NCBI RefSeq assembly: GCF_001669775.1
Contig: NZ_LXWK01000018.1
Location: 310,001-374,000, forward strand
Reading direction: 5' to 3'
DNA from: Rheinheimera sp. SA_1
GTDB taxonomy: Bacteria > Pseudomonadota > Gammaproteobacteria > Enterobacterales > Alteromonadaceae
Length of the DNA stretch: 64,000 bases
In this document: positions 1 through 64,000 of the stretch, piece by piece
Layout: the number at the start of each line of letters is the position of its first letter
How positions within the stretch are numbered: the first letter of the stretch is position 1
The notes under the pieces: generated by a model
What the model was told of the DNA's origin: nothing
What the model saw: the letters and a program-made list of their open reading frames with translations, nothing else
Databases searched by the model: none
Made by a program: the position numbers and the translations under genes

Positions 1-692
1 CTACTGCGTGGCGACAAACGCAAGGTTCTGTAACTGTCCCCACGGAAACTGCGGTCCACTTCAACCACTAGTAACATATCGGCGCCGTCGGGCAAAAACG
101 ACAATTCCACTTCTTTCACCCCCGACAACCACTGGCGCGGGCGGAATTCAAATTCCTGATAACAGCCAACTTTGCTGCGTTTACCTGGCACTTGCAGAAA
201 TCCTTTTTCCACATCTACTTTTTGCAGCTGATAACCCAAAGCCAGCATCGCGTCGATGCAATTGAGCATCAGCGGAGTGGCATCTATGCGCAATAAATCG
301 CTGTCGGTCGGATCCAATGCCATATCAATATCGGCTTCGCTGGTTAACCAGACCTTGCTCACTGTGTGATGTGGCAAATGCGTCACCGGCAGCTCGTCAA
401 CTAAGCGCAATTCAAACGGCAACTGATGCCGCGCACCAGGCTCCACCAGCATGGCATCGGCCAACCGAAAACGTTGCAAACAAAAATTCTGATAAAACTC
501 GCCGTTGTCGGCTTTGACCTTCACCCGTGTCATCAACGCTAAATCAAAACCATTAATTTGCTGTGCCACAGCACCACCCAGGATCTGAATTTGGCCTTTC
601 AGGCTACCACCAGGCACACACTGATTTGTCTGCAGTTGGGTATCAATCTTACAAGCGCCAATACCGGCTGAAGCAAGGAGTTGTTTGAACAT
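1..692 (-). CDS. Spo0M/SpoOM family sporulation-control-like protein (partial, 3' end outside window)
   Basis: An open frame of 230 codons starts at an ATG at 692 on the minus strand and runs off the left edge without a stop. The product begins MFKQLLASAGIGACKIDTQL and continues with the pattern of the Spo0M family: a GG-S-L-KG-I motif near residue 30, alternating beta strands, and the segment LPFELRLVDELPVT around residues 91-104. In this family an arrestin-like beta-sandwich forms the N-terminal half. In non-sporulating gammaproteobacteria the role is unknown; in Bacillus Spo0M modulates sporulation and the cell envelope. Family members are about 240-260 residues, so only the last few residues should be missing. 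The gene is divergent from the M6 protease at 1159. The family call comes from sequence memory, not a search. Confidence 0.75.
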   Translation of the reverse strand, partial: MFKQLLASAGIGACKIDTQLQTNQCVPGGSLKGQIQILGGAVAQQINGFDLALMTRVKVKADNGEFYQNFCLQRFRLADAMLVEPGARHQLPFELRLVDELPVTHLPHHTVSKVWLTSEADIDMALDPTDSDLLRIDATPLMLNCIDAMLALGYQLQKVDVEKGFLQVPGKRSKVGCYQEFEFRPRQWLSGVKEVELSFLPDGADMLLVVEVDRSFRGDSYRTLRLSPRS

Positions 693-1158
693 CTGATAAT
701 CCTTATTAATGAAGAGTTTTCCCTGCGCCCTATTTATGGCCAAAGCGCAGTTTTGACAAGCACTACCAGGGTTTTAATTGTTAACAAATGTGACATGTTG
801 GGGAAACATCAAAAGCTGAGGGGGCGAACTTGCGACACTGTGAAGCAATCGCATCACGTAGCAACAAGGGTTCGGTCACAGCTGCAACATCGACACAGGA
901 CCGCCTGCCCACAGTTCCATCATTGGATAGCGACACGAATAACCAGCAAATCAACCTTCGTTGGTCAGTGCTTTTTCGAAAGTAAAAACAAGTTTCGAAA
1001 TATCACGAATTTATCATTTTTTTGCCTTATGTCTGTTTTGTTTCTGTGCATTCCTGCGCCTAGGCTGCAATGACCGGCCCACAACCCACGCACAGAGGCC
1101 GGAATATTCAGCAGCAAAGCTGCCATAAAAATCTTCCGATGCAACAAGGAACAACATA
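693..1158. other. Divergent intergenic region without a recognisable gene
   Basis: This 466-bp stretch separates the Spo0M-like gene (minus) from the M6 protease (plus) and should hold both promoters. Open frames here look non-coding: they start in the wrong context and resemble no family. The part just before 1060 is AT-rich. A purine-rich AAGGA sits at about 1146-1150, ahead of the protease ATG. I see no strong terminator or clear operator. Confidence 0.6.
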
Positions 1159-3060
1159 ATGAAAATCCACTTACCTGGGCTGGCGCTTGCGCTGAGCTTA
1201 GTTTTACCTGTGAGTCAGGCAGCGGTACCTTTTGTCGATCAAACTCTGCAGTTTCGTCAACCCAATGGCCAAAAGTTGACGATTTATTTATCCGGCAACA
1301 ACTATTTTGCCGAGCAGCGCCTGGCCGATGGCAAACTGGTGGTCTATGACAATAACCTCAAAGGTTATGCTTACGCCGTGGTGAGCATGGATGGCAGTGA
1401 ACTGCAATCCACCGGGCAATTGGCGCAAACGCCTATCAGCAAACAGAGCGACACCGGTTTATTGCAAAACCAGCAACAGGGATTAAGCCCGAAGGCCAAA
1501 GCAGCGTTAGTTAAGCAAGCGCAACAAACACTGCTTGGCAACGAGGAGCCTCACCTGCATGGTCCGCAACATCTGACCGAGGGTTCCAGCAAGGCTGCCG
1601 ATACCAATCCTCTGGCGCTGCCTTCAACAGTTCGAGGCCTGACTGTTATTATTCAGTTTCCAAATCAAACCGGTACCATCAGCAAAACCCAGGTGGAAAG
1701 TTTCCTCAATGATCTGACTTACACCGGTTTTGGCAATGCGCAGTCCGTGCGCGGCTATTTCCAGCAGGTGTCTGGCAACAAGCTGGATTACCAAAATACC
1801 GTCACCCGGTATTACACGGCAAAGAAAAACAAAAGTTATTACACCGACAACAGCCTATCGTCGTCCGTGCGTTCGCAGGAACTGATCAGCGAAGCACTGA
1901 ACTGGCTGGAATACACCGAAGGTTTTAATTTTTCCACCCTGACCACCAACAGCAGCAAACAAATCCTCGGTTTGAATTTCTTTTATGCCGGTGAAGCAGA
2001 TAGCGCCTGGTCCAAAGGTTTATGGCCACATATGGGCGGTTTATCACCACGTTTTTGCGCCGACGGTGTTTGTACATCGCTTTATCAAATCACCAATATG
2101 GGCACAAACATGGCGATCGGCACTTTCGTGCATGAAAGTGGCCATTTATTGCTCGGCTGGCCAGATTTATATGATTACGACGGCAGCTCGGAAGGTTCTG
2201 TTGCGGCATTCTGTGTGATGGGATATGGCGCCATCGGGGCACAAAACAAGTTTAAGCCCACACCACCGGTTGGCGTCTTTCGGCACTTAGCTGGCTGGGA
2301 TACCGTCACTGAACTGAATCCCGCGCTGAACAGTCAGGCACCGACCGGTCAACTGAGCCATACCTCCGGCGCCCGCCAGCTGTATCGCTGGGGGAATCCG
2401 GCCAATACCAAAGAAGCGTTTTATATCGAAGCGATTCATCAAAGCGGCCAGAACCAGTATCAACCTGATCAAGGGTTGGCGATTTGGCACGTGGATCCCA
2501 GTGGCAGTAACTCCAACGAATGGAAACCTTATATTCAGATGGAGCACGCCGACGGCAAGCGGGATCCGGAAAATAAACGCAATCGCAGCGACGCTACTGA
2601 TCTGTATGATGGCAATACCACCGCTGAATTTAATAAAAACTTTCCCAATGCACTGACCAGCCGCGGCACCAACGCTCTGTGGTGGAACGGCAGCGATTCC
2701 GGGCTGAATATCAGTCAGATCAGCAGTCCGGCCAGCACTATTAACTTTACCCTGGCAGCTGCCAGCGCAGGCGACACCTACAGCGGAACGCTAGCGGCGG
2801 GCGCACAGGCAATAGTACCGAATAACAGTTATTTCCAATATAACGGCGGCACTCTGCGCCTGACATTGAGTGCAGCCAGCGGCACCAATTTTGATTTGTA
2901 CCTGCAGCGCTGGAACGGCAGCAGTTGGGCCAACGTCGCGCAATCGACCGCCAGTAACTCGAATGAAAGTTTAAGTTATGCCGCAAGCAATGGTTATTAC
3001 CGAGCTCTTGTCAGGTCAGTCACAGGTGCGGGCAGTTATCAGCTGAATATTCGGAAGTAA
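1159..3060 (+). CDS. Secreted M6 family (immune-inhibitor-A-like) metalloprotease with C-terminal PPC-like domain
   Basis: This 633-residue exported zinc protease starts with a signal peptide (about residues 1-21, ending SQAA). A pro-region follows, then a catalytic domain of the M6 family (immune inhibitor A / camelysin type). The zinc motif HESGH is at residues 325-329 and continues into GWPDLYDYD, the usual M6 extension. The segment from about residue 545 to the end has the beta-rich pattern of a bacterial pre-peptidase C-terminal domain (NFDLYLQRW near 575), which is usually removed or serves secretion. The start is supported by AAGGA about 9 bases upstream. The gene stands alone and is followed by a clear hairpin terminator. 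The likely role is degradation of external protein; the substrate is unknown. Confidence 0.92.
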   Translation: MKIHLPGLALALSLVLPVSQAAVPFVDQTLQFRQPNGQKLTIYLSGNNYFAEQRLADGKLVVYDNNLKGYAYAVVSMDGSELQSTGQLAQTPISKQSDTGLLQNQQQGLSPKAKAALVKQAQQTLLGNEEPHLHGPQHLTEGSSKAADTNPLALPSTVRGLTVIIQFPNQTGTISKTQVESFLNDLTYTGFGNAQSVRGYFQQVSGNKLDYQNTVTRYYTAKKNKSYYTDNSLSSSVRSQELISEALNWLEYTEGFNFSTLTTNSSKQILGLNFFYAGEADSAWSKGLWPHMGGLSPRFCADGVCTSLYQITNMGTNMAIGTFVHESGHLLLGWPDLYDYDGSSEGSVAAFCVMGYGAIGAQNKFKPTPPVGVFRHLAGWDTVTELNPALNSQAPTGQLSHTSGARQLYRWGNPANTKEAFYIEAIHQSGQNQYQPDQGLAIWHVDPSGSNSNEWKPYIQMEHADGKRDPENKRNRSDATDLYDGNTTAEFNKNFPNALTSRGTNALWWNGSDSGLNISQISSPASTINFTLAAASAGDTYSGTLAAGAQAIVPNNSYFQYNGGTLRLTLSAASGTNFDLYLQRWNGSSWANVAQSTASNSNESLSYAASNGYYRALVRSVTGAGSYQLNIRK

Positions 3061-3089
3061 CTGAGGTGTAAGATTAATCAGAACTTCAC

Positions 3090-3121
3090 CAGAGCCTGAC
3101 TTTTGTCTGGCTCTGTATTTT
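3090..3121 (+). terminator. Rho-independent terminator of the M6 protease gene
   Basis: The stem CAGAGCC/GGCTCTG (3090-3096 with 3109-3115) is extended by GAC/GTC across one T-T mismatch around a TTTT loop, and is followed by GTATTTT. It lies 30 bases after the protease stop codon. Confidence 0.75.
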
Positions 3122-3299
3122 CGGATGCGATGAAAAGCACTCAAAAAGGACAAGGACTGAATAAAGACAGCCGCGACGCCTGCAAATTCTGTTCAAAATC
3201 AAACGACATGGCAAAGGAAATGACTGTCCAGGATTGCTTGCTGCTTGAAACCAAAATCTTCGCTACACTGGCTTTTATTGCATCCACGAAGCACTCCAT

Positions 3300-3947
3300 A
3301 TGAAAACTGTATTAATCCTCGGCGCGAGTGGTGCCGTTGGCAGCCAATTACTGGCGCAAGCGTTGCTTCACCCTGATGTTACCAAGGTCGTAGCTCCCAC
3401 CAGACGCCCCTTGGAACCGCATCCAAAATTAGCAAACCCAATCATTGATTTCGAATCTCTCCCCACAAATGCCCCATGGTGGCAAGCGGATATCGCATTC
3501 TGCGCCCTGGGGACGACGCTAAAACAAGCAGGTTCAGCACAAGCTTTTTATCGTGTTGATCACGACTACATTGTACGCAGCGCCGAACTAACACACGCCG
3601 CCGGCACCAATACATTCGTGTTGAACTCCACCCTGGGCGCAGCGGTGGATGGCTTTGGCCTGTATCTGAAAACCAAAGGTGAAACTGAGCGGGATGTCGG
3701 ATCTTTGGGTTTCACTTCGCTGACCATTGTGCGGCCGTCGTTACTTGATGGCGCTGTCAGAGCTGATAGACGAATTGGTGAAGCGGTTGGTTTAGTGCTC
3801 AATCGATGCCTGGGGAAACTTGTACCCATCAAATGGCGAGCCATCTCTGTAGAGAAGGTTGCAAAGATGATGCTTAGCGCCGGGTTATCCGCAAATCCTG
3901 GCCTTCGGGTGATTGAATCTGCAGAAATTCATCAATCTTTTGATTAG
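3300..3947 (+). CDS. NAD(P)-binding atypical short-chain dehydrogenase (TIP30/HTATIP2-like oxidoreductase)
   Basis: The 215-residue protein opens with a Rossmann dinucleotide-binding motif, MKTVLILGASGAVGS, with GxSGxxG at residues 8-14. Further family marks are FCALGTTLKQAGS near 60-75, FRVDHDY-type spacing (YRVDHDYIV) near 80, and a YLKTKGE segment near 120 where SDR enzymes carry the catalytic YxxxK; here the spacing is Y-x-x-x-K. Bacterial members are cytosolic and mostly uncharacterised. The ribosome-binding site is weak. The gene stands alone downstream of the M6 protease terminator, with no partner gene that suggests a substrate. Confidence 0.8.
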   Translation: MKTVLILGASGAVGSQLLAQALLHPDVTKVVAPTRRPLEPHPKLANPIIDFESLPTNAPWWQADIAFCALGTTLKQAGSAQAFYRVDHDYIVRSAELTHAAGTNTFVLNSTLGAAVDGFGLYLKTKGETERDVGSLGFTSLTIVRPSLLDGAVRADRRIGEAVGLVLNRCLGKLVPIKWRAISVEKVAKMMLSAGLSANPGLRVIESAEIHQSFD

Positions 3948-4205
3948 CGATGTTTTTGGCGGGTTTTATCTTTGGGTGGCGGGTTTGATTCGTTCTTGCC
4001 ATTATTTCAAATAAAATTCCAATTTAGGAACAAACTTGCACAATCTGCCCGAAAAGTGGATGGCATGTTTTACCTTCCTCTCTTAAAACCTTTACATAAC
4101 ATTTAAATCATGAATTGGTCATGTTTCTGAAGGCAAATCGGGTTTTATCCTCATAAAAAAAATGCTGTTATGGTCGTGGAAAAACCCACAACAAGGACAG
4201 TACTT

Positions 4206-4364
4206 ATGAAAAACTCAACAAAGAAAAAAACTTTAATTGCAGCAGTAGTCTTCGGTGCAGCATTTTTTGCGGCCAGTTCTTATGCTAATCATTGTGCGGC
4301 TGACACTTGGTTCTGCACTATGTTTCCAAGTACCGCTTATTGTTTAGAATGCCATCAGATGTAA
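4206..4364 (+). CDS. Small secreted cysteine-rich peptide (52 aa), function unknown
   Basis: The ATG at 4206 follows AAGGA (4193-4197) at good spacing. The product has a basic N-terminus (MKNSTKKKT), a hydrophobic stretch (residues 9-22) and a likely signal peptidase I site after SYA, residue 26. The predicted mature peptide is only about 26 residues. It contains four cysteines (C30, C37, C46, C49) and ends in CLECHQM. CLECH fits a CxxCH pattern, but so short a chain is unlikely to hold covalent heme. I do not recognise the family. The signal peptide plus a well-placed Shine-Dalgarno site argue that it is a real gene; disulfide bonding in the periplasm or outside is plausible. There is no obvious processing or immunity gene next to it. 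Confidence 0.55.
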   Translation: MKNSTKKKTLIAAVVFGAAFFAASSYANHCAADTWFCTMFPSTAYCLECHQM

Positions 4365-4377
4365 TCGGGCGGTCGGA

Positions 4378-4406
4378 GGTCAATGTTATATGTGATAACA
4401 TTGACC
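4378..4406. repeat. Perfect 12-bp inverted repeat
   Basis: GGTCAATGTTAT at 4378-4389 and its exact complement at 4395-4406 flank the 5-base spacer ATGTG. It sits 13 bases after the stop of the small secreted peptide gene. No T-run follows, so it is not a typical intrinsic terminator. It could be an operator or a REP-type hairpin; its outer GGTCA recalls the REP hairpins at 21403 and 41825, but the inner bases differ. Confidence 0.6.
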
Positions 4407-4661
4407 CTGTGCTCTAGAGCTCCATATAGCTTAAAAAGCGAACAGCAGAGCAGCCAGAAAAGGACGCAGGCAAGGCGTGTAAATTGCGCAATAGTTGTAC
4501 CGTTGAATTGCGTCTTTCTCAACTGCAATACATGGCTGTCCTGCTTTATCGGAAAATCTATGTTAAGAGGTCTGAAAGAGGACCACCACAGCGAACGGCT
4601 CATTGGACAGCCGCCAACCCTGGTGTTTTTTTGATGTAATATTGCCCCCAAGGAGATGAAC

Positions 4662-4904
4662 ATGGCCCGTCAAAGTATTAGTATTTCTCTCAGCCAGCCC
4701 AATGATGAATGGTTGCAACAACAAGTCGGCGCAGGCGCTGAATACAGCAGTAAAAGCGAGCTGATCAACGAATTGATCCGTAACACCCGTCATGCCGAGG
4801 CGCTGAATCAGAAACTCTTAGCGGCTGAGCAAAGCGGTTTTACTAGCCAAAGCCCGATCGGGATGCTACAGGAATTTAAACGTGACCTTGCCAACAGTGG
4901 TTGA
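4662..4904 (+). CDS. parD: ParD-like type II antitoxin
   Basis: The 80-residue protein starts MARQSISISLSQPNDEWL, a ribbon-helix-helix N-terminus, followed by SSKSELINELIR near residues 30-42 and a charged C-terminal helix. Both are typical of ParD/CC2985-family antitoxins that bind their own promoter and neutralise ParE. The ATG at 4662 is chosen because AGGAG at 4651-4655 is 6 bases upstream; the earlier in-frame ATG at 4656 abuts that site directly. The reading frame overlaps the parE start by 23 bases, as usual for such pairs. The toxin partner is broken, so this antitoxin may now be an orphan. Confidence 0.85.
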   Translation: MARQSISISLSQPNDEWLQQQVGAGAEYSSKSELINELIRNTRHAEALNQKLLAAEQSGFTSQSPIGMLQEFKRDLANSG

Positions 4905-5329
4905 AGTCGAGCTATCAACACTGGCAAAAGAAGACTTGCGACGGATTTATAGCTACGGCGTGCAGAGCTTTGGGGCAGAGCAAGCAGAGCAGTACTTTAA
5001 CGCATTTTTCAATATGTTTGACCAGATTACGCAAAACCCGTTTTTATACCCAAAATCATTGACGATGCGGGTAGGCGGCAACTGAACGAAGCCCCAGGAG
5101 CATAGCTGTTCTATGTGACTGGGTCGGACTGACGCTTCAGTGAGTGAAGGCGGCCAACAACCCCGCAACTTCAAGGATGACGGGTATATACCAATCCATC
5201 GACCACATCAGGCCTAGCTATCGTCGCTGTCGCTGCGGCAGTGACCATATTTACTACCGGATCCAAGGCAACAAAGTACAAATCATGGCGATTATTGGTG
5301 CGCAGGATTTGCAGTATTGGTTGGGGTAA
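4882..5329 (+). pseudogene. parE: parE toxin gene interrupted by an ERIC-like element
   Basis: The 5' part, from a GTG at 4882, reads MTLPTVVEVELSTLAKEDLR and continues as a RelE/ParE fold up to QNPFL. The reading then enters repeat sequence and stops at 5083-5085. The 3' part resumes at 5189 as YQSIDHIRPSYRR and ends at 5329 with GAQDLQYWLG. Removing the 140-bp element plus one TA (net 142 bp) joins the codons tta and tac exactly. This restores a 101-residue ParE with the GSDHIYYRIQG beta-hairpin typical of the family. Because 142 is not a multiple of three, and because of the stop, the present gene cannot make an intact toxin. ParE toxins usually poison DNA gyrase. Confidence 0.88.
5047..5186. 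repeat. ERIC-like element, copy 1 (inside parE)
   Basis: The element begins TACCCAAAATCATTG and ends CTTCAAGGATGACGGGTA, closely matching the terminal sequences of enterobacterial ERIC/IRU repeats. The centre carries CCCCAGGAGCATAG and CTATGTGACTGGG, a hairpin like the ERIC core. It is flanked on both sides by TA, consistent with a TA target duplication as expected for a MITE moved by an IS630/Tc1-like enzyme. Related copies are at 25830, 26044 and 49078. Confidence 0.85.
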
Positions 5330-5424
5330 GTCAGTTAAAAAGTGGCTGTCCAAAATTGCCTCATTTAGCCGATAGAAATTTAGTCGACCAAACGATGTGA
5401 CTGTCGATGATTTTTTTCCTTCGG

Positions 5425-7698
5425 TTAGTTCCAGACAATCTTCTCAGCCGACATCGATGACACAATCTTAACTTGGTTGGCTGTAACCAAATCTTGTGTG
5501 TTTGCGGTAAATTCATTAAATGAAATTTGCGGGTCGACGGCATCAACACCAACCCAGGCATTTTTCTGCGATTTTTTGGCGGCATACAAGCAGATATCTG
5601 CGACATCAATCACTTGATTCCAGGAGAATGTTGGGCTGTCGCCTGCTGTTATCGGATAACAGGCGAAACCTATAGAGCAGGTCATATTGATTGACTGACT
5701 TTCGCTGACGGCAAAGGCGTGTTGTTCGACCGTTTGACGCAGGCGCTCTGCGTAAGCTGCAGCATTTTGACGGTTCATCTGGCGCATCACCACCAGGAAC
5801 TCTTCGCCACCCCAACGAATGGTATAGTCGCTGCTTCGAAACACCTGTTTCAGCAGTTCACTGACACCAATAAGAATAAGATCACCGGCGGTGTGACCGT
5901 AGTTGTCATTGACCATTTTAAAATGGTCCAGATCAAGCAGCAAAAACACAAAATCCTGCTCATTGCTGTCGGCCGGTACTTTGGTTAAATCCTCCGGTAA
6001 TTTTTGCATCAGAAAACGCCGGTTATGCAGTTTGGTGAGTGGATCGGTTAGGCTTTGTGTTTCCATCACAGTATACGCCCGTTCCAGTTCAATATTTTTG
6101 GCCGCTAATTCCCGGGTACGATCTTTGACTAACTGGTGCAATTTCATGTTCAACTGCATTTGCAGCCGACGTCGGTAGATCATAAAAAGCACACACAACA
6201 ACAGGGCGACCAATACCGCGCCGACATTACGCTCAAATTCGGCCTGTTTGGAGATTTGGTCCAGCAGCTTTAATTCTTTTTCATGACTGATGGCTAAAAG
6301 TTTCTGCTCATTGGCCAGTGCTTCAATTTTTCGATCTTTTTGCAGTGACTCGTTTCTGGATCGCAAGGCAGCTATTTTCTGGTCACTTTCGCTATTAAAC
6401 ACTTCATTGTTCAGTTCGCTATAACGGCGGTGCGCCATTAACGCTTTAGCAAACTTACCGGCCTGTTGGTAAATATCCGCCTGCAGTTTATATAGTTGAC
6501 TCAGGCTGGATGTATTTTCCAGTTCAGCGGCAATACCGATAGCTTGCTCAGTGTAATCAAGCGCGGCGGCAATATTACCCTGAGCCAAATAGGCTTTGGC
6601 CAGATTTTGCCTCGGTTTTACCGCCGTTGTTTTATCACCGCTGGTCGTGGCTAGGGCCAGTGCTTGGGTTGATAGTTCAATCACTTTGGTAAAATCAGAC
6701 TTGGCTAGATAATAGTCTGCGGAGCTATTTAGCCCCTGAGCGATTAAATTTTTATCATTGAGTTGGGTTGCGATGGCCAGGCCGCGGGATAGGTTGGTGA
6801 GTGCGGATTGGGGATCATCTAAATCTTGTTGTATCGCTGCGATATTCAAAAGTGCCAGCGCTTCACTTTGAACGTCATTTAAAGCAACCGCAAGGTCGAA
6901 GGATTCAAGATAGATATCAAGTGCCGGCCGGGTTTTACCTAATCGGTTATAGGTGACACCAATGTTGTTAAGTAATGCTTGTTGTGCGCCTTTATCACCA
7001 CGGGATTTATGCAGATCCAACGCGGTTAACATCACTTCAAGAGACTCTTCATACCGTGATTGGTTGGCGTAAACAATACCCAAAATATTGAGTACTTTAC
7101 CGACCATCAATTGATTGTTTTCTTGTTCCACTTTGGGTTGAATGCTTTTAAGCAATTCAATAGCTTCTGCGTACTTACCCATGTAGTAATAGATAATGGA
7201 AATTTCATAATCTATTTGCAAGGCGGCATCGGCTAAACTTTGCTGTGCAGCAATGCCGCCTGCGCGCTGAAAGTGCCTTAAAGCGCCATCATAGTCCGAC
7301 TTAATCCGTGCGATAACCCCCTGAATTTTCAGCGATTGGACTTGTAAGTTGTAATCATGAATACGCTGTGCGCCCGCAGCTAAAGTTTCGGCATTCACTG
7401 TGGCAGCATCTAATAAACCTTGGCCAACTTGTAAGGTTGCCAGCAGGTGCAAGGCGTCCAGATAAGCAAAATCCTTTTTCTCTCTGGATCCGAGTAACTC
7501 AACCAGGCTGTTGGCTTGTTGTAAGGCGTACGGCGGATCCTGCTTAAAATTTTCTTTGACCAATTGCTGAAGTATGGTGATCTTGCGATCGAAGGTTGCC
7601 GCTGGAAGTTCAGCTTCAAGTTGTTGCCGGATTTGTGCCGCGGTATTGCTGTACGCCGCGAATGAACAACATAAGATAAGCAAGATGAAAATGCGCAT
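5425..7698 (-). CDS. TPR-containing membrane diguanylate cyclase (GGDEF)
   Basis: This 757-residue sensor makes cyclic di-GMP. It has an N-terminal signal peptide (MRIFILLILCCSFAAYS) and a periplasmic region of tetratricopeptide repeats from about residue 70 to 420. A coiled-coil region, one membrane helix at about 492-508 and a second short coiled coil follow. The GGDEF domain spans about 550-715, with the active-site motif GGEEF at 630-634. An RxxD inhibitory site (RSSD, 621-624) lies five residues before it, so product inhibition is expected. A tail of about 35 residues follows the domain. The ATG at 7698 has GGAG 6 bases upstream. No EAL domain is present and the ligand is unknown. The layout is typical of Alteromonadales/Shewanella-type TPR-GGDEF proteins. 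Confidence 0.93.
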   Translation of the reverse strand: MRIFILLILCCSFAAYSNTAAQIRQQLEAELPAATFDRKITILQQLVKENFKQDPPYALQQANSLVELLGSREKKDFAYLDALHLLATLQVGQGLLDAATVNAETLAAGAQRIHDYNLQVQSLKIQGVIARIKSDYDGALRHFQRAGGIAAQQSLADAALQIDYEISIIYYYMGKYAEAIELLKSIQPKVEQENNQLMVGKVLNILGIVYANQSRYEESLEVMLTALDLHKSRGDKGAQQALLNNIGVTYNRLGKTRPALDIYLESFDLAVALNDVQSEALALLNIAAIQQDLDDPQSALTNLSRGLAIATQLNDKNLIAQGLNSSADYYLAKSDFTKVIELSTQALALATTSGDKTTAVKPRQNLAKAYLAQGNIAAALDYTEQAIGIAAELENTSSLSQLYKLQADIYQQAGKFAKALMAHRRYSELNNEVFNSESDQKIAALRSRNESLQKDRKIEALANEQKLLAISHEKELKLLDQISKQAEFERNVGAVLVALLLCVLFMIYRRRLQMQLNMKLHQLVKDRTRELAAKNIELERAYTVMETQSLTDPLTKLHNRRFLMQKLPEDLTKVPADSNEQDFVFLLLDLDHFKMVNDNYGHTAGDLILIGVSELLKQVFRSSDYTIRWGGEEFLVVMRQMNRQNAAAYAERLRQTVEQHAFAVSESQSINMTCSIGFACYPITAGDSPTFSWNQVIDVADICLYAAKKSQKNAWVGVDAVDPQISFNEFTANTQDLVTANQVKIVSSMSAEKIVWN

Positions 7699-8101
7699 AC
7701 ACTACTCCGATGTTGTTACGCCACAGGACAGTGCTGTCTGTAAACAAGCTATGCTATTCGTTAATTCACGCTCTGAAAAGATAAGATTTCCTACTTACAG
7801 CAGACAAGTGCTGGTTGTTTGCCATGTCTTTATAGTAACTCTATGCGCTTTCATTTTGCGCAACATATTGATAAAAATAGAAAATAACTCTGCACTTCAG
7901 TGTAAATGCTAAAAGCCAAAAGTTCTAAGTGTAGAGTTCCACAAGATTTTAGGACACCACAAATCAGCTGTTTTGAGCTAACGTCATGGTGGGTCTGTCC
8001 AAGATTGCTTACTGAGATATGGACTGCAGGTTCTAAGTCACCAGACTAAAATCGACCAGTTTTTATTGGAGACACCAGCATGCAACCATCGACCGCTTTC
8101 G

Positions 8102-8173
8102 CATGACACCAACGCCATTAGCTCCTTTGCCAAACAGGCTTTAGTAGCGGAAGGGTTTGAGCTGCGGCATTAA
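8102..8173 (+). pseudogene. Remnant: duplicated 3' end of a DUF3037 gene
   Basis: These 72 bases align without gaps to 10827-10898, the last 24 codons of the DUF3037 gene including the stop, with roughly 85 percent identity by eye (shared core CCTTTGCCAAACAGGC). Similarity continues past the stop, through GATTTAGTCCC and AGCTGTTTTA, to about 8236 versus 10962. The rest of the gene is absent here. It is a leftover of a second DUF3037 copy or of a recombination event. Confidence 0.8.
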
Positions 8174-8228
8174 AACTGAGCTAGTGATTTAGTCCCGAAA
8201 AAGAGCTTGCCGTTTCTGAATAGCTGTT

Positions 8229-8426
8229 TTAAGTTGATTGTGAATAAGTTACAACTGTAATGAAGTTGCCGGAAAAGGAATTCGCTGGAACAGGAAGTTT
8301 GATCGTCGCCGCAAAACTTAACTCTCCCACCAGTTGCAAATCAGTTTCACTAGTAATGGTGGCTTTGCCACTGGCCACTGAGCCAAACACAGCAGTAAAT
8401 TTCAATTGGTCCGATACTGGTGACAT
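8229..8426 (-). pseudogene. Degenerate nucleotidyltransferase (MNT-like) fragment
   Basis: On the minus strand, 65 codons read SDQLKFTAVFGSVASGKATI followed by TSETDLQLVGELSFAA. This follows the consensus of MinD/MNT-type nucleotidyltransferases, in which GSVARG is followed by a SDxDL metal-binding motif and then VIGxxSFA. Here the metal motif is SETDL and the sequence after ELSFAA is eroded; the last part, ITVVTYSQ, still mirrors NPVVYS of the family. The N-terminal and C-terminal parts are missing. I infer a dead antitoxin-type nucleotidyltransferase. The comparison is from memory of the family consensus. Confidence 0.55.
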
Positions 8427-8570
8427 TCAAAGGGCTAGGCGCTCTGCAATTTTCTCTAGCGTCGAGTCAAATTTAAACAGGACAAAAGGCAACATAGCAA
8501 AACTATTTTTCTCAGCATTACATAAAATGTTTCACTTAAACGCCCCTTCACTTTCCACCTTCCCCCCTTA

Positions 8571-8665
8571 AAAAGAGCTTGCTGTTTATCAAAAGCTGCA
8601 CTAATTTGGATTTACAAATCTTATAGCTGTTAAAGAAGTTGCCGGAGAAGGATGTTTGGCAAGTT
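8571..8665. repeat. Second copy of the nucleotidyltransferase 3' region
   Basis: AAAAAGAGCTTGCTGTTT and GAAGTTGCCGGAGAAGGA here repeat, with changes, the block at about 8200-8280 (AAAAAGAGCTTGCCGTTT and GAAGTTGCCGGAAAAGGA). The block after the DUF3037 gene at about 10920 has a more diverged version of the first part. The copies are direct repeats about 375 bp apart. Confidence 0.6.
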
Positions 8666-8800
8666 CGTTATTCTTGGCTTACTTTGCCTTTAGAGCTTCT
8701 AAAACATATTCCGTACTCTTCTTTTTGAAATTTCAGACTTACTTGGGGCAGGGCAAAACCAGCTCCTAAAGGACCAAATAGGAATTTGAAGGAGAATTTC

Positions 8801-9103
8801 ATGGGTGATGAAAACACGGATAACCATCAACCTGCTTCCATTGAAACCCTGGAAGCCAGAAAACGAATTGTTGCAGAACTTACGAATACTTATAAGGCTG
8901 AACGCTACGTCTACCTTTCAGTTTCTATTCTCTCTTTTATATTAATCGTTTTTCTTGCATTCGACCTCTACAAAGAAAAAAAAATTAATACAGAACAGTT
9001 AGTCATTTTTCTTGGCCCTGCAGGATTTTTGACTTATGCGGTTTCACGTATTCTCTTTATGTGGTCCAACTCTCTTAAAATCATATTTACAGGAAAAATT
9101 TAA
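8801..9103 (+). CDS. Small two-helix membrane protein, function unknown
   Basis: The 100-residue product begins MGDENTDNHQPASIETLEAR and has a charged cytoplasmic N-terminal helix. Two probable membrane helices follow at about residues 37-55 and 65-88, joined by the short basic loop YKEKKINTEQ. The ATG at 8801 is preceded by AAGGAG at 8789-8794 with perfect spacing, so translation is well supported. The stop is only 2 bases before the next ATG, so the two genes form an operon. Base composition is clearly AT-richer than the core genes on either side, suggesting horizontal acquisition. I do not recognise a family. Confidence 0.7.
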   Translation: MGDENTDNHQPASIETLEARKRIVAELTNTYKAERYVYLSVSILSFILIVFLAFDLYKEKKINTEQLVIFLGPAGFLTYAVSRILFMWSNSLKIIFTGKI

Positions 9104-9105
9104 TC

Positions 9106-9861
9106 ATGGATACTGATAAATTAAATTCAGAATATGAAAACCTTAAAGAGACCTTAAATTTTTACAAAATAGAAAAAGTCGCAAAAACCAGTCGCTTGCT
9201 CAGTATATTATTCATTCCATTACTTTTCATACTATTTGTATACGGCGGATATAAAATAAACAATCTTCGTCATGAGATCAGCATACTTGAAATTCAGGAA
9301 AGACACGCCATTGGCAAGTCCAAAAAAATACAAGAAGAAATTGTTGAACTGCAAAAAGAAAAGGCTATAGCAGAAGCAGATCTGATAAAGGCATTGGGTT
9401 ATTCTCCAGCATTTATTGAAAAAGAACTAAATGACGATGCACAAAGCACAGCAATAGCGGCGAACACTGCAATAAAAGACATTACCAAAAGTAGCTGGAA
9501 TAATAAAAAAGGTATCGAAGTTTACTACTACAACAAAACCATTGATGAAAAAAAAATTGTCGTAGGGCTTGAATCCTTGGGATATAAATTCATAGCTGCA
9601 ACCCCAGGCAAATATATGAATAAAAAACAGACTAATGCCATATGGTTCGGCAGTGATGTTCCACTGGACGATATAAAAGTGGTTGCGCTGGCATTAATAA
9701 GGGCTGGAATTCAAATAAAGGCGGTTCGTCCCTATAGAAATTCAAAAGAAAAACCAGACTATAAAAGCAATCGAATAGAAGTAGGAGCATCAATTGATAT
9801 TGAAAGAAGTAACCCACTAACTATCGATGAAATAGTCAATGCCAAAGAATTCACGCGCTGA
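9106..9861 (+). CDS. Membrane-anchored coiled-coil protein with a C-terminal alpha/beta domain, function unknown
   Basis: The 251-residue protein has a cytoplasmic N-terminus, one membrane helix (about residues 30-48, LLSILFIPLLFILFVYGGY) and a coiled coil (about 50-95, rich in E, K and I). The C-terminal domain (about 135-235) reads GIEVYYYNKTIDEKKIVVGL, then an NAIWFGSDVPLDDIKVVALA segment, then AGIQIKAVRPYRN. This beta-alpha pattern resembles small domains appended to stress or defence effectors and, more loosely, LytR-C/SPOR-type domains; I cannot name it securely. It is co-transcribed with the two-helix protein directly upstream. The pair is AT-rich and lies in an accessory region, so a stress or defence role is possible but unproven. 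Confidence 0.7.
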   Translation: MDTDKLNSEYENLKETLNFYKIEKVAKTSRLLSILFIPLLFILFVYGGYKINNLRHEISILEIQERHAIGKSKKIQEEIVELQKEKAIAEADLIKALGYSPAFIEKELNDDAQSTAIAANTAIKDITKSSWNNKKGIEVYYYNKTIDEKKIVVGLESLGYKFIAATPGKYMNKKQTNAIWFGSDVPLDDIKVVALALIRAGIQIKAVRPYRNSKEKPDYKSNRIEVGASIDIERSNPLTIDEIVNAKEFTR

Positions 9862-10047
9862 ATATTTATTCCGCCAAAAACTGTTATTACAATAATATTG
9901 AAATTTAATAAAAACAAAAGATGGTATTCATCAATAATTAAATCCAGATAGGGTGACATATTGCTGTAACTTTAGTATTACATTGAAATTTCAGATTACC
10001 GCCACTTTGGCACTTTTCAGAACACACGAATTTTGGGAGGCTCTGAT

Positions 10048-10898
10048 ATGAAAACTTTGTATCAGTACGCAATAGTCAGGTTTTTACCTCATGCACAGAC
10101 AGGCGAATTCGCCAACGTCGGCATTGTGCTATGCGCCCCCGATCAAGCTGTGTTTGAATTCCGGCTGGCACCCGCCCGCTTTGCCCGCGTCACGGATTTT
10201 TTTGAAGATGTCGACGGCAAGTTATACAAAACCACCATCAACACGGTGCAAACCGAGTTAACCCGCATCCAAGACTATGCCGCCACAGTGTTACCCAAAG
10301 AGTTGGTCGCCGTGATGCAGGAATTAGTGCGCCCTAGGGAAACGCTGGTGCATTCTTTTGCATTAGCTCAGACCTTCGCACTGTGCTGGTGGATAAAAAA
10401 CCTGCTGCCATTGCCGACCAGTTATTTGAACAACTGGTACACTGGACATTCCTGACCGAAACCTATCGGGAACAGCTGATGGTGCGCGCCATCCGGGCGC
10501 AGCTGAAAACAGAAAAGCTGACCCATTTTACACAACAGCCGCTGATCGGTCGTTTTGAAGAAATCACCTTGCCGCTGGTCGCCAAAACCAACGACACCTT
10601 TGTGATCCGCCCGCTGGCCTTCCAGCAACAAAACGCCACCAAAATGATGGATCACGCCCAAACCTGGCTCGGTCGCTTTGCGCGTTTAGCGCAAAATGAT
10701 GTGCTGAAAACACAAAATATCCTGTTACCGCTGCAAGGCCCAACCAATACCAACCCAAAACTAACCGGCGCATTTTTTGAGGTCAGCCGCGAGTTCGAAC
10801 AGTTAGGTTTTTATACCATCCCACATCATGACACCAAAGCCATTAGCACCTTTGCCAAACAGGCGTTAGTGGCAGATGGGTTTGCGCTTCAGCATTAA
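10048..10898 (+). pseudogene. DUF3037 domain protein, frameshifted
   Basis: The ATG at 10048 follows GGGAGG at 10034-10039. The first frame reads MKTLYQYAIVRFLPHAQTGE and FANVGIVLCAPD, hallmarks of DUF3037, and runs to about codon 100. Near 10351-10356 the coding sense moves to another frame, which continues DLRTVLVDKKPAAIADQLFE and runs to the stop at 10898. Joining the frames gives about 283 residues, a normal family length. One missing base explains the shift. The function of DUF3037 is unknown; family members often neighbour HipA-like kinases, but none is seen here. Either the gene is inactive or the assembly has an indel. Its 3' end is duplicated at 8102. Confidence 0.8.
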
Positions 10899-11007
10899 AG
10901 CTACGTAGATGATTTAGTCCCTAAAAATAGTTTGTCTTTTTACAAAAGCTGTTTTAGTTTGGTTAAATCATCGACACGCTGCGTTATGGATTCTTTCTCA
11001 CCGCAGT

Positions 11008-11805
11008 ATGGCCAGCAGGGAGCGCCATTTGAAAGACATTCACGCCGAAAAGAAAATTGCCGTACTTATCGACGCGGAAAACGCACAATATTCCCTACTT
11101 GGTGCTGTGTTAGCAGAGCTTGCCAAACATGGTCACATTATTGTGAAAAAAGCATATGGCGACTGGAGTTCACAGCACCTTAAAAACTGGAAAGAAACGC
11201 TGAATGAGTTAGCGATCAATCCAGTGCAGCAGTTCTCGTACACTCAAGGTAAAAACTCTTCCGATGCTGCAATGATTATTGATGCAATGGACTTACTCTA
11301 CTCCAACAAATTTGATGCATTTGCACTGGTTTCGAGTGACAGCGATTTCACCAAACTGGCTTCAAGATTAAAAGAATCGCAAATTTACGTATTTGGCGTT
11401 GGTGAGCAAAAAACACCGATAGCTTTTCGTAACGCCTGCGACGACTTTATACGAACCGAAGTACTACGCGCACCAGAAGCAGAAGAGCCAATAGAAATAG
11501 TACCAGCAAAGCCACAGTCCAATGGGCAGAGTAACAAAAAAACAAAACGCGATTTATGTTGTGACACCCGTTTAATCAATATTTTACGTAATTCTGTGCG
11601 CGACAACGCAGACGCCGAAGGTTGGGCGCAAGTAGGCGGCTGTGGTTCGCTTATCAAACGGCAATACCCGGACTTCGATACCCGCACTTATGGATTCCCA
11701 ACCTTTACTCAGCTATTTGATGCCACTGAATTATTTGAAATGGATAAACGGAAGTCTGGACATTCGAGGTTGTTGGATATTTACGTAAAGGATAAAAGGG
11801 CTTAA
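11008..11805 (+). CDS. NYN (PIN-like) domain protein with C-terminal LOTUS/OST-HTH domain
   Basis: The 265-residue protein contains an NYN nuclease domain (about 15-150). Its acidic residues sit in KIAVLIDAENA (D22), SSDAAMIIDAMD (D86, D92) and SSDSDFTKLA (D111, D113). A basic, low-complexity linker (about 155-180) leads to a LOTUS/OST-HTH-like domain (about 185-262, with GFPTFTQLFDATELFE). In limkain-like proteins this pair links an RNase-type fold to RNA binding. The ATG at 11008 has no good ribosome-binding site; a TTG at 11029, 6 bases after GGGAG, gives a product starting LKDIHAEKK and may be the real start. The gene is monocistronic, with composition close to the core genome, inside an accessory region. 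Confidence 0.85.
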   Translation: MASRERHLKDIHAEKKIAVLIDAENAQYSLLGAVLAELAKHGHIIVKKAYGDWSSQHLKNWKETLNELAINPVQQFSYTQGKNSSDAAMIIDAMDLLYSNKFDAFALVSSDSDFTKLASRLKESQIYVFGVGEQKTPIAFRNACDDFIRTEVLRAPEAEEPIEIVPAKPQSNGQSNKKTKRDLCCDTRLINILRNSVRDNADAEGWAQVGGCGSLIKRQYPDFDTRTYGFPTFTQLFDATELFEMDKRKSGHSRLLDIYVKDKRA

Positions 11806-11856
11806 GTAAAAATACCGCCAGTAGGTTTAAATTCGTTCTATACACTATTATGTATT

Positions 11857-12642
11857 TTGATGGCATACGTCCTACATCTAGAACGCAGAAATTTTGAGCC
11901 CGCTCAATTAATAAGACTAGCAAATAGAGCTTTAGCTAATATGACAAATTTCAAAAGAAAAATATCTTTCAGAATGAGCACTATAATATCTGCAATTTAT
12001 CTAATACTATGCGTATTTCTTGCATATCAGCTATTCTATGGGGAAACGACGAGCAAAGTAGAAAATTTGATAGGCGGCGCATTTGTAACTATGCTTGCTG
12101 TTACAATTCAGCATCTTGTGAACATAGAAGATCAAAGAAACAATGAATTCTTGAAAAAGCATAGAATAATAAACATTCTTGAAAGAAGAGACGACAAAGA
12201 GTATTACAAAAAAATTGTAAGCAATTCAAACAACAGTATTGACATGATGTTTTATACAGGCAGAAGATTCGTAGATGATTTCTGCCATCATACAGAAGGT
12301 GACAATTACTTAGTAAAAGCACTAACAAGAGGAGTAAAGGTTAGAATGCTGCTCGCCTGCGAAAATAATGTAGAAGATTCCGAACGTGGAGATCTAAACA
12401 AAACAATAGAAAAATTAAACAAAACAAAATCCATCTACAATGAACTCCTGGAAATCAGACAGTACAGTACAAAGCCATCCCATAACATTTTCGCCACAGA
12501 ACAAGATATTATTGTTGGCCCATACTTTAACCTAAGTGGACGAAGGTATAATCATTCTATTCACTTGCTTGCTCAGGCTCCATATGCTGCTGGTTACAAA
12601 ATGTATTTCGAAGAAATATGGAGCCAGTCAAAACCATGCTGA
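11857..12642 (+). CDS. Membrane protein with degenerate phospholipase-D-like domain; first gene of a three-gene operon
   Basis: The reading frame opens with a TTG at 11857, but an ATG at 11941 (MTNFKRKISFRMSTIISAIY) looks like a better start for a membrane protein; neither has a strong ribosome-binding site. Two probable helices follow (ISAIYLILCVFLAYQLFYG and GGAFVTMLAVTIQHLV). The soluble part reads SNNSIDMMFYTGRRFVDDF, LVKALTRGVKVRMLLACE and, near the end, PSHNIFATEQDIIVGPYFNL. This order resembles one half of a PLD-superfamily fold, but the HxK motif is incomplete because the lysine is missing. It may be a binding rather than a catalytic domain. The stop overlaps the next gene. The DNA is strongly AT-rich. 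Confidence 0.6.
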   Translation: MMAYVLHLERRNFEPAQLIRLANRALANMTNFKRKISFRMSTIISAIYLILCVFLAYQLFYGETTSKVENLIGGAFVTMLAVTIQHLVNIEDQRNNEFLKKHRIINILERRDDKEYYKKIVSNSNNSIDMMFYTGRRFVDDFCHHTEGDNYLVKALTRGVKVRMLLACENNVEDSERGDLNKTIEKLNKTKSIYNELLEIRQYSTKPSHNIFATEQDIIVGPYFNLSGRRYNHSIHLLAQAPYAAGYKMYFEEIWSQSKPC

Positions 12643-13601
12643 CGATAAATATACCATCTAGAATTCATATTACACTAATAGCAATGCATGAATGTGACTT
12701 AAGAAAGAACGGAGGCATAGGGTTCTCTATACAAAATATGGGAGCTCAGGCAAAATTTTATACATCACAAGAAAACAACGTGACCATAGAAAATAGAAAA
12801 GAAAATTGCAAAAAATCTATGGAAATAGAAAATATATTAAATAACATCTGCAAATTTATGAATCTAAATAAATTCGTAGAAATACATGTCAGTAATTTAC
12901 CAGATTTTCATTCCGGACTTGGCAGCGGAACATCGCTGATACTTGCGTGTATTGAAGGATTACTAATTATAAACGATGTTACATATGAAGATAGAGATCT
13001 TATAAATTTATCAAATAGAGGTGGAACTTCAGGAATAGGTATACAAACTTATTTCACGGGTGGATTTATTCTAGATGTCGGAGTAAATTCAAACAATACT
13101 CGCCACTTACCGTCATCATATGCCGAAAACATTTCCCAACTTCCATCAGTAATTCATAGATCACCCATGCCAGCATGGAAAGTCGGAGTAGTTATCCCTG
13201 ACGTTTTTTCCAAAATAGATGGGGAGATTGAAATGAATTTTTTTAATCGCGTTTGTCCAATACAAAAAAATGAAGCGCTTGAAGCATGTTATCTAAGTGT
13301 TTTCGGCGTCACTGCGGCTATTGTTGATAATAACTATAATTCTTTTGTTAAATCTATATCTAGAATTCAAAAAACTCGCTGGAAGAACGAAGAAATAAAT
13401 GAACATTCTCTAGCATCACAGCAAATTGAATACCTATTACATCTTGGTGCGGATTGTGCAGGAATGAGCAGTGTCGGTCCTGCCTTGTATTTTTTTGCTA
13501 AAAATATAAGTGAGATAAAAAGTAATTTCATAGATAGATACGGAGGCTACGGTTTTGTTTCAGACATGAATAATACTGGGAGAACTGTATGTTTGAACTA
13601 G
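12636..13601 (+). CDS. GHMP-superfamily protein related to beta-ribofuranosylaminobenzene 5'-phosphate synthase
   Basis: From ATG 12636 the product has 321 residues (327 from an alternative ATG at 12618). It opens MLTINIPSRIHITLIAMHEC and then R-K-NGGIGFSI, followed by SGLGSGTSLILA (about residues 93-104, the GHMP phosphate loop), RGGTSGIGIQTYFTGGFILD (about 128-147) and a late GMSSVGPALYFF. This motif set is what I recall for beta-RFAP synthases, which condense PRPP with an aromatic acid in methanopterin synthesis. A complete methanopterin pathway is not expected here, so the substrate is probably different, though likely a phosphorylated ribose or nucleotide. The start overlaps the previous gene by 7 bases and the end overlaps the next gene by 13, so the three genes are translationally coupled. 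Confidence 0.7.
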   Translation: MLTINIPSRIHITLIAMHECDLRKNGGIGFSIQNMGAQAKFYTSQENNVTIENRKENCKKSMEIENILNNICKFMNLNKFVEIHVSNLPDFHSGLGSGTSLILACIEGLLIINDVTYEDRDLINLSNRGGTSGIGIQTYFTGGFILDVGVNSNNTRHLPSSYAENISQLPSVIHRSPMPAWKVGVVIPDVFSKIDGEIEMNFFNRVCPIQKNEALEACYLSVFGVTAAIVDNNYNSFVKSISRIQKTRWKNEEINEHSLASQQIEYLLHLGADCAGMSSVGPALYFFAKNISEIKSNFIDRYGGYGFVSDMNNTGRTVCLN

Positions 13602-15163
13602 TATTCTTTACTTCAAATAGAACTAAGACGATTCATGCTCGCTATCTATGTCGTGATTACGAAGTAAAAATAGTAAATTTTAGAGAAAAAACCTACCATG
13701 CAAACTATAAAGAACCAAGGACAAATGATAGGACAGCATTGCTAGAAGATAGTTTTTCAAGTGCATTGGAACAAGCAAAACGAGCTGGAATGGATAATCA
13801 GCCTTTTATAATTGAAGATACATCTGTTGTAATTCACGCTCTTAGTAAAGAGCAAGAGTTCCCTGGGACAGACGTAAAATACTGGATGCAAGACACAAAA
13901 TTCGAAGACATAGATTTTGAACTATACTTTAATGGAAATGATAGAAGTGTAACAGTTCGATCTGACCTCCTACTTTACATACCTAAGGTGGGCACTTTTA
14001 CTTTTACAAGTAGCACAGATGGGAAAATAATTGAAAGACAAAATGACGAACTAGAAACAAATACGATATACCCGTGGCTAGACAACAAAACATTCAACAA
14101 ATGGTTTTGCCCTGGAAAAGAGAGTGTTTGCATAAGTGAGCTACCTATAGATATTGCTGATAAATATGATTTTAGACGAGATGCATTCTCTGCGATGCTC
14201 AACAAAATAGCATCCCTCGGAATAGTTAAGAAAATAAGTCCAGACAAGTACTATCCAAATCATACAAAATTTTATGACGAATCAAGCTGCCATATAGTCG
14301 TAGGATTAACATGTTCAGGGAAATCGACAATTGCTGCACATCTCTCCCAAAAATTTAACTTCTTCCATATTGAAGCATCTGATTTCATGCATTTAATATA
14401 TCTAGAAACTCATGGAGAAAAAAGCGAAGTAAAAATTGGTGCGTTTGCCAAGGATTTGCTAGCCGTCAAACCAACAGAAGTTGCAAAAAGAGTTTTGAAT
14501 TTCTTGGAGATCTATCACTGGCCAAATATTGTTATAACAGGTTTTAGGAAAAAGGAAGAAGTTCACTTTATAACCGAAAACTTGATAGCGGGGTCTATAA
14601 AAAAAGCGTTTATCGAAGCTCCAGCAGAAACGAGACGGGAGAGGCATGTAAAAAGAAACAGAGATATCTCTGGTTACACTCAAGAAGAATTTAGCATACG
14701 AGATTCCAGAGAATTGGAAATGGGCCTGGAAGCAATTCAAGGAGATAGCTCAGTGTTAAAGATTAGTAACGCCTCCTCCATAACAAGATACCAAACAGCA
14801 TATGAAAAAAAGATGGATCCAAAAACTTTTCACATTGATTCATTTACAAATACAGAAAAAATAGAAGACCTTAGATTAAAAGACTTAATTGTTATCGCAT
14901 TATATAAATCTAAAAACAAAGGCGAGCAAAGCGAGTTTCTTACCACAGGTGAAATATGGAAGATAGTAAACAATACAACACCTTTGGAAAAGCCGAAATT
15001 CATTAACAATGTAGCCCGTTTATTAAATAAAAATTTCGATGTTTTTTTTGAAGTAAAATACGATCCAAAAAACAAAAAGAAACTTTACAGATTATCAAAC
15101 ACAGGCACAGGCCACGCACGAACGATAATTGCTAGGTGCACATTTGATAGCAGCAAAACATAA
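13589..15163 (+). CDS. Fusion of HAM1/ITPase-like pyrophosphatase, P-loop kinase and winged-helix domain
   Basis: The 524-residue protein has three parts. Residues 1-209 follow the HAM1/RdgB non-canonical NTP pyrophosphatase: FFTSNRTKTIHARYL (6-20), EDSFSSALEQAK, IIEDTSVVIHAL (74-85), FPGTDVKYWM (91-100) and DKYDFRRDAFSAML (191-204), matching the closing SHR motif in position. Residues 235-395 form a P-loop nucleotide or nucleoside kinase-like domain with GLTCSGKST at 239-247 and a basic lid ETRRERHVKRNRD (348-359). Residues 425-505 look like a winged helix (LTTGEIWKIVNN, KFINNVARLLNK). GGGAG inside the upstream gene supports the ATG at 13589. The parts suggest recognition of an unusual nucleotide. 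The DNA is AT-rich; no known name fits. Confidence 0.72.
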   Translation: MFELVFFTSNRTKTIHARYLCRDYEVKIVNFREKTYHANYKEPRTNDRTALLEDSFSSALEQAKRAGMDNQPFIIEDTSVVIHALSKEQEFPGTDVKYWMQDTKFEDIDFELYFNGNDRSVTVRSDLLLYIPKVGTFTFTSSTDGKIIERQNDELETNTIYPWLDNKTFNKWFCPGKESVCISELPIDIADKYDFRRDAFSAMLNKIASLGIVKKISPDKYYPNHTKFYDESSCHIVVGLTCSGKSTIAAHLSQKFNFFHIEASDFMHLIYLETHGEKSEVKIGAFAKDLLAVKPTEVAKRVLNFLEIYHWPNIVITGFRKKEEVHFITENLIAGSIKKAFIEAPAETRRERHVKRNRDISGYTQEEFSIRDSRELEMGLEAIQGDSSVLKISNASSITRYQTAYEKKMDPKTFHIDSFTNTEKIEDLRLKDLIVIALYKSKNKGEQSEFLTTGEIWKIVNNTTPLEKPKFINNVARLLNKNFDVFFEVKYDPKNKKKLYRLSNTGTGHARTIIARCTFDSSKT

Positions 15164-15369
15164 AGAATTTTACTTCAGCTCATGAATTAAATAAAATTAA
15201 TTATTCTCAAAAACTTAAATTACTAAAAAATACATATTATATATTATTTACTGCACAATAATTTAAACGTCGCATATAAAAAATACATAACAATTTATTT
15301 TTTATATACGTCAATTGCATATAAACACAATATTGCAAATTTTGTAACTCAATCCAGCATTAATAGAAA
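15164..15369. other. AT-rich intergenic boundary of the accessory region
   Basis: About 200 bases of very AT-rich DNA separate the three-gene operon from the convergent end of ilvA. No open frame, strong hairpin with T-run or attachment-site-like repeat is evident. The sharp composition change near 15370 marks the right edge of the foreign DNA. Confidence 0.5.
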
Positions 15370-17043
15370 TCACCCTGCCATCAAAAACGTCCGATAAGAA
15401 CTATTCCCCGTTACCAACTGATAAGGATACCCCAAATCCTCCAAATGCCCTTCAATCTCAGCCGGATCAGCAATCTCAAACCCAGCCAATACATCGCCAG
15501 TGGCAGCCCCATGGTTGCGGTAATGAAACAAAGTGATATTCCATTTTTCACCCAAGGTGTTGAGGAAGTTCATCAAAGCGCCGGGGTATTCCGGGAAGTT
15601 AAATTGGTAGACCTGCTCTTGCACTAAACGTGGTGGCATGCCGCCGATCATGTAGCGGACGTGCAGTTTGGCGAGTTCGTCGTCGGAGAGATCCTGGAAG
15701 TCGTAACCGGCGTCGAGCAGTGCTTGGGTCACTTGTTTCAGCTCTTCCGCGCCGCTGCGCAGTTTGATGCCGACAAAAATATGCGCTTTGTTATCACTCG
15801 CATAACGGTAGTTAAACTCGGTGATGGCGCGGCCGCCGAGGGTTTCGCAGAAGCGGCGGAAACTGCCTTTTTCTTCCGGAATAGTCACGGCGAACACCGC
15901 TTCTTTTTTCTCGCCGAGTTCACAGCGCTCAGACACATAACGCAGCGTATCAAAATTGAGGTTCGCACCCGACAGCACAGCGGCGAAGTTTTGGCTGTGG
16001 TCGGCGGTGGCGGCATATTTTTTCAAACCGGCCAGCGCCAAGGCTCCGGCCGGTTCGGCGACAGCGCGCAGGTCTTCAAAAATGTCTTTAATCGCGGCGC
16101 AGATTTCGTCGCTGGAGACTGTGACCACATCGTCGCAATACAGCTGCGCTAACTTAAAGTTTTCGCTGCCGATACGTTTTACTGCGACACCGTCAGCGAA
16201 TAAGCCAACTCTTGGCAAAGTCACCGGCGCGCCGTTCAGCATCGCCACTTCTAAACAATTGGCATCATCCGGTTCGACGCCAATCACCCGCACATTCGGC
16301 AGCACGGCTTTGATATAGACCGCCATGCCCGCCAGCAAACCACCGCCGCCGACCGGGATAAATACCGCGTCGAGCTTGTTGTGCTGGGTCAATAATTCTT
16401 TGGCAACAGTGCCTTGGCCTGCGATGACGTCGGCATCGTCGAACGGCGGAATGTATACCGCGCCCTGCGTTGCCGCCAGTTCAATGGCAAAACGGTTGGC
16501 TTCATCAAAGGCCGTGCCGTGCAGCATCACATGGCCCCCACGTGCGCGCACCGCCGCCACTTTAATTTCCGGCGTAGTGATGGGCATCACAATAGTGGCA
16601 TTCAGGCCGAGCTTGCTGGCCGACATTGCCACGCCTTGGGCGTGATTGCCAGCCGAAGCACACACCACCTGAGCGGTTGGGTTTTGCAACGCCACTTTAT
16701 GCAGTTTATGAAAAGCGCCGCGTAGCTTAAACGAATACACCGGCTGGTGATCTTCACGTTTTAAAAACACGTGATGACCCAGCCGCTGCGCCAGTTTTGG
16801 CATCGCTTGCAGCGGTGTTTCCACCGCCGCCTGATACACCGGCGATAGCAGAATTTCGCGTAAATACTGCTGTTGCAGGGTTAGCGCTTCGCTTTCGGTT
16901 AAATCGCTTAGCGGATAATTTGGGTTGCGGATTGATGCTGATGCTTCAACGCCAGGCGTTTGATCCGCATGGGCTTCAACCGAGAGCATTTCAACCGCCG
17001 GATCGACTAATACCACTGAAGTTTTTAAGGCCGCCTGACTCAT
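15370..17043 (-). CDS. ilvA: Threonine ammonia-lyase, biosynthetic (threonine deaminase)
   Basis: This 557-residue PLP enzyme converts threonine to 2-oxobutanoate, the first step of isoleucine synthesis. The catalytic domain (about 60-370) carries the PLP lysine in [11 protein letters not shown] (K106) and the cofactor loop GGGGLLAG. Two ACT-like regulatory domains (about 375-555) bind isoleucine and valine; FSRRF-type spacing is seen in [13 protein letters not shown]. The first 50 residues form an N-terminal extension not found in the roughly 514-residue E. coli enzyme. The ATG overlaps the ilvD stop by 4 bases (ATGA), so the gene is the last of the ilvGMDA operon and is translationally coupled to ilvD. 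Confidence 0.95.
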
Positions 17044-18893
17044 ACATCTTCCAGCTTCGATAAATCGCGCACTGCGCCTTTGTCGGCCGAACTTGCCAAT
17101 AAGGCGTAAGCCTTCAGCGCCGGGCTGACTGAGCGTACGCGATCAAGGGGTTTCCAGCCGAGTTTGCCTTTGGCATCCATCGCTTCGCGGCGAGTTTGCA
17201 ATTCGGCGTCGCTGATGCGGATTTGAATGGAGCGGTTTGGAATATCGATATCGATGCCGTCACCTTCCTGCACCAGCGCAATGGCACCGCCGCTGGCTGC
17301 TTCCGGTGACACGTGGCCAATCGACAAACCTGAAGTGCCACCCGAGAACCGGCCATCAGTGATTAAGGCGCAGGCTTTGCCGAGGCCCATCGATTTTAAG
17401 TAGCTAGTTGGATACAACATTTCCTGCATACCCGGGCCGCCTTTTGGCCCTTCGTAGCGGATAATCACCACGTCACCGGCGACGACTTTACCGGCCAGAA
17501 TGGCGGCGACTGAATCGTCCTGGCTTTCAAAAATCCGCGCCACGCCGTTAAACACCAGGTTGTCTTTATCCACACCAGCAGTTTTGACGATACAGCCATT
17601 CGGCGCTAAGTTGCCGTACAGCACGGCCAAGCCGCCGTCTTGCGAATAAGCGTTTTCTTTGCTGCGGATACAGCCTTCAGCGCGGTCGTCGTCCAGACTT
17701 GGGTAACGGCAACTTTGTGAAAAGGCCTGAGTGGTGCGGATGCCGGCAGGTCCTGCGCGGTAGAATTCTTTTACCGCTTCGTCCTGGGTGGTCATGATGT
17801 CAAAGCGTTCTAACACATCACCGAGCGAGCTGCCCGCCACGTGCGGCGTATTTGGGTTCAATAAACCAGCGCGATTGAGTTCGGCCAGAATGGCGATGAC
17901 GCCGCCAGCGCGGTGCACATCTTCCATATGATATTTTTGCGTCGACGGCGCCACTTTGGATAAATGCGGCACGATGCGCGATAAACGGTCGATATCGTTC
18001 ATGCCAAAATCGACTTCGGCTTCAATGGCGGCGGCGAGTAAATGCAGCACGGTATTGGTGGAGCCGCCCATTGCGATATCCAGCATCATGGCGTTTTCAA
18101 AAGCGGTTTTATTGGCGATGGAGCGTGGCAGTGCGCTCACATCATCGTTTTTATACCAGCGGTTGCAGAGATCCATAATGCGCGAACCGGCACTGATAAA
18201 CAGCGCTTTACGATCGCTGTGGGTCGCCAGCATCGAGCCGTTGCCCGGTTGGCCTAAGCCTAAAGCTTCCACCAAACAATTCATTGAGTTAGCAGTAAAC
18301 ATGCCCGAGCAGGAGCCGCAGGTTGGACAGGCGCTTTTTTCAATTTTCTCGCTGTCTTCATCGCTAACGTTCGGGTTAGCGGCTGACACCATGGCGTCGA
18401 CCAAATCGAGCTTGATAATTTGATCAGACAGTTTGGTTTTACCGGCTTCCATCGGCCCGCCTGAGACAAAAATGGCAGGGATATTCAGGCGCAGCGCGGC
18501 CATCAGCATGCCAGGAGTGATTTTGTCGCAGTTGGAGATACAGACCATGGCGTCGGCGCAGTGGCCGTTCACCATATATTCGACTGAGTCGGCAATGATT
18601 TCGCGTGATGGCAGGCTGTACAACATACCGCCGTGACCCATCGCGATACCGTCGTCGATGGCGATGGTATTAAATTCTTTGGCGATACCGCCCGCTTCTT
18701 CAATGGCTTCGGCCACTAGCTTGCCGAGATCGCGTAAATGCACATGGCCAGGGACAAATTGGGTAAAAGAGTTCACCACGGCGATGATTGGCTTACCGAA
18801 ATCGGTGTCTTTGACGCCAGTGGCGCGCCATAACGCGCGGGCGCCCGCCATATTGCGGCCTTCGGTGGTGGTGGCTGAACGTAATTTAGGCAT
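17040..18893 (-). CDS. ilvD: Dihydroxy-acid dehydratase
   Basis: This 617-residue iron-sulfur enzyme dehydrates 2,3-dihydroxy-isovalerate and 2,3-dihydroxy-3-methylvalerate in valine and isoleucine synthesis. Signature motifs are CDKITPGM (C122) and [11 protein letters not shown] (C189, C192, C195); C122 and C195 match known cluster ligands of the E. coli enzyme. The C-terminal swivel domain carries GGPGMQEML and TDGRFSGGT. The length equals the usual 610-620 residues. The start [13 protein letters not shown] is typical. The gene lies 532 bp downstream of ilvM, an unusually wide gap filled with small palindromic repeats, and overlaps ilvA. Confidence 0.96.
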
Positions 18894-19063
18894 GCGGTTT
18901 ACTCCTGCATTTCTTTAAAAATAGGCTGACGTGTTGTTCAAGGCTCGACAGCGGATAATGTGAAAATTGTTCAGGGCCACTTGGTTGTTTGCCATCGCCT
19001 GTGGCGATAGTCGTGCCGGGCTTTGCCCGTGCTGTTATGGGTCGAGCTTTTCTAGCTTCGGAA

Positions 19064-19097
19064 CTTTTGGGGTCAGAGTCGTACTCTGACCCCAAAG
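19064..19097. repeat. REP-like hairpin, short form (GGGGTCAGAGT type)
   Basis: GGGGTCAGAGT is followed by CGT and its complement ACTCTGACCCC, with CTTT/AAAG outer pairs. It shares its outer arm with the long hairpins at 21403-21455 and 41825-41876. This sequence type is known from REP elements moved by REP-associated tyrosine transposases; none is encoded in the window. Confidence 0.8.
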
Positions 19098-19129
19098 ATC
19101 TTTATTTTTTCATCGATACATCTGGTTTT

Positions 19130-19400
19130 GGTGGCGGATGGCGCTTCGCTGATCCGCCCTACGGTGGTTGAAGTTGGAAATAATCTAGCTTTAAACGCCG
19201 TAATCTATGCCGCCATTTCATCTATTTTAATGCGTAGGGTGGATAAGCGCAGCGCCATCCACCATCGGCAATTCCCAATGCATCATGGGTTATTCGTTTA
19301 TACCACCATGTGGCGTACTACCCTTCGGGTGAGTACGCCCTACGGTTTGGCGCAATATTCAAGCGTAGGGCGTACTCACCGCGTCAGCGGCAGTACGCCG
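19130..19400. repeat. BIME-like cluster of four palindromic units
   Basis: Unit 1 at 19130-19162 contains GGCGGATGGCGCTTCGCTGA and GATCCGCCCTAC. Unit 2 at 19232-19265 is in the opposite orientation, with GCGTAGGGTGGATAAGCGC and AGCGCCATCCACC. Unit 3 at 19311-19345 contains TGGCGTACTACCCTTCGGG and GAGTACGCCCTAC. Unit 4 at 19363-19400 is its inverse, with GCGTAGGGCGTACTCACCG. Each unit folds into a hairpin. The units alternate in orientation, as in bacterial interspersed mosaic elements, and units 1/2 and 3/4 form two related pairs. Confidence 0.8.
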
Positions 19401-19425
19401 CACACGCCGAACTTGCCGCTCCCCA

Positions 19426-19701
19426 TCAAGCGCGTAACACCGCCGCGGCTGGTGCGTGCAATTCCAGATGTTGCACATCGTATAACTTATTCAGCTGTGC
19501 CGTCAGCAGGCTGATCGGTTTGTCGCTTAGAATATTTAAAGTCACTAATAAACCATTGTTGTCGGCCATCGGTTTCATTTCCAGGCCGCACAGCTGAAAA
19601 CCGCGGTAACGGGTGACTTGTAATAAACGTTCAACCGCTACCACTTCTAAACCGGTCTGGATCGTTAAGGTATGTTGGGTGCTCATTGAATTGGTGCTCA
19701 T
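19426..19701 (-). CDS. ilvM: Acetolactate synthase small (regulatory) subunit, IlvM type
   Basis: The 91-residue product starts MSTNSMSTQHTLTIQTGLEV and forms a single ACT-type domain (VERLLQVTRYRGFQLCGLEM), as in IlvM rather than the longer IlvN or IlvH. It regulates and stabilises the large subunit. The ATG at 19701 comes 2 bases after the ilvG stop, so the genes are coupled; a second in-frame ATG five codons later is an alternative. The length fits the 85-95 residues usual for IlvM. Confidence 0.9.
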   Translation of the reverse strand: MSTNSMSTQHTLTIQTGLEVVAVERLLQVTRYRGFQLCGLEMKPMADNNGLLVTLNILSDKPISLLTAQLNKLYDVQHLELHAPAAAVLRA

Positions 19702-19703
19702 GG

Positions 19704-21371
19704 TTAATCTTCCCACTGTGGCAAATCGGTCATCATGTCGTGGTTGGCGGCGCCTGGCGGTACTAAGGGCCAAACGTTGTCGGTTTCATCAATGCGAACG
19801 TGCAATAAATACGGGCCGGGCCAGGTGAACATGGCGTCGAGCGCGTCGGCGACTTCGTCTTTGCGGCTGATGCTATGGCCCGGAATGGCAAAAGCGGCGG
19901 CCAAAGACACAAAATCCGGGTTGTCCGATAAATCGGTTTCGCTATAACGACCATTAAAAAACAGCTGCTGCCACTGTTTCACCATGCCAAGGCGCTGGTT
20001 GTCGATCACCACAATTTTCACCGGCAGGCGGAAGCGTTTGATGGTGGCCAGTTCCTGCACATTCATCATAAAAGAGCCATCACCGCTCACTACAATCGAA
20101 GTATCGTTCGGGCGGGAGATTTTCGCGCCAATCGCCGCTGGCAAACCAAAACCCATAGTCCCCAAACCACCGCTGCTTAAATGATTACGCGGCGTGTTAA
20201 AGCTCATATGCTGTGCCACCCACATCTGGTGCTGGCCAACGTCGCAGCTGACCACTGAATTGTCCGGCATCCGCTCGCTCAGTTGTTTCAGCAATAACGG
20301 TGCATAAATGCGCTCGCCCGGATGATCGTACCGCCAGCCGTGTTGCAGTTTCAGGTTCAGACAATATTGTTGCCAGTCGGCGCAGTTGGTCGCCACTGCC
20401 ATTTGCGGCAGTAACGCTCGTAAATCGCCGAGCATGGCGCAGTCAGCGCGGCGTAATTTATTCAGTTCGGCCGGGTCGATATCGATGTGAATAACCTTGG
20501 CTTCAGGCGCGAATTTTTGCAGATTGCCGGTGACACGATCATCAAAACGCGCGCCTAAGCAAATTAATAAATCGGTTTGTTGCACCGCGATATTCGCCGC
20601 CTGGGTGCCGTGCATGCCCAACATACTCAAATAATAAGGGTTCGATTTATCCACCGAGCCCATGGCTTTTAAGGTGGTGACGCTTGGCATGCCGGTGGTT
20701 TGCAAGAAGTCGTTTAGTTCGGTTAACGCACCCGCCATATGCACGCCGCCGCCGATGTAGGCGATTGGTTTTTTCGCGCTGGCGATCAGCTCGCGTGCCA
20801 GTTGCAGTTGCTGCAATGGCATAGCGGCTTGGGAAGTTTCCACAGCGGCTAACGAGCGCGGCACCACATACTCAACCTGCGCCAGTTGCACATCTTTTGG
20901 AATATCAACCAACACCGGGCCAGGGCGACCGCTTTGCGCCAGTACAAAGGCCTGGCGTAAGGTATCGGCTAAATCATTGACGTTCTTCACTAAAAAGCTG
21001 TGTTTGGTCACCGTCAGCGACAGGCCCAATACATCCACTTCCTGAAACGCGTCTGTGCCTGCTACTGCTTGCGACACCTGACCGGTGATGGCAACTACCG
21101 GCACTGAATCCAGCAAGGCATCGGCCAGCGAGGTGATGAGGTTGGTAGCACCAGGGCCAGACGTCGCCATACAAACGCCGGTTTTGCCGGAAGCTCGGGC
21201 AAAGCCAATCGCCGAAAAGGCGCCGCCTTGTTCATGGCGACAGAGGTAATGTTTGACCGGGCTTTGATAGAGCGCGTCGTAAATCGGCATGATAGCGCCG
21301 CCAGGATAGCCAAAAATGCTCTCCACACCGTGCTCTGTCAGCAACTTGATCACTAATTCCGCGCCCGTCAT
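19704..21371 (-). CDS. ilvG: Acetolactate synthase large subunit, isozyme II type
   Basis: From ATG 21371 ([20 protein letters not shown]) the protein has 555 residues, the usual length. It condenses pyruvate with pyruvate or 2-oxobutanoate using thiamine diphosphate. The conserved catalytic glutamate is E47 in RHEQGGAF, and the ThDP/metal motif is [15 protein letters not shown]. The open frame extends 15 codons further upstream to a TTG at 21416, but those codons fall into the REP hairpin, whereas AAGGAAAAGGG directly precedes ATG 21371; I therefore choose the latter. An intact large-subunit gene with ilvM downstream and an attenuator upstream indicates the ilvGMDA arrangement, here without ilvE. 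Confidence 0.95.
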
Positions 21372-21402
21372 ACCCTTTTCCTTTTTCGCATTTGTTAACT
21401 GA

Positions 21403-21455
21403 GGGGTCAGAGTCAATTGTTAACAACGATGTTGTTAACAATTGACTCTGACCCC
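21403..21455. repeat. REP-like long hairpin in the ilvG leader
   Basis: Two perfect 25-nt arms (21403-21427 and 21431-21455) surround the 3-base loop GAT. The outer part is GGGGTCAGAGTCAATTG and the inner part TTAACAAC. It sits between the ilv attenuator terminator and the ilvG start codon, 31 bases before the ATG. The mRNA would form a very stable hairpin here. Same family as 19064 and 41825. Confidence 0.9.
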
Positions 21456-21465
21456 CATAAACGAC

Positions 21466-21496
21466 AAAACCCCCGGACCTTTCGGTGCGGGGGTTT
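21466..21496 (-). terminator. ilv operon attenuator terminator
   Basis: On the minus strand AAACCCCCGCACC, loop GAAA, GGTCCGGGGGTTTT forms a GC-rich stem ending in a T-run. It starts 23 bases after the leader peptide stop codon and ends about 95 bases before ilvG. The placement is that of the transcription attenuator in ilvGMEDA operons: starvation for Ile, Val or Leu should stall the ribosome on the leader and prevent this hairpin. Confidence 0.85.
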
Positions 21497-21518
21497 TGCT
21501 GGTATCTGGTTTCTTCGT

Positions 21519-21608
21519 CTATCTGAAACCCAAACGGCAGCCCCCGCGGCGACTAATAATCACCACGACGAGGACCACAATAATGTTCAGGTTGTTTACT
21601 AAATTCAT
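21519..21608 (-). CDS. ilvL: ilv operon leader peptide
   Basis: An ATG at 21608 opens a 29-codon frame reading MNLVNNLNIIVVLVVVIIS, then a basic and glycine-rich end (RRGGCRLGFR) and a TAG stop at 21519-21521. Of the first 18 codons, 13 specify Ile, Val or Leu, the three amino acids made through this operon. A strong terminator follows at once and ilvG lies downstream. The peptide itself has no function beyond sensing charged tRNA levels. The sequence shows this directly; regulation is inferred from the E. coli ilvGMEDA model. Confidence 0.88.
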   Translation of the reverse strand: MNLVNNLNIIVVLVVVIISRRGGCRLGFR

Positions 21609-21898
21609 TTTGGTATTAATAACTCTGTTGGTTATCTATTGAAACAAGGTGCCCAGCTGAGCTGGTGCGAATTGCTATTAGAAATAGCCGTCTGAAAGGC
21701 CTAAGTCAATCGTTTTTTTGCTTTTGCCTGAAAATAGCCGTTCAAATGGCTATTGGCGGCCGTTGCATGTTAAATAAACAACATTTCAGGGAAAGATGTA
21801 ACCAGTTTCGGCAGGCGTTTCACGCTGGCAAGCCAGCCGACAATTGAGTAGACTCAGGCGACAGACACACTATTTTCGCTGCCGGAGCGCTGTCAGGC

Positions 21899-22159
21899 GT
21901 GGATCAACTTGAGCTGTTTGACTTACCCAACCCCTGCATTGGGGTCTGCCAAAGCAATAACCGCGGTTATTGCATTGGATGTCTGCGCTCGCGGGATGAA
22001 CGATTTAACTGGCCATTAAAACCAGCGGCGGAACGCGCCAAAATTCTGAAACTGCTGGAACAACGCCGCGCCCGCCGTGATGCCGCCCGTCAGGCCGGTA
22101 AACCGGACGCAGGTTTGGAAGCCGATCAAACGCCTTTTACCCCGGATTTATTTGGTTAA
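21899..22159 (+). CDS. DUF1289 (YdhL-like) small cysteine protein
   Basis: The 86-residue protein starts with a GTG at 21899. It contains NPCIGVCQSNNRGYCIGCLR near residues 11-30, followed by SRDERFNW. The four cysteines and the trailing W are the DUF1289 signature and suggest a metal-binding or iron-sulfur knuckle. No function is established. GGAG lies about 11 bases upstream. The C-terminal 40 residues are charged and variable. It stands alone between the ilv leader and the histidine kinase. Confidence 0.85.
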   Translation: MDQLELFDLPNPCIGVCQSNNRGYCIGCLRSRDERFNWPLKPAAERAKILKLLEQRRARRDAARQAGKPDAGLEADQTPFTPDLFG

Positions 22160-22259
22160 ATCCAGTGAGTTTCTTGGCTGGCGGCGGTGAATTAATTTAG
22201 CTGAAATGCCTGCCTGATAACTTCCAACGCAGAAATTTCGGCAACCAATTTGCCTAATA

Positions 22260-23996
22260 TTGCCGCACTCTATACAGTTAGAGCAGCCTTTAAATGACTG
22301 GATCCCGCCATTGCCAGCAACTCCCCGCAACGAATCCAACCCGGCTACCAACTCGGTTGCCAATTCAGACTTGCAGCAGCAATTACTGCAAATACAACAT
22401 CGCTTCGCCGATTCCATCTGGCGCAGTTTTATTATTATCATCCTGATTGGCGTACCGCTGTCGGTGTCGCGGTCCCTGATGAGCGGCTGGCTTCCCATTT
22501 ACACTTTGCATCTGGCCTATGGTCTGTTGATCATTCTGATCGCCCTCAACACCAAACGTTTGTCATTGCAGATGAAATCCTCGTTGTTGCTGTTTACCTT
22601 CTGGTTGATTGGCGTGCCGGGGATTTTCACTTTTGGTATGGCATCGCCCGGCGTTTGGTGGCTGGTAGTCAGTTGCCTGGTTGCTCATGTGCTGTATTCC
22701 ATCAAAGTTGCCATTGGATTAGCGCTGCTGACCCTGGTGACTTTAAGTCTGATTGCCTTTGGTTTTGTCAGTGGCCTGTTACAACTACAGGTCGATGCCA
22801 ATTTGTATTTGCAGCAAGCATCGTCATGGGCGACCTATATCATTGTGAATTCAGTGATGTTTTATGTGGTGATCCGCGCGCTGCTTTCATACAACGAGGC
22901 CAGTAAAGTCACCACCAAACATCAGTTCCGGCAATGGATTGACGATTTACCTTTGGGCGTGTTGGTGCGCGATAAAAACGGCCAGCCGTATTACCAGAAT
23001 CATGCTGCAACTTCGATGCTTGGTCCGTTGTTACATCCTGATGCCAGCGGTAATGACAAGGTGGTGATCAGCGGCACCGAGCTCCCTTATCCACCGCAGG
23101 ATATGCCGGGCATGCGCGCACTTCGCGGTGAAACCTGCATTGTCGACGATATCGAAATCATTAAAGATGGCCAGCGCCGTCAACTGCAAGCCTGGGGCCG
23201 CCCCGGTTACAACGCTGAAGGTGAACTGGCTTATGGCATTGCTTCGTTTCAGGACATCACCGAACGCAAGCGGCTGGCGCTGTTAAAGGACCAATTTGTC
23301 TCTACCGTCAGCCACGAATTGCGGACACCGCTGACGTCAATCCGCGGGGCGCTGGGGTTAATTCTGGGCAATACCGTCGGTGAACCGCCAGCTAAAATGA
23401 TGAATATGCTGCAAATTGCTAATCAAAATTCACAACGGTTATTGCGGATCGTCAATGACATTCTGGACTTACAAAAGATTGAAGCCAATCAGCTGGAATA
23501 CCATTTTCAGCCGGTTGATTTGGCGCAGCTGCTGCACGATGCCGTGCAGGAACTTGCAAGTTATGCCGATGCCCATCAGGTCAATTTCCATGTCACCGTC
23601 ACTGCGCCAGACACCACATTGTCGGCCGATCCTGACCGGATGATGCAGGTGCTGGCGAATTTAATGTCAAACGCCGCCAAGTTTTCGCCAGCCAACAGCA
23701 GTGTTTCATTGCATCTGGAGCAGACCAATCCGGATCAGCTGCGCCTGACCGTGACGGATCAGGGCCTGGGGATCCCAGATAGCTTTAAAACGAGGATTTT
23801 TCAGCCTTTTAGTCAGTCCGACGCCGCCGATAACCGCGCCCGTGGCGGCACCGGGCTTGGGCTAACCATCAGCAAAGCCATTGTCGAAAAACATGGTGGG
23901 CAGATCCGCTATGTCAGTGCTGCCGGTGAAGGCAGCAGCTTTATTATAGATTTACCAAGGCATCAGCAAAATGGGCACGAAACGCCGCATCTTTGA
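22260..23996 (+). CDS. Membrane sensor histidine kinase with PAS-like domain, orphan
   Basis: The 578-residue protein has five or six membrane helices between residues 55 and 210, then a PAS-like domain (about 220-335, ending DITERKRL). The HisKA domain has the H-box FVSTVSHELRTPLTS (H352), and the HATPase domain (about 455-575) has NLMSNAAKFS, DQGLGIP and GGTGLGLTIS. It should autophosphorylate in response to an unknown signal. No response regulator gene is adjacent, so the partner lies elsewhere. The start is uncertain: the frame opens with TTG at 22260 without a clear ribosome-binding site, and no ATG exists before the first membrane helix. Confidence 0.9.
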   Translation: MPHSIQLEQPLNDWIPPLPATPRNESNPATNSVANSDLQQQLLQIQHRFADSIWRSFIIIILIGVPLSVSRSLMSGWLPIYTLHLAYGLLIILIALNTKRLSLQMKSSLLLFTFWLIGVPGIFTFGMASPGVWWLVVSCLVAHVLYSIKVAIGLALLTLVTLSLIAFGFVSGLLQLQVDANLYLQQASSWATYIIVNSVMFYVVIRALLSYNEASKVTTKHQFRQWIDDLPLGVLVRDKNGQPYYQNHAATSMLGPLLHPDASGNDKVVISGTELPYPPQDMPGMRALRGETCIVDDIEIIKDGQRRQLQAWGRPGYNAEGELAYGIASFQDITERKRLALLKDQFVSTVSHELRTPLTSIRGALGLILGNTVGEPPAKMMNMLQIANQNSQRLLRIVNDILDLQKIEANQLEYHFQPVDLAQLLHDAVQELASYADAHQVNFHVTVTAPDTTLSADPDRMMQVLANLMSNAAKFSPANSSVSLHLEQTNPDQLRLTVTDQGLGIPDSFKTRIFQPFSQSDAADNRARGGTGLGLTISKAIVEKHGGQIRYVSAAGEGSSFIIDLPRHQQNGHETPHL

Positions 23997-24032
23997 GAAT
24001 GAAAGGTATAAGCTTGCGGCATCTCGCCATCT

Positions 24033-25805
24033 TTAATTGTGATAAATCCGCAGCTGCCATGGTGCGAGTGTGGTAGCAGCTGCCGGATCGGCCTGTTCAG
24101 CCCAAGCCAGTTGAAAGCTGCTGTCCGGTAACTGCCCGGCGGTTAACGTCAACGGCTCGGCCGACATATTCAGCACAAATACTGTGCTTTTGCCATTGAG
24201 TTGCCGGGTGATTTGCAGCAACTGACCTGAGGTGTCTGTTGTGGCTGTAAACTCGCCGGCCACACCGAGCTCCGGTCGTTGTTTTTTCAATTGGATCAGC
24301 ATTTTATATAACGACCATAACGAGGTTTTTTGTTGCTGTTGTTCAGCAACGGTCAGACCACCTTTGAGTTGCGCCGCTAAAAACGGTGCCCACCAGTCGG
24401 TACCATGTTGTGGCGGGAATAAATCGGCCGACTCGACCCAGGATTTTGCCGCCGTGGTAAAGCCGGCTTGTGCGGTTTGATCCCATAACATCGGTGCGCG
24501 GCGTTGAATATGCTCGGCATCAGAGGCCTGGGTTAAGCCAATTTCTTCACCATAGTACAGATATGTACTGCCAGGGGATGCGAATAACATCGCCGCCGCC
24601 AGCTTGGCTTTTTGCTGATCACCTTGTAATTGCCAGCCAGTGCGCGGTTGATCGTGGTTGGTGATAAATGGACTGAAGTAACCCATCGGCACACCGGCGT
24701 CGATGCGCTGCTGGTAATTTTTTTGCAGTTCGTGCTGCGAAGCGCCAGTTTTTTCTTGCTCCGCAGCTGCATCTTGCATGGTGCCAAACTCAGCTTTCAC
24801 CCCACCAGCACTTTGTAACAACGCCAGTACTTTATAACCAAAATCAAAATCAAAACCGGCATCCAGCGCTTTGCCTTCGCCATAATATTTGGCAGCGACC
24901 GGCAAATCAGCCCAGGCTTCACCAACCAGCATGGCGTTGGGTTGCACCGAGCGCACATAAGCACTGAAATCCTGCCAGTAAGCGATAGTTTCTGCGGTGT
25001 CAGCTTGCTGGCCCGGGCCGTTTTCAATGGCGTAACGCACCGCATCTAAGCGAAAACCAGCCACGCCTTTATCCAGCCAGAATTTGGCCATTTTTTTCAT
25101 TTCCGCCACCACATCCGGGTGCGTCAGATTTAAATCGGGCTGCGATCCGCCAAAAGCGGCGTAATAATAAGCTTTGCGGGTTGGGTTAAAGTGCCAGACC
25201 ATTTTCGGGTCCACTTTGCTGGCATCCCAGGCCGGACCCCAGCCGTCAGCGGGGATTTCGTCACGCCAGATAAAATAATCTTTATATGGCACTTCACCGG
25301 CGGCCGAGCGTTTAAACCAGTCGTGCTGGTCGGAGATATGGTTAATCACTAAGTCGAGGATAATTTGAATATTTTTCGCTTTGGCTTCCTGCACCAACCC
25401 TTCAAAATCGGCCATATTGCCGTAATCGGCTTCGACTTGATAAAACTCGGTGAAGTCGTAACCATGGTACGAAGGGGCTTCAAAGATCGGCGTTAACCAT
25501 AAAGCATCCACACCAAGATCTTGTAAATACGGAATTTTTGCGCGGATACCATTAAAGTCGCCATGGCCGTCGGCATTAGAATCGGCAAAACTGCGCGGCC
25601 AGATTTGATAAAACACCGCGTCCTGCCACCAGGCTTTGCCGGGTTGAGTTTGTTGAACTGGATCAGCAGCCTTTGCTGTGGCCGTTTCAGCCGCTACCGC
25701 GGGTTCAGACGTGGCTGGTGTTGGTTTTTCAGCAGCGGGCTGACAAGCACCCAATAACAACGCTATTGAAAGCGCCAGTGGCTTATACACAAATTGCAGT
25801 TGCAT
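24033..25805 (-). CDS. GH13 alpha-amylase-family glycosidase, lipoprotein
   Basis: The 590-residue protein carries a lipobox ending LLGAC (C21), so it is a lipid-anchored envelope protein. An alanine-, proline- and glutamate-rich linker leads to the catalytic barrel (from about residue 58, WWQDAVFYQIWPRSFADSN). GH13 catalytic residues are D254 (GFRLDAVRY), E296 (VGEAW) and D385 (ITNHDQPR). The pattern near the N-terminus (FYQIWPRSFADSNADGHGDF) points to the oligo-1,6-glucosidase/alpha-glucosidase side of GH13, acting on alpha-1,4 or alpha-1,6 glucosides. A small C-terminal beta domain ends the protein. The ATG at 25805 follows AGGGA. An ERIC-like element lies 25 bp upstream. Confidence 0.93.
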   Translation of the reverse strand: MQLQFVYKPLALSIALLLGACQPAAEKPTPATSEPAVAAETATAKAADPVQQTQPGKAWWQDAVFYQIWPRSFADSNADGHGDFNGIRAKIPYLQDLGVDALWLTPIFEAPSYHGYDFTEFYQVEADYGNMADFEGLVQEAKAKNIQIILDLVINHISDQHDWFKRSAAGEVPYKDYFIWRDEIPADGWGPAWDASKVDPKMVWHFNPTRKAYYYAAFGGSQPDLNLTHPDVVAEMKKMAKFWLDKGVAGFRLDAVRYAIENGPGQQADTAETIAYWQDFSAYVRSVQPNAMLVGEAWADLPVAAKYYGEGKALDAGFDFDFGYKVLALLQSAGGVKAEFGTMQDAAAEQEKTGASQHELQKNYQQRIDAGVPMGYFSPFITNHDQPRTGWQLQGDQQKAKLAAAMLFASPGSTYLYYGEEIGLTQASDAEHIQRRAPMLWDQTAQAGFTTAAKSWVESADLFPPQHGTDWWAPFLAAQLKGGLTVAEQQQQKTSLWSLYKMLIQLKKQRPELGVAGEFTATTDTSGQLLQITRQLNGKSTVFVLNMSAEPLTLTAGQLPDSSFQLAWAEQADPAAATTLAPWQLRIYHN

Positions 25806-25829
25806 CGTCTTGTCCCTGTTGTGATTATG

Positions 25830-25949
25830 CCCTTCATCCTTGAAGTTGTAGGGGCGTTGGCCGCCTTAACTCGCCCCAGTCACATAGACAGCTATGTTCC
25901 TGGGGGCTCGCTCAGTTGCCGCCTACCTCCAACATCAATGATTTTGGGC
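25830..25949. repeat. ERIC-like element, copy 2
   Basis: It begins CCCTTCATCCTTGAAGTTG and ends CAATGATTTTGGGCA, in the opposite orientation to copy 1, with the core GTCACATAGACAGCTATG. The right terminus is slightly eroded (GGGCA instead of GGGTA). Confidence 0.8.
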
Positions 25950-26043
25950 AGGTGCCAGCGCAGATGCAACTGGCTTTATTATCACCACAGCTTAGACCAA
26001 TTAACCTCTACAACAACAGTGCTTGCATACGTTTGCAGTTATC

Positions 26044-26118
26044 CCCTTCATCCTTGAAGATGCAGGGTTGTTGCCTTCATTCGTTCGCCTACCTGCATCT
26101 CCAATGATTTTGGGTATA
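26044..26118. repeat. ERIC-like element, copy 3, internally deleted
   Basis: Both ends are preserved (CCCTTCATCCTTGAAG and CCAATGATTTTGGGTATA) but the element is only about 75 bp long and lacks the central hairpin. Internal deletions of this kind are known among ERIC elements of enterobacteria. Confidence 0.75.
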
Positions 26119-26163
26119 ACAACAGTTTACTTAAAGCTGTAAATCCTATTGTAAAATTTGTTG

Positions 26164-26529
26164 TTAGCCCGTAAAAGCCGTCACTTTGATTTCAATTCGC
26201 CACGCCGGATTGGCTAAACGTGCTTCAACTGTCGCGCGGGCCGGTGCATGGCCTGGCGCAATCCAGCTGTCCCAGGCGATATTCATGCCGGTGTAATCGG
26301 CCATATCGGCCAGATAAATCACTGTGTCGACCACCGCGGTTTTATCGGTGCCACACTGTGCTAACAGCTGATCCAGCTGCGCCAGTACGTCTTTGGTCTG
26401 GGCCACAATATCGCCGCCAGTGTGTTCTGGCACCATACCGGCACAGAAAATAAAACCACCGGCGATCACCGCTTCTGAATATCGGTTACCCGGTAAAATT
26501 CGTTTTATCGTCATGCTGTTGTTAGTCAA
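26164..26529 (-). CDS. RidA family (YjgF/YER057c/UK114) deaminase-like protein
   Basis: The core reads MTIKRILPGNRYSEAVIAGG and FIFCAGMVPEHTGGDIVAQT, then VVDTVIYLADMADY, with the family arginine in PARATVEARLANP. RidA proteins are small trimers that hydrolyse reactive enamine or imine intermediates; the classical source is threonine deaminase, encoded 10 kb away here. This copy is a paralogue type and its substrate is unknown. A TTG at 26529 has GGAG 7 bases upstream, while the ATG at 26514 has none; I give the TTG, but the ATG (116 residues) is possible. The upstream gene's terminator directly precedes the GGAG. Confidence 0.85.
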   Translation of the reverse strand: MTNNSMTIKRILPGNRYSEAVIAGGFIFCAGMVPEHTGGDIVAQTKDVLAQLDQLLAQCGTDKTAVVDTVIYLADMADYTGMNIAWDSWIAPGHAPARATVEARLANPAWRIEIKVTAFTG

Positions 26530-26540
26530 AGTAAGGCTCC

Positions 26541-26566
26541 AAAAAAACGCCGCGCATTGGCGCGGC
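26541..26566 (-). terminator. Intrinsic terminator of the DUF2884 gene
   Basis: On the minus strand GCCGCGCC, AAT, GCGCGGC is followed by GTTTTTTT. The stem is GC-only with a T7 run, a strong terminator 41 bases after the DUF2884 stop codon. The T-run ends where the GGAG of the RidA gene begins. Confidence 0.9.
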
Positions 26567-26606
26567 AAATAGTGGTTGGGAGCTTAACTGTTTTCAAACA
26601 AACTGG

Positions 26607-27425
26607 CTATTCGGTCTGACCTGCTGAGTTTTTCAGCGGATTTTTGATGCCTTCTTTAGTGATATCAATTAAATCGTAAGCGGTCATTTGTGGCACTGCG
26701 GTCTGAATTTGACGCTCCAGCGCATCGAGCTGCTGTAAATTGTGGCAAATCGCTTTACCACGTTGTTCCAGCGCATCACCACGGCTTTCCATTTCCATTT
26801 CGATTTCATTGCCGAAGGTTTCCATTTTCTTGCCGAACTTTTCCATCCGTTGCTCGAAATTGCCTTCGCCCTGCATCATTGCCTGGCCCATCGTCATCAT
26901 TACGGCGCCGGTCAGTTGGGCAATCGATTGATCCATCGCTTGCTCAAACTCAGCCGCTAACTTGCCGTCGGCCTGATTAATATTGCTGCCGTTAATCCGG
27001 ATTTCGTCGCCATTGGCAATGACCAGGTGGTCAATTTTGATTTTCAGACCACTCAGCGCCTGATCAACGGAGCTTTTTAACTGGTTGTTGTCGACTCCAA
27101 AACCGGCAACCACTTTACCAACCGCATCAGAGGCCAGTTGCATGGCGTCTCCCACTAACAACAAGGTTTCTTTACTTTGTTGGCGCAGGCCAGACTGATA
27201 TTGCTGTAAAGCTGCGGTGGTTTTGGCGTCGGTGCTGACTTTTTTATTGTCGAGCCACAACTGACCATCGGCATTAATGCGCCACAACTGCTTTTCCGAA
27301 CGTTCTAAATGCACGCTGGTTGGGGCAATCACTAAATCATCTTTAAACTGGAGGGAGCAATTGTCAGCAGCTGCGGCTGACAGGGTCAAGGAGGATAACA
27401 GGGCAGTAGCGATAAGCGTTTTCAT
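26607..27425 (-). CDS. DUF2884 (YggN-like) periplasmic protein
   Basis: From ATG 27425 the product has 272 residues, with signal peptide MKTLIATALLSSLTLSAAAA. The mature part begins DNCSLQFKDDLVIAPTSV. It is helical in the second half with a Met- and Glu-rich stretch (GNFEQRMEKFGKKMETFGNE), and ends in a C-containing segment (KAICHNLQQLDALE). These features match the DUF2884/YggN family, periplasmic proteins of unknown function. AAAGGAATTC upstream gives a good ribosome-binding site, which excludes the longer frame starting at 27476. Confidence 0.85.
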   Translation of the reverse strand: MKTLIATALLSSLTLSAAAADNCSLQFKDDLVIAPTSVHLERSEKQLWRINADGQLWLDNKKVSTDAKTTAALQQYQSGLRQQSKETLLLVGDAMQLASDAVGKVVAGFGVDNNQLKSSVDQALSGLKIKIDHLVIANGDEIRINGSNINQADGKLAAEFEQAMDQSIAQLTGAVMMTMGQAMMQGEGNFEQRMEKFGKKMETFGNEIEMEMESRGDALEQRGKAICHNLQQLDALERQIQTAVPQMTAYDLIDITKEGIKNPLKNSAGQTE

Positions 27426-27735
27426 GTTTGAATTCCTTTTATGGTTGATAAGCTGGCAACGCAAAGCTTGTGCCATTGCTTTAAATCTTTGTTTTTAAAT
27501 AACATTAACCATGTGAACCCTTTATGAACACTGGCTAATGTAGTGGCAAATGCTAAATAGTAGTCAGAATCGCCTGTTTTTGCTGCGTCCGTTGCAGCGG
27601 ATCAGCCCAAATCACCACTATGTCAGACTGAGCCATCCATATAACAAATTTGCATAAGCCGGAAAGAACGATTCTTTCAGATTTATCCATATAGACGGCT
27701 AAAATGCAGGCAATTGATTAGAAATAGGTGTTGTT
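27426..27735. promoter_or_regulatory. Divergent control region of DUF2884 gene and cysJIH
   Basis: No gene lies in these 310 bases. The part near cysJ holds a perfect inverted repeat GAAAGAA-CGA-TTCTTTC (27662-27678) and, 14 bases later, ATAGACGGCTAAA (27691-27703), the motif also found before cysG. An AT-rich stretch near 27640 (ATAACAAATTTGCATAA) would suit a CysB-type activator site, but I cannot verify that by eye. Confidence 0.45.
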
Positions 27736-29544
27736 ATGCTTCTGGCTTCACTGACTGCACAAGCGAGCCCGCTGAGTGCGCAGCAAGTTAAAGATTTACA
27801 GGCGCTGGTCAGCCAGCTGAATCCAATCCAGCAAGCCTGGGTCAGTGGTTATCTGGCGGCTGCCGCCCAATTTGCCGGCCAACAGGCGGGAACCGTTGCG
27901 GCAACCCAAGTGGCTGAAGCTTCTACCCTTACTATTTTGTATGCTTCGCAAACCGGCAATGCCAAAGCCGTCGCCAATAAAATCAAAGCGGCCGCTGAAA
28001 GCAAAGGTTTTGCCGTAGCGCTTGCTGATATCGCCAGTTACAAAACCACTGCGCTGGTCAAAGAAAAATTCCTGATCATCGTCGCATCGACTTATGGTGA
28101 AGGTGAACCGCCGGAATCGGCCGTCAGTTTCCATAAATTCTTATTTGGCAAAAAGGCACCACAATTGCCGCAACTGCAGTATGCAGTGCTGGGTTTGGGC
28201 GATAGCTCTTATGAATATTTCTGCCAGACCGCCGTTGATTTTGACACCAAACTGGCCACTTTAGGCGCCAAACGTTTACACCAGACCGCATTACTGGATG
28301 TCGATTACGACGCACAAGCCAGCGAGTGGCAACAACAAGCGCTGACCCAGTTCGAGCCGTTGTTAAAAGCTGCCAATTCAGCCCCTTCAGCGCAAGTGAT
28401 TGCCTGGCCAGGTGCAACTGATGGCCATCATAGTTTGTACAACAAACAAAATCCGTTGCTGGCCGAGTTATCCGCCAATCAGAAAATCACCGGCCGCGAT
28501 TCGACCAAAGATGTGCGCCATATCGAAATTTCACTGGCTGATTCTGGCCTGACTTATCAGCCGGGTGATGCACTTGGCGTGTATTTCCACAACGATCCGG
28601 CTTTGGTTACCGCCATACTGGCCGCAACCGGCATTGCTGCCGACAGCAAAGTACAGTTTGATGGTGCTGAGCATACAGTGCAGCAACTGCTGACTGAGCA
28701 GCTTGAACTGACCCAGTCCTACCCGTCTTTTGTTGAAAAATATGCAGCCGCTACTGCTAATGCTGCATTGCAACAACTGGCCGCTGACAAAACCGCGTTA
28801 CGCGAATTTTTAGCCCAACATCAAACCGCCGATGTGGTGTTGCAATATCCGGGTTCGTTAAGTGCGCAGCAGTTGGTCGACAGCCTACGCAAACAGCAAC
28901 CACGGTTGTATTCGATTGCTTCGAGCCAGGCGGAAGTGGGTGAAGAAGTCCATTTAACTGTGGGTGTGGTGCGGTTTGATAACTTTGGTCAAACCCATTT
29001 AGGCGGCGCTTCCGGCTTTTTGGCCGAGCGGTTAGCTGAAGGCCAGCAGGTGAAAGTATTTGTTGAGCACAATGATAATTTCCGCCTGCCAAACCACGAC
29101 ACCCCGGTAATTATGATTGGCCCAGGCACCGGTATTGCGCCGTTCCGGGCTTTCCTGCAAGAGCGTGATAACGCGGGTGCCACTGGTCAAAACTGGTTGT
29201 TCTTCGGTAACCCGCATTTCACCCAGGACTTTTTATATCAGGTGGAATTACAGGATTATTTAAAACGCGGTGTGCTGAGCAAACTTGATGTAGCTTTTAG
29301 CCGCGATCAAGCACAAAAAGTCTATGTGCAGGATAAACTGTTAAACAAAGGCGCTGAAGTCTGGTCCTGGTTAGAGCAAGGCGCGCATATTTATATCTGT
29401 GGTGATGGCAGCAAAATGGCCAAAGACGTACATCAAGCATTGCTGCAAATTGCGCAAACTCATGGCGGTCTGAGCGATGAAGCTGCCAGCGATTATTTCG
29501 AACAACTGCGTGAATCTAAACGTTATCAGAAGGATGTGTATTAA
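27736..29544 (+). CDS. cysJ: Sulfite reductase (NADPH) flavoprotein alpha subunit
   Basis: This 602-residue flavoprotein passes electrons from NADPH through FAD and FMN to CysI. An N-terminal segment of about 65 residues precedes the flavodoxin domain (about 66-205, with [14 protein letters not shown] and [12 protein letters not shown]). The FAD-binding domain follows ([20 protein letters not shown]), then the NADPH domain ([19 protein letters not shown] and [14 protein letters not shown]), ending RYQKDVY, the usual C-terminus. The ATG at 27736 has only a short AGG upstream. Its stop overlaps the cysI start by 1 base. Confidence 0.96.
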
Positions 29545-31292
29545 TGACAACGCCCCAGCAGCCAACACAGCTCCCAACTCAGCACTCAATTAACCCTGAG
29601 CTGCAAGTGCAGGGTGCGCTGTCTGATAACGAACGGTTAAAAGCCGACAGCCATCATTTACGCGGCACTATTACCACCGACTTAAAAGACGAAATTACCG
29701 GCGGTTTCACCGGCGATAACTTCTTATTGGTGCGTTTTCACGGCATGTATCAGCAGGACGACCGCGATATCCGCGCCGAACGCGCCGAGCAAAAACTAGA
29801 ACCGTTGCACAATGTGATGTTACGGGCGCGGATGCCAGGCGGCATCATTACTCCAACGCAGTGGCTGGCGATCGATAAATTCGCCACTGAAAAAACCATG
29901 TACGGCAGTATCCGTTTAACTACCCGGCAGACTTTCCAGTTCCACGGCGTGTTTAAACCAAACATTAAGCCAATGCATCAGATGCTCAACAGCATCGGCA
30001 TTGATTCGATTGCTACAGCCGGCGATGTGAACCGCAACGTGCTTTGTACCTCAAACCCGGTGGAGTCGGTGTTGCACCAGCAAGCCTATCAATGGGCGGT
30101 GAAAATCTCTGAACATCTGCTGCCAAAAACCCGCGCTTATGCCGAGATTTGGCTGGATGAAGAAAAGGTTGAAACAACTGAGACTGAGCCGGTACTGGGC
30201 GATACCTATCTGCCACGTAAGTTTAAAACCACAGTGGTCATTCCGCCGCACAACGACATTGACGTGCATGCCAACGACTTAAATTTTGTCGCTATTGCCG
30301 AAAATGGCCAGCTAATCGGCTTTAACGTGCTGGTCGGCGGTGGCCTTGCCATGACCCACGGCGACAAAGGTACTTACCCACGCCGCGCTGAAGACTTTGG
30401 CTTTATCGGCCTCGAACATGTGCTGAAAGTCGCCGAACATGTGGTGACTGTGCAGCGTGATTATGGTGACAGAGTTAACCGCAAAAACGCCAAAACCAAA
30501 TACACCATCGACCGCATCGGCGTCGACACCTTTAAACAGGAAGTGGAAGCCCGTGTTGGCGTGAAGTTTCAGCCAAGCCGCCCTTATGAATTTACCCATC
30601 GCGGCGACCGTTTTGGTTGGGTCGAAGGCATTGACGGCAAACACCATTTAACGCTGTTTATCGAAAACGGCCGTTTGCTGAATTATCCGGGCAAACCTTT
30701 AAAGACCGGTGTATCGGAAATTGCCAAAATTCACCAAGGCGATTTCCGGATGACGGCCAATCAGAACCTGATTATCGCCGGAGTTGCTGCGGCAGATAAA
30801 GCGCAGATTGAAGCCATTGCCCGCGCTCATGGCTTAATTGAAGACTCTGTGACCGAACAACGTAAAAACTCAATGGCCTGCGTGTCGCTGCCGACTTGTC
30901 CTTTGGCGATGGCGGAAGCTGAGCGTTATTTACCGACTTTAGTGACGCATGTGGAAGGCATTTTGGCCAAACACGGCGTAGCGGATGACCACATTATTCT
31001 GCGTGTCGTCGGCTGCCCGAACGGTTGTGGTCGCGCCATGCTAGCGGAAGCTGGTTTAGTCGGCCGTGGTCCTGGCAAATACAACCTGTATTTAGGTGGC
31101 AATACTGCCGGTACCCGTATTCCAAAACTGTATTTAGATAACGTCGCCGAAGCGGAAATTCTGGCCGCGCTGGATGGCCTGATTGGCCGTTGGTCGGTTG
31201 AGCGTCAAAGCGGCGAATGTTTTGGTGATTTTGTGATTCGGGTGGGTGTAGTGGCTGAAGTGAAAGTTAGCAAAACTGATTTTCATGCCTGA
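29544..31292 (+). CDS. cysI: Sulfite reductase hemoprotein beta subunit
   Basis: This 582-residue enzyme reduces sulfite to sulfide with six electrons, using siroheme coupled to a [4Fe-4S] cluster. The cluster cysteines are C446 and C452 ([10 protein letters not shown]) and C491 and C495 ([12 protein letters not shown]). Two ferredoxin-like nitrite/sulfite reductase half domains are recognisable ([16 protein letters not shown] and [15 protein letters not shown]). The start ATG shares its A with the cysJ stop codon (TAATG), with AAGGA upstream inside cysJ. Siroheme would come from CysG, encoded 7 kb downstream. Confidence 0.96.
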
Positions 31293-31354
31293 GATCCAGG
31301 CCTGGTTTTCATGCCTGCTTTTGATCCCTAAAGAAGGGCCGGAGTTTTAACACA

Positions 31355-32089
31355 ATGAGTTATCAGCAGTTATTACAACTGGAGCCTGCCGCACAACAGC
31401 AGGCGCTACTGGAACTGAACCAATTGCTTGCGCCGTTAACCGCGCAGCAGCGTATTGAATTTGCGCTGAAAGAACTGCCTGGCAACCATATGCTCAGTTC
31501 CAGCTTTGGTATTCAGGCGGCGGTGATGTTACATCTTTGCACCAGCGTCCAAGCCGATCTGCCAGTAGTTTTAACTGACACCGGTTATTTATTTCCAGAA
31601 ACTTATCGCTTTATTGATGAGCTGACCGCCAAGCTGCAGCTGAATCTCAAAGTCTATCGCAGTGAATTAAGCCCAGCCTGGCAGGAAGCCCGTTTTGGCC
31701 AGCTCTGGACCAGCGCCGAAGGCCTGAAACAATACAACCAGCTGAATAAAGTTGAGCCGATGGTACGGGCGCAGCATGAACTTTCAGTGCAAAGCTGGTT
31801 CAGCGGTTTACGCCGCAGCCAAAGCGCCAGCCGTGCCGATACGCCAATTGTCAGCGTACAACGCGATGTAGTGAAGTTCTGCCCTATTGTCGAATGGAGC
31901 AACAAAGACATTCACTATTACCTGCAAGACAATAACTTACCTTATCACCCATTATGGGAGCAGGGTTATGTCTCAGTCGGCGACACCCACTCCAGCCGAC
32001 CGCTGGAATTTGGCATGACCGAAGAAGAAACCCGCTTTAACGGCATGGGCCGCGAGTGTGGTTTGCATGTGGATGGCGAGGGGATTTAA
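31355..32089 (+). CDS. cysH: Phosphoadenosine phosphosulfate reductase
   Basis: This 244-residue enzyme reduces PAPS to sulfite and PAP with thioredoxin. The PP-loop-like start is [14 protein letters not shown], followed by [11 protein letters not shown], and the C-terminal catalytic motif is ECGLH (C235). There are no extra paired cysteines for an iron-sulfur cluster, so it is the PAPS-specific, cluster-free type, consistent with the presence of cysC and cysQ in this window. It lies 62 bases after cysI, in the usual cysJIH order. Confidence 0.95.
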
Positions 32090-32593
32090 TAGAGTTTCCT
32101 ACCTTTTAAGCCTCAGTTTATTATCAAACATCTCTTAGATCAGTTGCGGCATACTCTGTATGCCGCACATTCAAATTGTTGCTAAAAGCGTTATCAACTA
32201 ACAAAATCACTACCTTGTGCGGGGGTGTTTCTGGTTTTGAAATTCTTAGACGCCTAAAAGGCACAGCGTATATAGTGTAGAAATATCGATACCGCTCAAC
32301 GACCTATATAGGCTTCAAGGATGACAGAACTCACGATGATACGCACTGTTGTTAACTGTTGTGCTGATGCGCTGTCTTGGATTAGCGATCTAATCACTGA
32401 ACGTCAGGCGGAATTGCAGGTTGATGCGACTGTTCAACTGGTTAAAAAGCGTATTTCAAGTTACGAAATAACGTGAACTAAAGCCACACTGATGGCGATG
32501 AGCTTTGTATCTAAATGGGTCTGTTCAAGGAAATTCAACACTAAGCTTTCGCTTTTGAAATGCCTGACAGACCCAACAGGCTCCTCATTGTCG
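32090..32593. other. Intergenic region after cysH
   Basis: This 504-bp stretch holds a possible 51-codon frame (32321-32476), the motif TTAGACGCCTAAAA (32246-32259) upstream of it, and the 3' flank of the convergent SH3-hydrolase gene. I see no clear terminator for cysJIH. A partly palindromic segment, TAAGCTTTCGCTTTTGAAATG, lies near 32541. Confidence 0.5.
32321..32476 (+). CDS. Possible small protein (51 aa), unrecognised
   Basis: The frame reads MTELTMIRTVVNCCADALSW and ends VKKRISSYEIT. It looks amphipathic and helical, with two adjacent cysteines (C13, C14). AAGG directly abuts the first ATG, and a second ATG at 32336 is 15 bases from it, so the ribosome-binding site is poorly placed. 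The copy of the TAGACGNCTAA motif 65 bases upstream hints at a promoter. I recognise no family; it may be non-coding. Confidence 0.3.
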   Translation: MTELTMIRTVVNCCADALSWISDLITERQAELQVDATVQLVKKRISSYEIT

Positions 32594-33490
32594 CTAGTCG
32601 TGGATCCAGAAACTGAACCCATCGAACTTATCTGAAGTCCACCAAACTTTCCCTCCATAACGGAAATTAGTCGCCCCAGCATTGCTCTGCACCGGTACAG
32701 TCACAACCTCACCTTTTCTCGTGGCCTGGTGATCGTCGATTTCTGGAACTACTAGGCAAATATGTCCGGGAGCGTTTTTATCCTTACGTCGCGCCGAAAT
32801 AATACAAACTGCGCCAGCATTGGCTTGTCTCTGAACTTCGGTCAAATCAAAACTACGCTGCCAGCCAAATTGGCTGCCATATGATGCAAACCAATTAAAA
32901 AGGCTATTTGCATTTAACTCCTGAACTGTCTCATCGTATTTCGCAGTGACTTGTTGGCCTGCCTGCAACTGCAGTAATGCTTTACTGGTCCACCAAACTC
33001 TCGGAATATAGACATTTGCTAAATAACAAAAGTCATATGCATAAATGTTGCAATATGTGGTGCTACCTTTGGGCAGATATCTGGGGCTTTTTTCGACCGC
33101 CAACCAATTCACAATCTGATGCAATTGTTTCACTTTATCAGTTGATGTCGTTGCAGTCCGTTTTGGCTGACCAGCTTCATTGAGTGGAAAAGCACGGCTT
33201 CCAGCATCCCGGCCGACAGGTTTTGTGGTCGCGAGGTGCACTGCAGAAATTGAGTTTGAAGCCACCGGCGCTACAAACTTATTTGCAGGCTCTAAATATT
33301 GACTATGGACAAAACCTTCCAGTTTTTGACCATCCAATACAGTACTGACTTTCCACCAGTCGGCGGTTGTTGAGTTTTCAATTTTATCAACAGCGTGCCC
33401 GTAATGTAGCATCGCTAGTTTTGTTGATGGGGCTACGACCGGTTTTGATCTTAAGTGAAGCGAAGTTGCGGTTACGCGAAAGGACTCCAT
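32594..33490 (-). CDS. SH3-like domain plus putative cysteine hydrolase domain
   Basis: The 298-residue protein begins with a bacterial SH3-like domain (about 4-67, MESFRVTATSLHLRSKPVVA and ADWWKVST). After a linker (70-120) comes a domain with TYCNIYAYDFCY (C147), ANSLFNWF and APGHICLVVPE (H243). The Cys, then His, then hydrophobic-VVP order resembles NlpC/P60 or CHAP-type amidases that cut peptidoglycan. No signal peptide is visible despite a strong AAGGAG and ATG start. The protein is therefore either cytosolic, released on lysis, or delivered by a secretion system as an antibacterial effector. No immunity gene is obvious. The family assignment is by motif only. Confidence 0.6.
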   Translation of the reverse strand: MESFRVTATSLHLRSKPVVAPSTKLAMLHYGHAVDKIENSTTADWWKVSTVLDGQKLEGFVHSQYLEPANKFVAPVASNSISAVHLATTKPVGRDAGSRAFPLNEAGQPKRTATTSTDKVKQLHQIVNWLAVEKSPRYLPKGSTTYCNIYAYDFCYLANVYIPRVWWTSKALLQLQAGQQVTAKYDETVQELNANSLFNWFASYGSQFGWQRSFDLTEVQRQANAGAVCIISARRKDKNAPGHICLVVPEIDDHQATRKGEVVTVPVQSNAGATNFRYGGKVWWTSDKFDGFSFWIHD

Positions 33491-33753
33491 GACATCTCCT
33501 TGTGTTCATTGGTGCCACGAACGACTATTGTGACTAGAAGTGGTTGATTCCGCCCAAATGGGCTAAATGAGCCTAGTCGAATATGGTCAATATTTCCGCC
33601 GACAATGTGTGATTGCGAATGGTTGAGCCGATTGCCCCATTTCCATCAGAAATAACTCAATTGCGTTAAATTTTTGCAAAATAACAAAACTTTTTTCAAA
33701 CGTGCTTCGACCAAGCCAGCAGATCACTAACCCATCTGCTTTGGAAAAAAGAT

Positions 33754-35169
33754 ATGTTTGCCAAAAATTTATTGAGATCGACCCTGCTATTCAGTATGGC
33801 TGTGCTGCCATTGACCAGCGCCGCCAGCAGTCCCGCTGTGCAGGTGAAGGTGAAACCCAGCAGCCAAGCGGCTGAAACCACTGAAAAATTCACCCCAACC
33901 CAGCTCAAAGCAGATTTACAAAGCCTGCGTGATTTTATCGACGCCACCCATCCTGACATCAGTCATTCGGCCTCGCCGCAGCAGCTGGCACAAGCCTTTG
34001 CCAGCATTGAAAACAGCCTGACCAAACCGATGACCACCAACGAATTCTGGCATCAGACCGCTAAGCTGAATCCGCTGTTTAATGACGCGCATTGGTCGGT
34101 GAATCTGCCGGAAGCGGATGCCGATATGCAGCAACTGATCAAAAAAACCGGCGGCGTGTTTCCGCTGGAAGTGCATATGCGGCCAGATGGCGAACTGACT
34201 GTGCTGGCGCTGGCTGGTGGCGGCGAGACGCCATGGCGCGGTGCCACCATCGAGAGTATTAATGGCGTGCTGGCACCGGTGCTTAGCCGTCAGTTGTTAG
34301 CACTGCGCCATGGCGATACACCGCTAAACCGGGCCAATTTGCTCGGGCCGTCTTTTCAGCTGTATTACGCCAGTCTTTTTGGTTCGCCTGCTGAATTCAG
34401 CTTGCAGTTAAAACTAAACGACAAAATCAGTGAAGTAAAACTACCAGCCAGCAAGCAGGCTGCTGTCATTGGCAAAACCAGCGAAAATTTCCTCGATAAT
34501 TTCAGTTACCGCGCGATCAACGCCAATACCGCTTATCTGAAACTCGGTACCTTCTATTGGCCGGATGAACAACAGATTGGCACTTTTACCAAAGAAGCTT
34601 TTACTCAAATCCAACAATCCGGCGCGAACACGCTGATTATTGATGTGCGGGAAAACCGGGGTGGTAACGATTCGGCCTGGATTGACCATCTGATGCCTTA
34701 TTTGGCAGACCAGCCATTTCGGGTGGGCTCGCACAGCAAAAAGAAAGTGATCGCCAGCCGCGCCAGTGCCACTGAACCTGCAGGTCTGGTGATCGAAAGC
34801 GAATTTAAAACCTGGTATCAACCGCAATTGAAAAATCCGCTGCGTTTTCAGGGCAAAGTGGTGGTGTTGACCGGACGGCGCACTTACTCTTCAGCAGTGC
34901 AATTTAGCAACGTGATGCAGGATTTTGGTTTTGCCGCACTGGTCGGTGAAGGCAGTTATGCCCGTTCACGCAGCACCGGCGGCATTCAATTTTTTACATT
35001 GCCACACAGTAAATTAGACATCATTGTGCCAAGATTTTGGGCGGCAAGGCCACAAGGCGGATTTACCGAACAACTGCTAACGCCTGACTGGTTGATGCCG
35101 GATGATGTAACAGCCCCCGAAGCGCTGGTGCAGGCTGTTACTGCCCGGTTGCAGCCTCAGTCGCAGTGA
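33754..35169 (+). CDS. Exported S41 family (C-terminal processing type) peptidase
   Basis: The 471-residue protein has a signal peptide (MFAKNLLRSTLLFSMAVLPL, cleavage near residue 24). An all-helical N-terminal region (45-120) and a region where a PDZ-like domain may sit (130-235) follow. The S41 catalytic core (about 250-450) has TLIIDVRENRGGND (293-306) and GRRTYSSAVQF, the serine-carrying loop (S379/S380). The usual catalytic lysine position is not certain by eye. Substrates are unknown. The ATG at 33754 has GGAAAAAAG upstream. It ends 5 bp from the convergent TPR gene. Confidence 0.85.
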   Translation: MFAKNLLRSTLLFSMAVLPLTSAASSPAVQVKVKPSSQAAETTEKFTPTQLKADLQSLRDFIDATHPDISHSASPQQLAQAFASIENSLTKPMTTNEFWHQTAKLNPLFNDAHWSVNLPEADADMQQLIKKTGGVFPLEVHMRPDGELTVLALAGGGETPWRGATIESINGVLAPVLSRQLLALRHGDTPLNRANLLGPSFQLYYASLFGSPAEFSLQLKLNDKISEVKLPASKQAAVIGKTSENFLDNFSYRAINANTAYLKLGTFYWPDEQQIGTFTKEAFTQIQQSGANTLIIDVRENRGGNDSAWIDHLMPYLADQPFRVGSHSKKKVIASRASATEPAGLVIESEFKTWYQPQLKNPLRFQGKVVVLTGRRTYSSAVQFSNVMQDFGFAALVGEGSYARSRSTGGIQFFTLPHSKLDIIVPRFWAARPQGGFTEQLLTPDWLMPDDVTAPEALVQAVTARLQPQSQ

Positions 35170-35174
35170 GGTTT

Positions 35175-36386
35175 TTATTCCATCACCATTTGTTCCAGTG
35201 CATGCAATTTTGCCTGGTACATTTGGCGGTTGGCCGGGTCGTAACTGTATTGCAATGCCTCATGCAGGGCACGTCTGGCAGATTCAGGCTGGCCCAGTTG
35301 AAATTGCAGCTTGGCCAACGCCAGATTCGCTTTGTGCAGATAAGGGGCTTTTTTTAGTAACTTTTCATAATAGTACACCGCATCGGCAGTTTTGTTGTCT
35401 CGCTCGGCCTGATAAGCCAGATAAAACCAGACATAAGGATTATCGTCATCAGCCAGACGCAGTTGGTTGTTGAGCCTATCGATCAATGGCTGGTTTTGCA
35501 TTTGGTCTGCCAGCACCAGGTAATTGCTGGCCAAAGTGACAGGTTGAGATGAATAACGCATACCGAACTCATACCACTGCTGCGCCGCCAGCAAATCGCC
35601 TTTGCGTCGGTACAATATCGCAATCAGATTGATGCTTGCGCTGTAGTGAGGATCCTGGCGCAGGGCTGCCCGGCTTAGCCAGTATGCCTGATTCAGATCA
35701 CCGGCCAAAAATGCATCGGCTGCCAAGTTGTTATAGATCATCGCTTCAAAATGCCTGTTGTCCAGCTTGGCACCAAGCCGATCTAAGCGCCCGGGAAAAT
35801 AATCAACAGCAACGGCGGTTCGTTGAAACTTCATAACGCCTTCGTCTTTAAGCGGATTTTGTTCGAACAAATAACTACGCACATGCGCTGAACTCAGCAC
35901 AATGTTGGCTGAAATATCCAACACCGGTTCGGCATAACTGGCGCGGTACCCTACTTCTATATCTACCAGCTGTGCCAGTGCCGTCACCAACAACGCCAAC
36001 GATACGCAATTACCGGTCATATTGGCCATGGTAACGCTGGCCATCGTGTTTTTACCTTCGTAGTTAAAGTTCACCAGATGATGTTCAAGATACCGATACA
36101 ATCGCTGGTGTGGTGCCAGTTCCTGCTGCGCCGGGGCGTTGAAAAATGCCAGAAAATGCTGTTGTTGCGCGGCAGTGAGCCGGTAAAAATCGCTGGTTGC
36201 CGGCAGCTGAACTTTTTGACCAGCAGTTGGCGCAAACCAATGCTCGCTTGTCGCTGGCAAAATTGGTGCATTGTTGACTATCAGAGGTTGGCGGGCGCAA
36301 CTGCTCAGCAGCACGGCACAACACAACAGCAGTTTGGTGTTCAGCCATCCGGTTTGTCTGCCCGTTTTCAAAGCCATTTGCATCAT
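35175..36386 (-). CDS. Lipoprotein with transglutaminase-like and TPR regions
   Basis: The 403-residue protein has a lipobox ending LLSSC (C30). Residues 80-200 resemble a transglutaminase-like fold, with MTGNCVSLALLVTALAQLV around the potential catalytic cysteine and SSAHVRSYLF around a histidine. Residues 205-400 are tetratricopeptide repeats (AYWLSRAALRQDPHYSASIN and the C-terminal KANLALAKLQFQLGQPESAR). It probably acts in the periplasm as a scaffold or cysteine protease-like protein. I do not know a named homologue. It is divergent from sstT and convergent with the S41 gene. Confidence 0.7.
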   Translation of the reverse strand: MMQMALKTGRQTGWLNTKLLLCCAVLLSSCARQPLIVNNAPILPATSEHWFAPTAGQKVQLPATSDFYRLTAAQQQHFLAFFNAPAQQELAPHQRLYRYLEHHLVNFNYEGKNTMASVTMANMTGNCVSLALLVTALAQLVDIEVGYRASYAEPVLDISANIVLSSAHVRSYLFEQNPLKDEGVMKFQRTAVAVDYFPGRLDRLGAKLDNRHFEAMIYNNLAADAFLAGDLNQAYWLSRAALRQDPHYSASINLIAILYRRKGDLLAAQQWYEFGMRYSSQPVTLASNYLVLADQMQNQPLIDRLNNQLRLADDDNPYVWFYLAYQAERDNKTADAVYYYEKLLKKAPYLHKANLALAKLQFQLGQPESARRALHEALQYSYDPANRQMYQAKLHALEQMVME

Positions 36387-36559
36387 CCATCGCCTTCTTT
36401 ATAAATATTGTTACGTTCCTATAACCTTGATAACAGAAAACCCCTATTTGATTCCAGTAGTTTTTGCCCTGAATGCGACAAAAAATGCGCCGGGCTCTGG
36501 TTGCCAGCCATTACCTTTACCGGCACAATCGGGCGCAGGGAAAAACAAGGCAACTCAAC

Positions 36560-37759
36560 ATGACAACCACAACAAAAACAACAAGCAGCTTTGGGCTGGT
36601 TCCACAAATTATTCTGGGGATTTTCTGCGGGGTGGCACTCGCCAGCTGGTCGGCGGAAGCTGGTCAGGCCGTCGCAATATTCGGCGCGCTGTTTGTAAAA
36701 GCACTCAAAGCAGTGGCGCCTATTCTGGTGTTTATTCTGGTAGCTTCCTCTATCGCCAATCGAAAAATTGGTGGCGCCAGCAACATGAAACCCGTGTTGA
36801 TACTGTATTTAACCGGTACTTTTTTGGCGGCATTGACCGCAGTTGCCGCCAGTTTTTTATTTCCTACCACCTTAGTGCTGGCCGGTACCGCTGAAGCGGT
36901 GACACCGCCAGAAGGTATCGGTCAGGTGATTAAAACGGTGTTATTTCAGGTGGTCGACAACCCAATTAACGCACTACTAACCGGCAACTTTATCGGTGTG
37001 CTGGCCTGGGCTATCGGTTTAGGTCTGGGGTTACATCATGCCAATAAAACCACCAAACAAGTATTTGCCGATGTGTCGCATGGCGTGTCGATGCTGGTGA
37101 CTTTTATTATCAAACTGGCACCTATTGGTATTTTTGGTCTGGTCGCGGAAACTGTAGCGACGACCGGTTTTGCTGGTTTAGCCAGTTATGGCCAACTGCT
37201 TACGGTGTTAGTTGGTTCTATGTTGTTGATTGCTTTGGTAGTTAACCCCGCACTGGTTTATGTCACCACCCGCAAAAACCCGTACCCACTGGTGTTTACT
37301 TGTCTGCGTGAAAGCGGCATTCCGGCGTTTTTTACCCGCAGTTCAGCTGCCAATATTCCGGTCAATATGCAGCTGGCTGAAAAGCTGAAACTGGACGAAG
37401 ACACTTATTCTGTGTCAATTCCACTGGGCGCGACCATCAATATGGCCGGTGCCGCCATTACCATTACGGTGCTCACGTTAGCCACAGTGCATACGCTGGG
37501 TATTCAAGTTGATTTTGCCACTGCGATGTTATTAAGCGTGGTGGCGTCGATTTCCGCCTGCGGCGCTTCCGGTGTCGCCGGTGGTTCGCTGCTGCTGATC
37601 CCACTGGCTTGTGGCTTATTTGGTATTTCCAGTGACGTATCGATGCAGGTGGTAGCGATTGGCTTTATTATTGGCGTGGTACAGGATTCCTGTGAAACCG
37701 CACTAAACAGTTCCACTGATGTGGTGTTTACTGCAGCGGTTTGTCAGGCGAAAGCATAA
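36560..37759 (+). CDS. sstT: Sodium-driven serine/threonine transporter
   Basis: From ATG 36560 the protein has 399 residues, the normal SstT length; the longer frame from 36473 lacks signal logic, while AAGG lies 9 bases before 36560. It belongs to the dicarboxylate/amino acid:cation symporter family, with eight or more helices. Signature segments are [38 protein letters not shown] and [16 protein letters not shown]. It imports L-serine and L-threonine with sodium. Serine is the carbon skeleton for cysteine, which makes its place between the two sulfate assimilation blocks sensible, though not proof of a link. Confidence 0.95.
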
Positions 37760-37768
37760 TCATTACAA

Positions 37769-37797
37769 GGGCTGCCGTTTGCGCAGCCCATTTTTTT
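37769..37797 (+). terminator. Terminator of sstT
   Basis: GGGCTGC (37769-37775) pairs with GCAGCCC (37783-37789) and is followed by A and seven T residues. It begins 9 bases after the sstT stop codon. Confidence 0.93.
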
Positions 37798-37933
37798 GCG
37801 GCAACCTTGGTTGTTGGCGACAACGCTGAGCCTGTCTGTAGTCCTGCTGTTATTACTGCTGCCGATATTCTGCAGAACTGCGCTATGCTAATTCCATTTA
37901 GTTATATCTGAGTGCAATCCCTTCTTGGATTCA

Positions 37934-37949
37934 GGACGTTTAGACGTCT
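37934..37949. promoter_or_regulatory. MetJ-box-like tandem site upstream of cysG
   Basis: GGACGTTT and AGACGTCT stand directly in tandem. The second is identical to the 8-bp MetJ box AGACGTCT and the first matches at 6 of 8 positions. The site is 55 bases before the cysG start codon. Related single boxes precede cysJ (27693-27700) and the small frame at 32321 (32248-32255). Regulation by MetJ or a similar factor is inference. Confidence 0.5.
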
Positions 37950-38003
37950 AATATCCATACTGCAGATAAAAAGCGACCCAAACCATGGGAGCAGGAGCCA
38001 AGC

Positions 38004-39425
38004 GTGCAGTACTTACCGATTTTCACCAACCTCAAAGGCAAAGCCGTATTGCTGATCGGCGGCGGCCATGTGGCGCTGCGTAAAGCCCGCACTTTGCTGA
38101 GCGCTGGAGCGGTATTGACAGTAGTCTCCCATCAATTTGAAGCCGAATTTTATGACTGGCAACAACAGCAACAAGCCCGGTTGATCCAGGGTGATTTCGA
38201 CGATTCGCAGCTATCCGGCCACTGGCTGGTATTGGCCGCCACCGATGATGATGCGGTAAATGCCGCGGTACATCAGGCCGCTAGCGCCCGGCAGATTTGG
38301 GTCAATACCGTTGATGATCAGGACAAGTGCGAGTTTATCTTCCCGTCGATTATCGACCGCTCCCCGATTTTAGTCGCCATCTCCAGCGGTGGTACCGCAC
38401 CCGTGCTTGCAAGACGCCTGCGCGAAAAACTGGAAACTTTATTACCCCAGCATCTCGGGCCTTTGGCTGAATTAGTGGGTAAGTTTCGCGGTCAGGTGCA
38501 GCAAAAACTGCAGGGCTTTGCTGAACGGCGGCAATTCTGGGAAAAAGTTTTTAATTCTAATATTGTTAGCCTGGTACAAACCCAGCAGCTGGATGCCGCC
38601 GAAACTGAGCTAGCCCAGTCGCTTGACGAGCATCAAACGTCCAAAGGCGAAGTGTATGTAGTCGGTGCAGGCCCGGGTGACCCTGAGCTATTAACACTCA
38701 AAGCGTTGCAACTGATGCAACAAGCGGACGTGGTAGTGTATGACTATCTGGTGTCAGAACCCATTATGCAGTTGGTACGCCGCGACGCTGAACTGATTTG
38801 CGTGGGCAAAAAAGCCGGTGCGCATTCGGTGGCGCAGGAACATACCAATCAGCTGTTGATTGATTTAGCCCTGGCCGGTAAAAAAGTCTGCCGGTTAAAA
38901 GGTGGCGATCCGTTCATTTTTGGCCGTGGCGCTGAAGAAATTGAAGTGTTATTGCCACATCAAATTCCGTTTCAGGTGGTGCCGGGCATCACCGCCGCCG
39001 CCGGTTGTGCCGCTTATGCCGGTATTCCGCTGACCCATCGCGATTACGCGCAGGCGGTGCAGTTTGTCACCGGCCATTGCCAGAAAGACGGCAAAGAGCC
39101 GGATTGGCACAGCTTAAGCCGGCCCAATCAAACCTTAGTGATTTATATGGGGTTGATGAAATCGGCCCATATTCAGGCGCAGTTACTCGCAGCCGGTCGC
39201 GCAGCGGATACCCCGGTAGCAATTTTAGAAAATGGCACCCGTCCAGAGCAGCGGGTGATCACAGGTACTTTGGCGCAACTGGCTGAATTGATTGAACAAC
39301 ATCAGGTGCAATCCCCGGCGTTATTGGTGATTGGCGAAGTGGTGGCGCTGCAAAGCAAACTGGCCTGGTATGGCAAACAACCAACTGCTGCGGTATTTGC
39401 GCAGCCGCTGGCGAGCCTGGCCTGA
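38004..39425 (+). CDS. cysG: Siroheme synthase (multifunctional CysG)
   Basis: The 473-residue protein starts with GTG at 38004 and reads MQYLPIFTNLKGKAVLLIGG. Residues 1-200 form the precorrin-2 dehydrogenase/sirohydrochlorin ferrochelatase part (GGGHVALRKAR, then FIFPSIIDRSPILVAISSGG). Residues from about 215 form the uroporphyrinogen-III methyltransferase part (VYVVGAGPGDPELLTLKALQ, GGDPFIFGRGAEE, TGHCQKDG). It makes siroheme for CysI. GGAG lies about 10 bases upstream. It heads a plus-strand run with cysD, cysN, cysC and cysQ. Confidence 0.96.
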   Translation: MQYLPIFTNLKGKAVLLIGGGHVALRKARTLLSAGAVLTVVSHQFEAEFYDWQQQQQARLIQGDFDDSQLSGHWLVLAATDDDAVNAAVHQAASARQIWVNTVDDQDKCEFIFPSIIDRSPILVAISSGGTAPVLARRLREKLETLLPQHLGPLAELVGKFRGQVQQKLQGFAERRQFWEKVFNSNIVSLVQTQQLDAAETELAQSLDEHQTSKGEVYVVGAGPGDPELLTLKALQLMQQADVVVYDYLVSEPIMQLVRRDAELICVGKKAGAHSVAQEHTNQLLIDLALAGKKVCRLKGGDPFIFGRGAEEIEVLLPHQIPFQVVPGITAAAGCAAYAGIPLTHRDYAQAVQFVTGHCQKDGKEPDWHSLSRPNQTLVIYMGLMKSAHIQAQLLAAGRAADTPVAILENGTRPEQRVITGTLAQLAELIEQHQVQSPALLVIGEVVALQSKLAWYGKQPTAAVFAQPLASLA

Positions 39426-39484
39426 ACTTGATACAAGATTGAAATACATAGCATTTATTCGTTTTTAAATTGAGGGTCATCCCT

Positions 39485-40387
39485 GTGCAAACCTTAACCC
39501 ATTTACAACAACTGGAAGCCGAAAGCATCCAGATCTTCCGCGAAGTGGCCGCCGAATTCGATAACCCGGTGATGCTGTATTCGATTGGCAAAGACTCGTC
39601 GGTGCTGTTGCATCTGGCGCGTAAAGCCTTTTACCCGGGCAAAATTCCGTTTCCGCTGCTGCATGTTGATACCAATTGGAAGTTTCGCGAAATGATTGAA
39701 TTTCGTGACAAACTCGCCGCGAAATACGGTTTTGATCTGCTAGTGCATAAAAACCCGGATGGTCTGGCGATGAACATCAGTCCTTTTGTACACGGCAGCG
39801 CCAAACACACTGACATTATGAAAACCGAAGGCCTGAAACAGGCGCTGAACCACTACGGTTTTGACGCGGCTTTTGGGGGCGCCCGCCGTGATGAAGAGAA
39901 ATCCCGTGCCAAAGAGCGGATTTATTCATTTCGCGACCAATACCATCGCTGGGATCCAAAAAATCAGCGGCCAGAGCTGTGGCACACCTACAACGGTCAG
40001 GTGAATAAAGGTGAAAGTATCCGGGTATTCCCACTGTCTAACTGGACCGAACTCGACATCTGGCAATATATCTATCAGGAAAATATCGAAATTGTGCCTT
40101 TGTATCTGGCGGCATACCGGCCGGTGGTCGAGCGCAACGGTACTTTGTTGATGGTTGACGATGAGCGGATGCCGCTGGAGCCGGGTGAAGTGCCAGAGCA
40201 GAAACTGGTGCGGTTCCGGACTTTAGGTTGTTACCCGCTGACCGGCGCCATTGAATCGGACGCCGACAGCTTAACCGGCATTATCGAAGAGATGTTGTTA
40301 TCGCGCTCTAGCGAGCGACAAGGCCGGGTGATTGACCACGATTCCAGTGGTTCGATGGAAAAGAAAAAACGTGAGGGCTATTTCTGA
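39485..40387 (+). CDS. cysD: Sulfate adenylyltransferase subunit 2
   Basis: From GTG 39485 ([20 protein letters not shown]) the protein has 300 residues. The PP-loop SIGKDSS lies at 33-39, and [20 protein letters not shown] is the family signature. With CysN it forms APS from ATP and sulfate. GAGGG about 9 bases upstream supports the GTG. The frame could begin five codons earlier with TTG, but that codon coincides with the ribosome-binding site. It overlaps cysN by 1 base (TGATG). Confidence 0.95.
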
Positions 40388-41814
40388 TGTCAGTCGCTAT
40401 TGAATTAGAACAACTGGGGATTGAAGAATACCTCAAACAGCAACAGCATAAGTCTCTGCTGAAGTTTTTAACTTGTGGCTCGGTCGATGATGGCAAAAGC
40501 ACCTTAATTGGCCGCTTGTTGCATGACAGCGCGCAGATTTATGAAGATCAGCTGGCTGCTTTGCATAAAGACAGCAAAACCCACGGTACTACGGGCGAAA
40601 CCATCGATTTGGCGCTGCTGGTCGACGGCTTACAAGCCGAGCGCGAACAAGGCATCACCATTGATGTGGCGTATCGTTATTTCTCGACGTCCAAGCGTAA
40701 ATTTATTATCGCTGACACGCCGGGCCATGAGCAGTACACCCGCAATATGGCGACCGGCGCGTCGAATTGCGACCTCGCCATTATTCTGGTCGATGCCCGT
40801 TATGGCGTGCAAACCCAGACCCGCCGCCATAGTTTTATCTGTGCTTTGCTCGGTATTAAGCATTTTGTTGTCGCCATTAATAAAATGGATTTAGTCGGTT
40901 TTGCTGAAGATCGTTACGAGCAAATCAAACAGGATTATCTGGCGTTTGCGGCGCAGCTGGGTGCGCAGAACAAAAATGGCCCGAGCATCGATTTTGTGCC
41001 GCTGTCGGCGCTCAACGGCGACAACGTGGTCAATCGCTCCACCCAAAGCCCTTGGTATGTTGGCCCGACTTTGCTGGAAAAACTGGAAAATGCACCGGTC
41101 ACTGGTTTTAATTTAACTGGCGAAGCGCGGTTGCCAGTGCAGTATGTCAATCGGCCGAATTTAGATTTTCGCGGTTTTGCCGGCACTATTGCCGCTGGTG
41201 AATTTAAAGTCGGTGATGCGATTACCGCTTTACCATCGGGCAAAAGTTCAGTGATTAAATCGATTGTGACATTTGATGGCGAGCTACCGTCGGCCTTTGC
41301 TGGTCAGGCGGTGACTTTGACGCTGACCGATGAAATTGATATCAGCCGCGGTGATGTGATAGTGCCAAAACAACATCACGCCAGCTTGTCGAACCGCATT
41401 CTGGCCAAAGTGGTTTGGATGCACGAAGAGCCGTTGGTACTGGGTAAAAGCTACAACATTAAACTCGCCACCAAAAAGGTGGCCGGCAAAGTGACGGCCA
41501 TTGCCCATGCCATTGATGTGAATACGCTGGCCGAGTTCCAGGCGGAAACTCTGGGCTTAAACGGTATCGCGCTGGTCGAACTGGAGCTAACCGAAGCTAT
41601 TGTGTTTGACCCGTATAGCCAGAATCGCGACACCGGTGGTTTTATCTTTATCGACCGCTTAAGCAATATCACCGTTGGTGCCGGTTTGGTCGACAGTGCT
41701 TTGGCCACAGTGCAATCGCAGACGCAATTCAGCGACTACGAACTGGAACTGAACGCTTTTGTGCGCAAACATTTCCCACATTGGCAAGCGCTGGATATTT
41801 CAAAACTGAAATAA
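40387..41814 (+). CDS. cysN: Sulfate adenylyltransferase subunit 1 (GTPase)
   Basis: This 475-residue translation-factor-like GTPase drives APS formation by CysD. The GTPase motifs are [10 protein letters not shown] (31-40), the [13 protein letters not shown] switch region, [13 protein letters not shown], and INKMDLV. Two beta-barrel domains follow. No CysC domain is fused at the C-terminus, so APS kinase is supplied by the separate cysC. It is translationally coupled to cysD. Confidence 0.96.
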
Positions 41815-41824
41815 TGTTAACTTC

Positions 41825-41876
41825 GGGGTCAGAGTCAATTGTTAACAAAAATCTGTTAACAATTGACTCTGACCCC
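41825..41876. repeat. REP-like long hairpin between cysN and cysC
   Basis: Arms of 23 nt (41825-41847 and 41854-41876) pair perfectly around the loop AAAATC. The arm begins GGGGTCAGAGTCAATTG, the same as the element before ilvG at 21403. It starts 10 bases after the cysN stop and ends 35 bases before cysC, so it lies within the presumed cysDNC transcript and may affect cysC output. Confidence 0.9.
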
Positions 41877-41911
41877 ACAATTAACAACTGTCCCAATTAT
41901 TTGGAAATTTT

Positions 41912-42508
41912 ATGAGCAATATTGTCTGGCAACAGCATCAGGTTAGCCGCGCCGACCGCGAAGCACAGAAGCAGCAACAGGCTGTGGTGTTGTGGTTTAC
42001 CGGTTTAAGTGGTGCCGGGAAGTCGACAGTGGCAGGTGCTCTGGAACAGGCGTTGCTGGCACAGGGTGCGCACACTTACCTGCTGGATGGTGACAACGTA
42101 CGCCATGGCTTATGTGCCGATTTAGGTTTTTCCGAAGCGGACCGTAGTGAGAATTTACGCCGGGTTGGTGCTGTCGCAGGGTTGATGGTCGATGCTGGCT
42201 TAATAGTGCTGAGCGCCTTTATTTCGCCGCTGCAAAGCCAACGTGATGCAATTCGTCAGGCCTTGCCAGAAGGAAAGTTTATAGAAGTTTATGTTGCGAC
42301 ATCGCTGGAAGAATGCGAAAAACGCGACGTCAAAGGGTTATATCAAAAAGCCCGCCGCGGTGAAATTAAAAACTTTACCGGCATTTCTGATCCATACGAA
42401 GCCCCGGAGCAGGCCGATATTGTGCTGGATACCGGTTTGTTGTCGTTGGATGAAAGCGTGCAACAACTGCTGCAGTTACTGCGCGAGCGTGGCATCATCA
42501 GGGCATAA
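41912..42508 (+). CDS. cysC: Adenylylsulfate (APS) kinase
   Basis: The 198-residue kinase phosphorylates APS to PAPS. The P-loop is GLSGAGKST at 31-39, followed by [31 protein letters not shown] and the [20 protein letters not shown] lid region. All are complete and of usual length. It is followed 24 bases later by cysQ. Confidence 0.96.
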
Positions 42509-42532
42509 CCTCAAGTGTAGGAACAGATAGCA

Positions 42533-43315
42533 ATGACGCCAACCATCCAGCAACTAAACCACTGGTTACCGCAGATCCGCCGGATTGCTGTTGCCGCCGG
42601 TGACGCCATTTTAACGATTTATAATCAACCCGAAGCCGTCGCAGTGCAGCATAAATCCGACGACAGCCCATTAACCGCCGCCGATTTAGCCGCGCATCAG
42701 CTGATTATGCGTGAGTTAACCTCATTAACACCGGACATTCCGGTGCTATCAGAAGAAGCAGCGGACATCCCCTGGTCTGTCCGTCAGCAGTGGCATAGCT
42801 ACTGGCTGGTCGACCCGCTGGATGGCACCAAAGAATTTATCAAACGTAATGGCGAATTTACCGTCAATATCGCGCTGATTGTGGCGGGCGAACCGGTGCT
42901 TGGAGTGATCCATGCACCGGTGCTGGAAAAAACCTACAGCGCTGTATTGGGCCTTGGCGCTTTTGTTGCTGATGCCAAAGGTGAGCGTCAAATCCATGCC
43001 GTCACACCAACACCAGGTGAAACCGTGCGCTTGGTCGGTAGCAAAAGCCATTATCAGCCGGAAGTCGAAAGCTATTTAGCACAGTTCCCTCAACATGAAT
43101 TAGTCGCAGTCGGCAGCTCGTTAAAATTCTGCATGGTGGCCGAAGGCACGGCACATATCTACCCACGCTTTGGCCCGACCATGCTCTGGGACACCGGTGC
43201 TGGTCACGCCATTGCGGTGGCTGCAGGTGCGTCAGTGCAATACGTGGGTATCGAAGGCCCGGCGTATCAGCGTGAAAATTTGTTGAATGGGAATTTTATT
43301 GTGCAGGTCGCATAA
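42533..43315 (+). CDS. cysQ: 3'(2'),5'-bisphosphate nucleotidase
   Basis: This 260-residue inositol monophosphatase-family enzyme dephosphorylates PAP, the inhibitory by-product of CysH. Metal-binding motifs are EE (74-75), DPLDGTKEF (94-102) and, near the C-terminus, WDTGAGHAIAVAAGA. The position right after cysC fits removal of PAP during sulfate assimilation. AGGAACAG upstream supports the ATG. Confidence 0.95.
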   Translation: MTPTIQQLNHWLPQIRRIAVAAGDAILTIYNQPEAVAVQHKSDDSPLTAADLAAHQLIMRELTSLTPDIPVLSEEAADIPWSVRQQWHSYWLVDPLDGTKEFIKRNGEFTVNIALIVAGEPVLGVIHAPVLEKTYSAVLGLGAFVADAKGERQIHAVTPTPGETVRLVGSKSHYQPEVESYLAQFPQHELVAVGSSLKFCMVAEGTAHIYPRFGPTMLWDTGAGHAIAVAAGASVQYVGIEGPAYQRENLLNGNFIVQVA

Positions 43316-43473
43316 AGCCTTAGTTCGAAGCGAGTAGCAACGATGCAAATTATCTCAGCTTAATCGTCGTAAATACTGCTGTTGTTTCAACCGCTGGCAA
43401 CCGATAATAGCACTATAGTCAAAAGGGTGCGCTGCAACGGGCAGTGCGGGCTGAATGTGCCACGGGGATCGGA

Positions 43474-43926
43474 ATGAAGCTGCTACGTCATCTGCATAAA
43501 GCGCCACTTCGGGTGCTGCGGCTGCAGCGTCGCAAAAGTATGATCCGGATCCGCTTTAGCATGGTCCGATTGAAAATTGCGTTAGCGCAGGAAAAAGACG
43601 AAACCCGGCAGATGCTGCGGATTTACCAGCATTATGTCACCGGCGATGTTAGTAAGACCGATTTGGCACGTGCCAACGCCCAATTAGCCGATGTACTGCG
43701 GGCCACTGGCCTTGGCATTTTTGCGGTATTGCCTTTTGCGCCGATCACCATTCCCATTATCGTTAAACTTGGCCGCAAGCTCGGCATTGAAGTGTTGCCA
43801 AGCGCATTTACGCCGCAAGGTAAACGCCGTGCCGCCAGGATCCATCGGATGCGCCGTACAGCACGAAGCAGACCATCATCGCTGATGAGCGACCATGCAT
43901 CAGCAGGCACCGACAAAGAGCCATAA
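43474..43926 (+). CDS. Small LETM1-like protein
   Basis: The 150-residue protein starts MKLLRHLHKAPLRVLRLQRR, is very basic at both ends, and carries one hydrophobic segment (about 85-110, GLGIFAVLPFAPITIPIIVK). This is followed by LGIEVLPSAFTPQGK, the order seen in the core of LETM1-type ribosome- or membrane-associated proteins (a hydrophobic helix with LPF, then LPS-F). The bacterial function is unknown. The ATG at 43474 follows GGGGATCGG. A terminator follows directly. The assignment is by pattern only. Confidence 0.6.
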   Translation: MKLLRHLHKAPLRVLRLQRRKSMIRIRFSMVRLKIALAQEKDETRQMLRIYQHYVTGDVSKTDLARANAQLADVLRATGLGIFAVLPFAPITIPIIVKLGRKLGIEVLPSAFTPQGKRRAARIHRMRRTARSRPSSLMSDHASAGTDKEP

Positions 43927-43950
43927 AAAAAGCAGCAGAAGCTGCTTTTT
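43925..43950. terminator. Bidirectional terminator
   Basis: AAAAAAAGCAGC, loop AGAA, GCTGCTTTTT forms a stem flanked by A and T runs, able to end transcription of the LETM1-like gene (plus) and of the convergent transporter gene (minus). A second inverted repeat, TTAATCCGG/CCGGATTAA at 43955-43980, follows at once and reaches into the transporter stop codon. Confidence 0.88.
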
Positions 43951-43976
43951 ACGCTTAATCCGGTTGAATATCCGGA

Positions 43977-45323
43977 TTAACCTTTAATCGTCATATAAGC
44001 CACCACCGCAATCAGTAACGGTGCGACCACTGCAGCCATTAACCGGTACCAGCTCAGCACGTGTTTGTGCATTTCTTCAGCCAAAATCACTTTGATTTGT
44101 GGCCAAATCCGCCAGCCGACAAACACCGCAGCCAGCATACCACCCAGTGGCATCAGTAAGTTTGATGCGACAAAGTCCATCAGATCAAACGGCGTTTTGC
44201 CAAAAACTTTCATATCTTCGGCCATAGCGCCAAACGACAATGCCGCCGGAATACACAAAATCACGTAATTGCTGACACTGACAATGACGGTAGCTGCTTT
44301 GCGGCTGAAACCATATTCATCAATCAGGAATGCAACAGCAGGCTCCAGAATGGAAATTGATGAAGTCACAGCAGCAAACAACAACAATGAGAAAAATACT
44401 AACGCCAGAATTTGACCACCAGCCATTTGCGCAAACAGCGCCGGCATGGTGATAAACGTCAGGCCAGGGCCTGCGGCCGGGTCGACGTTAAAGGCAAAGA
44501 CGGCAGGCAGAATCATTAAACCCGCCAACACGCTGGCCATGGTCGCTAAACCTGCAATCCACAAACCGGCATTCACCACTTTAGTTTCAGGGCTTAAATA
44601 AGAGCCATAAGCAATCATCAGACCGGCACCAACAGATAACGAAAACACCGCTAAACCAAGCGCGTCCAATACCATTTTAATCGATAATTTGCTCCAGTCT
44701 GGGGTAATGAAATACATCACACCTTCGATGGCACCAGGTAACGTCAGGCTGCGATACACCAGGAACAACATCAGCGCAAACAGCACTGGCATTAACACCT
44801 TACAAATCCGTTCGATACCCGCCTGCACACCGGCAATAACAATTGCAGCAGTAATAAACATAAAACCTGCGGTATAGATTAACGAAGCCGTTGGATCGGC
44901 AATAAAGTTGGTAAAGGTATCACTCAGTACCTTGGCGTCGGTGGTCAGAATATCGCCTTTGACCGCTTCGACAATGTAGGCAATGGTCCAGCCACCCACC
45001 ACACAATAAAATCCAAGAATTAAGTACACACAGAGCACCGAAATCCAGCCCGCCCAGTGCCACTGGCCTTTGCCCAGATCACGATAAGCGGACGTGGCCG
45101 ATTTTTTTGCACCACGGCCAATCATCATTTCCGCCAGCATCATCACCACGCCAACGGAAAACACACAAGCCAGATAAACTAATAAAAACACACCGCCACC
45201 ATTGGCACCGGCAACGTAAGGGAATTTCCAGATGGCGCCAAGGCCGACTGCGGATCCGGCTGCTGCCAGAATAAAGCCGATGCGGGAGCCCCAGCTGCCG
45301 CGGGCAATTGTGGTATTGGTCAT
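43977..45323 (-). CDS. Neurotransmitter:sodium symporter (NSS) family transporter
   Basis: From ATG 45323 (MTNTTIARGSWGSRIGFILA) the protein has 448 residues and about 11-12 helices. It shows the NSS signature GSAVGLGAIWKFPYVAGANG in the first helix and WTIAYIVEA-type spacing later. The family moves amino acids with sodium; the substrate cannot be read from the sequence. The longer frame to 45404 lacks a good start; AGGACCACCC lies before ATG 45323. It faces the LETM1-like gene across a bidirectional terminator and is divergent from the binding protein at 45536. Confidence 0.92.
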   Translation of the reverse strand: MTNTTIARGSWGSRIGFILAAAGSAVGLGAIWKFPYVAGANGGGVFLLVYLACVFSVGVVMMLAEMMIGRGAKKSATSAYRDLGKGQWHWAGWISVLCVYLILGFYCVVGGWTIAYIVEAVKGDILTTDAKVLSDTFTNFIADPTASLIYTAGFMFITAAIVIAGVQAGIERICKVLMPVLFALMLFLVYRSLTLPGAIEGVMYFITPDWSKLSIKMVLDALGLAVFSLSVGAGLMIAYGSYLSPETKVVNAGLWIAGLATMASVLAGLMILPAVFAFNVDPAAGPGLTFITMPALFAQMAGGQILALVFFSLLLFAAVTSSISILEPAVAFLIDEYGFSRKAATVIVSVSNYVILCIPAALSFGAMAEDMKVFGKTPFDLMDFVASNLLMPLGGMLAAVFVGWRIWPQIKVILAEEMHKHVLSWYRLMAAVVAPLLIAVVAYMTIKG

Positions 45324-45535
45324 GGGTGGTCCTGAAGTAATGATGCTGTTGTAATAGTTATTTGCCCTGCAATGTAGAGGAAAGTGGTCGTTTAATGCAA
45401 CCAAAATAGTTGACTAACTGGCCGGAGAAGTTAAAACGCAGTAAATGCGCCATAATCGCGAACATCGCTAAAAGCTACCTTTTTTCAACGAAGCCAACTA
45501 AGGTTAACCAAGCAAAGTTGCTGAGGGAGCATCTA

Positions 45536-46282
45536 ATGATCAGCCGAATTCTGGCCGGAATTTTATGTTGGTATTGCTGTCACGCGCTGGCCAACACCAG
45601 TCTGACTTTGTATGCCTACCATACCTCGCCTCCTTTTGTGATCAATGCCGAGACCGAGACCGGTCTGAACTACGATCTGGTTCGTGCGCTGCAACAGCAA
45701 TTCGGCGATAGGTATCATCTTGAATTTAAACAACTCCCCCGCCACCTGTTAAATGAACGACTCAATGCCGGTTTGCCGACCATTGTGCTGTGGGCCAGTC
45801 CCGCCTGGTTTACCAATAAAGCGCAACCTTATCTGTGGTCCAATACTGTGTTTGTTGATCGGGATGTATTTGTCACCTTAAGTGACTACAGCGGTAAAGT
45901 TAAGCAACTGACCGATTTAGCCGGCAGTACCCTCGGTGCTTTGCGCGGTTACAGTTATCCGGGGGTGAATGAGCTGGTGAGCCAACATCGGGTCACCCGG
46001 CTGGACGCCGATACCGATAAAGAAAATCTGGCGCGGTTAATCGAACGCAATGTTGATCAGATTGTGATCACACGCTCCAGCTTTTTGTACTATGCCAGGC
46101 AGCAACAACATTTGGGCAAAATGAAGATTGTCGGACAGCCTTACCCCAATTACCCGCGGCAACTGTTACTGACCCAGCAATATCAGAGCGTGTTGACTGA
46201 TTTTGACCTGGCCATTTCAGCATTACCAAAACAACAGTTCTGGACCTCCCGCCTGGAGTTGTATGGCCTGAAACCCGAATAA
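45536..46282 (+). CDS. Periplasmic substrate-binding-like protein (SBP family 3)
   Basis: From ATG 45536 the 248-residue protein has a signal peptide (MISRILAGILCWYCCHALA). The following pattern, TLYAYHTSPPFVINAETETG and LNYDLVRALQQQFGDRYHL, is the start of a family-3 solute-binding fold. LTDLAGSTLGALRGYSYPGV marks the second lobe. There are no neighbouring ABC permease or ATPase genes, so it may be a stand-alone sensor or scavenger protein. GAGGGAG lies 8 bases upstream of the ATG, which excludes the longer frame from 45410. Confidence 0.85.
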   Translation: MISRILAGILCWYCCHALANTSLTLYAYHTSPPFVINAETETGLNYDLVRALQQQFGDRYHLEFKQLPRHLLNERLNAGLPTIVLWASPAWFTNKAQPYLWSNTVFVDRDVFVTLSDYSGKVKQLTDLAGSTLGALRGYSYPGVNELVSQHRVTRLDADTDKENLARLIERNVDQIVITRSSFLYYARQQQHLGKMKIVGQPYPNYPRQLLLTQQYQSVLTDFDLAISALPKQQFWTSRLELYGLKPE

Positions 46283-46433
46283 ACCTGAGCAATTTGCACT
46301 TCTAAACATAGTCAGCACGGTCGTTCATTCTAGGCAAAAAGGTATTGCTGGTTGCTGTGCCCTTCGCTGCGAAGTTACACTGACGCTCATTTGTGGCTTT
46401 AGCCCAACTTTTTTATGCAGCAAAGGCATTTCC

Positions 46434-47138
46434 ATGCGTTTAGATAAATTTATCTGTGATTGTACCGAGCTGACCCGCAGTCAGGCGGGCAAGATCATCC
46501 GCCAGGGTCTGGTGACTATTGATCAACAACTATGTAAACAACCCTCGACCCAAGTCAGCACCAACCAGCAAATTGCCTTGGAAGGTGAATTATTAAAAAT
46601 CATCGGTTTACGTTATTTTGTGATGCACAAACCTGCCGGTTATGTTTGTTCAACCGATGATCCCGATCACAATACAATTTTCACCCTGATGGACGAACCG
46701 ATGCAGTCACGGCTGCATACGGTCGGCCGGCTGGATTTAGATACCACCGGCTTGCTGCTGATCACCGACGACGGCCAGTGGTCGCATCAAATCAGCTCGC
46801 CCAAACACGAATGCGCCAAAACCTATCGCGCCTGGCTCGCCGATCCGGTTGACGCTTCGGCTATTGTTTTGTTTGAAGAAGGCGTGATGCTAAATGGGGA
46901 AAAACATCCGACCAAACCGGCCCAGCTGGAAATTGTGAATCCACAGGAATGTCTGCTGACCATCCACGAAGGCCGTTATCATCAGGTAAAACGGATGTTT
47001 GCTGCGATTGGCAATAAAGTAGAAAAGCTACATCGCGAGCAAATTGGCAGCTTTAAACTGGGTGCCGATTTAGTCGAAGGTACCTATCGCGAATTAACGC
47101 TGGCAGAAGCGGCGACTTTTGCAGTTGTCGCCAAATGA
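46434..47138 (+). CDS. rsuA: 16S rRNA pseudouridine(516) synthase
   Basis: The 234-residue protein has an S4 RNA-binding domain (1-55, MRLDKFICDCTELTRSQAGK) and a pseudouridine synthase domain with the catalytic aspartate D101 in VGRLDLDTTGLLLITDD. The LHREQIG end segment and length match RsuA (E. coli 231 residues, D102) rather than RluB, RluE or RluF. It modifies U516 of 16S rRNA. The stop is 22 bases before the sensor kinase at 47161. Confidence 0.93.
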   Translation: MRLDKFICDCTELTRSQAGKIIRQGLVTIDQQLCKQPSTQVSTNQQIALEGELLKIIGLRYFVMHKPAGYVCSTDDPDHNTIFTLMDEPMQSRLHTVGRLDLDTTGLLLITDDGQWSHQISSPKHECAKTYRAWLADPVDASAIVLFEEGVMLNGEKHPTKPAQLEIVNPQECLLTIHEGRYHQVKRMFAAIGNKVEKLHREQIGSFKLGADLVEGTYRELTLAEAATFAVVAK

Positions 47139-47160
47139 TCACCACCGTGGCGGTTTACTG

Positions 47161-48330
47161 ATGAACCAACCAGGCAGCATGCAGCACTCTTTTCTATCGG
47201 CTGATGCTGCGCGCTCCTCAGGCAACTTTTGGCTGTACCAAAGCCTCGGCTGGAGCTTGTTCGCGTTACTACAACTGCTGTTGGTTGGCGCCGATCAACC
47301 TTTAACCCTCAGCAGCCTGACACCGGCGTTGTTACTGCTGGCTTTGGCCATATGTGGCACCTTGCCGCTGCGACTATTGTTCCGTCGTTTGCGCCGCCGT
47401 CCACGCAGCACCGCCGCCACGCTCGGCTGGTTATTCGGTGCTCCACTGCTGCTGTCGATATGTGTTGATGTCAGTCATTATCTGTTGTTATGGCCGTTAT
47501 CCCAGCTCCACCCAACACTAAACGGTGTGTTTGATGCACAGCCGCTTGGCGCAAAAACGCCATTTTTACTGCCGCTGTATATCTTCTGGAGCAGCCTCTA
47601 CCTGACCTTAAGCCGTCAGCTGGATATCCGCGCCGCTGAGCAAGCGAAGCTGGGATCCGAACTGCGACTGCAACAAAGTCAGCTGCAGATTTTATTGGCG
47701 CAGCTGAGCCCGCATTTTATGTTTAACTGTATTAATAACATCCGGGCGTTAATCCTTGAAGACCCACAAGCGGCCCGCAGCATGCTGGCGCACTTTGCCG
47801 ATATGCTGCGTTACCAGATTGACGCCGACCAACAAGTGCTGGTGCCACTACGCAGTGAATTAGCGGTGCTAAAAGATTATGCCGCGCTGTTGCATATTCA
47901 ATTTGAGCAGCGGCTGCAGCTGGATTATCAAATTGACCCGAGCTGTTTATCGCGCTTATTGCCCAAGCTGACACTACAACTGTTGTTTGAAAATGCGGTG
48001 AAACATGGCATCAGCCTGCAACCACAAGGTGGCCGGATCAGCCTCCAAATCAACGCCTTGGACGCGGTTGGCTGGCAAATCAGGATGCGCAATAGTGGTC
48101 AGTTGCAGGTGTCGACAGCAACCACTTCCGAAAACAACTCTGAGAACAACACTGGCAGTGGTCTAAGTAATCTGCGCCAACGCTTGGCGCTGATTTTTGG
48201 CGAAAAGGCGACTTTACAGCTGCAGCAACAGGCGGATGAAGTGGTAGCGACTTTGCAAATTTTGGCAGCTCCGCGAGAGACCACCCAGCTCGCAACTGAC
48301 CAGCATTCGAGCACGGAGAACCTCCGATGA
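47161..48330 (+). CDS. LytS/YehU-type membrane sensor histidine kinase
   Basis: The 389-residue protein has four membrane helices (about 28-45, 52-78, 88-110, 132-152), a coiled coil, and a His_kinase domain with H185 in LSPHFMFNCINNIRALI. The ATPase domain has LLFENAVKHGI and GSGLSNLRQRL. It is the non-canonical type paired with LytTR regulators. Its stop overlaps the regulator's start by 4 bases (ATGA), so they form one unit, probably behind rsuA. The signal is unknown. Confidence 0.92.
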   Translation: MNQPGSMQHSFLSADAARSSGNFWLYQSLGWSLFALLQLLLVGADQPLTLSSLTPALLLLALAICGTLPLRLLFRRLRRRPRSTAATLGWLFGAPLLLSICVDVSHYLLLWPLSQLHPTLNGVFDAQPLGAKTPFLLPLYIFWSSLYLTLSRQLDIRAAEQAKLGSELRLQQSQLQILLAQLSPHFMFNCINNIRALILEDPQAARSMLAHFADMLRYQIDADQQVLVPLRSELAVLKDYAALLHIQFEQRLQLDYQIDPSCLSRLLPKLTLQLLFENAVKHGISLQPQGGRISLQINALDAVGWQIRMRNSGQLQVSTATTSENNSENNTGSGLSNLRQRLALIFGEKATLQLQQQADEVVATLQILAAPRETTQLATDQHSSTENLR

Positions 48331-49064
48331 AAGTCATGATTGTGGAAGATTCGCGGTTGGCACGGCTGGAACTGAAAGAACAGTTAAAAGCCCATCCGCA
48401 GCTGGAGTTGGTGGCTGAAGCGAGCGATGTCGATATGGCGCTGACGCTAATCAAACAGCACCGGCCTGAGCTGTTATTGCTGGATATCGATCTCTGCGGC
48501 GCCACTGCTTTTGACTTGCTGGCGCAGCTGGAAACAGTTCCGAAGATTATTTTTACGACAGCGTATGCCGAACATGCGCTAACAGCTTTTAATTACCCGA
48601 CGGTGGATTATTTACTCAAACCGATAACGGCTGAGCGGTTGGCGACGGCATTGGCGAAATTGCCGGCTGATGTAAAATCAGCGACATCTACGGCAGAGGA
48701 ACCAGCGTCAGACAGCAATGAGCGGCCACTGGACAACAACAGCAACTTTTTTGTCAAAGACGGCGAGCGCTGTTTTTTATTAAAAGTGGCGGATGTCCGT
48801 TGGTTTGAAGCTATTGGCAATTACAGTAAAGTGCATGCCGGACAACAAGCGCCGATGGTGTATCGCTCGTTAAACAGTATTGAACAACGCTTGCAGCCAG
48901 GGTTGTTTTTTCGGGCGAACCGCCATCAGTTGGTGAATCTGACGGCCATTCAATCCGTCGAACCGTCGATCAGCGGTGGTTTGGTGTTAATACTGAGCTG
49001 TGGGACTGAAGTGGAAGTATCGCGGCGGCAAAGTGCAGTGTTAAGGCAGCAACTAGCGCTCTAA
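48327..49064 (+). CDS. LytTR-family response regulator
   Basis: The 245-residue protein has a receiver domain (1-118, phosphoacceptor D53 in LLLLDIDL, with IIFTTAYAEHALTAFNYPTV). An acidic linker leads to a LytTR DNA-binding domain (about 145-245, VRWFEAIGNYSKVHAG, and FFRANRHQLVNL). It is the partner of the overlapping upstream kinase. Targets are unknown; LytTR sites are tandem repeats that I cannot identify here. Confidence 0.94.
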   Translation: MKVMIVEDSRLARLELKEQLKAHPQLELVAEASDVDMALTLIKQHRPELLLLDIDLCGATAFDLLAQLETVPKIIFTTAYAEHALTAFNYPTVDYLLKPITAERLATALAKLPADVKSATSTAEEPASDSNERPLDNNSNFFVKDGERCFLLKVADVRWFEAIGNYSKVHAGQQAPMVYRSLNSIEQRLQPGLFFRANRHQLVNLTAIQSVEPSISGGLVLILSCGTEVEVSRRQSAVLRQQLAL

Positions 49065-49077
49065 CTTAACCCCTGTA

Positions 49078-49214
49078 CCCTTCATCCTTGAAGTTGCAGG
49101 GGTGTTGGCCGTCTTCACTCGCCCAGTCACATAGGACAACTATGCTCCTGGGGTCTCGCTCAGTTGCCGCGGTTCCACCGTGGCCATTCTGCAACTCCAA
49201 TGATTTTGGGTATA
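49078..49214. repeat. ERIC-like element, copy 4
   Basis: It begins CCCTTCATCCTTGAAGTTGC and ends CCAATGATTTTGGGTATA, with the core CAGTCACATAGGACAACTA. It is the longest copy outside parE. It fills the gap between the convergent response regulator and serine hydrolase genes. Confidence 0.85.
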
Positions 49215-49235
49215 ACAGTGACTAACGATTAACGG

Positions 49236-50621
49236 TTACTGCAAACGTTTCGCCGGGAAGGTACCAAAACCGCGCACCACCAATTCCAGCGCGGCTTTGC
49301 CTTTGCTGATTTTACCCAGCGTTAGGTAGCTGGTGTCGTCTTCCAGGTATAACTTGCCATCAGCTGAAGGCGTCAGTTGTTGCCGTGCACCTTCTTTGGT
49401 CTGGCAAATCAGCACTCCCTTTTCCAGCGTAATCAGTCGCTCAGTACCGTCGTCAAAACTGTAGTTACCGGTAATGGCCCACAAAGTGGCTTCCGGCAAG
49501 GTGACAGGTGTTGGTTCCATCGGTTTACCCACCGCGATAGCCGCCAGTTTCACCGCCATGGTGTAACTATCAAAGTACGAACTGTTTGCCAACACCGCGA
49601 CATACACTTGCTGTGCCGGGATGCGGATAATGTACGAAGAGAACCCGTCAATACCGCCGCTGTGTTCATGCGTTTCTAAATCGGCCAAATCTGCTGACAT
49701 CCAGCCATAACCATAAGGTAGTGGCTTGCCGTCTGAGCCCGGATGTTTGACAAATGATTGTTGCAACAGCTCCTTTGGCAACAGCTTGCTGGTATAAAGC
49801 GCTTGATCCCACAGATTTAAGTCATCGACCGTACTGCGCAGTCCGCCAGCACCTTGTGGCCGGGTCATGCTGATCACATCTGCATTGCGAAAACCAGTCG
49901 CTGTTTGTTCATAACCTTTGGCGCGGTTTGGCACGATGTCGCTGGCAACATCATAACCGGTGCTTTTCATACCAAGTGGCTGGAACACATGCTGTTGCAG
50001 GTAGTCAGCGTAGGTTTGTTTACTGGCAGCTTCGATAATAGCGGTCAACAGCACGTAGTTTGAATTGGAATAACCAAAGCGGCTACCCGGTTTAAACTGT
50101 AATGGTTGGCTGGAAAATAACGCCAGCAGTTCCGGTAAAGTGGCATCTTTGGCTTTGTTTTCCCGAAATTCCGGCATCCGGCTTAAATTAGGAATACCAC
50201 TGCTGTGCGTCAGTAATTGTTGAATAGTCACTTCGCGTCCCGGCGCCGGATAGTCCTTTAATACTTCACCAACTTTATGCTCCAGCTTAATTTTACCGGC
50301 CTGCACCAGTTGCAGCACCGCCATGGCGGTGAATTGTTTAGTTTGTGACGCCAGGCGCAAATTGCTGTCAGCACGCATTGGCGTGGCTGTTTCCAGATCG
50401 GCCAGACCATAACCACCGCGTAACAGCAGATGCGGGCCTTTGCGGACAATGACGGTAAAACCAGGTTGATCGGCTTTGGCTTTTTGCGCCACCAACTGCT
50501 GCATTTTTTGTTGTAATTCGCTGTCGCTAAAAGCAGCAGCCTGGTTGCAAAGCCCCAGACAAATGCTGGCTGACAGTGTGGCGAATAGAGTTGCTGATAA
50601 GGTTCTTGGGGTGATTTTCAT
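49236..50621 (-). CDS. Exported serine hydrolase, beta-lactamase class C / penicillin-binding-protein-like
   Basis: The 461-residue protein has a signal peptide (MKITPRTLSATLFATLSASI, cleavage near residue 30). The active-site motifs are SQTK at 92-95 (SxxK), YSN at 184-186 and HSGG in THEHSGGIDGFSSY. The C-terminal part (about 365-461) is a small beta domain of the kind found in D-aminopeptidase-like proteins. Family members are esterases or peptidases of the envelope; true beta-lactamase activity is not implied. GAGGATATACC upstream supports the ATG. Confidence 0.9.
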   Translation of the reverse strand: MKITPRTLSATLFATLSASICLGLCNQAAAFSDSELQQKMQQLVAQKAKADQPGFTVIVRKGPHLLLRGGYGLADLETATPMRADSNLRLASQTKQFTAMAVLQLVQAGKIKLEHKVGEVLKDYPAPGREVTIQQLLTHSSGIPNLSRMPEFRENKAKDATLPELLALFSSQPLQFKPGSRFGYSNSNYVLLTAIIEAASKQTYADYLQQHVFQPLGMKSTGYDVASDIVPNRAKGYEQTATGFRNADVISMTRPQGAGGLRSTVDDLNLWDQALYTSKLLPKELLQQSFVKHPGSDGKPLPYGYGWMSADLADLETHEHSGGIDGFSSYIIRIPAQQVYVAVLANSSYFDSYTMAVKLAAIAVGKPMEPTPVTLPEATLWAITGNYSFDDGTERLITLEKGVLICQTKEGARQQLTPSADGKLYLEDDTSYLTLGKISKGKAALELVVRGFGTFPAKRLQ

Positions 50622-50790
50622 AGGTATATCCTCGACTGACTAAATGGGCTTGATGCAGTGGATTTTGCGGCAACTGCAACAGTCGAGGGCTGGTTTTAGG
50701 ATAAACGGCGTTTTGCCGATGTAAGTGGTAGCACACAAAACGAACGTTTTGGACGTCCGTTTTGCTTGTTAAGAGTGGAGTGAGTTCAGC

Positions 50791-51921
50791 TTAACTTTGT
50801 AAGATTTTAAGCGGTAACGCCAACATATCGTCGCCAGAACTCGCGAAATACCAGATGATCGCCACTAAACTGCCAACTGTCAGCAAATACCAGACCGTCG
50901 AAAACGCCTGGCCATAACGATCCAGCGGTAACAAATGGCTTTGATGCCGGCCACGCCATTCAAACACAATTTCCAGGCTGCCAATCAGCAATAAAAAGCC
51001 TAATAGCGCCAGGCCAAAGCTGTAACTGACATAAACCCCCACCGCAGCGCCAATCACACAAGCTACTAAGCCGGCGACGCTATTCATTGAAAAGCTGATG
51101 CTTTTAAGAATATGGCCACCATCGAGCGGTAAAATCGGCAGTAAGTTAAACAGATTCAGTAAAGCGTTAAAGGTGGCCAAACCTGCGAAGAAAATATTGC
51201 CGGTGACCCAATAGGCGATAAGACAAACCAACGACAACAGCAGTCCAAACGTTGGCCCCATAATAGAAATCACCACATCCTGCCAGCGGGTATTAATTTT
51301 TTCGTCCGACAGCGCCAGGCCGCCTAAAAACGGGATCAGGTAAATCCCTTTGGTTTTCATGCCAAAATATTTCATCGCTCGGATATGGCCATATTCGTGG
51401 AACACCAGACATGCCAACAGCGCAAGCGCAAACTGTACTGAAAATAACCAGGAATAAGCGGCCATACTGGCACCGGCCAGCACCACTTTAATAACTTTGG
51501 CGCTTTTCAGCAGTTTAAAACCCAAGGACGCCAAGCCGACCAGACTCATTTTGCTGGTATTCACCGGCGCGATTTCCGGGCTTTGTTGTTCGATATCTTT
51601 GCTTTGACGTTCGCCATCGAGCTGCGGTTCATCGTTGATCAACAACCGGTAACGCAATAAAAATGGCTGCCAGTTTAATTCGGTTTCAAGACGAACCTGG
51701 ATCTGCATCGGTTGTAACTGTGGATTTGCTGCCGCTTCCTCAGATGCTGCGCCCTGCTGTTCAAACTGCAGCTCAAACTGATGCACCCGCACCGCGCCCA
51801 AATCGGCACTAGCCACTTGCTGCGACACCAGTTGACCGTCCCAAAACAATTGTTGCCAGCCGGCCATCGACCCTTCCAGCCGTAACTGTTTGCCCAAACA
51901 CTCAATTTTCAGTAATTCCAC
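50791..51921 (-). CDS. Site-2 protease family (M50) membrane metalloprotease
   Basis: The 376-residue protein starts with GTG, with GGAG five bases upstream. Residues 1-120 form a soluble N-terminal region. Five or six membrane helices follow, with HEYGH at 175-179 and NLLPILPLDGG (LDG at 266-268), the zinc-binding motifs of intramembrane site-2 proteases. No PDZ domain is seen, so it is unlike RseP. The substrate, perhaps an anti-sigma or membrane signalling protein, is not adjacent. Confidence 0.88.
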   Translation of the reverse strand: MELLKIECLGKQLRLEGSMAGWQQLFWDGQLVSQQVASADLGAVRVHQFELQFEQQGAASEEAAANPQLQPMQIQVRLETELNWQPFLLRYRLLINDEPQLDGERQSKDIEQQSPEIAPVNTSKMSLVGLASLGFKLLKSAKVIKVVLAGASMAAYSWLFSVQFALALLACLVFHEYGHIRAMKYFGMKTKGIYLIPFLGGLALSDEKINTRWQDVVISIMGPTFGLLLSLVCLIAYWVTGNIFFAGLATFNALLNLFNLLPILPLDGGHILKSISFSMNSVAGLVACVIGAAVGVYVSYSFGLALLGFLLLIGSLEIVFEWRGRHQSHLLPLDRYGQAFSTVWYLLTVGSLVAIIWYFASSGDDMLALPLKILQS

Positions 51922-52112
51922 TGCGACTCCACCTGCTGATACTCAGCGAATACAAGGCCGCCATTATGCCTGCCGGAACTCTAAACCGGTAGCCAGCAGT
52001 CAAAGCCTGTGCAAAGTGTATCAAGTCGTCATTTCTAATTATAACTTTCTAGCCTATACTTATATCATATTTATCTAATGTAAATATCAGCACCATTCCC
52101 AAGGAGCAACCG

Positions 52113-53168
52113 ATGCGGATCCTGCCTTTGTTTTCAATGCTATTGAGTCTGAATTTCCTGCTGGTGCAACCAAGCTATAGCAGCGACTGGCTGACGTTAC
52201 AGCCCGTCACCACGCCACAATGGCTGGAACTGAGCAGCCAGGTCGAAGCGGTATCGCAAGCGACAGTTTCGGCACAAACCTCCGGCCGAATTGTAGAGTT
52301 ACCATTTGATGTCAATGACTTAGTACCACAAGGCGCGGTGATCGTGCGGTTCACCGATGTCGAACAGCAGGCGCGGTTGAAACAAGCCCAAGCCAGCGTG
52401 CGTGAAACACAAAGCCGCTTTGATGAGCAGCAACAAGAACTCACCCGGGTGCGCGATATTCATAGCAAAGGGCTTGTTGCGAAAGCGGCGTTGGATGTGG
52501 CACAGGCCAATTTTAATGCTGCTAAAGCGCGCTTGGATCAAGCTAAAGCGGCGCAAGCCGGTGCCAGCGAACAGTTGGAACAGACGGTGGTGCGGGCGCC
52601 CTACACTGGTATTTTGCAACAACGATTTGTAGAAATTGGCGAACTGGCGATCCCAGGTAAACCTTTGCTGCGCGGACTCAGTCTGGAGCATTTGCGGCTG
52701 GTGGCGCAGCTCCCACAAAGCAAATTCGCAGCGGCGCAACAAAGCCCAAATGCTGAACTTTTGTTAAGTAATGGCGATGTGATTGCGCTTGGCGCGCCAA
52801 AACTGACCATTTCCCCGCAGGCCAATAGCCGGAGCCATAGCTTTCAATTACGGCTGGAACTGCCAAAAGCAGATTACACTCCTTATCAGCTCTACCCCGG
52901 CAGCTGGCAACGTCTGCGGTTGCAAACCGGCAGTTCCGATCAGTTGTTGATCCCGCAAAGTGCCGTGTTGTGGCGCGGTGAAGTCAGTATGGTGTATCTG
53001 AAAAGTGGCGGATCCATGGTTTTGCAACCAGTGCGGCTGAAAACTGTCAGCCACACACAATATCAGCTGCTCAGTGGTTTAACCCCCGGCGCTGAAATTG
53101 CGACAGATGCGAAGGCGCAACTTTCGCTGCGGCTGTTAAACAATTCCGACCCATCGCAACAGCCATAA
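52113..53168 (+). CDS. RND efflux periplasmic adaptor (membrane fusion protein)
   Basis: The 351-residue protein has a signal peptide (MRILPLFSMLLSLNFLLVQP). The lipoyl domain halves are SQATVSAQTSGRIVELPFDV and VVRAPYTGILQQRFVEIGEL, the alpha-hairpin lies between (about 95-160), and beta-barrel and membrane-proximal domains follow. It connects the permease encoded 12 bases downstream to an outer membrane channel encoded elsewhere. AAGGAGCAACCG precedes the ATG. Confidence 0.93.
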   Translation: MRILPLFSMLLSLNFLLVQPSYSSDWLTLQPVTTPQWLELSSQVEAVSQATVSAQTSGRIVELPFDVNDLVPQGAVIVRFTDVEQQARLKQAQASVRETQSRFDEQQQELTRVRDIHSKGLVAKAALDVAQANFNAAKARLDQAKAAQAGASEQLEQTVVRAPYTGILQQRFVEIGELAIPGKPLLRGLSLEHLRLVAQLPQSKFAAAQQSPNAELLLSNGDVIALGAPKLTISPQANSRSHSFQLRLELPKADYTPYQLYPGSWQRLRLQTGSSDQLLIPQSAVLWRGEVSMVYLKSGGSMVLQPVRLKTVSHTQYQLLSGLTPGAEIATDAKAQLSLRLLNNSDPSQQP

Positions 53169-53180
53169 AGGAGCCGGTTT

Positions 53181-56100
53181 ATGCACAATTCAGCAAAGCT
53201 TGGTATCTCCGGCAAGCTCGCGGCGCTCTTTAAACAAAACCAAATCACGCCGTTATTGGCGCTGGTGGGTTTTTTACTCGGTTTATTTGCGGTGCTGGTG
53301 ACACCCCGCGAAGAAGAGCCGCAAATTGAAGTCACCTTTGCCAATGTATTTATTCCCTATCCAGGCGCTTCTGCGGCGATGGTCGAGCGGCAAGTAGCCA
53401 TTCCAGCTGAAAAAATCATTGCCGAAATTGCGGGTGTCGAGCATGTCTATTCAGTGTCAGAACCAGGCCGCGCGGTATTAACAGTTCAGTTTACCGTTGG
53501 CGAGCCCCGTACCGATGCGCTGGTCAGGTTGTATAACGCTTTTTACGCCAAAGCCGACTGGCAACCGGCTGATAGCAATATCGGGCCGGTGCTGATTAAA
53601 CCCAAAGGCATCGACGATGTACCGGTGTTTGCGCTGACCTTGTGGAGTAAAAACCCGGCACTGACCCCTACAGATTTATTCAAAGCGGCCAAAGGGCTGG
53701 AAGAGCAATTACAACAAGTGGCTGGTAGCCGTGATATTTACAGTATCGGCGGTCCGGGCCAACAAGTGTCAGTGCGGTTGGATCCGGCGCGGTTACAGGC
53801 TTATCAACTGAGCCTGCCACAACTGCAACAAGCGTTAACGCAAAATAATACCCAGAGTCATAGCCTGGCCATGCTGGAAAATAACCAACAAATCCAGTTG
53901 CAGGCCGGTAACTTTTTAAGCTCGGCGGAACAAATAGGCCAGTTGGTGGTTGCAGTGCACCTGTCTGAAGCGACAGCAACGGGCGAAACTCAAGCACTTA
54001 GCCTGCCAGTTTATTTAGCCGATGTCGCCGACATTAGCTATGGCAGCGGCGAGCCGCAAACTTACGTGCAGCATCTGCAACTGCAAGATGGCAAACTACA
54101 GCAAAGCCCGGCGGTGACTATCGCCATCGCCAAACAACCAGGGAAAAATGCCGTTGATGTGACGCAGGCGCTGGAAACCAAGCTGGTGTATTTGCAGCAA
54201 CAATATCTGGCGCAGGATATCGAAGTCAGCATCAGCCGCAATTATGGCGACACCGCCAAAGACAAAGCCGACACCTTGATTCATAAACTGTTGTTCGCGA
54301 CCTTATCAGTGGTGTTGCTGGTTGGTTTTGCGCTCGGCTGGCGCGAAGCTTTTGTCGTCGGCATGGCGGTGATGATCACGCTGGCGCTGACGTTATTTGC
54401 GTCCTGGGCTTATGGTTTTACCCTGAACCGGGTGTCGTTATTTGCACTGATTTTCTCGATTGGCATTCTGGTCGACGACGCTATTGTGGTGGTGGAAAAC
54501 CTGCACCGGCATTGGCTGGAAGGTAAAACCACCCTCAGCGAAATTATTCCGCTGGCGGTGGAAGAAGTAGGTGCGCCGACAATTCTCGCCACTTTCACTG
54601 TAATCGCCGCTTTGCTGCCGATGGCTTTTGTCAGCGGGTTGATGGGGCCTTATATGAGCCCGATCCCAATTAACGCCAGTATGGGCATGCTGATTTCCTT
54701 GTTGGTGGCCTTTATTTTCACGCCCTGGTTATTTTTAAAAGTATTTGCCGGAAAACCAGCGCCCAAAAATACTGGCCATGATGATAGTAAGCTGCAGCAA
54801 CTTTTCAGCAAATTAATGAGCCCGTTTTTAAAGGCACGGCAGGGACGCAGCAACCGGCTGAAACTATTGTTCGGCTTGCTTGGCGCCATCGCGCTGTCGG
54901 TGCTATTGGTCACCAGTCAGATGGTGGTGCTAAAAATGCTGCCTTTTGATAATAAATCGGAGTTTCAGGTGGTGGTGGATTTACCTGAGGGCAGCACGCT
55001 GGAACAAACGCAGGCGGTGCTGAATCAGGTCAGTCTGGAACTGTTAAAACTTCCGGAAGTGACTCATTTACAAACTTATGCCGGTACCGCGGCGCCGATT
55101 AATTTTAATGGTTTAGTGCGGCAATATTATCTACGGCAATACCCGTGGCAGGGCGATGTACAAGTTAATCTGGCAGGCCGGTTGGATCGAGATGAACAAA
55201 GTCATGCCATTGCGCTGCGGGTCAGGCCAGTGTTGGCCGCATTGGAGAAAGCCACCGGCGCCAGTATCAAACTGGTCGAAGTACCGCCAGGCCCGCCGGT
55301 GATGGCGCCATTGGTGGCGGAAATATATGGCCCGGATTATCAAAGCCAGCTTGATGCCGCCACCGCCTTAATGCAAACCTTTGCTACAGTTGAGCATATC
55401 GTAGATATCGACAGTACGGTCGAAGCGCCGCAACCGCTGTGGCAACTGGTGGTGGATCAACAAAAAGCTGCGCAATTGGGCGTGTCGGTCGCGACCGTCA
55501 GCCAAGCTATTCAAATGGCGGTGCAAGGGGTCCATGCCGGTTATTTACGGGATGAGCACAGCCGCAGCCTGACGCCGGTGGTACTGAAGCTGCAACCAGG
55601 CGTCATCGCCGACTGGCAACAACTGGCGCTGCTGCCCATTCCGACGCAACAGGGCGGCACTGTCGCTTTATCTGAAGTGACCCAACGGATAAAAACCGTG
55701 CGCGAAAATACCATTTACCGCAAAGATTTAAGACCGGTGGTGTTTGTCACCGCCGATTTAGCCGGTGGCATCGACAGCCCGCTCTACGGCATGCTGGACG
55801 TGAAAAGTGAATTAGCCGACGCTTTAAACCCTGTTCCACAACGATTATTCAGCGCGCCGGATCACACCGATGAGCTCAGCATTAAATGGGATGGCGAATG
55901 GCAAATCACTTTTGAAACCTTCCGGGATATGGGGATTGCTTATGGCATTGGTTTGATTATGATTTACCTGTTGGTGGTGGCGCAGTTTAAATCTTATGGT
56001 GTGCCGCTGATTATTATGGCGCCTATTCCACTGACTTTAATCGGCATTATGCCGGGTCACTGGCTGCTGAATACCCAGTTCACTGCAACCTCGATGATCG

Positions 56101-56402
56101 GCATGATTGCGCTGGCTGGCATTATTGTGCGCAACTCAATTTTACTGGTCGATTATATTCAGCAGCAACTGGCGCAAGGTATCGCGCTGGAGCAAGCGGT
56201 GATCCACGCCTCTGCGGTGCGGGCGCGGCCGATTGTGCTGACCGGGTTAGCCGCAATGCTGGGAGCATTTTTTATTCTGGATGACCCGATCTTTGGCGGC
56301 CTGGCGGTCGCGCTGATATTCGGTATTCTGGTGTCCACCTTACTGACGCTGGTAGTGATCCCGGTGGTGTATTACGCCTATCATTATCAACGGAGCAGCT
56401 GA
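53181..56402 (+). CDS. RND efflux permease (AcrB/HAE family)
   Basis: The 1073-residue permease has 12 helices in two halves. TM4 motifs such as FALIFSIGILVDDAIVVVEN (near 420-440) carry the paired aspartates of the proton relay. Large periplasmic porter loops lie at about 60-350 and 600-890. The second-half motif GIIVRNSILLVDYIQQQ is typical. AAAGGAGCCGG precedes the ATG. The pair lacks its own TolC-type channel and local regulator; substrates cannot be predicted. Confidence 0.95.
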   Translation: MHNSAKLGISGKLAALFKQNQITPLLALVGFLLGLFAVLVTPREEEPQIEVTFANVFIPYPGASAAMVERQVAIPAEKIIAEIAGVEHVYSVSEPGRAVLTVQFTVGEPRTDALVRLYNAFYAKADWQPADSNIGPVLIKPKGIDDVPVFALTLWSKNPALTPTDLFKAAKGLEEQLQQVAGSRDIYSIGGPGQQVSVRLDPARLQAYQLSLPQLQQALTQNNTQSHSLAMLENNQQIQLQAGNFLSSAEQIGQLVVAVHLSEATATGETQALSLPVYLADVADISYGSGEPQTYVQHLQLQDGKLQQSPAVTIAIAKQPGKNAVDVTQALETKLVYLQQQYLAQDIEVSISRNYGDTAKDKADTLIHKLLFATLSVVLLVGFALGWREAFVVGMAVMITLALTLFASWAYGFTLNRVSLFALIFSIGILVDDAIVVVENLHRHWLEGKTTLSEIIPLAVEEVGAPTILATFTVIAALLPMAFVSGLMGPYMSPIPINASMGMLISLLVAFIFTPWLFLKVFAGKPAPKNTGHDDSKLQQLFSKLMSPFLKARQGRSNRLKLLFGLLGAIALSVLLVTSQMVVLKMLPFDNKSEFQVVVDLPEGSTLEQTQAVLNQVSLELLKLPEVTHLQTYAGTAAPINFNGLVRQYYLRQYPWQGDVQVNLAGRLDRDEQSHAIALRVRPVLAALEKATGASIKLVEVPPGPPVMAPLVAEIYGPDYQSQLDAATALMQTFATVEHIVDIDSTVEAPQPLWQLVVDQQKAAQLGVSVATVSQAIQMAVQGVHAGYLRDEHSRSLTPVVLKLQPGVIADWQQLALLPIPTQQGGTVALSEVTQRIKTVRENTIYRKDLRPVVFVTADLAGGIDSPLYGMLDVKSELADALNPVPQRLFSAPDHTDELSIKWDGEWQITFETFRDMGIAYGIGLIMIYLLVVAQFKSYGVPLIIMAPIPLTLIGIMPGHWLLNTQFTATSMIGMIALAGIIVRNSILLVDYIQQQLAQGIALEQAVIHASAVRARPIVLTGLAAMLGAFFILDDPIFGGLAVALIFGILVSTLLTLVVIPVVYYAYHYQRSS

Positions 56403-56421
56403 ACACGCTGCCCCAACAAAT

Positions 56422-57117
56422 TTAACGACGGCCTTTCATAAAATCAGCCCGTCCCAGCAGTGTTTTCAGCATTTTAAAGCGTGGTTTATCGCCATGCTTA
56501 AACACATTCAATGCTGGATGATGCGCATTAAACGCCAGACTGATGCGGGTAACGTCACCGCGATACGGCAACACCCGATGCCCGAGCCAACTGGGGAAAA
56601 TATACATGGTGCCATCAACCGGCGTCACCTGATATTCGGGCGTACGCAGCGGTACATTCAGACTGATATTCAGCGGACAACTTTGCTGATTGAGAAACAC
56701 AGTTTCACCGCCAACATCATCCCCACCGCAACGCACATAATAAAAACCGGAGGCGATAATACCGGAGCGGAAATGATCATGGGCTTTATTAAAATGGCCA
56801 CGTTCGTTGCAGTTGGCCCAAAGCTCTATTTGCCAGAGTGTTGGATCCAAAGGCGTCGGCAGCTGAAAATACTGCTCTGCCCACGCCGTTAACCGGGTAT
56901 AAATTTCGCTGACAAATTGCTGCAACGCCGGTAGTTGTACAAACTGCAAATCCGGCGGTGAATGCCAGCCACCAACATTGGTTTTATTCACCCCGAGCCT
57001 GGCTACCCGTAACTGCAGCACTTCCGCCACCAATTCTGGGTTCAGCGTTACCGCATCCTGCAACGTACTTTGCAAAATGTGGGTTGGGAATAACGAAATC
57101 GTTTGTAAATTTTGCAT
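56422..57117 (-). CDS. Putative 2OG-Fe(II) oxygenase, TIGR02466 type
   Basis: From ATG 57117 (MQNLQTISLFPTHILQSTLQ) the protein has 231 residues; a TTG five codons earlier is less likely. It shows IELWANCNERGHFNKAHDHF, SGIIASGFYYVRCGG, and MYIFPSWLGHRVLPYRGD, VTRISLAFN, the order of the TIGR02466 family. The iron ligands are presumably the histidine/aspartate of AHDHF, H of LGHRV, and R in TRISL for 2-oxoglutarate. Substrates are unknown. It is convergent with the RND permease, 19 bp apart. Confidence 0.82.
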   Translation of the reverse strand: MQNLQTISLFPTHILQSTLQDAVTLNPELVAEVLQLRVARLGVNKTNVGGWHSPPDLQFVQLPALQQFVSEIYTRLTAWAEQYFQLPTPLDPTLWQIELWANCNERGHFNKAHDHFRSGIIASGFYYVRCGGDDVGGETVFLNQQSCPLNISLNVPLRTPEYQVTPVDGTMYIFPSWLGHRVLPYRGDVTRISLAFNAHHPALNVFKHGDKPRFKMLKTLLGRADFMKGRR

Positions 57118-57371
57118 CGCTGAACAACTCAAAAAGCAGCTTGAAATGTGGCAATTTAATGGGGAATTTCATAGATAGCAAGAGCAGTCGTCGCCTAAGC
57201 GTTACCGGCCGGGATCTGACTTGTTGCGGCAGGTGGGGTTGAAACTGAACCGGTTTTTCTGACGTTGTACCGCAAACACCGAAATCTTTGGACCTGATCA
57301 CCGGTATTTCGCTGCAACCACAGGCAAGTCTGTCCCTTTTGTTTATCACAACACTAACACCGGAGCGAACA

Positions 57372-58364
57372 ATGAAAGTCATGTTCCTAACAACTACTTT
57401 GGCAGCAATGTCGCTGCTGAGCCTGAATCCCACCAATGCCAGCGCCGCCACTGCTGCCACCCCGGATCAATTTATCAGCACCTTCGCCAAAATCTTCGGT
57501 GAGCACAAAGGTGAACGTAAAGGCCACGCTAAAGGCGTTTGCTTTAGCGGCGAATTTCAAGGGGATATAACGCTGGCAACTTACAGCGACTCACCTTTAT
57601 TCAGCGGCGACGTCTTTCCACTGACCGGCCGGTTTTCAATGGCTGGCGGCAACCCCAATGCAGCGGAAAACAGCCGTAGCCCACGAGGTTTTACCGCACA
57701 AATTAAGCTCAGCAATGGTGAACTACAGCATTTTGCACTGTTATCCACGCCGGTATTTGGTGCCAAAGATCCGGATAGCTTTTTGGGTTTGTTGCAAGCC
57801 ACTATTCCCGATGCCGCCACCGGCAAGCCGGACCCCACAAAAATTGCCGCTTATCGTAAAGCCCACCCGGATACCCAACTGCAGGCTGAGTACCTTTCGA
57901 AAACCGCACCACCTGCCAGCTACGGCAGCACCCCTTATTTTGGTTTGCATAGCTTTTACCTGAACAATGCCAGCGGTAAACAACAGGCCGTGCGCTGGCA
58001 AATAACGCCGGTCGATGGCGTCAAAGGCTTAACCGCCAGCGAAATTGCCGCGCCAGCCAAAGACTTTCTGCTGCAGCGGTTAACGGAACGTCTGCAACAA
58101 GGTGCACTGAAATTTAAACTGGAACTGGTATTGGCAGAACCGGGTTATCCACTGCTGGATCCGTCACAAGCCTGGCCCGCCAGCAGTAAAGTTGTGGCTG
58201 GCGGTGAATTTCGTATCACTCAAAGTGGTGGCGATCAGTGTAAAAACATCAACTTCGACCCGAACGTGCTAGCAAGCGGCATTACCCCTTCGGCCGATCC
58301 GGTGCTGTTGATGCGCTCCGGCGCTTACGCTATTTCATTCGGGAAGCGGCTGAGCGGACAGTAA
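57372..58364 (+). CDS. Periplasmic catalase-related peroxidase
   Basis: From ATG 57372 the 330-residue protein has a signal peptide (MKVMFLTTTLAAMSLLSLNP, cleavage near ASA, residue 25). The reduced catalase fold shows GHAKGVCFSGEFQGD (distal histidine H52), FPLTGRFSMAGGNPNA, and the proximal heme tyrosine region LLMRSGAYAISFGKRL. Members of this short catalase family, such as SrpA, act as peroxidases with organic donors in the periplasm. GGAGCGAACA precedes the ATG. Confidence 0.9.
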   Translation: MKVMFLTTTLAAMSLLSLNPTNASAATAATPDQFISTFAKIFGEHKGERKGHAKGVCFSGEFQGDITLATYSDSPLFSGDVFPLTGRFSMAGGNPNAAENSRSPRGFTAQIKLSNGELQHFALLSTPVFGAKDPDSFLGLLQATIPDAATGKPDPTKIAAYRKAHPDTQLQAEYLSKTAPPASYGSTPYFGLHSFYLNNASGKQQAVRWQITPVDGVKGLTASEIAAPAKDFLLQRLTERLQQGALKFKLELVLAEPGYPLLDPSQAWPASSKVVAGGEFRITQSGGDQCKNINFDPNVLASGITPSADPVLLMRSGAYAISFGKRLSGQ

Positions 58365-58436
58365 TAAAGTTGCGGTGCATTACAACCATTTCAGTGGCAA
58401 CATCCGACAGTGTTTGCACACACCAAGGAATTCAGC

Positions 58437-59501
58437 ATGAAAACAATAATGACTCACACTTTAGTCGCAGGCTTGATTTTAACTTTGCCCATATTCACGC
58501 AAGCCCAAACGAAAATAGACCTGACAACACTGGATAACGCCATGACCGGGCCACGCAGCCAGGTGTTGGTGCTTGGTACTGTGCATTTAAGTGAATTACC
58601 GGCAGGGTTTGATGCTAAAACACTAAACCCGCTATTAGAACGCTTGGCCCGTTTTAAGCCAGACATTATCACCATCGAAGCCTTGTCCGGTGAAGAATGC
58701 GACTTGGCGCTGCGGCATCCGGCCAAATATGGCGCCGATTATTGTGCCTCGACAACACTTGCGAAAACCGCAACCGGGTTGGACGTGCCGGCAGCGATGG
58801 ACGCAGTCGATACCATGTTAAAAACCTTTCCGGCAAAACCGACGCCAGCACAGCGTCGTCAGTTGGCGGCGTTGTTTTTGGCCGCCAATGACCGGGCTTC
58901 AGCTTATGTGCAATGGCTGCAGTTGGCGTCAGTCGAGCAACGTGCCGGGGACGGTTTGACTGAAACTCTGGTGACGATGCTTGGCGAAATCAGCCAGCGT
59001 AATAATGAAAATTATCAGATCGCTGCGCGCCTTGCAGCACGACTGGGTCTGCAACGGGTGTTCGCCACCGACAATCACACCGGCGACAATATCGCCTACA
59101 CCGATAAAGACGCTTTTGGCCGGGAAGTGATGGCTGCCTGGGGTGCCGGCCGCGGTGCTTTTGATCAACGCGAACCGCAGGTGCAGGCGTTGACCAAAGC
59201 TGCAGATCTGCTACCGCTGTATCGATATATCAATGAGCCCGCCCATTTACAGGTGCTGGCCGAAGTGAACGTCAGCGCCGCGCTCCGGGCCAAATCGACG
59301 GCCGGTTATCCACAGATATGGGTCAGTGGCTGGGATATCCGCAACCTGCGAATGGTTGCCAATATCGCAGAAACATTCCGCGAAAAACCCGGCGCCCGGG
59401 TGCTGTCAGTAGTCGGCGTTTCGCACAAACCCTGGTTTGATCAATGGCTTGGTCAACTACAGGGCGTAGATGTGGTGGATGTAAGGGCGGTGTTGAAGTA
59501 A
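58437..59501 (+). CDS. DUF5694/TraB-like exported protein
   Basis: From ATG 58437 the 354-residue protein has a signal peptide (MKTIMTHTLVAGLILTLPIF, ending TQAQ). The pattern VLVLGTVHLSELPAGF, then DIITIEALSG, then VLSVVGVSHKPWF matches the TraB/GumN/TIKI-like superfamily, whose metal- or protease-like site uses GxxH and the later GxxH. Its role is unknown. It lies 72 bases downstream of the peroxidase and is preceded by AAGGAATTC. Confidence 0.75.
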   Translation: MKTIMTHTLVAGLILTLPIFTQAQTKIDLTTLDNAMTGPRSQVLVLGTVHLSELPAGFDAKTLNPLLERLARFKPDIITIEALSGEECDLALRHPAKYGADYCASTTLAKTATGLDVPAAMDAVDTMLKTFPAKPTPAQRRQLAALFLAANDRASAYVQWLQLASVEQRAGDGLTETLVTMLGEISQRNNENYQIAARLAARLGLQRVFATDNHTGDNIAYTDKDAFGREVMAAWGAGRGAFDQREPQVQALTKAADLLPLYRYINEPAHLQVLAEVNVSAALRAKSTAGYPQIWVSGWDIRNLRMVANIAETFREKPGARVLSVVGVSHKPWFDQWLGQLQGVDVVDVRAVLK

Positions 59502-59626
59502 GGCTGACTGGCTTATTGCAGGCTTACCAATGAGAGACATTCCTGGCCTTTGGCCGTCTATTTACTTAATTTCGGAGCTGATCAACACTGATGGCAACGA
59601 AACTCTTACGGCATCGGTGCCGGTTG

Positions 59627-60190
59627 CTATTTCAAATGTTGATACAACCAGCCATTTTGCGATTCGCCATGATTGGTCTGTTGATCATAAGCTGCATTCT
59701 CGTCTTTGAGTTTAGTCATTAACTCATTCCCGATTGCGTTCGCCGCGTGCTCTAGCTCTTTACAGCTGGCAAAAGTGCCCACAGCTTTAATTTTCGTATC
59801 AATTTCTTTTGCGGTAGCAACAGCGAGCTCACCATGGCCCAGTTCGTGAAGTTCCAGCTGTGGGTACCAGCTTGCCCAAACATCCTGAACCTCTTTCGCC
59901 GCGGCTTCGAGTTTTGGCATGGTATACACCAAGTCTAACGTCGTTTTAACTGCAGTGAGTTTGCATTGATGCAGACTGTTGTTCCACCAAAACTGCCATT
60001 TAATGTAATAAGCGGCGTGGCCGTGAAAAACTTTGCCATCCTGTCTGATCGGTGAAGCTTGGTTCAAAGATTCACTTAGCTGTTCCTTCGACGACGCTGA
60101 TACTTTGTAATGAATATACTTTTCATTGATGACAACTTCAGCACTGGCGATCACAAAGTAAAAAGCACTGAAGATAATTAAGTATTTCAA
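59627..60190 (-). CDS. DUF922 family secreted zinc-dependent protease
   Basis: The 187-residue protein starts with TTG at 60190, supported by AAGGAG 6 bases upstream. It has a signal peptide (MKYLIIFSAFYFVIASA) and the DUF922 zinc motif HELGHGELA (H115-H119) after VWASWYPQLEL. The N-terminal part HYKVSASSKEQLSESLNQAS and the GKVFHGHAAY segment also fit DUF922. Substrates are unknown. Confidence 0.87.
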   Translation of the reverse strand: MKYLIIFSAFYFVIASAEVVINEKYIHYKVSASSKEQLSESLNQASPIRQDGKVFHGHAAYYIKWQFWWNNSLHQCKLTAVKTTLDLVYTMPKLEAAAKEVQDVWASWYPQLELHELGHGELAVATAKEIDTKIKAVGTFASCKELEHAANAIGNELMTKLKDENAAYDQQTNHGESQNGWLYQHLK

Positions 60191-60266
60191 AGACTTCTCC
60201 TTATTTTACAGCAAAAAACGTCCGCGCTAAGCCAACACAGTTCACTCAAAATGATTCAATGAGGCC

Positions 60267-60311
60267 CACATTTCAGGACACCCACATTTAGCACATTTCA
60301 GGACACCCACA
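60267..60311. repeat. Tandem 25-bp repeat, two units
   Basis: CACATTTCAGGACACCCACA occurs at 60267-60286 and again at 60292-60311, with TTTAG between. It lies between the DUF922 promoter and the end of the LytTR gene. The sequence type resembles short mobile repeats found many times in related genomes. Confidence 0.7.
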
Positions 60312-60322
60312 AAAAGCAACCA

Positions 60323-61282
60323 TCAGCCCGCAGCCTGAAATCGGGTTCGAAACTGTTCTTTAAACCGCCTCGATAACGCCAGTTGTTGGCCGTTCTTCAG
60401 TACCAGTTCGCCATCGCCGCTGGGTTGGTAGCTGATATTGTCGATATGCCGATGGTTGACGGCGAAGCTGCGGTGGATGCGGCTAAAACCCTGAAGTTCC
60501 AGTTGCAACATGGTTTGGCTGAGCGTAGCGCGTAACGGGTAAATGCGGCCTTTGCAATGCAGGTTGACGTAATTGCCGCAGGCTTCAAGCCACTCTATGT
60601 CACTGATCGCCACCAGAAATTCGCGGTCGAGTTTTTTCACTAAAAAGTGCTGTGGCGAGTTGGGTTGAAGGGGAACTGCCGCTGTTACAGCTTCATTTTC
60701 GGTGTTCTGTCCGGCTTTCACGCCCGGCTCATCATCGCCACTGATCAAGGTCGCATCGCCGGTCAGCCGGTGATAGACAAATTGCAACAACTGATACAAC
60801 CCGAGCAGAAACAGATAACCCCAGGCATCTTTGCGGTATTCATAAAACAATTCCCGCAACCAGGGGCCAAAGTCGTAACCACGACCAAGCAGGCCATAGA
60901 CTAACTCCCGGCAACCAACCATCAGACCGGTGTGCGCCAGTGAAAATAATAACGAGCCGAGCAGATGTGCCAGCAGCAAAGCGCGTAACTGAGTGAGCCG
61001 CAGCGGATGACGATCAAACCACCAGACTAGCAACGGCGCCAATAACAAAGTCGCCAACATGCTGCTGTATTCCCACAAAAACGGTTCCCACAACGGCAGC
61101 ATATTACCGGGTTGCCGGTTGTGTTCCATCCAGACAGATGTTGCGTTGATAGTGTTGTTCAGTAATATATAAAGCGCCAACGCCAAATAACTATACAACA
61201 CCTTATGCCGCTCAAAACGCTGTAGCCAATTAATCCGTTCACCGTTGGTCACAACCATCCACCTCTTAACCCTGAAATCCAC
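60323..61282 (-). CDS. Membrane-bound LytTR DNA-binding regulator
   Basis: The 319-residue protein has four membrane helices (about 28-46, 70-88, 98-125, 150-170), then a linker rich in A, E and P. The LytTR DNA-binding domain (about 210-319) has ISDIEWLEACGNYVNLHCKG and RIHRSFAVNHRHID. Membrane-anchored LytTR proteins may sense signals directly without a kinase. The GTG at 61282 is the first start; an ATG at 61258 or a GTG at 61252 may be used. It is divergent from the acyltransferase at 61366, a likely target. Confidence 0.88.
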   Translation of the reverse strand: MDFRVKRWMVVTNGERINWLQRFERHKVLYSYLALALYILLNNTINATSVWMEHNRQPGNMLPLWEPFLWEYSSMLATLLLAPLLVWWFDRHPLRLTQLRALLLAHLLGSLLFSLAHTGLMVGCRELVYGLLGRGYDFGPWLRELFYEYRKDAWGYLFLLGLYQLLQFVYHRLTGDATLISGDDEPGVKAGQNTENEAVTAAVPLQPNSPQHFLVKKLDREFLVAISDIEWLEACGNYVNLHCKGRIYPLRATLSQTMLQLELQGFSRIHRSFAVNHRHIDNISYQPSGDGELVLKNGQQLALSRRFKEQFRTRFQAAG

Positions 61283-61365
61283 AGCTTAGCCACCGGGCGC
61301 TTGGCGTGGCCCCTGCGCTCCGACATGCTGCATTCCATCAAGCCTCAACCCACTGGAGTCACAGC

Positions 61366-62607
61366 ATGACACAAACTGAAATTAGCCGTCGAGATGTACC
61401 TGACATAGGCCGCCGTTACGATCTGGACTGGTTGCGCATTCTGGCCTTTGCCGTGCTGATCTTATACCACGTCGGTATGTATTACGTGGCCGATTGGGAC
61501 TGGCATATCAAAAGCAGCGTCACCAGCGTGGTATTACAGGACTGGATGATCCTGACCAATCCGTGGCGGATGTCGTTATTGTTTTTATTAAGTGCGATGG
61601 CGCTGAGTCTGGTTCAGCAAAAAGTTGGCGCTGCGGCTTTATTACGCAACCGCAGCAGCAGGTTATTGATCCCACTCCTGTTTGGCATGTTCGTGATCGT
61701 TACGCCGCAGGTGTATTTTGAAGCACTGAGTCAGGATTTAATTGAACCCGGTTATCTGGCGTTCTGGTGGCAATATATTAATCCTTCGACCGATTTACTG
61801 GTGGATCATCACAGTCCGATTGGCCTGCTGACCTGGAATCACCTGTGGTTTTTACCTTACTTATGGTGCTATACCATGCTGGTGTTACTCTGCCGCAAGC
61901 CGCTGAATGCGCTGGCGAAAGTCTTGCAACCTGTCCCAGGCCGCTATGCCTTGTTAGCACTAGTTTTGATATTTGTACCCATTGTTTATTTCCTGCAACC
62001 GCTGTTCGAAACAACGCATGCCTTGGTGGATGATTGGTACAGCCATGCCAAATATGTTGCGGTGTTTATTGCCGGTTATTTGCTGGCGCAGCATAAAAGC
62101 TGGTGGCAAGCGGTGATTGACCATCGCCGCTGGTTTTTGGCACTGGCACTTTGCTGTTATAGCTTTGCAATTGCCGATCGGCATGACGTGTTTCCGGCAT
62201 TGGCGGCGCAGTTTGACCATTCGGTGTCTGTGCAGTTGGTGTACCGCTTAAATTCGGTGCTGAATCATTGGGGCTGGTTGTTGGCGGTGCTTGGATATGC
62301 AGGGTTTTGGCTGAACCGGCCGGCGTTCAGCTTTGATCAAGACGGCAAAATCCGTCGTTATTGCACAGTCGCCATTTTGCCTTGTTACATGCTGCATCAG
62401 AGCTTGACCATTGTGTTTGCCAGCTGGCTAAAACCACTGGCAATCCCGGTTAGCATCGAAGCGCCGTTGCTGATTATCCTGACCTTCGCCGGATGTATAG
62501 CAGGTTTTGAACTGATCCGTCGCCTTGCACTGCTGCGCTGGTTGTGTGGCATGACGCCGCTGCAACAACCAACTGCCGCGAAGCAGAAGGTGTTAGCAGT
62601 GGCTTAA
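61366..62607 (+). CDS. Membrane acyltransferase (acyltransferase-3 / OpgC-like)
   Basis: From ATG 61366 (MTQTEISRRDVPDIGRRYDL) the 413-residue protein has about ten helices. The family start DLDWLRILAFAVLILYHVGM carries the catalytic histidine of the RxxAxxxVxxxH type, and LTWNHLWFLPYLWCY is typical of the subgroup. It transfers acyl groups to exported sugars or lipids; the substrate is unknown. GGAG lies 7 bases upstream. The longer frame from 61306 has no start signal. It ends 9 bp from the convergent RND gene. Confidence 0.88.
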   Translation: MTQTEISRRDVPDIGRRYDLDWLRILAFAVLILYHVGMYYVADWDWHIKSSVTSVVLQDWMILTNPWRMSLLFLLSAMALSLVQQKVGAAALLRNRSSRLLIPLLFGMFVIVTPQVYFEALSQDLIEPGYLAFWWQYINPSTDLLVDHHSPIGLLTWNHLWFLPYLWCYTMLVLLCRKPLNALAKVLQPVPGRYALLALVLIFVPIVYFLQPLFETTHALVDDWYSHAKYVAVFIAGYLLAQHKSWWQAVIDHRRWFLALALCCYSFAIADRHDVFPALAAQFDHSVSVQLVYRLNSVLNHWGWLLAVLGYAGFWLNRPAFSFDQDGKIRRYCTVAILPCYMLHQSLTIVFASWLKPLAIPVSIEAPLLIILTFAGCIAGFELIRRLALLRWLCGMTPLQQPTAAKQKVLAVA

Positions 62608-62616
62608 ACTCAATAT

Positions 62617-64000
62617 TCAGACGGCGTGTCGTAGTTTGCGGCTGAAGATCTGCATATAAAGGGCAGGCACAAACAATAACGTCAGCACGGTGCCAACACC
62701 CACGCCGCCGATCAACACAAAGGCCAGCGGTCCCCAGAAGGTATCCAACGTCAGCGGGACAAACGCCAACATTGCCGCCAGTGCCGTTAGCAATACCGGT
62801 CTGGCGCGGTGCACCGCCGCATCAACCACCGCATCACGCGTCGACTGGCCGGTCGCTAGATTGTCAGTAACCTGCTGGGTTAAAATCAGCGTATTGCGCA
62901 TTAGAATTCCAGCCAGGCCAATCATGCCTAACAACGCAACAAAGCCAAACGGCTGGCGGAAAATCAATAAACCCAAAGTGGCGCCAATCAGACCCAACGG
63001 CGCCGTGGCCAGTACCATCCACATGCCGGTGAACGAACGCATTTGCAGCATAATAAAAATCAGCATCAAGGCGACCATCAGCGGCATCAGTTTCTGGATT
63101 GAAGCGTCGGCTTTGCCGGATTCCTCCACCGAACCGGCCTGCGCAATTTTATAACCCACTGGCAGCGAGGCCTGCAGTTCCTGCAGTTGTTGCCACAAAC
63201 GGTTGGAGACATCGTTTGGCTGCGCACCTTTAACATCGGCAACCACCGCCAGATACGGCGTGCGGTTGTACCTTTTCAGCAGCGGTTGCTCATATTCGAC
63301 TTTCAGCTCGCCCAGCTGGCGAATGGACACGGCCTGACCGCGGACGGTTTTGATTTCCAGCGTTTCGGCTTTTTGCGCTTGCTGACGCTCTAACCTGGCC
63401 ACCACTTCGACGGTGCGAATATCTTCCCGCAGCTGCGACACCGAGACGCCGGTTAGTTGTAATTGCAGTTGCTGCGCCACTTCAGTCGCAGTCAGACCAT
63501 AAGCTGCCATGGTATCGGCCTGCAGTTTTAACCGCAGCACCGGTACCCGTTCGTCCCACTCCAGATGCGCGCCAACGATATTGGCGTCTTTCACCATCAA
63601 TGCCTGCACCTTCGTGGCAATTTCCCGCAGTTTCGCCGGATCTTCGCCTATCACCCGGAAACTAACTGGCCATGGCACCGGTGGACCAAACAACAAACGG
63701 CTGACGCGGATCCGCGCTTCGCTGAACATGCCCTGGTCGATATGCTGTTGCAGCAACTGCATGATGCGATCACGCGCAGCGGCGTCTTGCGCCACAATCA
63801 ATAATTTGGCAAAAGCCGGATCTGGCTGCTCTGGATTAGCGGAGATAAAAAACCGCGGTGCGCCGGCGCCAATAAAAGCCGACATGGTCCGCACATCAGC
63901 ATTCCCGGCCAGAAGTTGCTCCAGTTTACGGCTGGTGGCGTCGGTATTTTTCAGCGCCGTGCCATGTGGCAGATAAATGCTGACCAACACTTCCGGCCGG
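62617..64000 (-). CDS. RND efflux permease, C-terminal part (runs off right edge)
   Basis: The frame is open to the window end; 461 codons are visible. It starts within a porter-domain segment (LVSIYLPHGTALKNTDATSR) and includes the second half of an AcrB/HAE-type permease: porter loops, then helices MPLMVALMLIFIMLQMRSFT, FVALLGMIGLAGILMRNTLI and VLLTALAAMLAFVPLTLDTF, ending FSRKLRHAV. The position fits a second RND system distinct from 53181. Any adaptor gene is outside the window. Confidence 0.93.
   Translation of the reverse strand, partial: RPEVLVSIYLPHGTALKNTDATSRKLEQLLAGNADVRTMSAFIGAGAPRFFISANPEQPDPAFAKLLIVAQDAAARDRIMQLLQQHIDQGMFSEARIRVSRLLFGPPVPWPVSFRVIGEDPAKLREIATKVQALMVKDANIVGAHLEWDERVPVLRLKLQADTMAAYGLTATEVAQQLQLQLTGVSVSQLREDIRTVEVVARLERQQAQKAETLEIKTVRGQAVSIRQLGELKVEYEQPLLKRYNRTPYLAVVADVKGAQPNDVSNRLWQQLQELQASLPVGYKIAQAGSVEESGKADASIQKLMPLMVALMLIFIMLQMRSFTGMWMVLATAPLGLIGATLGLLIFRQPFGFVALLGMIGLAGILMRNTLILTQQVTDNLATGQSTRDAVVDAAVHRARPVLLTALAAMLAFVPLTLDTFWGPLAFVLIGGVGVGTVLTLLFVPALYMQIFSRKLRHAV

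Follow-up and report, generated by a model that had tools for sequence, protein, structure and literature searches.

The window analysed here, which is the whole 64,000-nucleotide stretch of Rheinheimera sp. SA_1, carries an operon that we tentatively regard as an undescribed, mobile and probably anti-phage system built on a non-standard nucleotide. Its three genes encode a membrane protein whose PLD fold is degenerate, an enzyme of the beta-RFAP-synthase family (RFAPS), and a fusion of a HAM1 domain, an AdkA-like kinase and a winged helix. An anti-phage or anti-MGE role is likely, and several other readings are weighed below against the evidence that bears on each.

Layout and recurrence of the operon

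What holds these three genes together? The ORF listing of the sequence confirms three overlapping forward-strand frames in 11857-15163. The frame of gene 1, the membrane protein, runs from a TTG at 11857; in the alignment its homologues begin at the ATG at 11938 (MTNFKRK...), and 11938-12642 (234 aa) is therefore the likelier gene. Gene 2, the RFAPS (12636-13601), begins at an ATG (MLTINIPSR) that agrees with the starts of the aligned homologues and gives a 7-base overlap with gene 1; its longest frame, from 12618, would give an overlap of 25 bases. Gene 3, the fusion (13589-15163, 524 aa), overlaps gene 2 by 13 bases. The first-pass annotation had taken the three genes to be coupled by overlaps of 7 and 13 bases, and both the ORF positions and the conserved order elsewhere agree with it. 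It had also described the operon as AT-rich, which is correct for composition (GC 0.347 versus 0.504 for window positions 1-8700 and 15401-64000), but the trait is not unique: two further genes in the same variable stretch, at 8786-9861, are equally AT-rich (GC 0.35), so AT-richness by itself does not mark out the three.

The set recurs in 22 other loci, 17 of them found when 84,980 species genomes were scanned for the pattern, four in plasmid records and one in a relative. All of them keep the TM-PLD, RFAPS and HAM1-kinase genes adjacent and in the same order; some of these copies are broken or cut. The idea of a novel system had been said beforehand to fail if the three genes were never neighbours in other genomes; they are neighbours at every one of these loci, and the set is a non-chance assembly. 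The loci lie in Proteobacteria and Bacteroidota, and among 97 relatives just one carries the operon besides the window's own genome. The operon is rare and patchily distributed. Phage or viral carriage was considered and rejected, there being no gene 3 relative among 50,697 phage records and no relative found when viral contigs were scanned for the pattern. The residue counts given below cover 20 of the 23 loci for the RFAPS and PLD proteins (omitting L006, which is broken, L015 and L025) and 19 of the 23 for HAM1 (omitting L017 too); the tree omits L006 and L025.

A predicted C-nucleotide synthase and a HAM1-kinase fusion

Gene 2 encodes a GHMP-fold enzyme that scores 170.2 bits against TIGR00144, for which the cut-off is 113.5; in the 19 host genomes that were searched, the operon RFAPS also exceeds this value. 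It matches the structure of ForT with PRPP (6yqq, 1.1e-17). All five PRPP residues of ForT (R19, H99, T106, R135 and S139) are present in the window's RFAPS, and among the 20 aligned copies R19, R135 and S139 are found in 20, T106 in 19 and H99 in 18. R26 is conserved in 20 of 20 copies as well; D19 of the archaeal RFAPS is retained in three only. The roles of the ForT PRPP-site residues and of R26 are those given in PMC8183095 and PMC6787355. From its sequence, gene 2 is a predicted C-nucleotide synthase that uses PRPP, and the product of the operon is probably a C-nucleotide. TIGR00144 membership, the PRPP residues and the arginine that contacts the aromatic acid are common to the operon RFAPS and to the ForT, PyfQ and beta-RFAP (RHP) synthases. 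Unlike those enzymes, the operon RFAPS is found outside any C-nucleoside antibiotic or methanopterin cluster.

The absence of a named cofactor or antibiotic pathway, on which the idea of a novel system also depended, held up. A role in methanopterin biosynthesis was rejected because gene 2 reaches 192.1 bits against the methanopterin equivalog NF040726, for which the cut-off is 328, and because the operon RFAPS is the sole RFAPS in 12 of 19 hosts; the seven hosts with a second RFAPS belong to Methylovulum, Methylomonas, Methylobacter and a Methylococcaceae MAG. A formycin- or pyrazofurin-like cluster was likewise rejected, since the conserved neighbours are just the four genes described here, the three of the operon and an upstream methylase. 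Two distant plasmid RFAPS matches had their neighbourhoods inspected: one, on a Mesorhizobium plasmid (L007), is 24.5% identical and sits in a different gene setting, and the other (L008) adjoins methanopterin genes.

Gene 3 combines, on the forward strand, a HAM1/ITPase domain (residues 2-213, 13592-14227), a P-loop kinase domain (residues 232-413, 14282-14827) and a putative C-terminal winged-helix-like domain, HHH-EE-H in the secondary structure of the model (residues 430-516, 14876-15136). In Pfam it matches Ham1p_like (9.8e-13; 48.8 bits versus a cut-off of 22.5) and AAA_18 (2.3e-7). The HAM1 domain qualifies for the HAM1 family, its fold matching that of 1v7r (Z 19.8), and in the window it keeps K13, E42, D77, D165 and R196, the first four of which are conserved in 19 of 19 aligned copies. 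The K, E and D residues of HAM1 enzymes have catalytic roles, and the SHR motif serves base recognition. The operon protein thus has the fold and the K, E and D residues of the HAM1/ITPA/RdgB pyrophosphatases but differs from them in its fusion to a kinase and a winged helix and in having DFR in place of SHR, again in all 19 copies. In the TxNxxK motif, N10 is replaced by serine in seven of 19. Taken with the three of 20 RFAPS copies that keep D19, this means that both enzymes could have drifted. The kinase domain is closest in fold to the AMP-bound archaeal AdkA-like protein 3lw7 (Z 22.1 over 169 residues, 2.2 A), and its best profile match is the archaeal AdkA-like SSO1041 (UPF0200, 4.8e-15), from which it is distinguished by the fusion and by a cysteine in the P-loop in 19 of 19 copies. 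Profile searches and structure comparison upheld the initial identification of the three products as membrane PLD-like, beta-RFAP-like and HAM1-kinase-wHTH proteins.

Could these enzymes simply make a poison? PMC8183095 presents ForT and PyfQ as makers of precursors for C-nucleoside antimetabolites, and NMP-kinase-like and NTP-pyrophosphatase domains in one chain suit make-and-clear chemistry. The HAM1 motif, altered in every aligned copy, also speaks for a poison. In this viperin-like reading the RFAPS, the kinase and host NDK would make a C-nucleoside triphosphate that phage polymerases incorporate, HAM1 would protect the host by removing it, and the PLD protein would serve in regulation or as a receptor. 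Such a chemical poison is nonetheless unlikely: a kinase and a pyrophosphatase in one chain oppose each other unless regulated, and the membrane protein, needless for a poison, is kept in every copy found.

The HAM1 domain also recalls Kongming (KomABC), whose other parts are the deaminase KomA and the SIR2-type KomC. KomB structures are among its closest folds (9xvc_A, Z 19.5; 8zsg_E, Z 18.7), and KomB is described as a dITP sensor in PMC12948488. By analogy, the HAM1 domain of the operon might sense non-canonical nucleotides derived from phage, with the RFAPS draining PRPP or providing a ligand, but this is very improbable: KomB ties with ordinary HAM1 enzymes such as 1v7r, the SHR motif differs, and no deaminase or SIR2 domain occurs in the three genes or in the conserved methylase. 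Of Kongming, which the first reading mentioned for its HAM1 protein, the likeness that survives is a HAM1 fold near that of KomB; with a different gene set, it is a parallel only.

The membrane protein and the upstream methylase

Gene 1 begins with a pair of hydrophobic helices (residues 13-34 and 39-61, 11974-12120, forward strand), seen in the secondary structure of the model and in the hydrophobicity of the alignment, which is a likely membrane anchor. Behind it lies the degenerate PLD-like domain (residues 76-234, 12163-12639, forward strand). The Pfam search gives a weak match to PLDc_2 (0.011, below the cut-off), and the AlphaFold2 model (pLDDT 87.7) has a PLD fold behind the two helices. 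The fold matches of the domain are in near tie, with TrmBL2 at Z 15.6, FAM83B at 15.0 and NucT at 14.8, followed by TrmB and Nuc, the whole range extending from 15.6 to 14.1; TrmBL2 superposes over 135 residues at 2.4 A. The lysine of the HKD motif (HxKxxxxD) is absent from 20 of 20 aligned copies, its position being I, F, V or M, and a catalytic PLD nuclease was rejected on this ground. The helices, the fold and the lost lysine together confirm the original description of a membrane protein with a degenerate PLD-like domain. Gene 1 shares the degenerate fold with other members of the PLD superfamily (the TrmBL2/TrmB ligand-binding domain, the DUF1669 of FAM83B, NucT and Nuc) but adds the two N-terminal helices and is without the HKD lysine. 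TrmB domains bind sugars. Because TrmBL2, FAM83B and NucT tie, we go no further than to say that the protein may be a ligand-binding membrane effector, a reading that falls a little short of probable. Two Methylomonas copies have HAM1 domains that are 92% alike and RFAPS that are 79% alike, whereas their membrane proteins are 23% alike over 128 residues, and these sequences suggest that the membrane-protein module is exchanged between close copies. The clearest exchanged membrane protein (L018) has an in-frame stop; its relative in L017 is intact, and the genes that surround it are partly broken.

Directly upstream of the operon, 18 of 23 loci have a D12 adenine-methylase gene, which is broken in one of them and truncated by a contig end in another; the operon methylase matches type II methylase models. 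Host DNA might be marked by the methylase, and the other three proteins could either restrict DNA that lacks the mark or provide a modified nucleotide. Of the four loci without the methylase, three belong to genomes (G000, G045 and G106) that have a strong Dam-like D12 gene at another place, a correlation that would suit such a scheme but that comprises four genomes and has phylogeny as a confounder. In the window's genome a PF02086 search, positive in the control genomes, found one Dam-like gene; a search of that genome with the operon methylase as query, run without a positive control, gave no match. A restriction-modification-like or DNA-modification system is improbable, for the three genes and the methylase hold no convincing nuclease domain (PF18510 NUC at 0.099 only), the PLD protein has lost its catalytic lysine, and the window's clade, with 100/100 support in the tree, has the operon without a methylase gene.

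Genomic setting and proposed mechanism

Comparison with related genomes places the operon in a variable site (4000-15369), where related genomes hold differing AT-rich cargo. The site is bounded by a conserved gene of NAD(P)-binding type (3300-3947) on one side and by ilvA (15370-17043) on the other, both named by eye. At all 18 loci measured, the GC content of the operon is below that of its flanks; the comparison omits L006, L010, L017, L022 and L025. At the same site in congeners, the cargo includes a dCTPase-model protein with a deaminase domain together with RmrT/RmrA (L032), an AAA_15 protein near NsnB/PDC-M55A (L033), HSDR_N (L029) and a STAND NTPase (L031); strong PADLOC matches occur in just two of the six congener cargoes examined. 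Elsewhere, type I restriction-modification genes begin 136 bases downstream of the operon (L021), an AbiV gene begins about 170 bases downstream (L016), and Shedu SduA is found within 6 kb (L013). Seven loci (L012, L014, L015, L019, L020, L025 and L026) are mostly amid genes that look ordinary, as judged by eye. Enrichment near defence genes, which the first-pass annotation had proposed as a check, was put to a flank test. At nine loci, 119 flank ORFs matched 176 PADLOC families at 1e-10, against 43 for 119 control ORFs drawn from 275 that lie in 18 regions on these contigs; this crude test counts redundant families rather than genes, and control ORFs also carry defence-type matches (HEC-02, AriA-like, mad3). 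The enrichment lends weak support to a defence setting. Six of ten neighbours examined are of defence type, a biased rate because they were picked after the flank result, and PDC-S01 (DUF4143/AAA_14) among the neighbours is a weak indicator.

An ordinary or niche metabolic operon for a cofactor, a natural product or nucleotide salvage, with no immune role, would account for enzymes drawn from metabolic families and for the several copies amid apparently ordinary genes. It is distinctly unlikely in view of an operon that spans two phyla yet is so scarce among relatives, of its consistently low GC, of exchanged and partly defence-type cargo at the congener site, and of membrane genes swapped among close copies. 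Nor do the conserved neighbours of the operon include a transporter or any additional gene for biosynthesis.

Matches to known defence systems are weak. Among the models of PADLOC-DB (2023) none fits the three proteins convincingly, the best matches being VakA (2.3e-4, to the kinase part) and DrmC (0.0096, to gene 1), with none for the RFAPS, which fits a new system and a non-defence operon equally. Open-licence PMC literature gave no description of the operon, a weak absence; within these two sources, the earlier statement that no described system has this gene set is sustained. CBASS, Thoeris and Pycsar may be likened to the operon in pairing a nucleotide-making enzyme with a membrane protein, but it belongs to none of them, there being no Pfam or PADLOC match to a CD-NTase, TIR or nucleotide cyclase domain in the three proteins.

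From the observed gene set, domains, residues, distribution and setting we infer an activity, a ligand, a trigger and protection against phage that could fit together as follows. The RFAPS enzyme, by virtue of its family and conserved active site, would join PRPP to an aromatic carboxylic acid with loss of CO2 and pyrophosphate, giving a C-nucleoside 5'-monophosphate. The AdkA-like kinase would phosphorylate this C-nucleotide, and host NDP kinase could complete the triphosphate. The HAM1 domain, with SHR replaced, might bind or hydrolyse the unusual triphosphate rather than ITP/XTP, and so would set its level or sense it. The ligand of the lysine-less PLD domain would be this nucleotide or a complex formed by the other parts, and the domain would then act at the membrane. 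Where it is present, in 18 of 23 copies, the D12 adenine methylase may mark or inspect DNA, and the window's clade manages without it. The data are compatible with the original guess of a system that acts at the membrane after a modified nucleotide has been made, sensed or destroyed, and this is our leading model.

To our knowledge, nucleotide-based bacterial immunity uses N-nucleotides: cyclic oligonucleotides, ADP-ribose derivatives, ddh-nucleotides and, in Kongming, dITP. It is a speculative and rather doubtful step further to see here the first immune system on C-nucleotides, in which the RFAPS product would be made on infection, read or tuned by the kinase-HAM1 protein and received by a PLD pocket that acts at the membrane, with an optional methylase for self/non-self discrimination. 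If a C-nucleotide synthase does reside in a conserved, mobile operon, this would be a sign of immune signals or antiviral nucleotides that form a new chemical class. The operon is also a possible source of C-nucleoside enzymes, and its function would show what RFAPS homologues do in bacteria that have no methanopterin copy.

Operon layout and the three proteins

The operon consists of three overlapping ORFs on the + strand within 11857-15163 of the window, which encode a membrane PLD-like protein (gene 1), a beta-RFAP synthase family protein (RFAPS, gene 2) and a HAM1/AdkA-like-kinase/winged-helix fusion (gene 3), and the most economical reading is that it is a nucleotide-based defence. Homologue alignments indicate that gene 1 probably starts at ATG 11938, not TTG 11857, and gene 2 at 12636, which agrees with the 7-base overlap between the two genes reported in the first-pass annotation; the 13-base overlap of genes 2 and 3 was also found. 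GC content is 0.347 in the operon versus 0.504 in positions 1-8700 plus 15401-64000 of the window, and operon GC is lower than flank GC in all 18 loci measured, by just 0.004 in locus L005 and 0.014 in L020.

The predicted structure of the gene 1 protein (pLDDT 87.7) has two N-terminal hydrophobic helices followed by a PLD fold, with near ties among the matches TrmBL2 (Z 15.6), FAM83B (15.0), NucT (14.8), TrmB (14.3) and Nuc (14.1). The lysine of the HKD motif is missing in 20/20 aligned copies and the histidine in 5/20; the protein is more likely to bind a ligand or to be structural than to be catalytic.

The gene 2 protein scores 170.2 bits against TIGR00144 (cut-off 113.5) and misses the methanopterin equivalog cut-off (192.1 of 328 bits). 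Among solved structures, the closest relative is the PRPP complex of ForT (6yqq, E 1.1e-17). In ForT, PRPP binding reportedly requires R19, T106 and R135, with H99 and S139 contacting the ligand (PMC8183095); in the archaeal enzyme, R26 is reported to affect pABA binding and the D19 Ala mutant to be inactive (PMC6787355). In the 20 operon copies aligned, out of 23 loci (window plus 22 others), R19, R135, S139 and R26 (archaeal numbering) are kept in 20/20, T106 in 19/20 and H99 in 18/20. This conservation of ForT and archaeal residues predicts an enzyme with PRPP and an aromatic acid as ligands. Archaeal D19 is kept in just 3/20, and ForT has Ser at that position. Plain metabolism is an alternative reading of the operon. 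The operon RFAPS is the sole RFAPS in 12 of 19 operon-carrying genomes; the other seven, Methylovulum, Methylomonas, Methylobacter and Methylococcaceae records, have a second copy and are presumably methanopterin users. A distant homologue (24.5%) on a Mesorhizobium plasmid (L007, 4986-6017), close to genes with purH and SAICAR synthetase annotations, differs in setting from the operon and may belong to a C-nucleoside pathway.

The gene 3 protein is predicted to have three domains (pLDDT 82.2). Residues 2-213 form a HAM1 domain, for which 1v7r (Z 19.8) and the HAM1-fold protein KomB of the Kongming phage defence system (9xvc_A, Z 19.5) tie as fold matches; a Kongming-like sensor is another alternative reading of the operon. 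K13, E42, D77 and D165 are conserved in 19/19 aligned copies, N10 in 12/19, and DFR replaces the SHR motif, placed by alignment to PH1917, in 19/19. In known ITPases the SHR His and Arg make contact with the purine, so an altered base choice may fairly be inferred. Residues 232-413 resemble 3lw7, an archaeal AdkA-like kinase with bound AMP (Z 22.1, 169 residues, 2.2 A), and residues 430-516 have a winged-helix pattern in the predicted structure.

Distribution, exchange and the upstream methylase

The first-pass annotation had proposed a novel system, an idea that depended on the three genes being neighbours elsewhere, and homologues of genes 1, 2 and 3 are indeed adjacent and in the same order in 22/22 other loci. 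Gene 3 was found in 2 of 98 genomes searched (its own and 97 relatives), namely its own and G045; a pattern scan of 84,980 species genomes gave a lower bound of at least 17 operon loci, and plasmid records gave four. No operon relatives were found by pattern scan of viral contigs or in phage records. Several genes are broken in L006, gene 3 is split in L017, and a contig end cuts it in L022 and L025. L017 and L018 carry a divergent variant of the membrane protein; the L018 (Methylomonas) gene (8201-9013) has an in-frame stop, while the related L017 copy is open. Identity between the Methylomonas copies L012 and L018 is 92% for gene 3 and 79% for gene 2 versus 23% (128 residues) for the membrane protein; judging from these values, the upstream part of the operon has been exchanged. 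In Rhizobium leguminosarum (L003, 9608-10429) a DUF5677-like gene (2.3e-5, just under the cut-off) shares 4 bases with the gene 3 end, lengthening the operon.

A D12-type adenine methylase (PF02086) lies directly upstream of the operon in 18/23 loci, window counted, a number that takes in L006 (broken) and L022 (cut by the contig end). L017 has a fragment, and the window, L018, L027 and L010, the last with just 518 bases of upstream sequence, showed none next to the operon. Because the window, L010 and G045 group in a single clade (100/100 support) that lacks the methylase, this clade looks like an old three-gene type. Of the four loci lacking the operon methylase, three belong to genomes that carry a strong Dam-like gene at another place (G000, G045, G106), and the fourth genome (G098) has no such gene; where the operon methylase is present, no D12 match in the genome has E below 1e-25. 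The methylase may supply the mark given by Dam in other hosts, or the pattern may be phylogeny alone; a restriction-like model is a further alternative for the operon.

Genomic setting

The operon occupies the end nearest ilvA of a region (~4000-15369) that varies between congeners, with the ilvA side present in 21/22 genus genomes, its own included. The site was compared in six genomes besides its own; in four (L028-L031) the gene at 3300-3947 and ilvA are both common to the sites, with ~2.8-9.3 kb between. The AT-rich cargo includes a PADLOC dCTPase model match (1e-175) with a cytidine-deaminase domain, together with RmrT/RmrA, in L032; in L033 an AAA_15 protein close to NsnB/PDC-M55A and a partner weakly matching PDC-M55B; an HSDR_N protein in L029; a STAND NTPase in L031; and proteins without assigned role in L028 and L030. 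A HEPN_RiboL-PSP protein beside the L028 cargo (9326-9874, Pfam match), and by eye likewise in L029, L030, L032 and L033, is possibly a resident of the site. L028 also has a second ilvA 3' end (12427-12885, 82% to the window) on the far side of a 705-aa ATPase gene, as though entry of cargo at this site duplicated a flanking gene end.

In the window, an NYN and OST-HTH/LOTUS protein (11008-11805; Pfam 3.3e-39 and 4.5e-15, PHROG 37744 3.1e-90) lies directly upstream of the operon and was not seen beside it in the other loci listed. At 10033-10898 and 8102-8280 the window has a DUF3037 gene (PADLOC PDC-M66B match) that occupies two frames, but in the relative L028 it is one ORF of 284 aa. The 3' end of the window gene is present twice, as a 138-nt direct repeat (8102-8239 and 10827-10964, 80%), and L032 has further similar copies. 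Two adjoining AT-rich genes at 8786-9861 (105 and 251 aa), which encode hydrophobic segments and gave no above-cut-off family match, are possibly another cargo of the site.

Elsewhere, type I R-M genes start 136 bases past the operon (L021), L013 has Shedu SduA no more than 6 kb away, L023 has an AAA protein near PDC-M29A on the upstream side, and L016 has an AbiV gene no more than ~170 bases downstream; in other genomes the operon is among genes ordinary in appearance. PADLOC families at 1e-10 numbered 176 in 119 flank ORFs versus 43 in 119 control ORFs, an excess that weakly supports a defence setting.

A possible nucleotide-based defence

In a nucleotide-based defence, the RFAPS would make a C-nucleoside monophosphate, the kinase domain would convert this to the diphosphate, the HAM1 domain would read or clear the triphosphate, and the response would come from the membrane PLD protein; a poison model is an alternative. 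PADLOC models matched the three proteins no better than 2.3e-4, and no such system was described in the open-licence PMC papers searched. In its mode of action the operon would resemble nucleotide-signalling or antimetabolite defences, though it belongs to none of those tested. The conserved synthase, exchangeable membrane partner and optional methylase fit a core-plus-module design, and it is possible, though less likely than not, that the operon represents a new chemical class of immunity.
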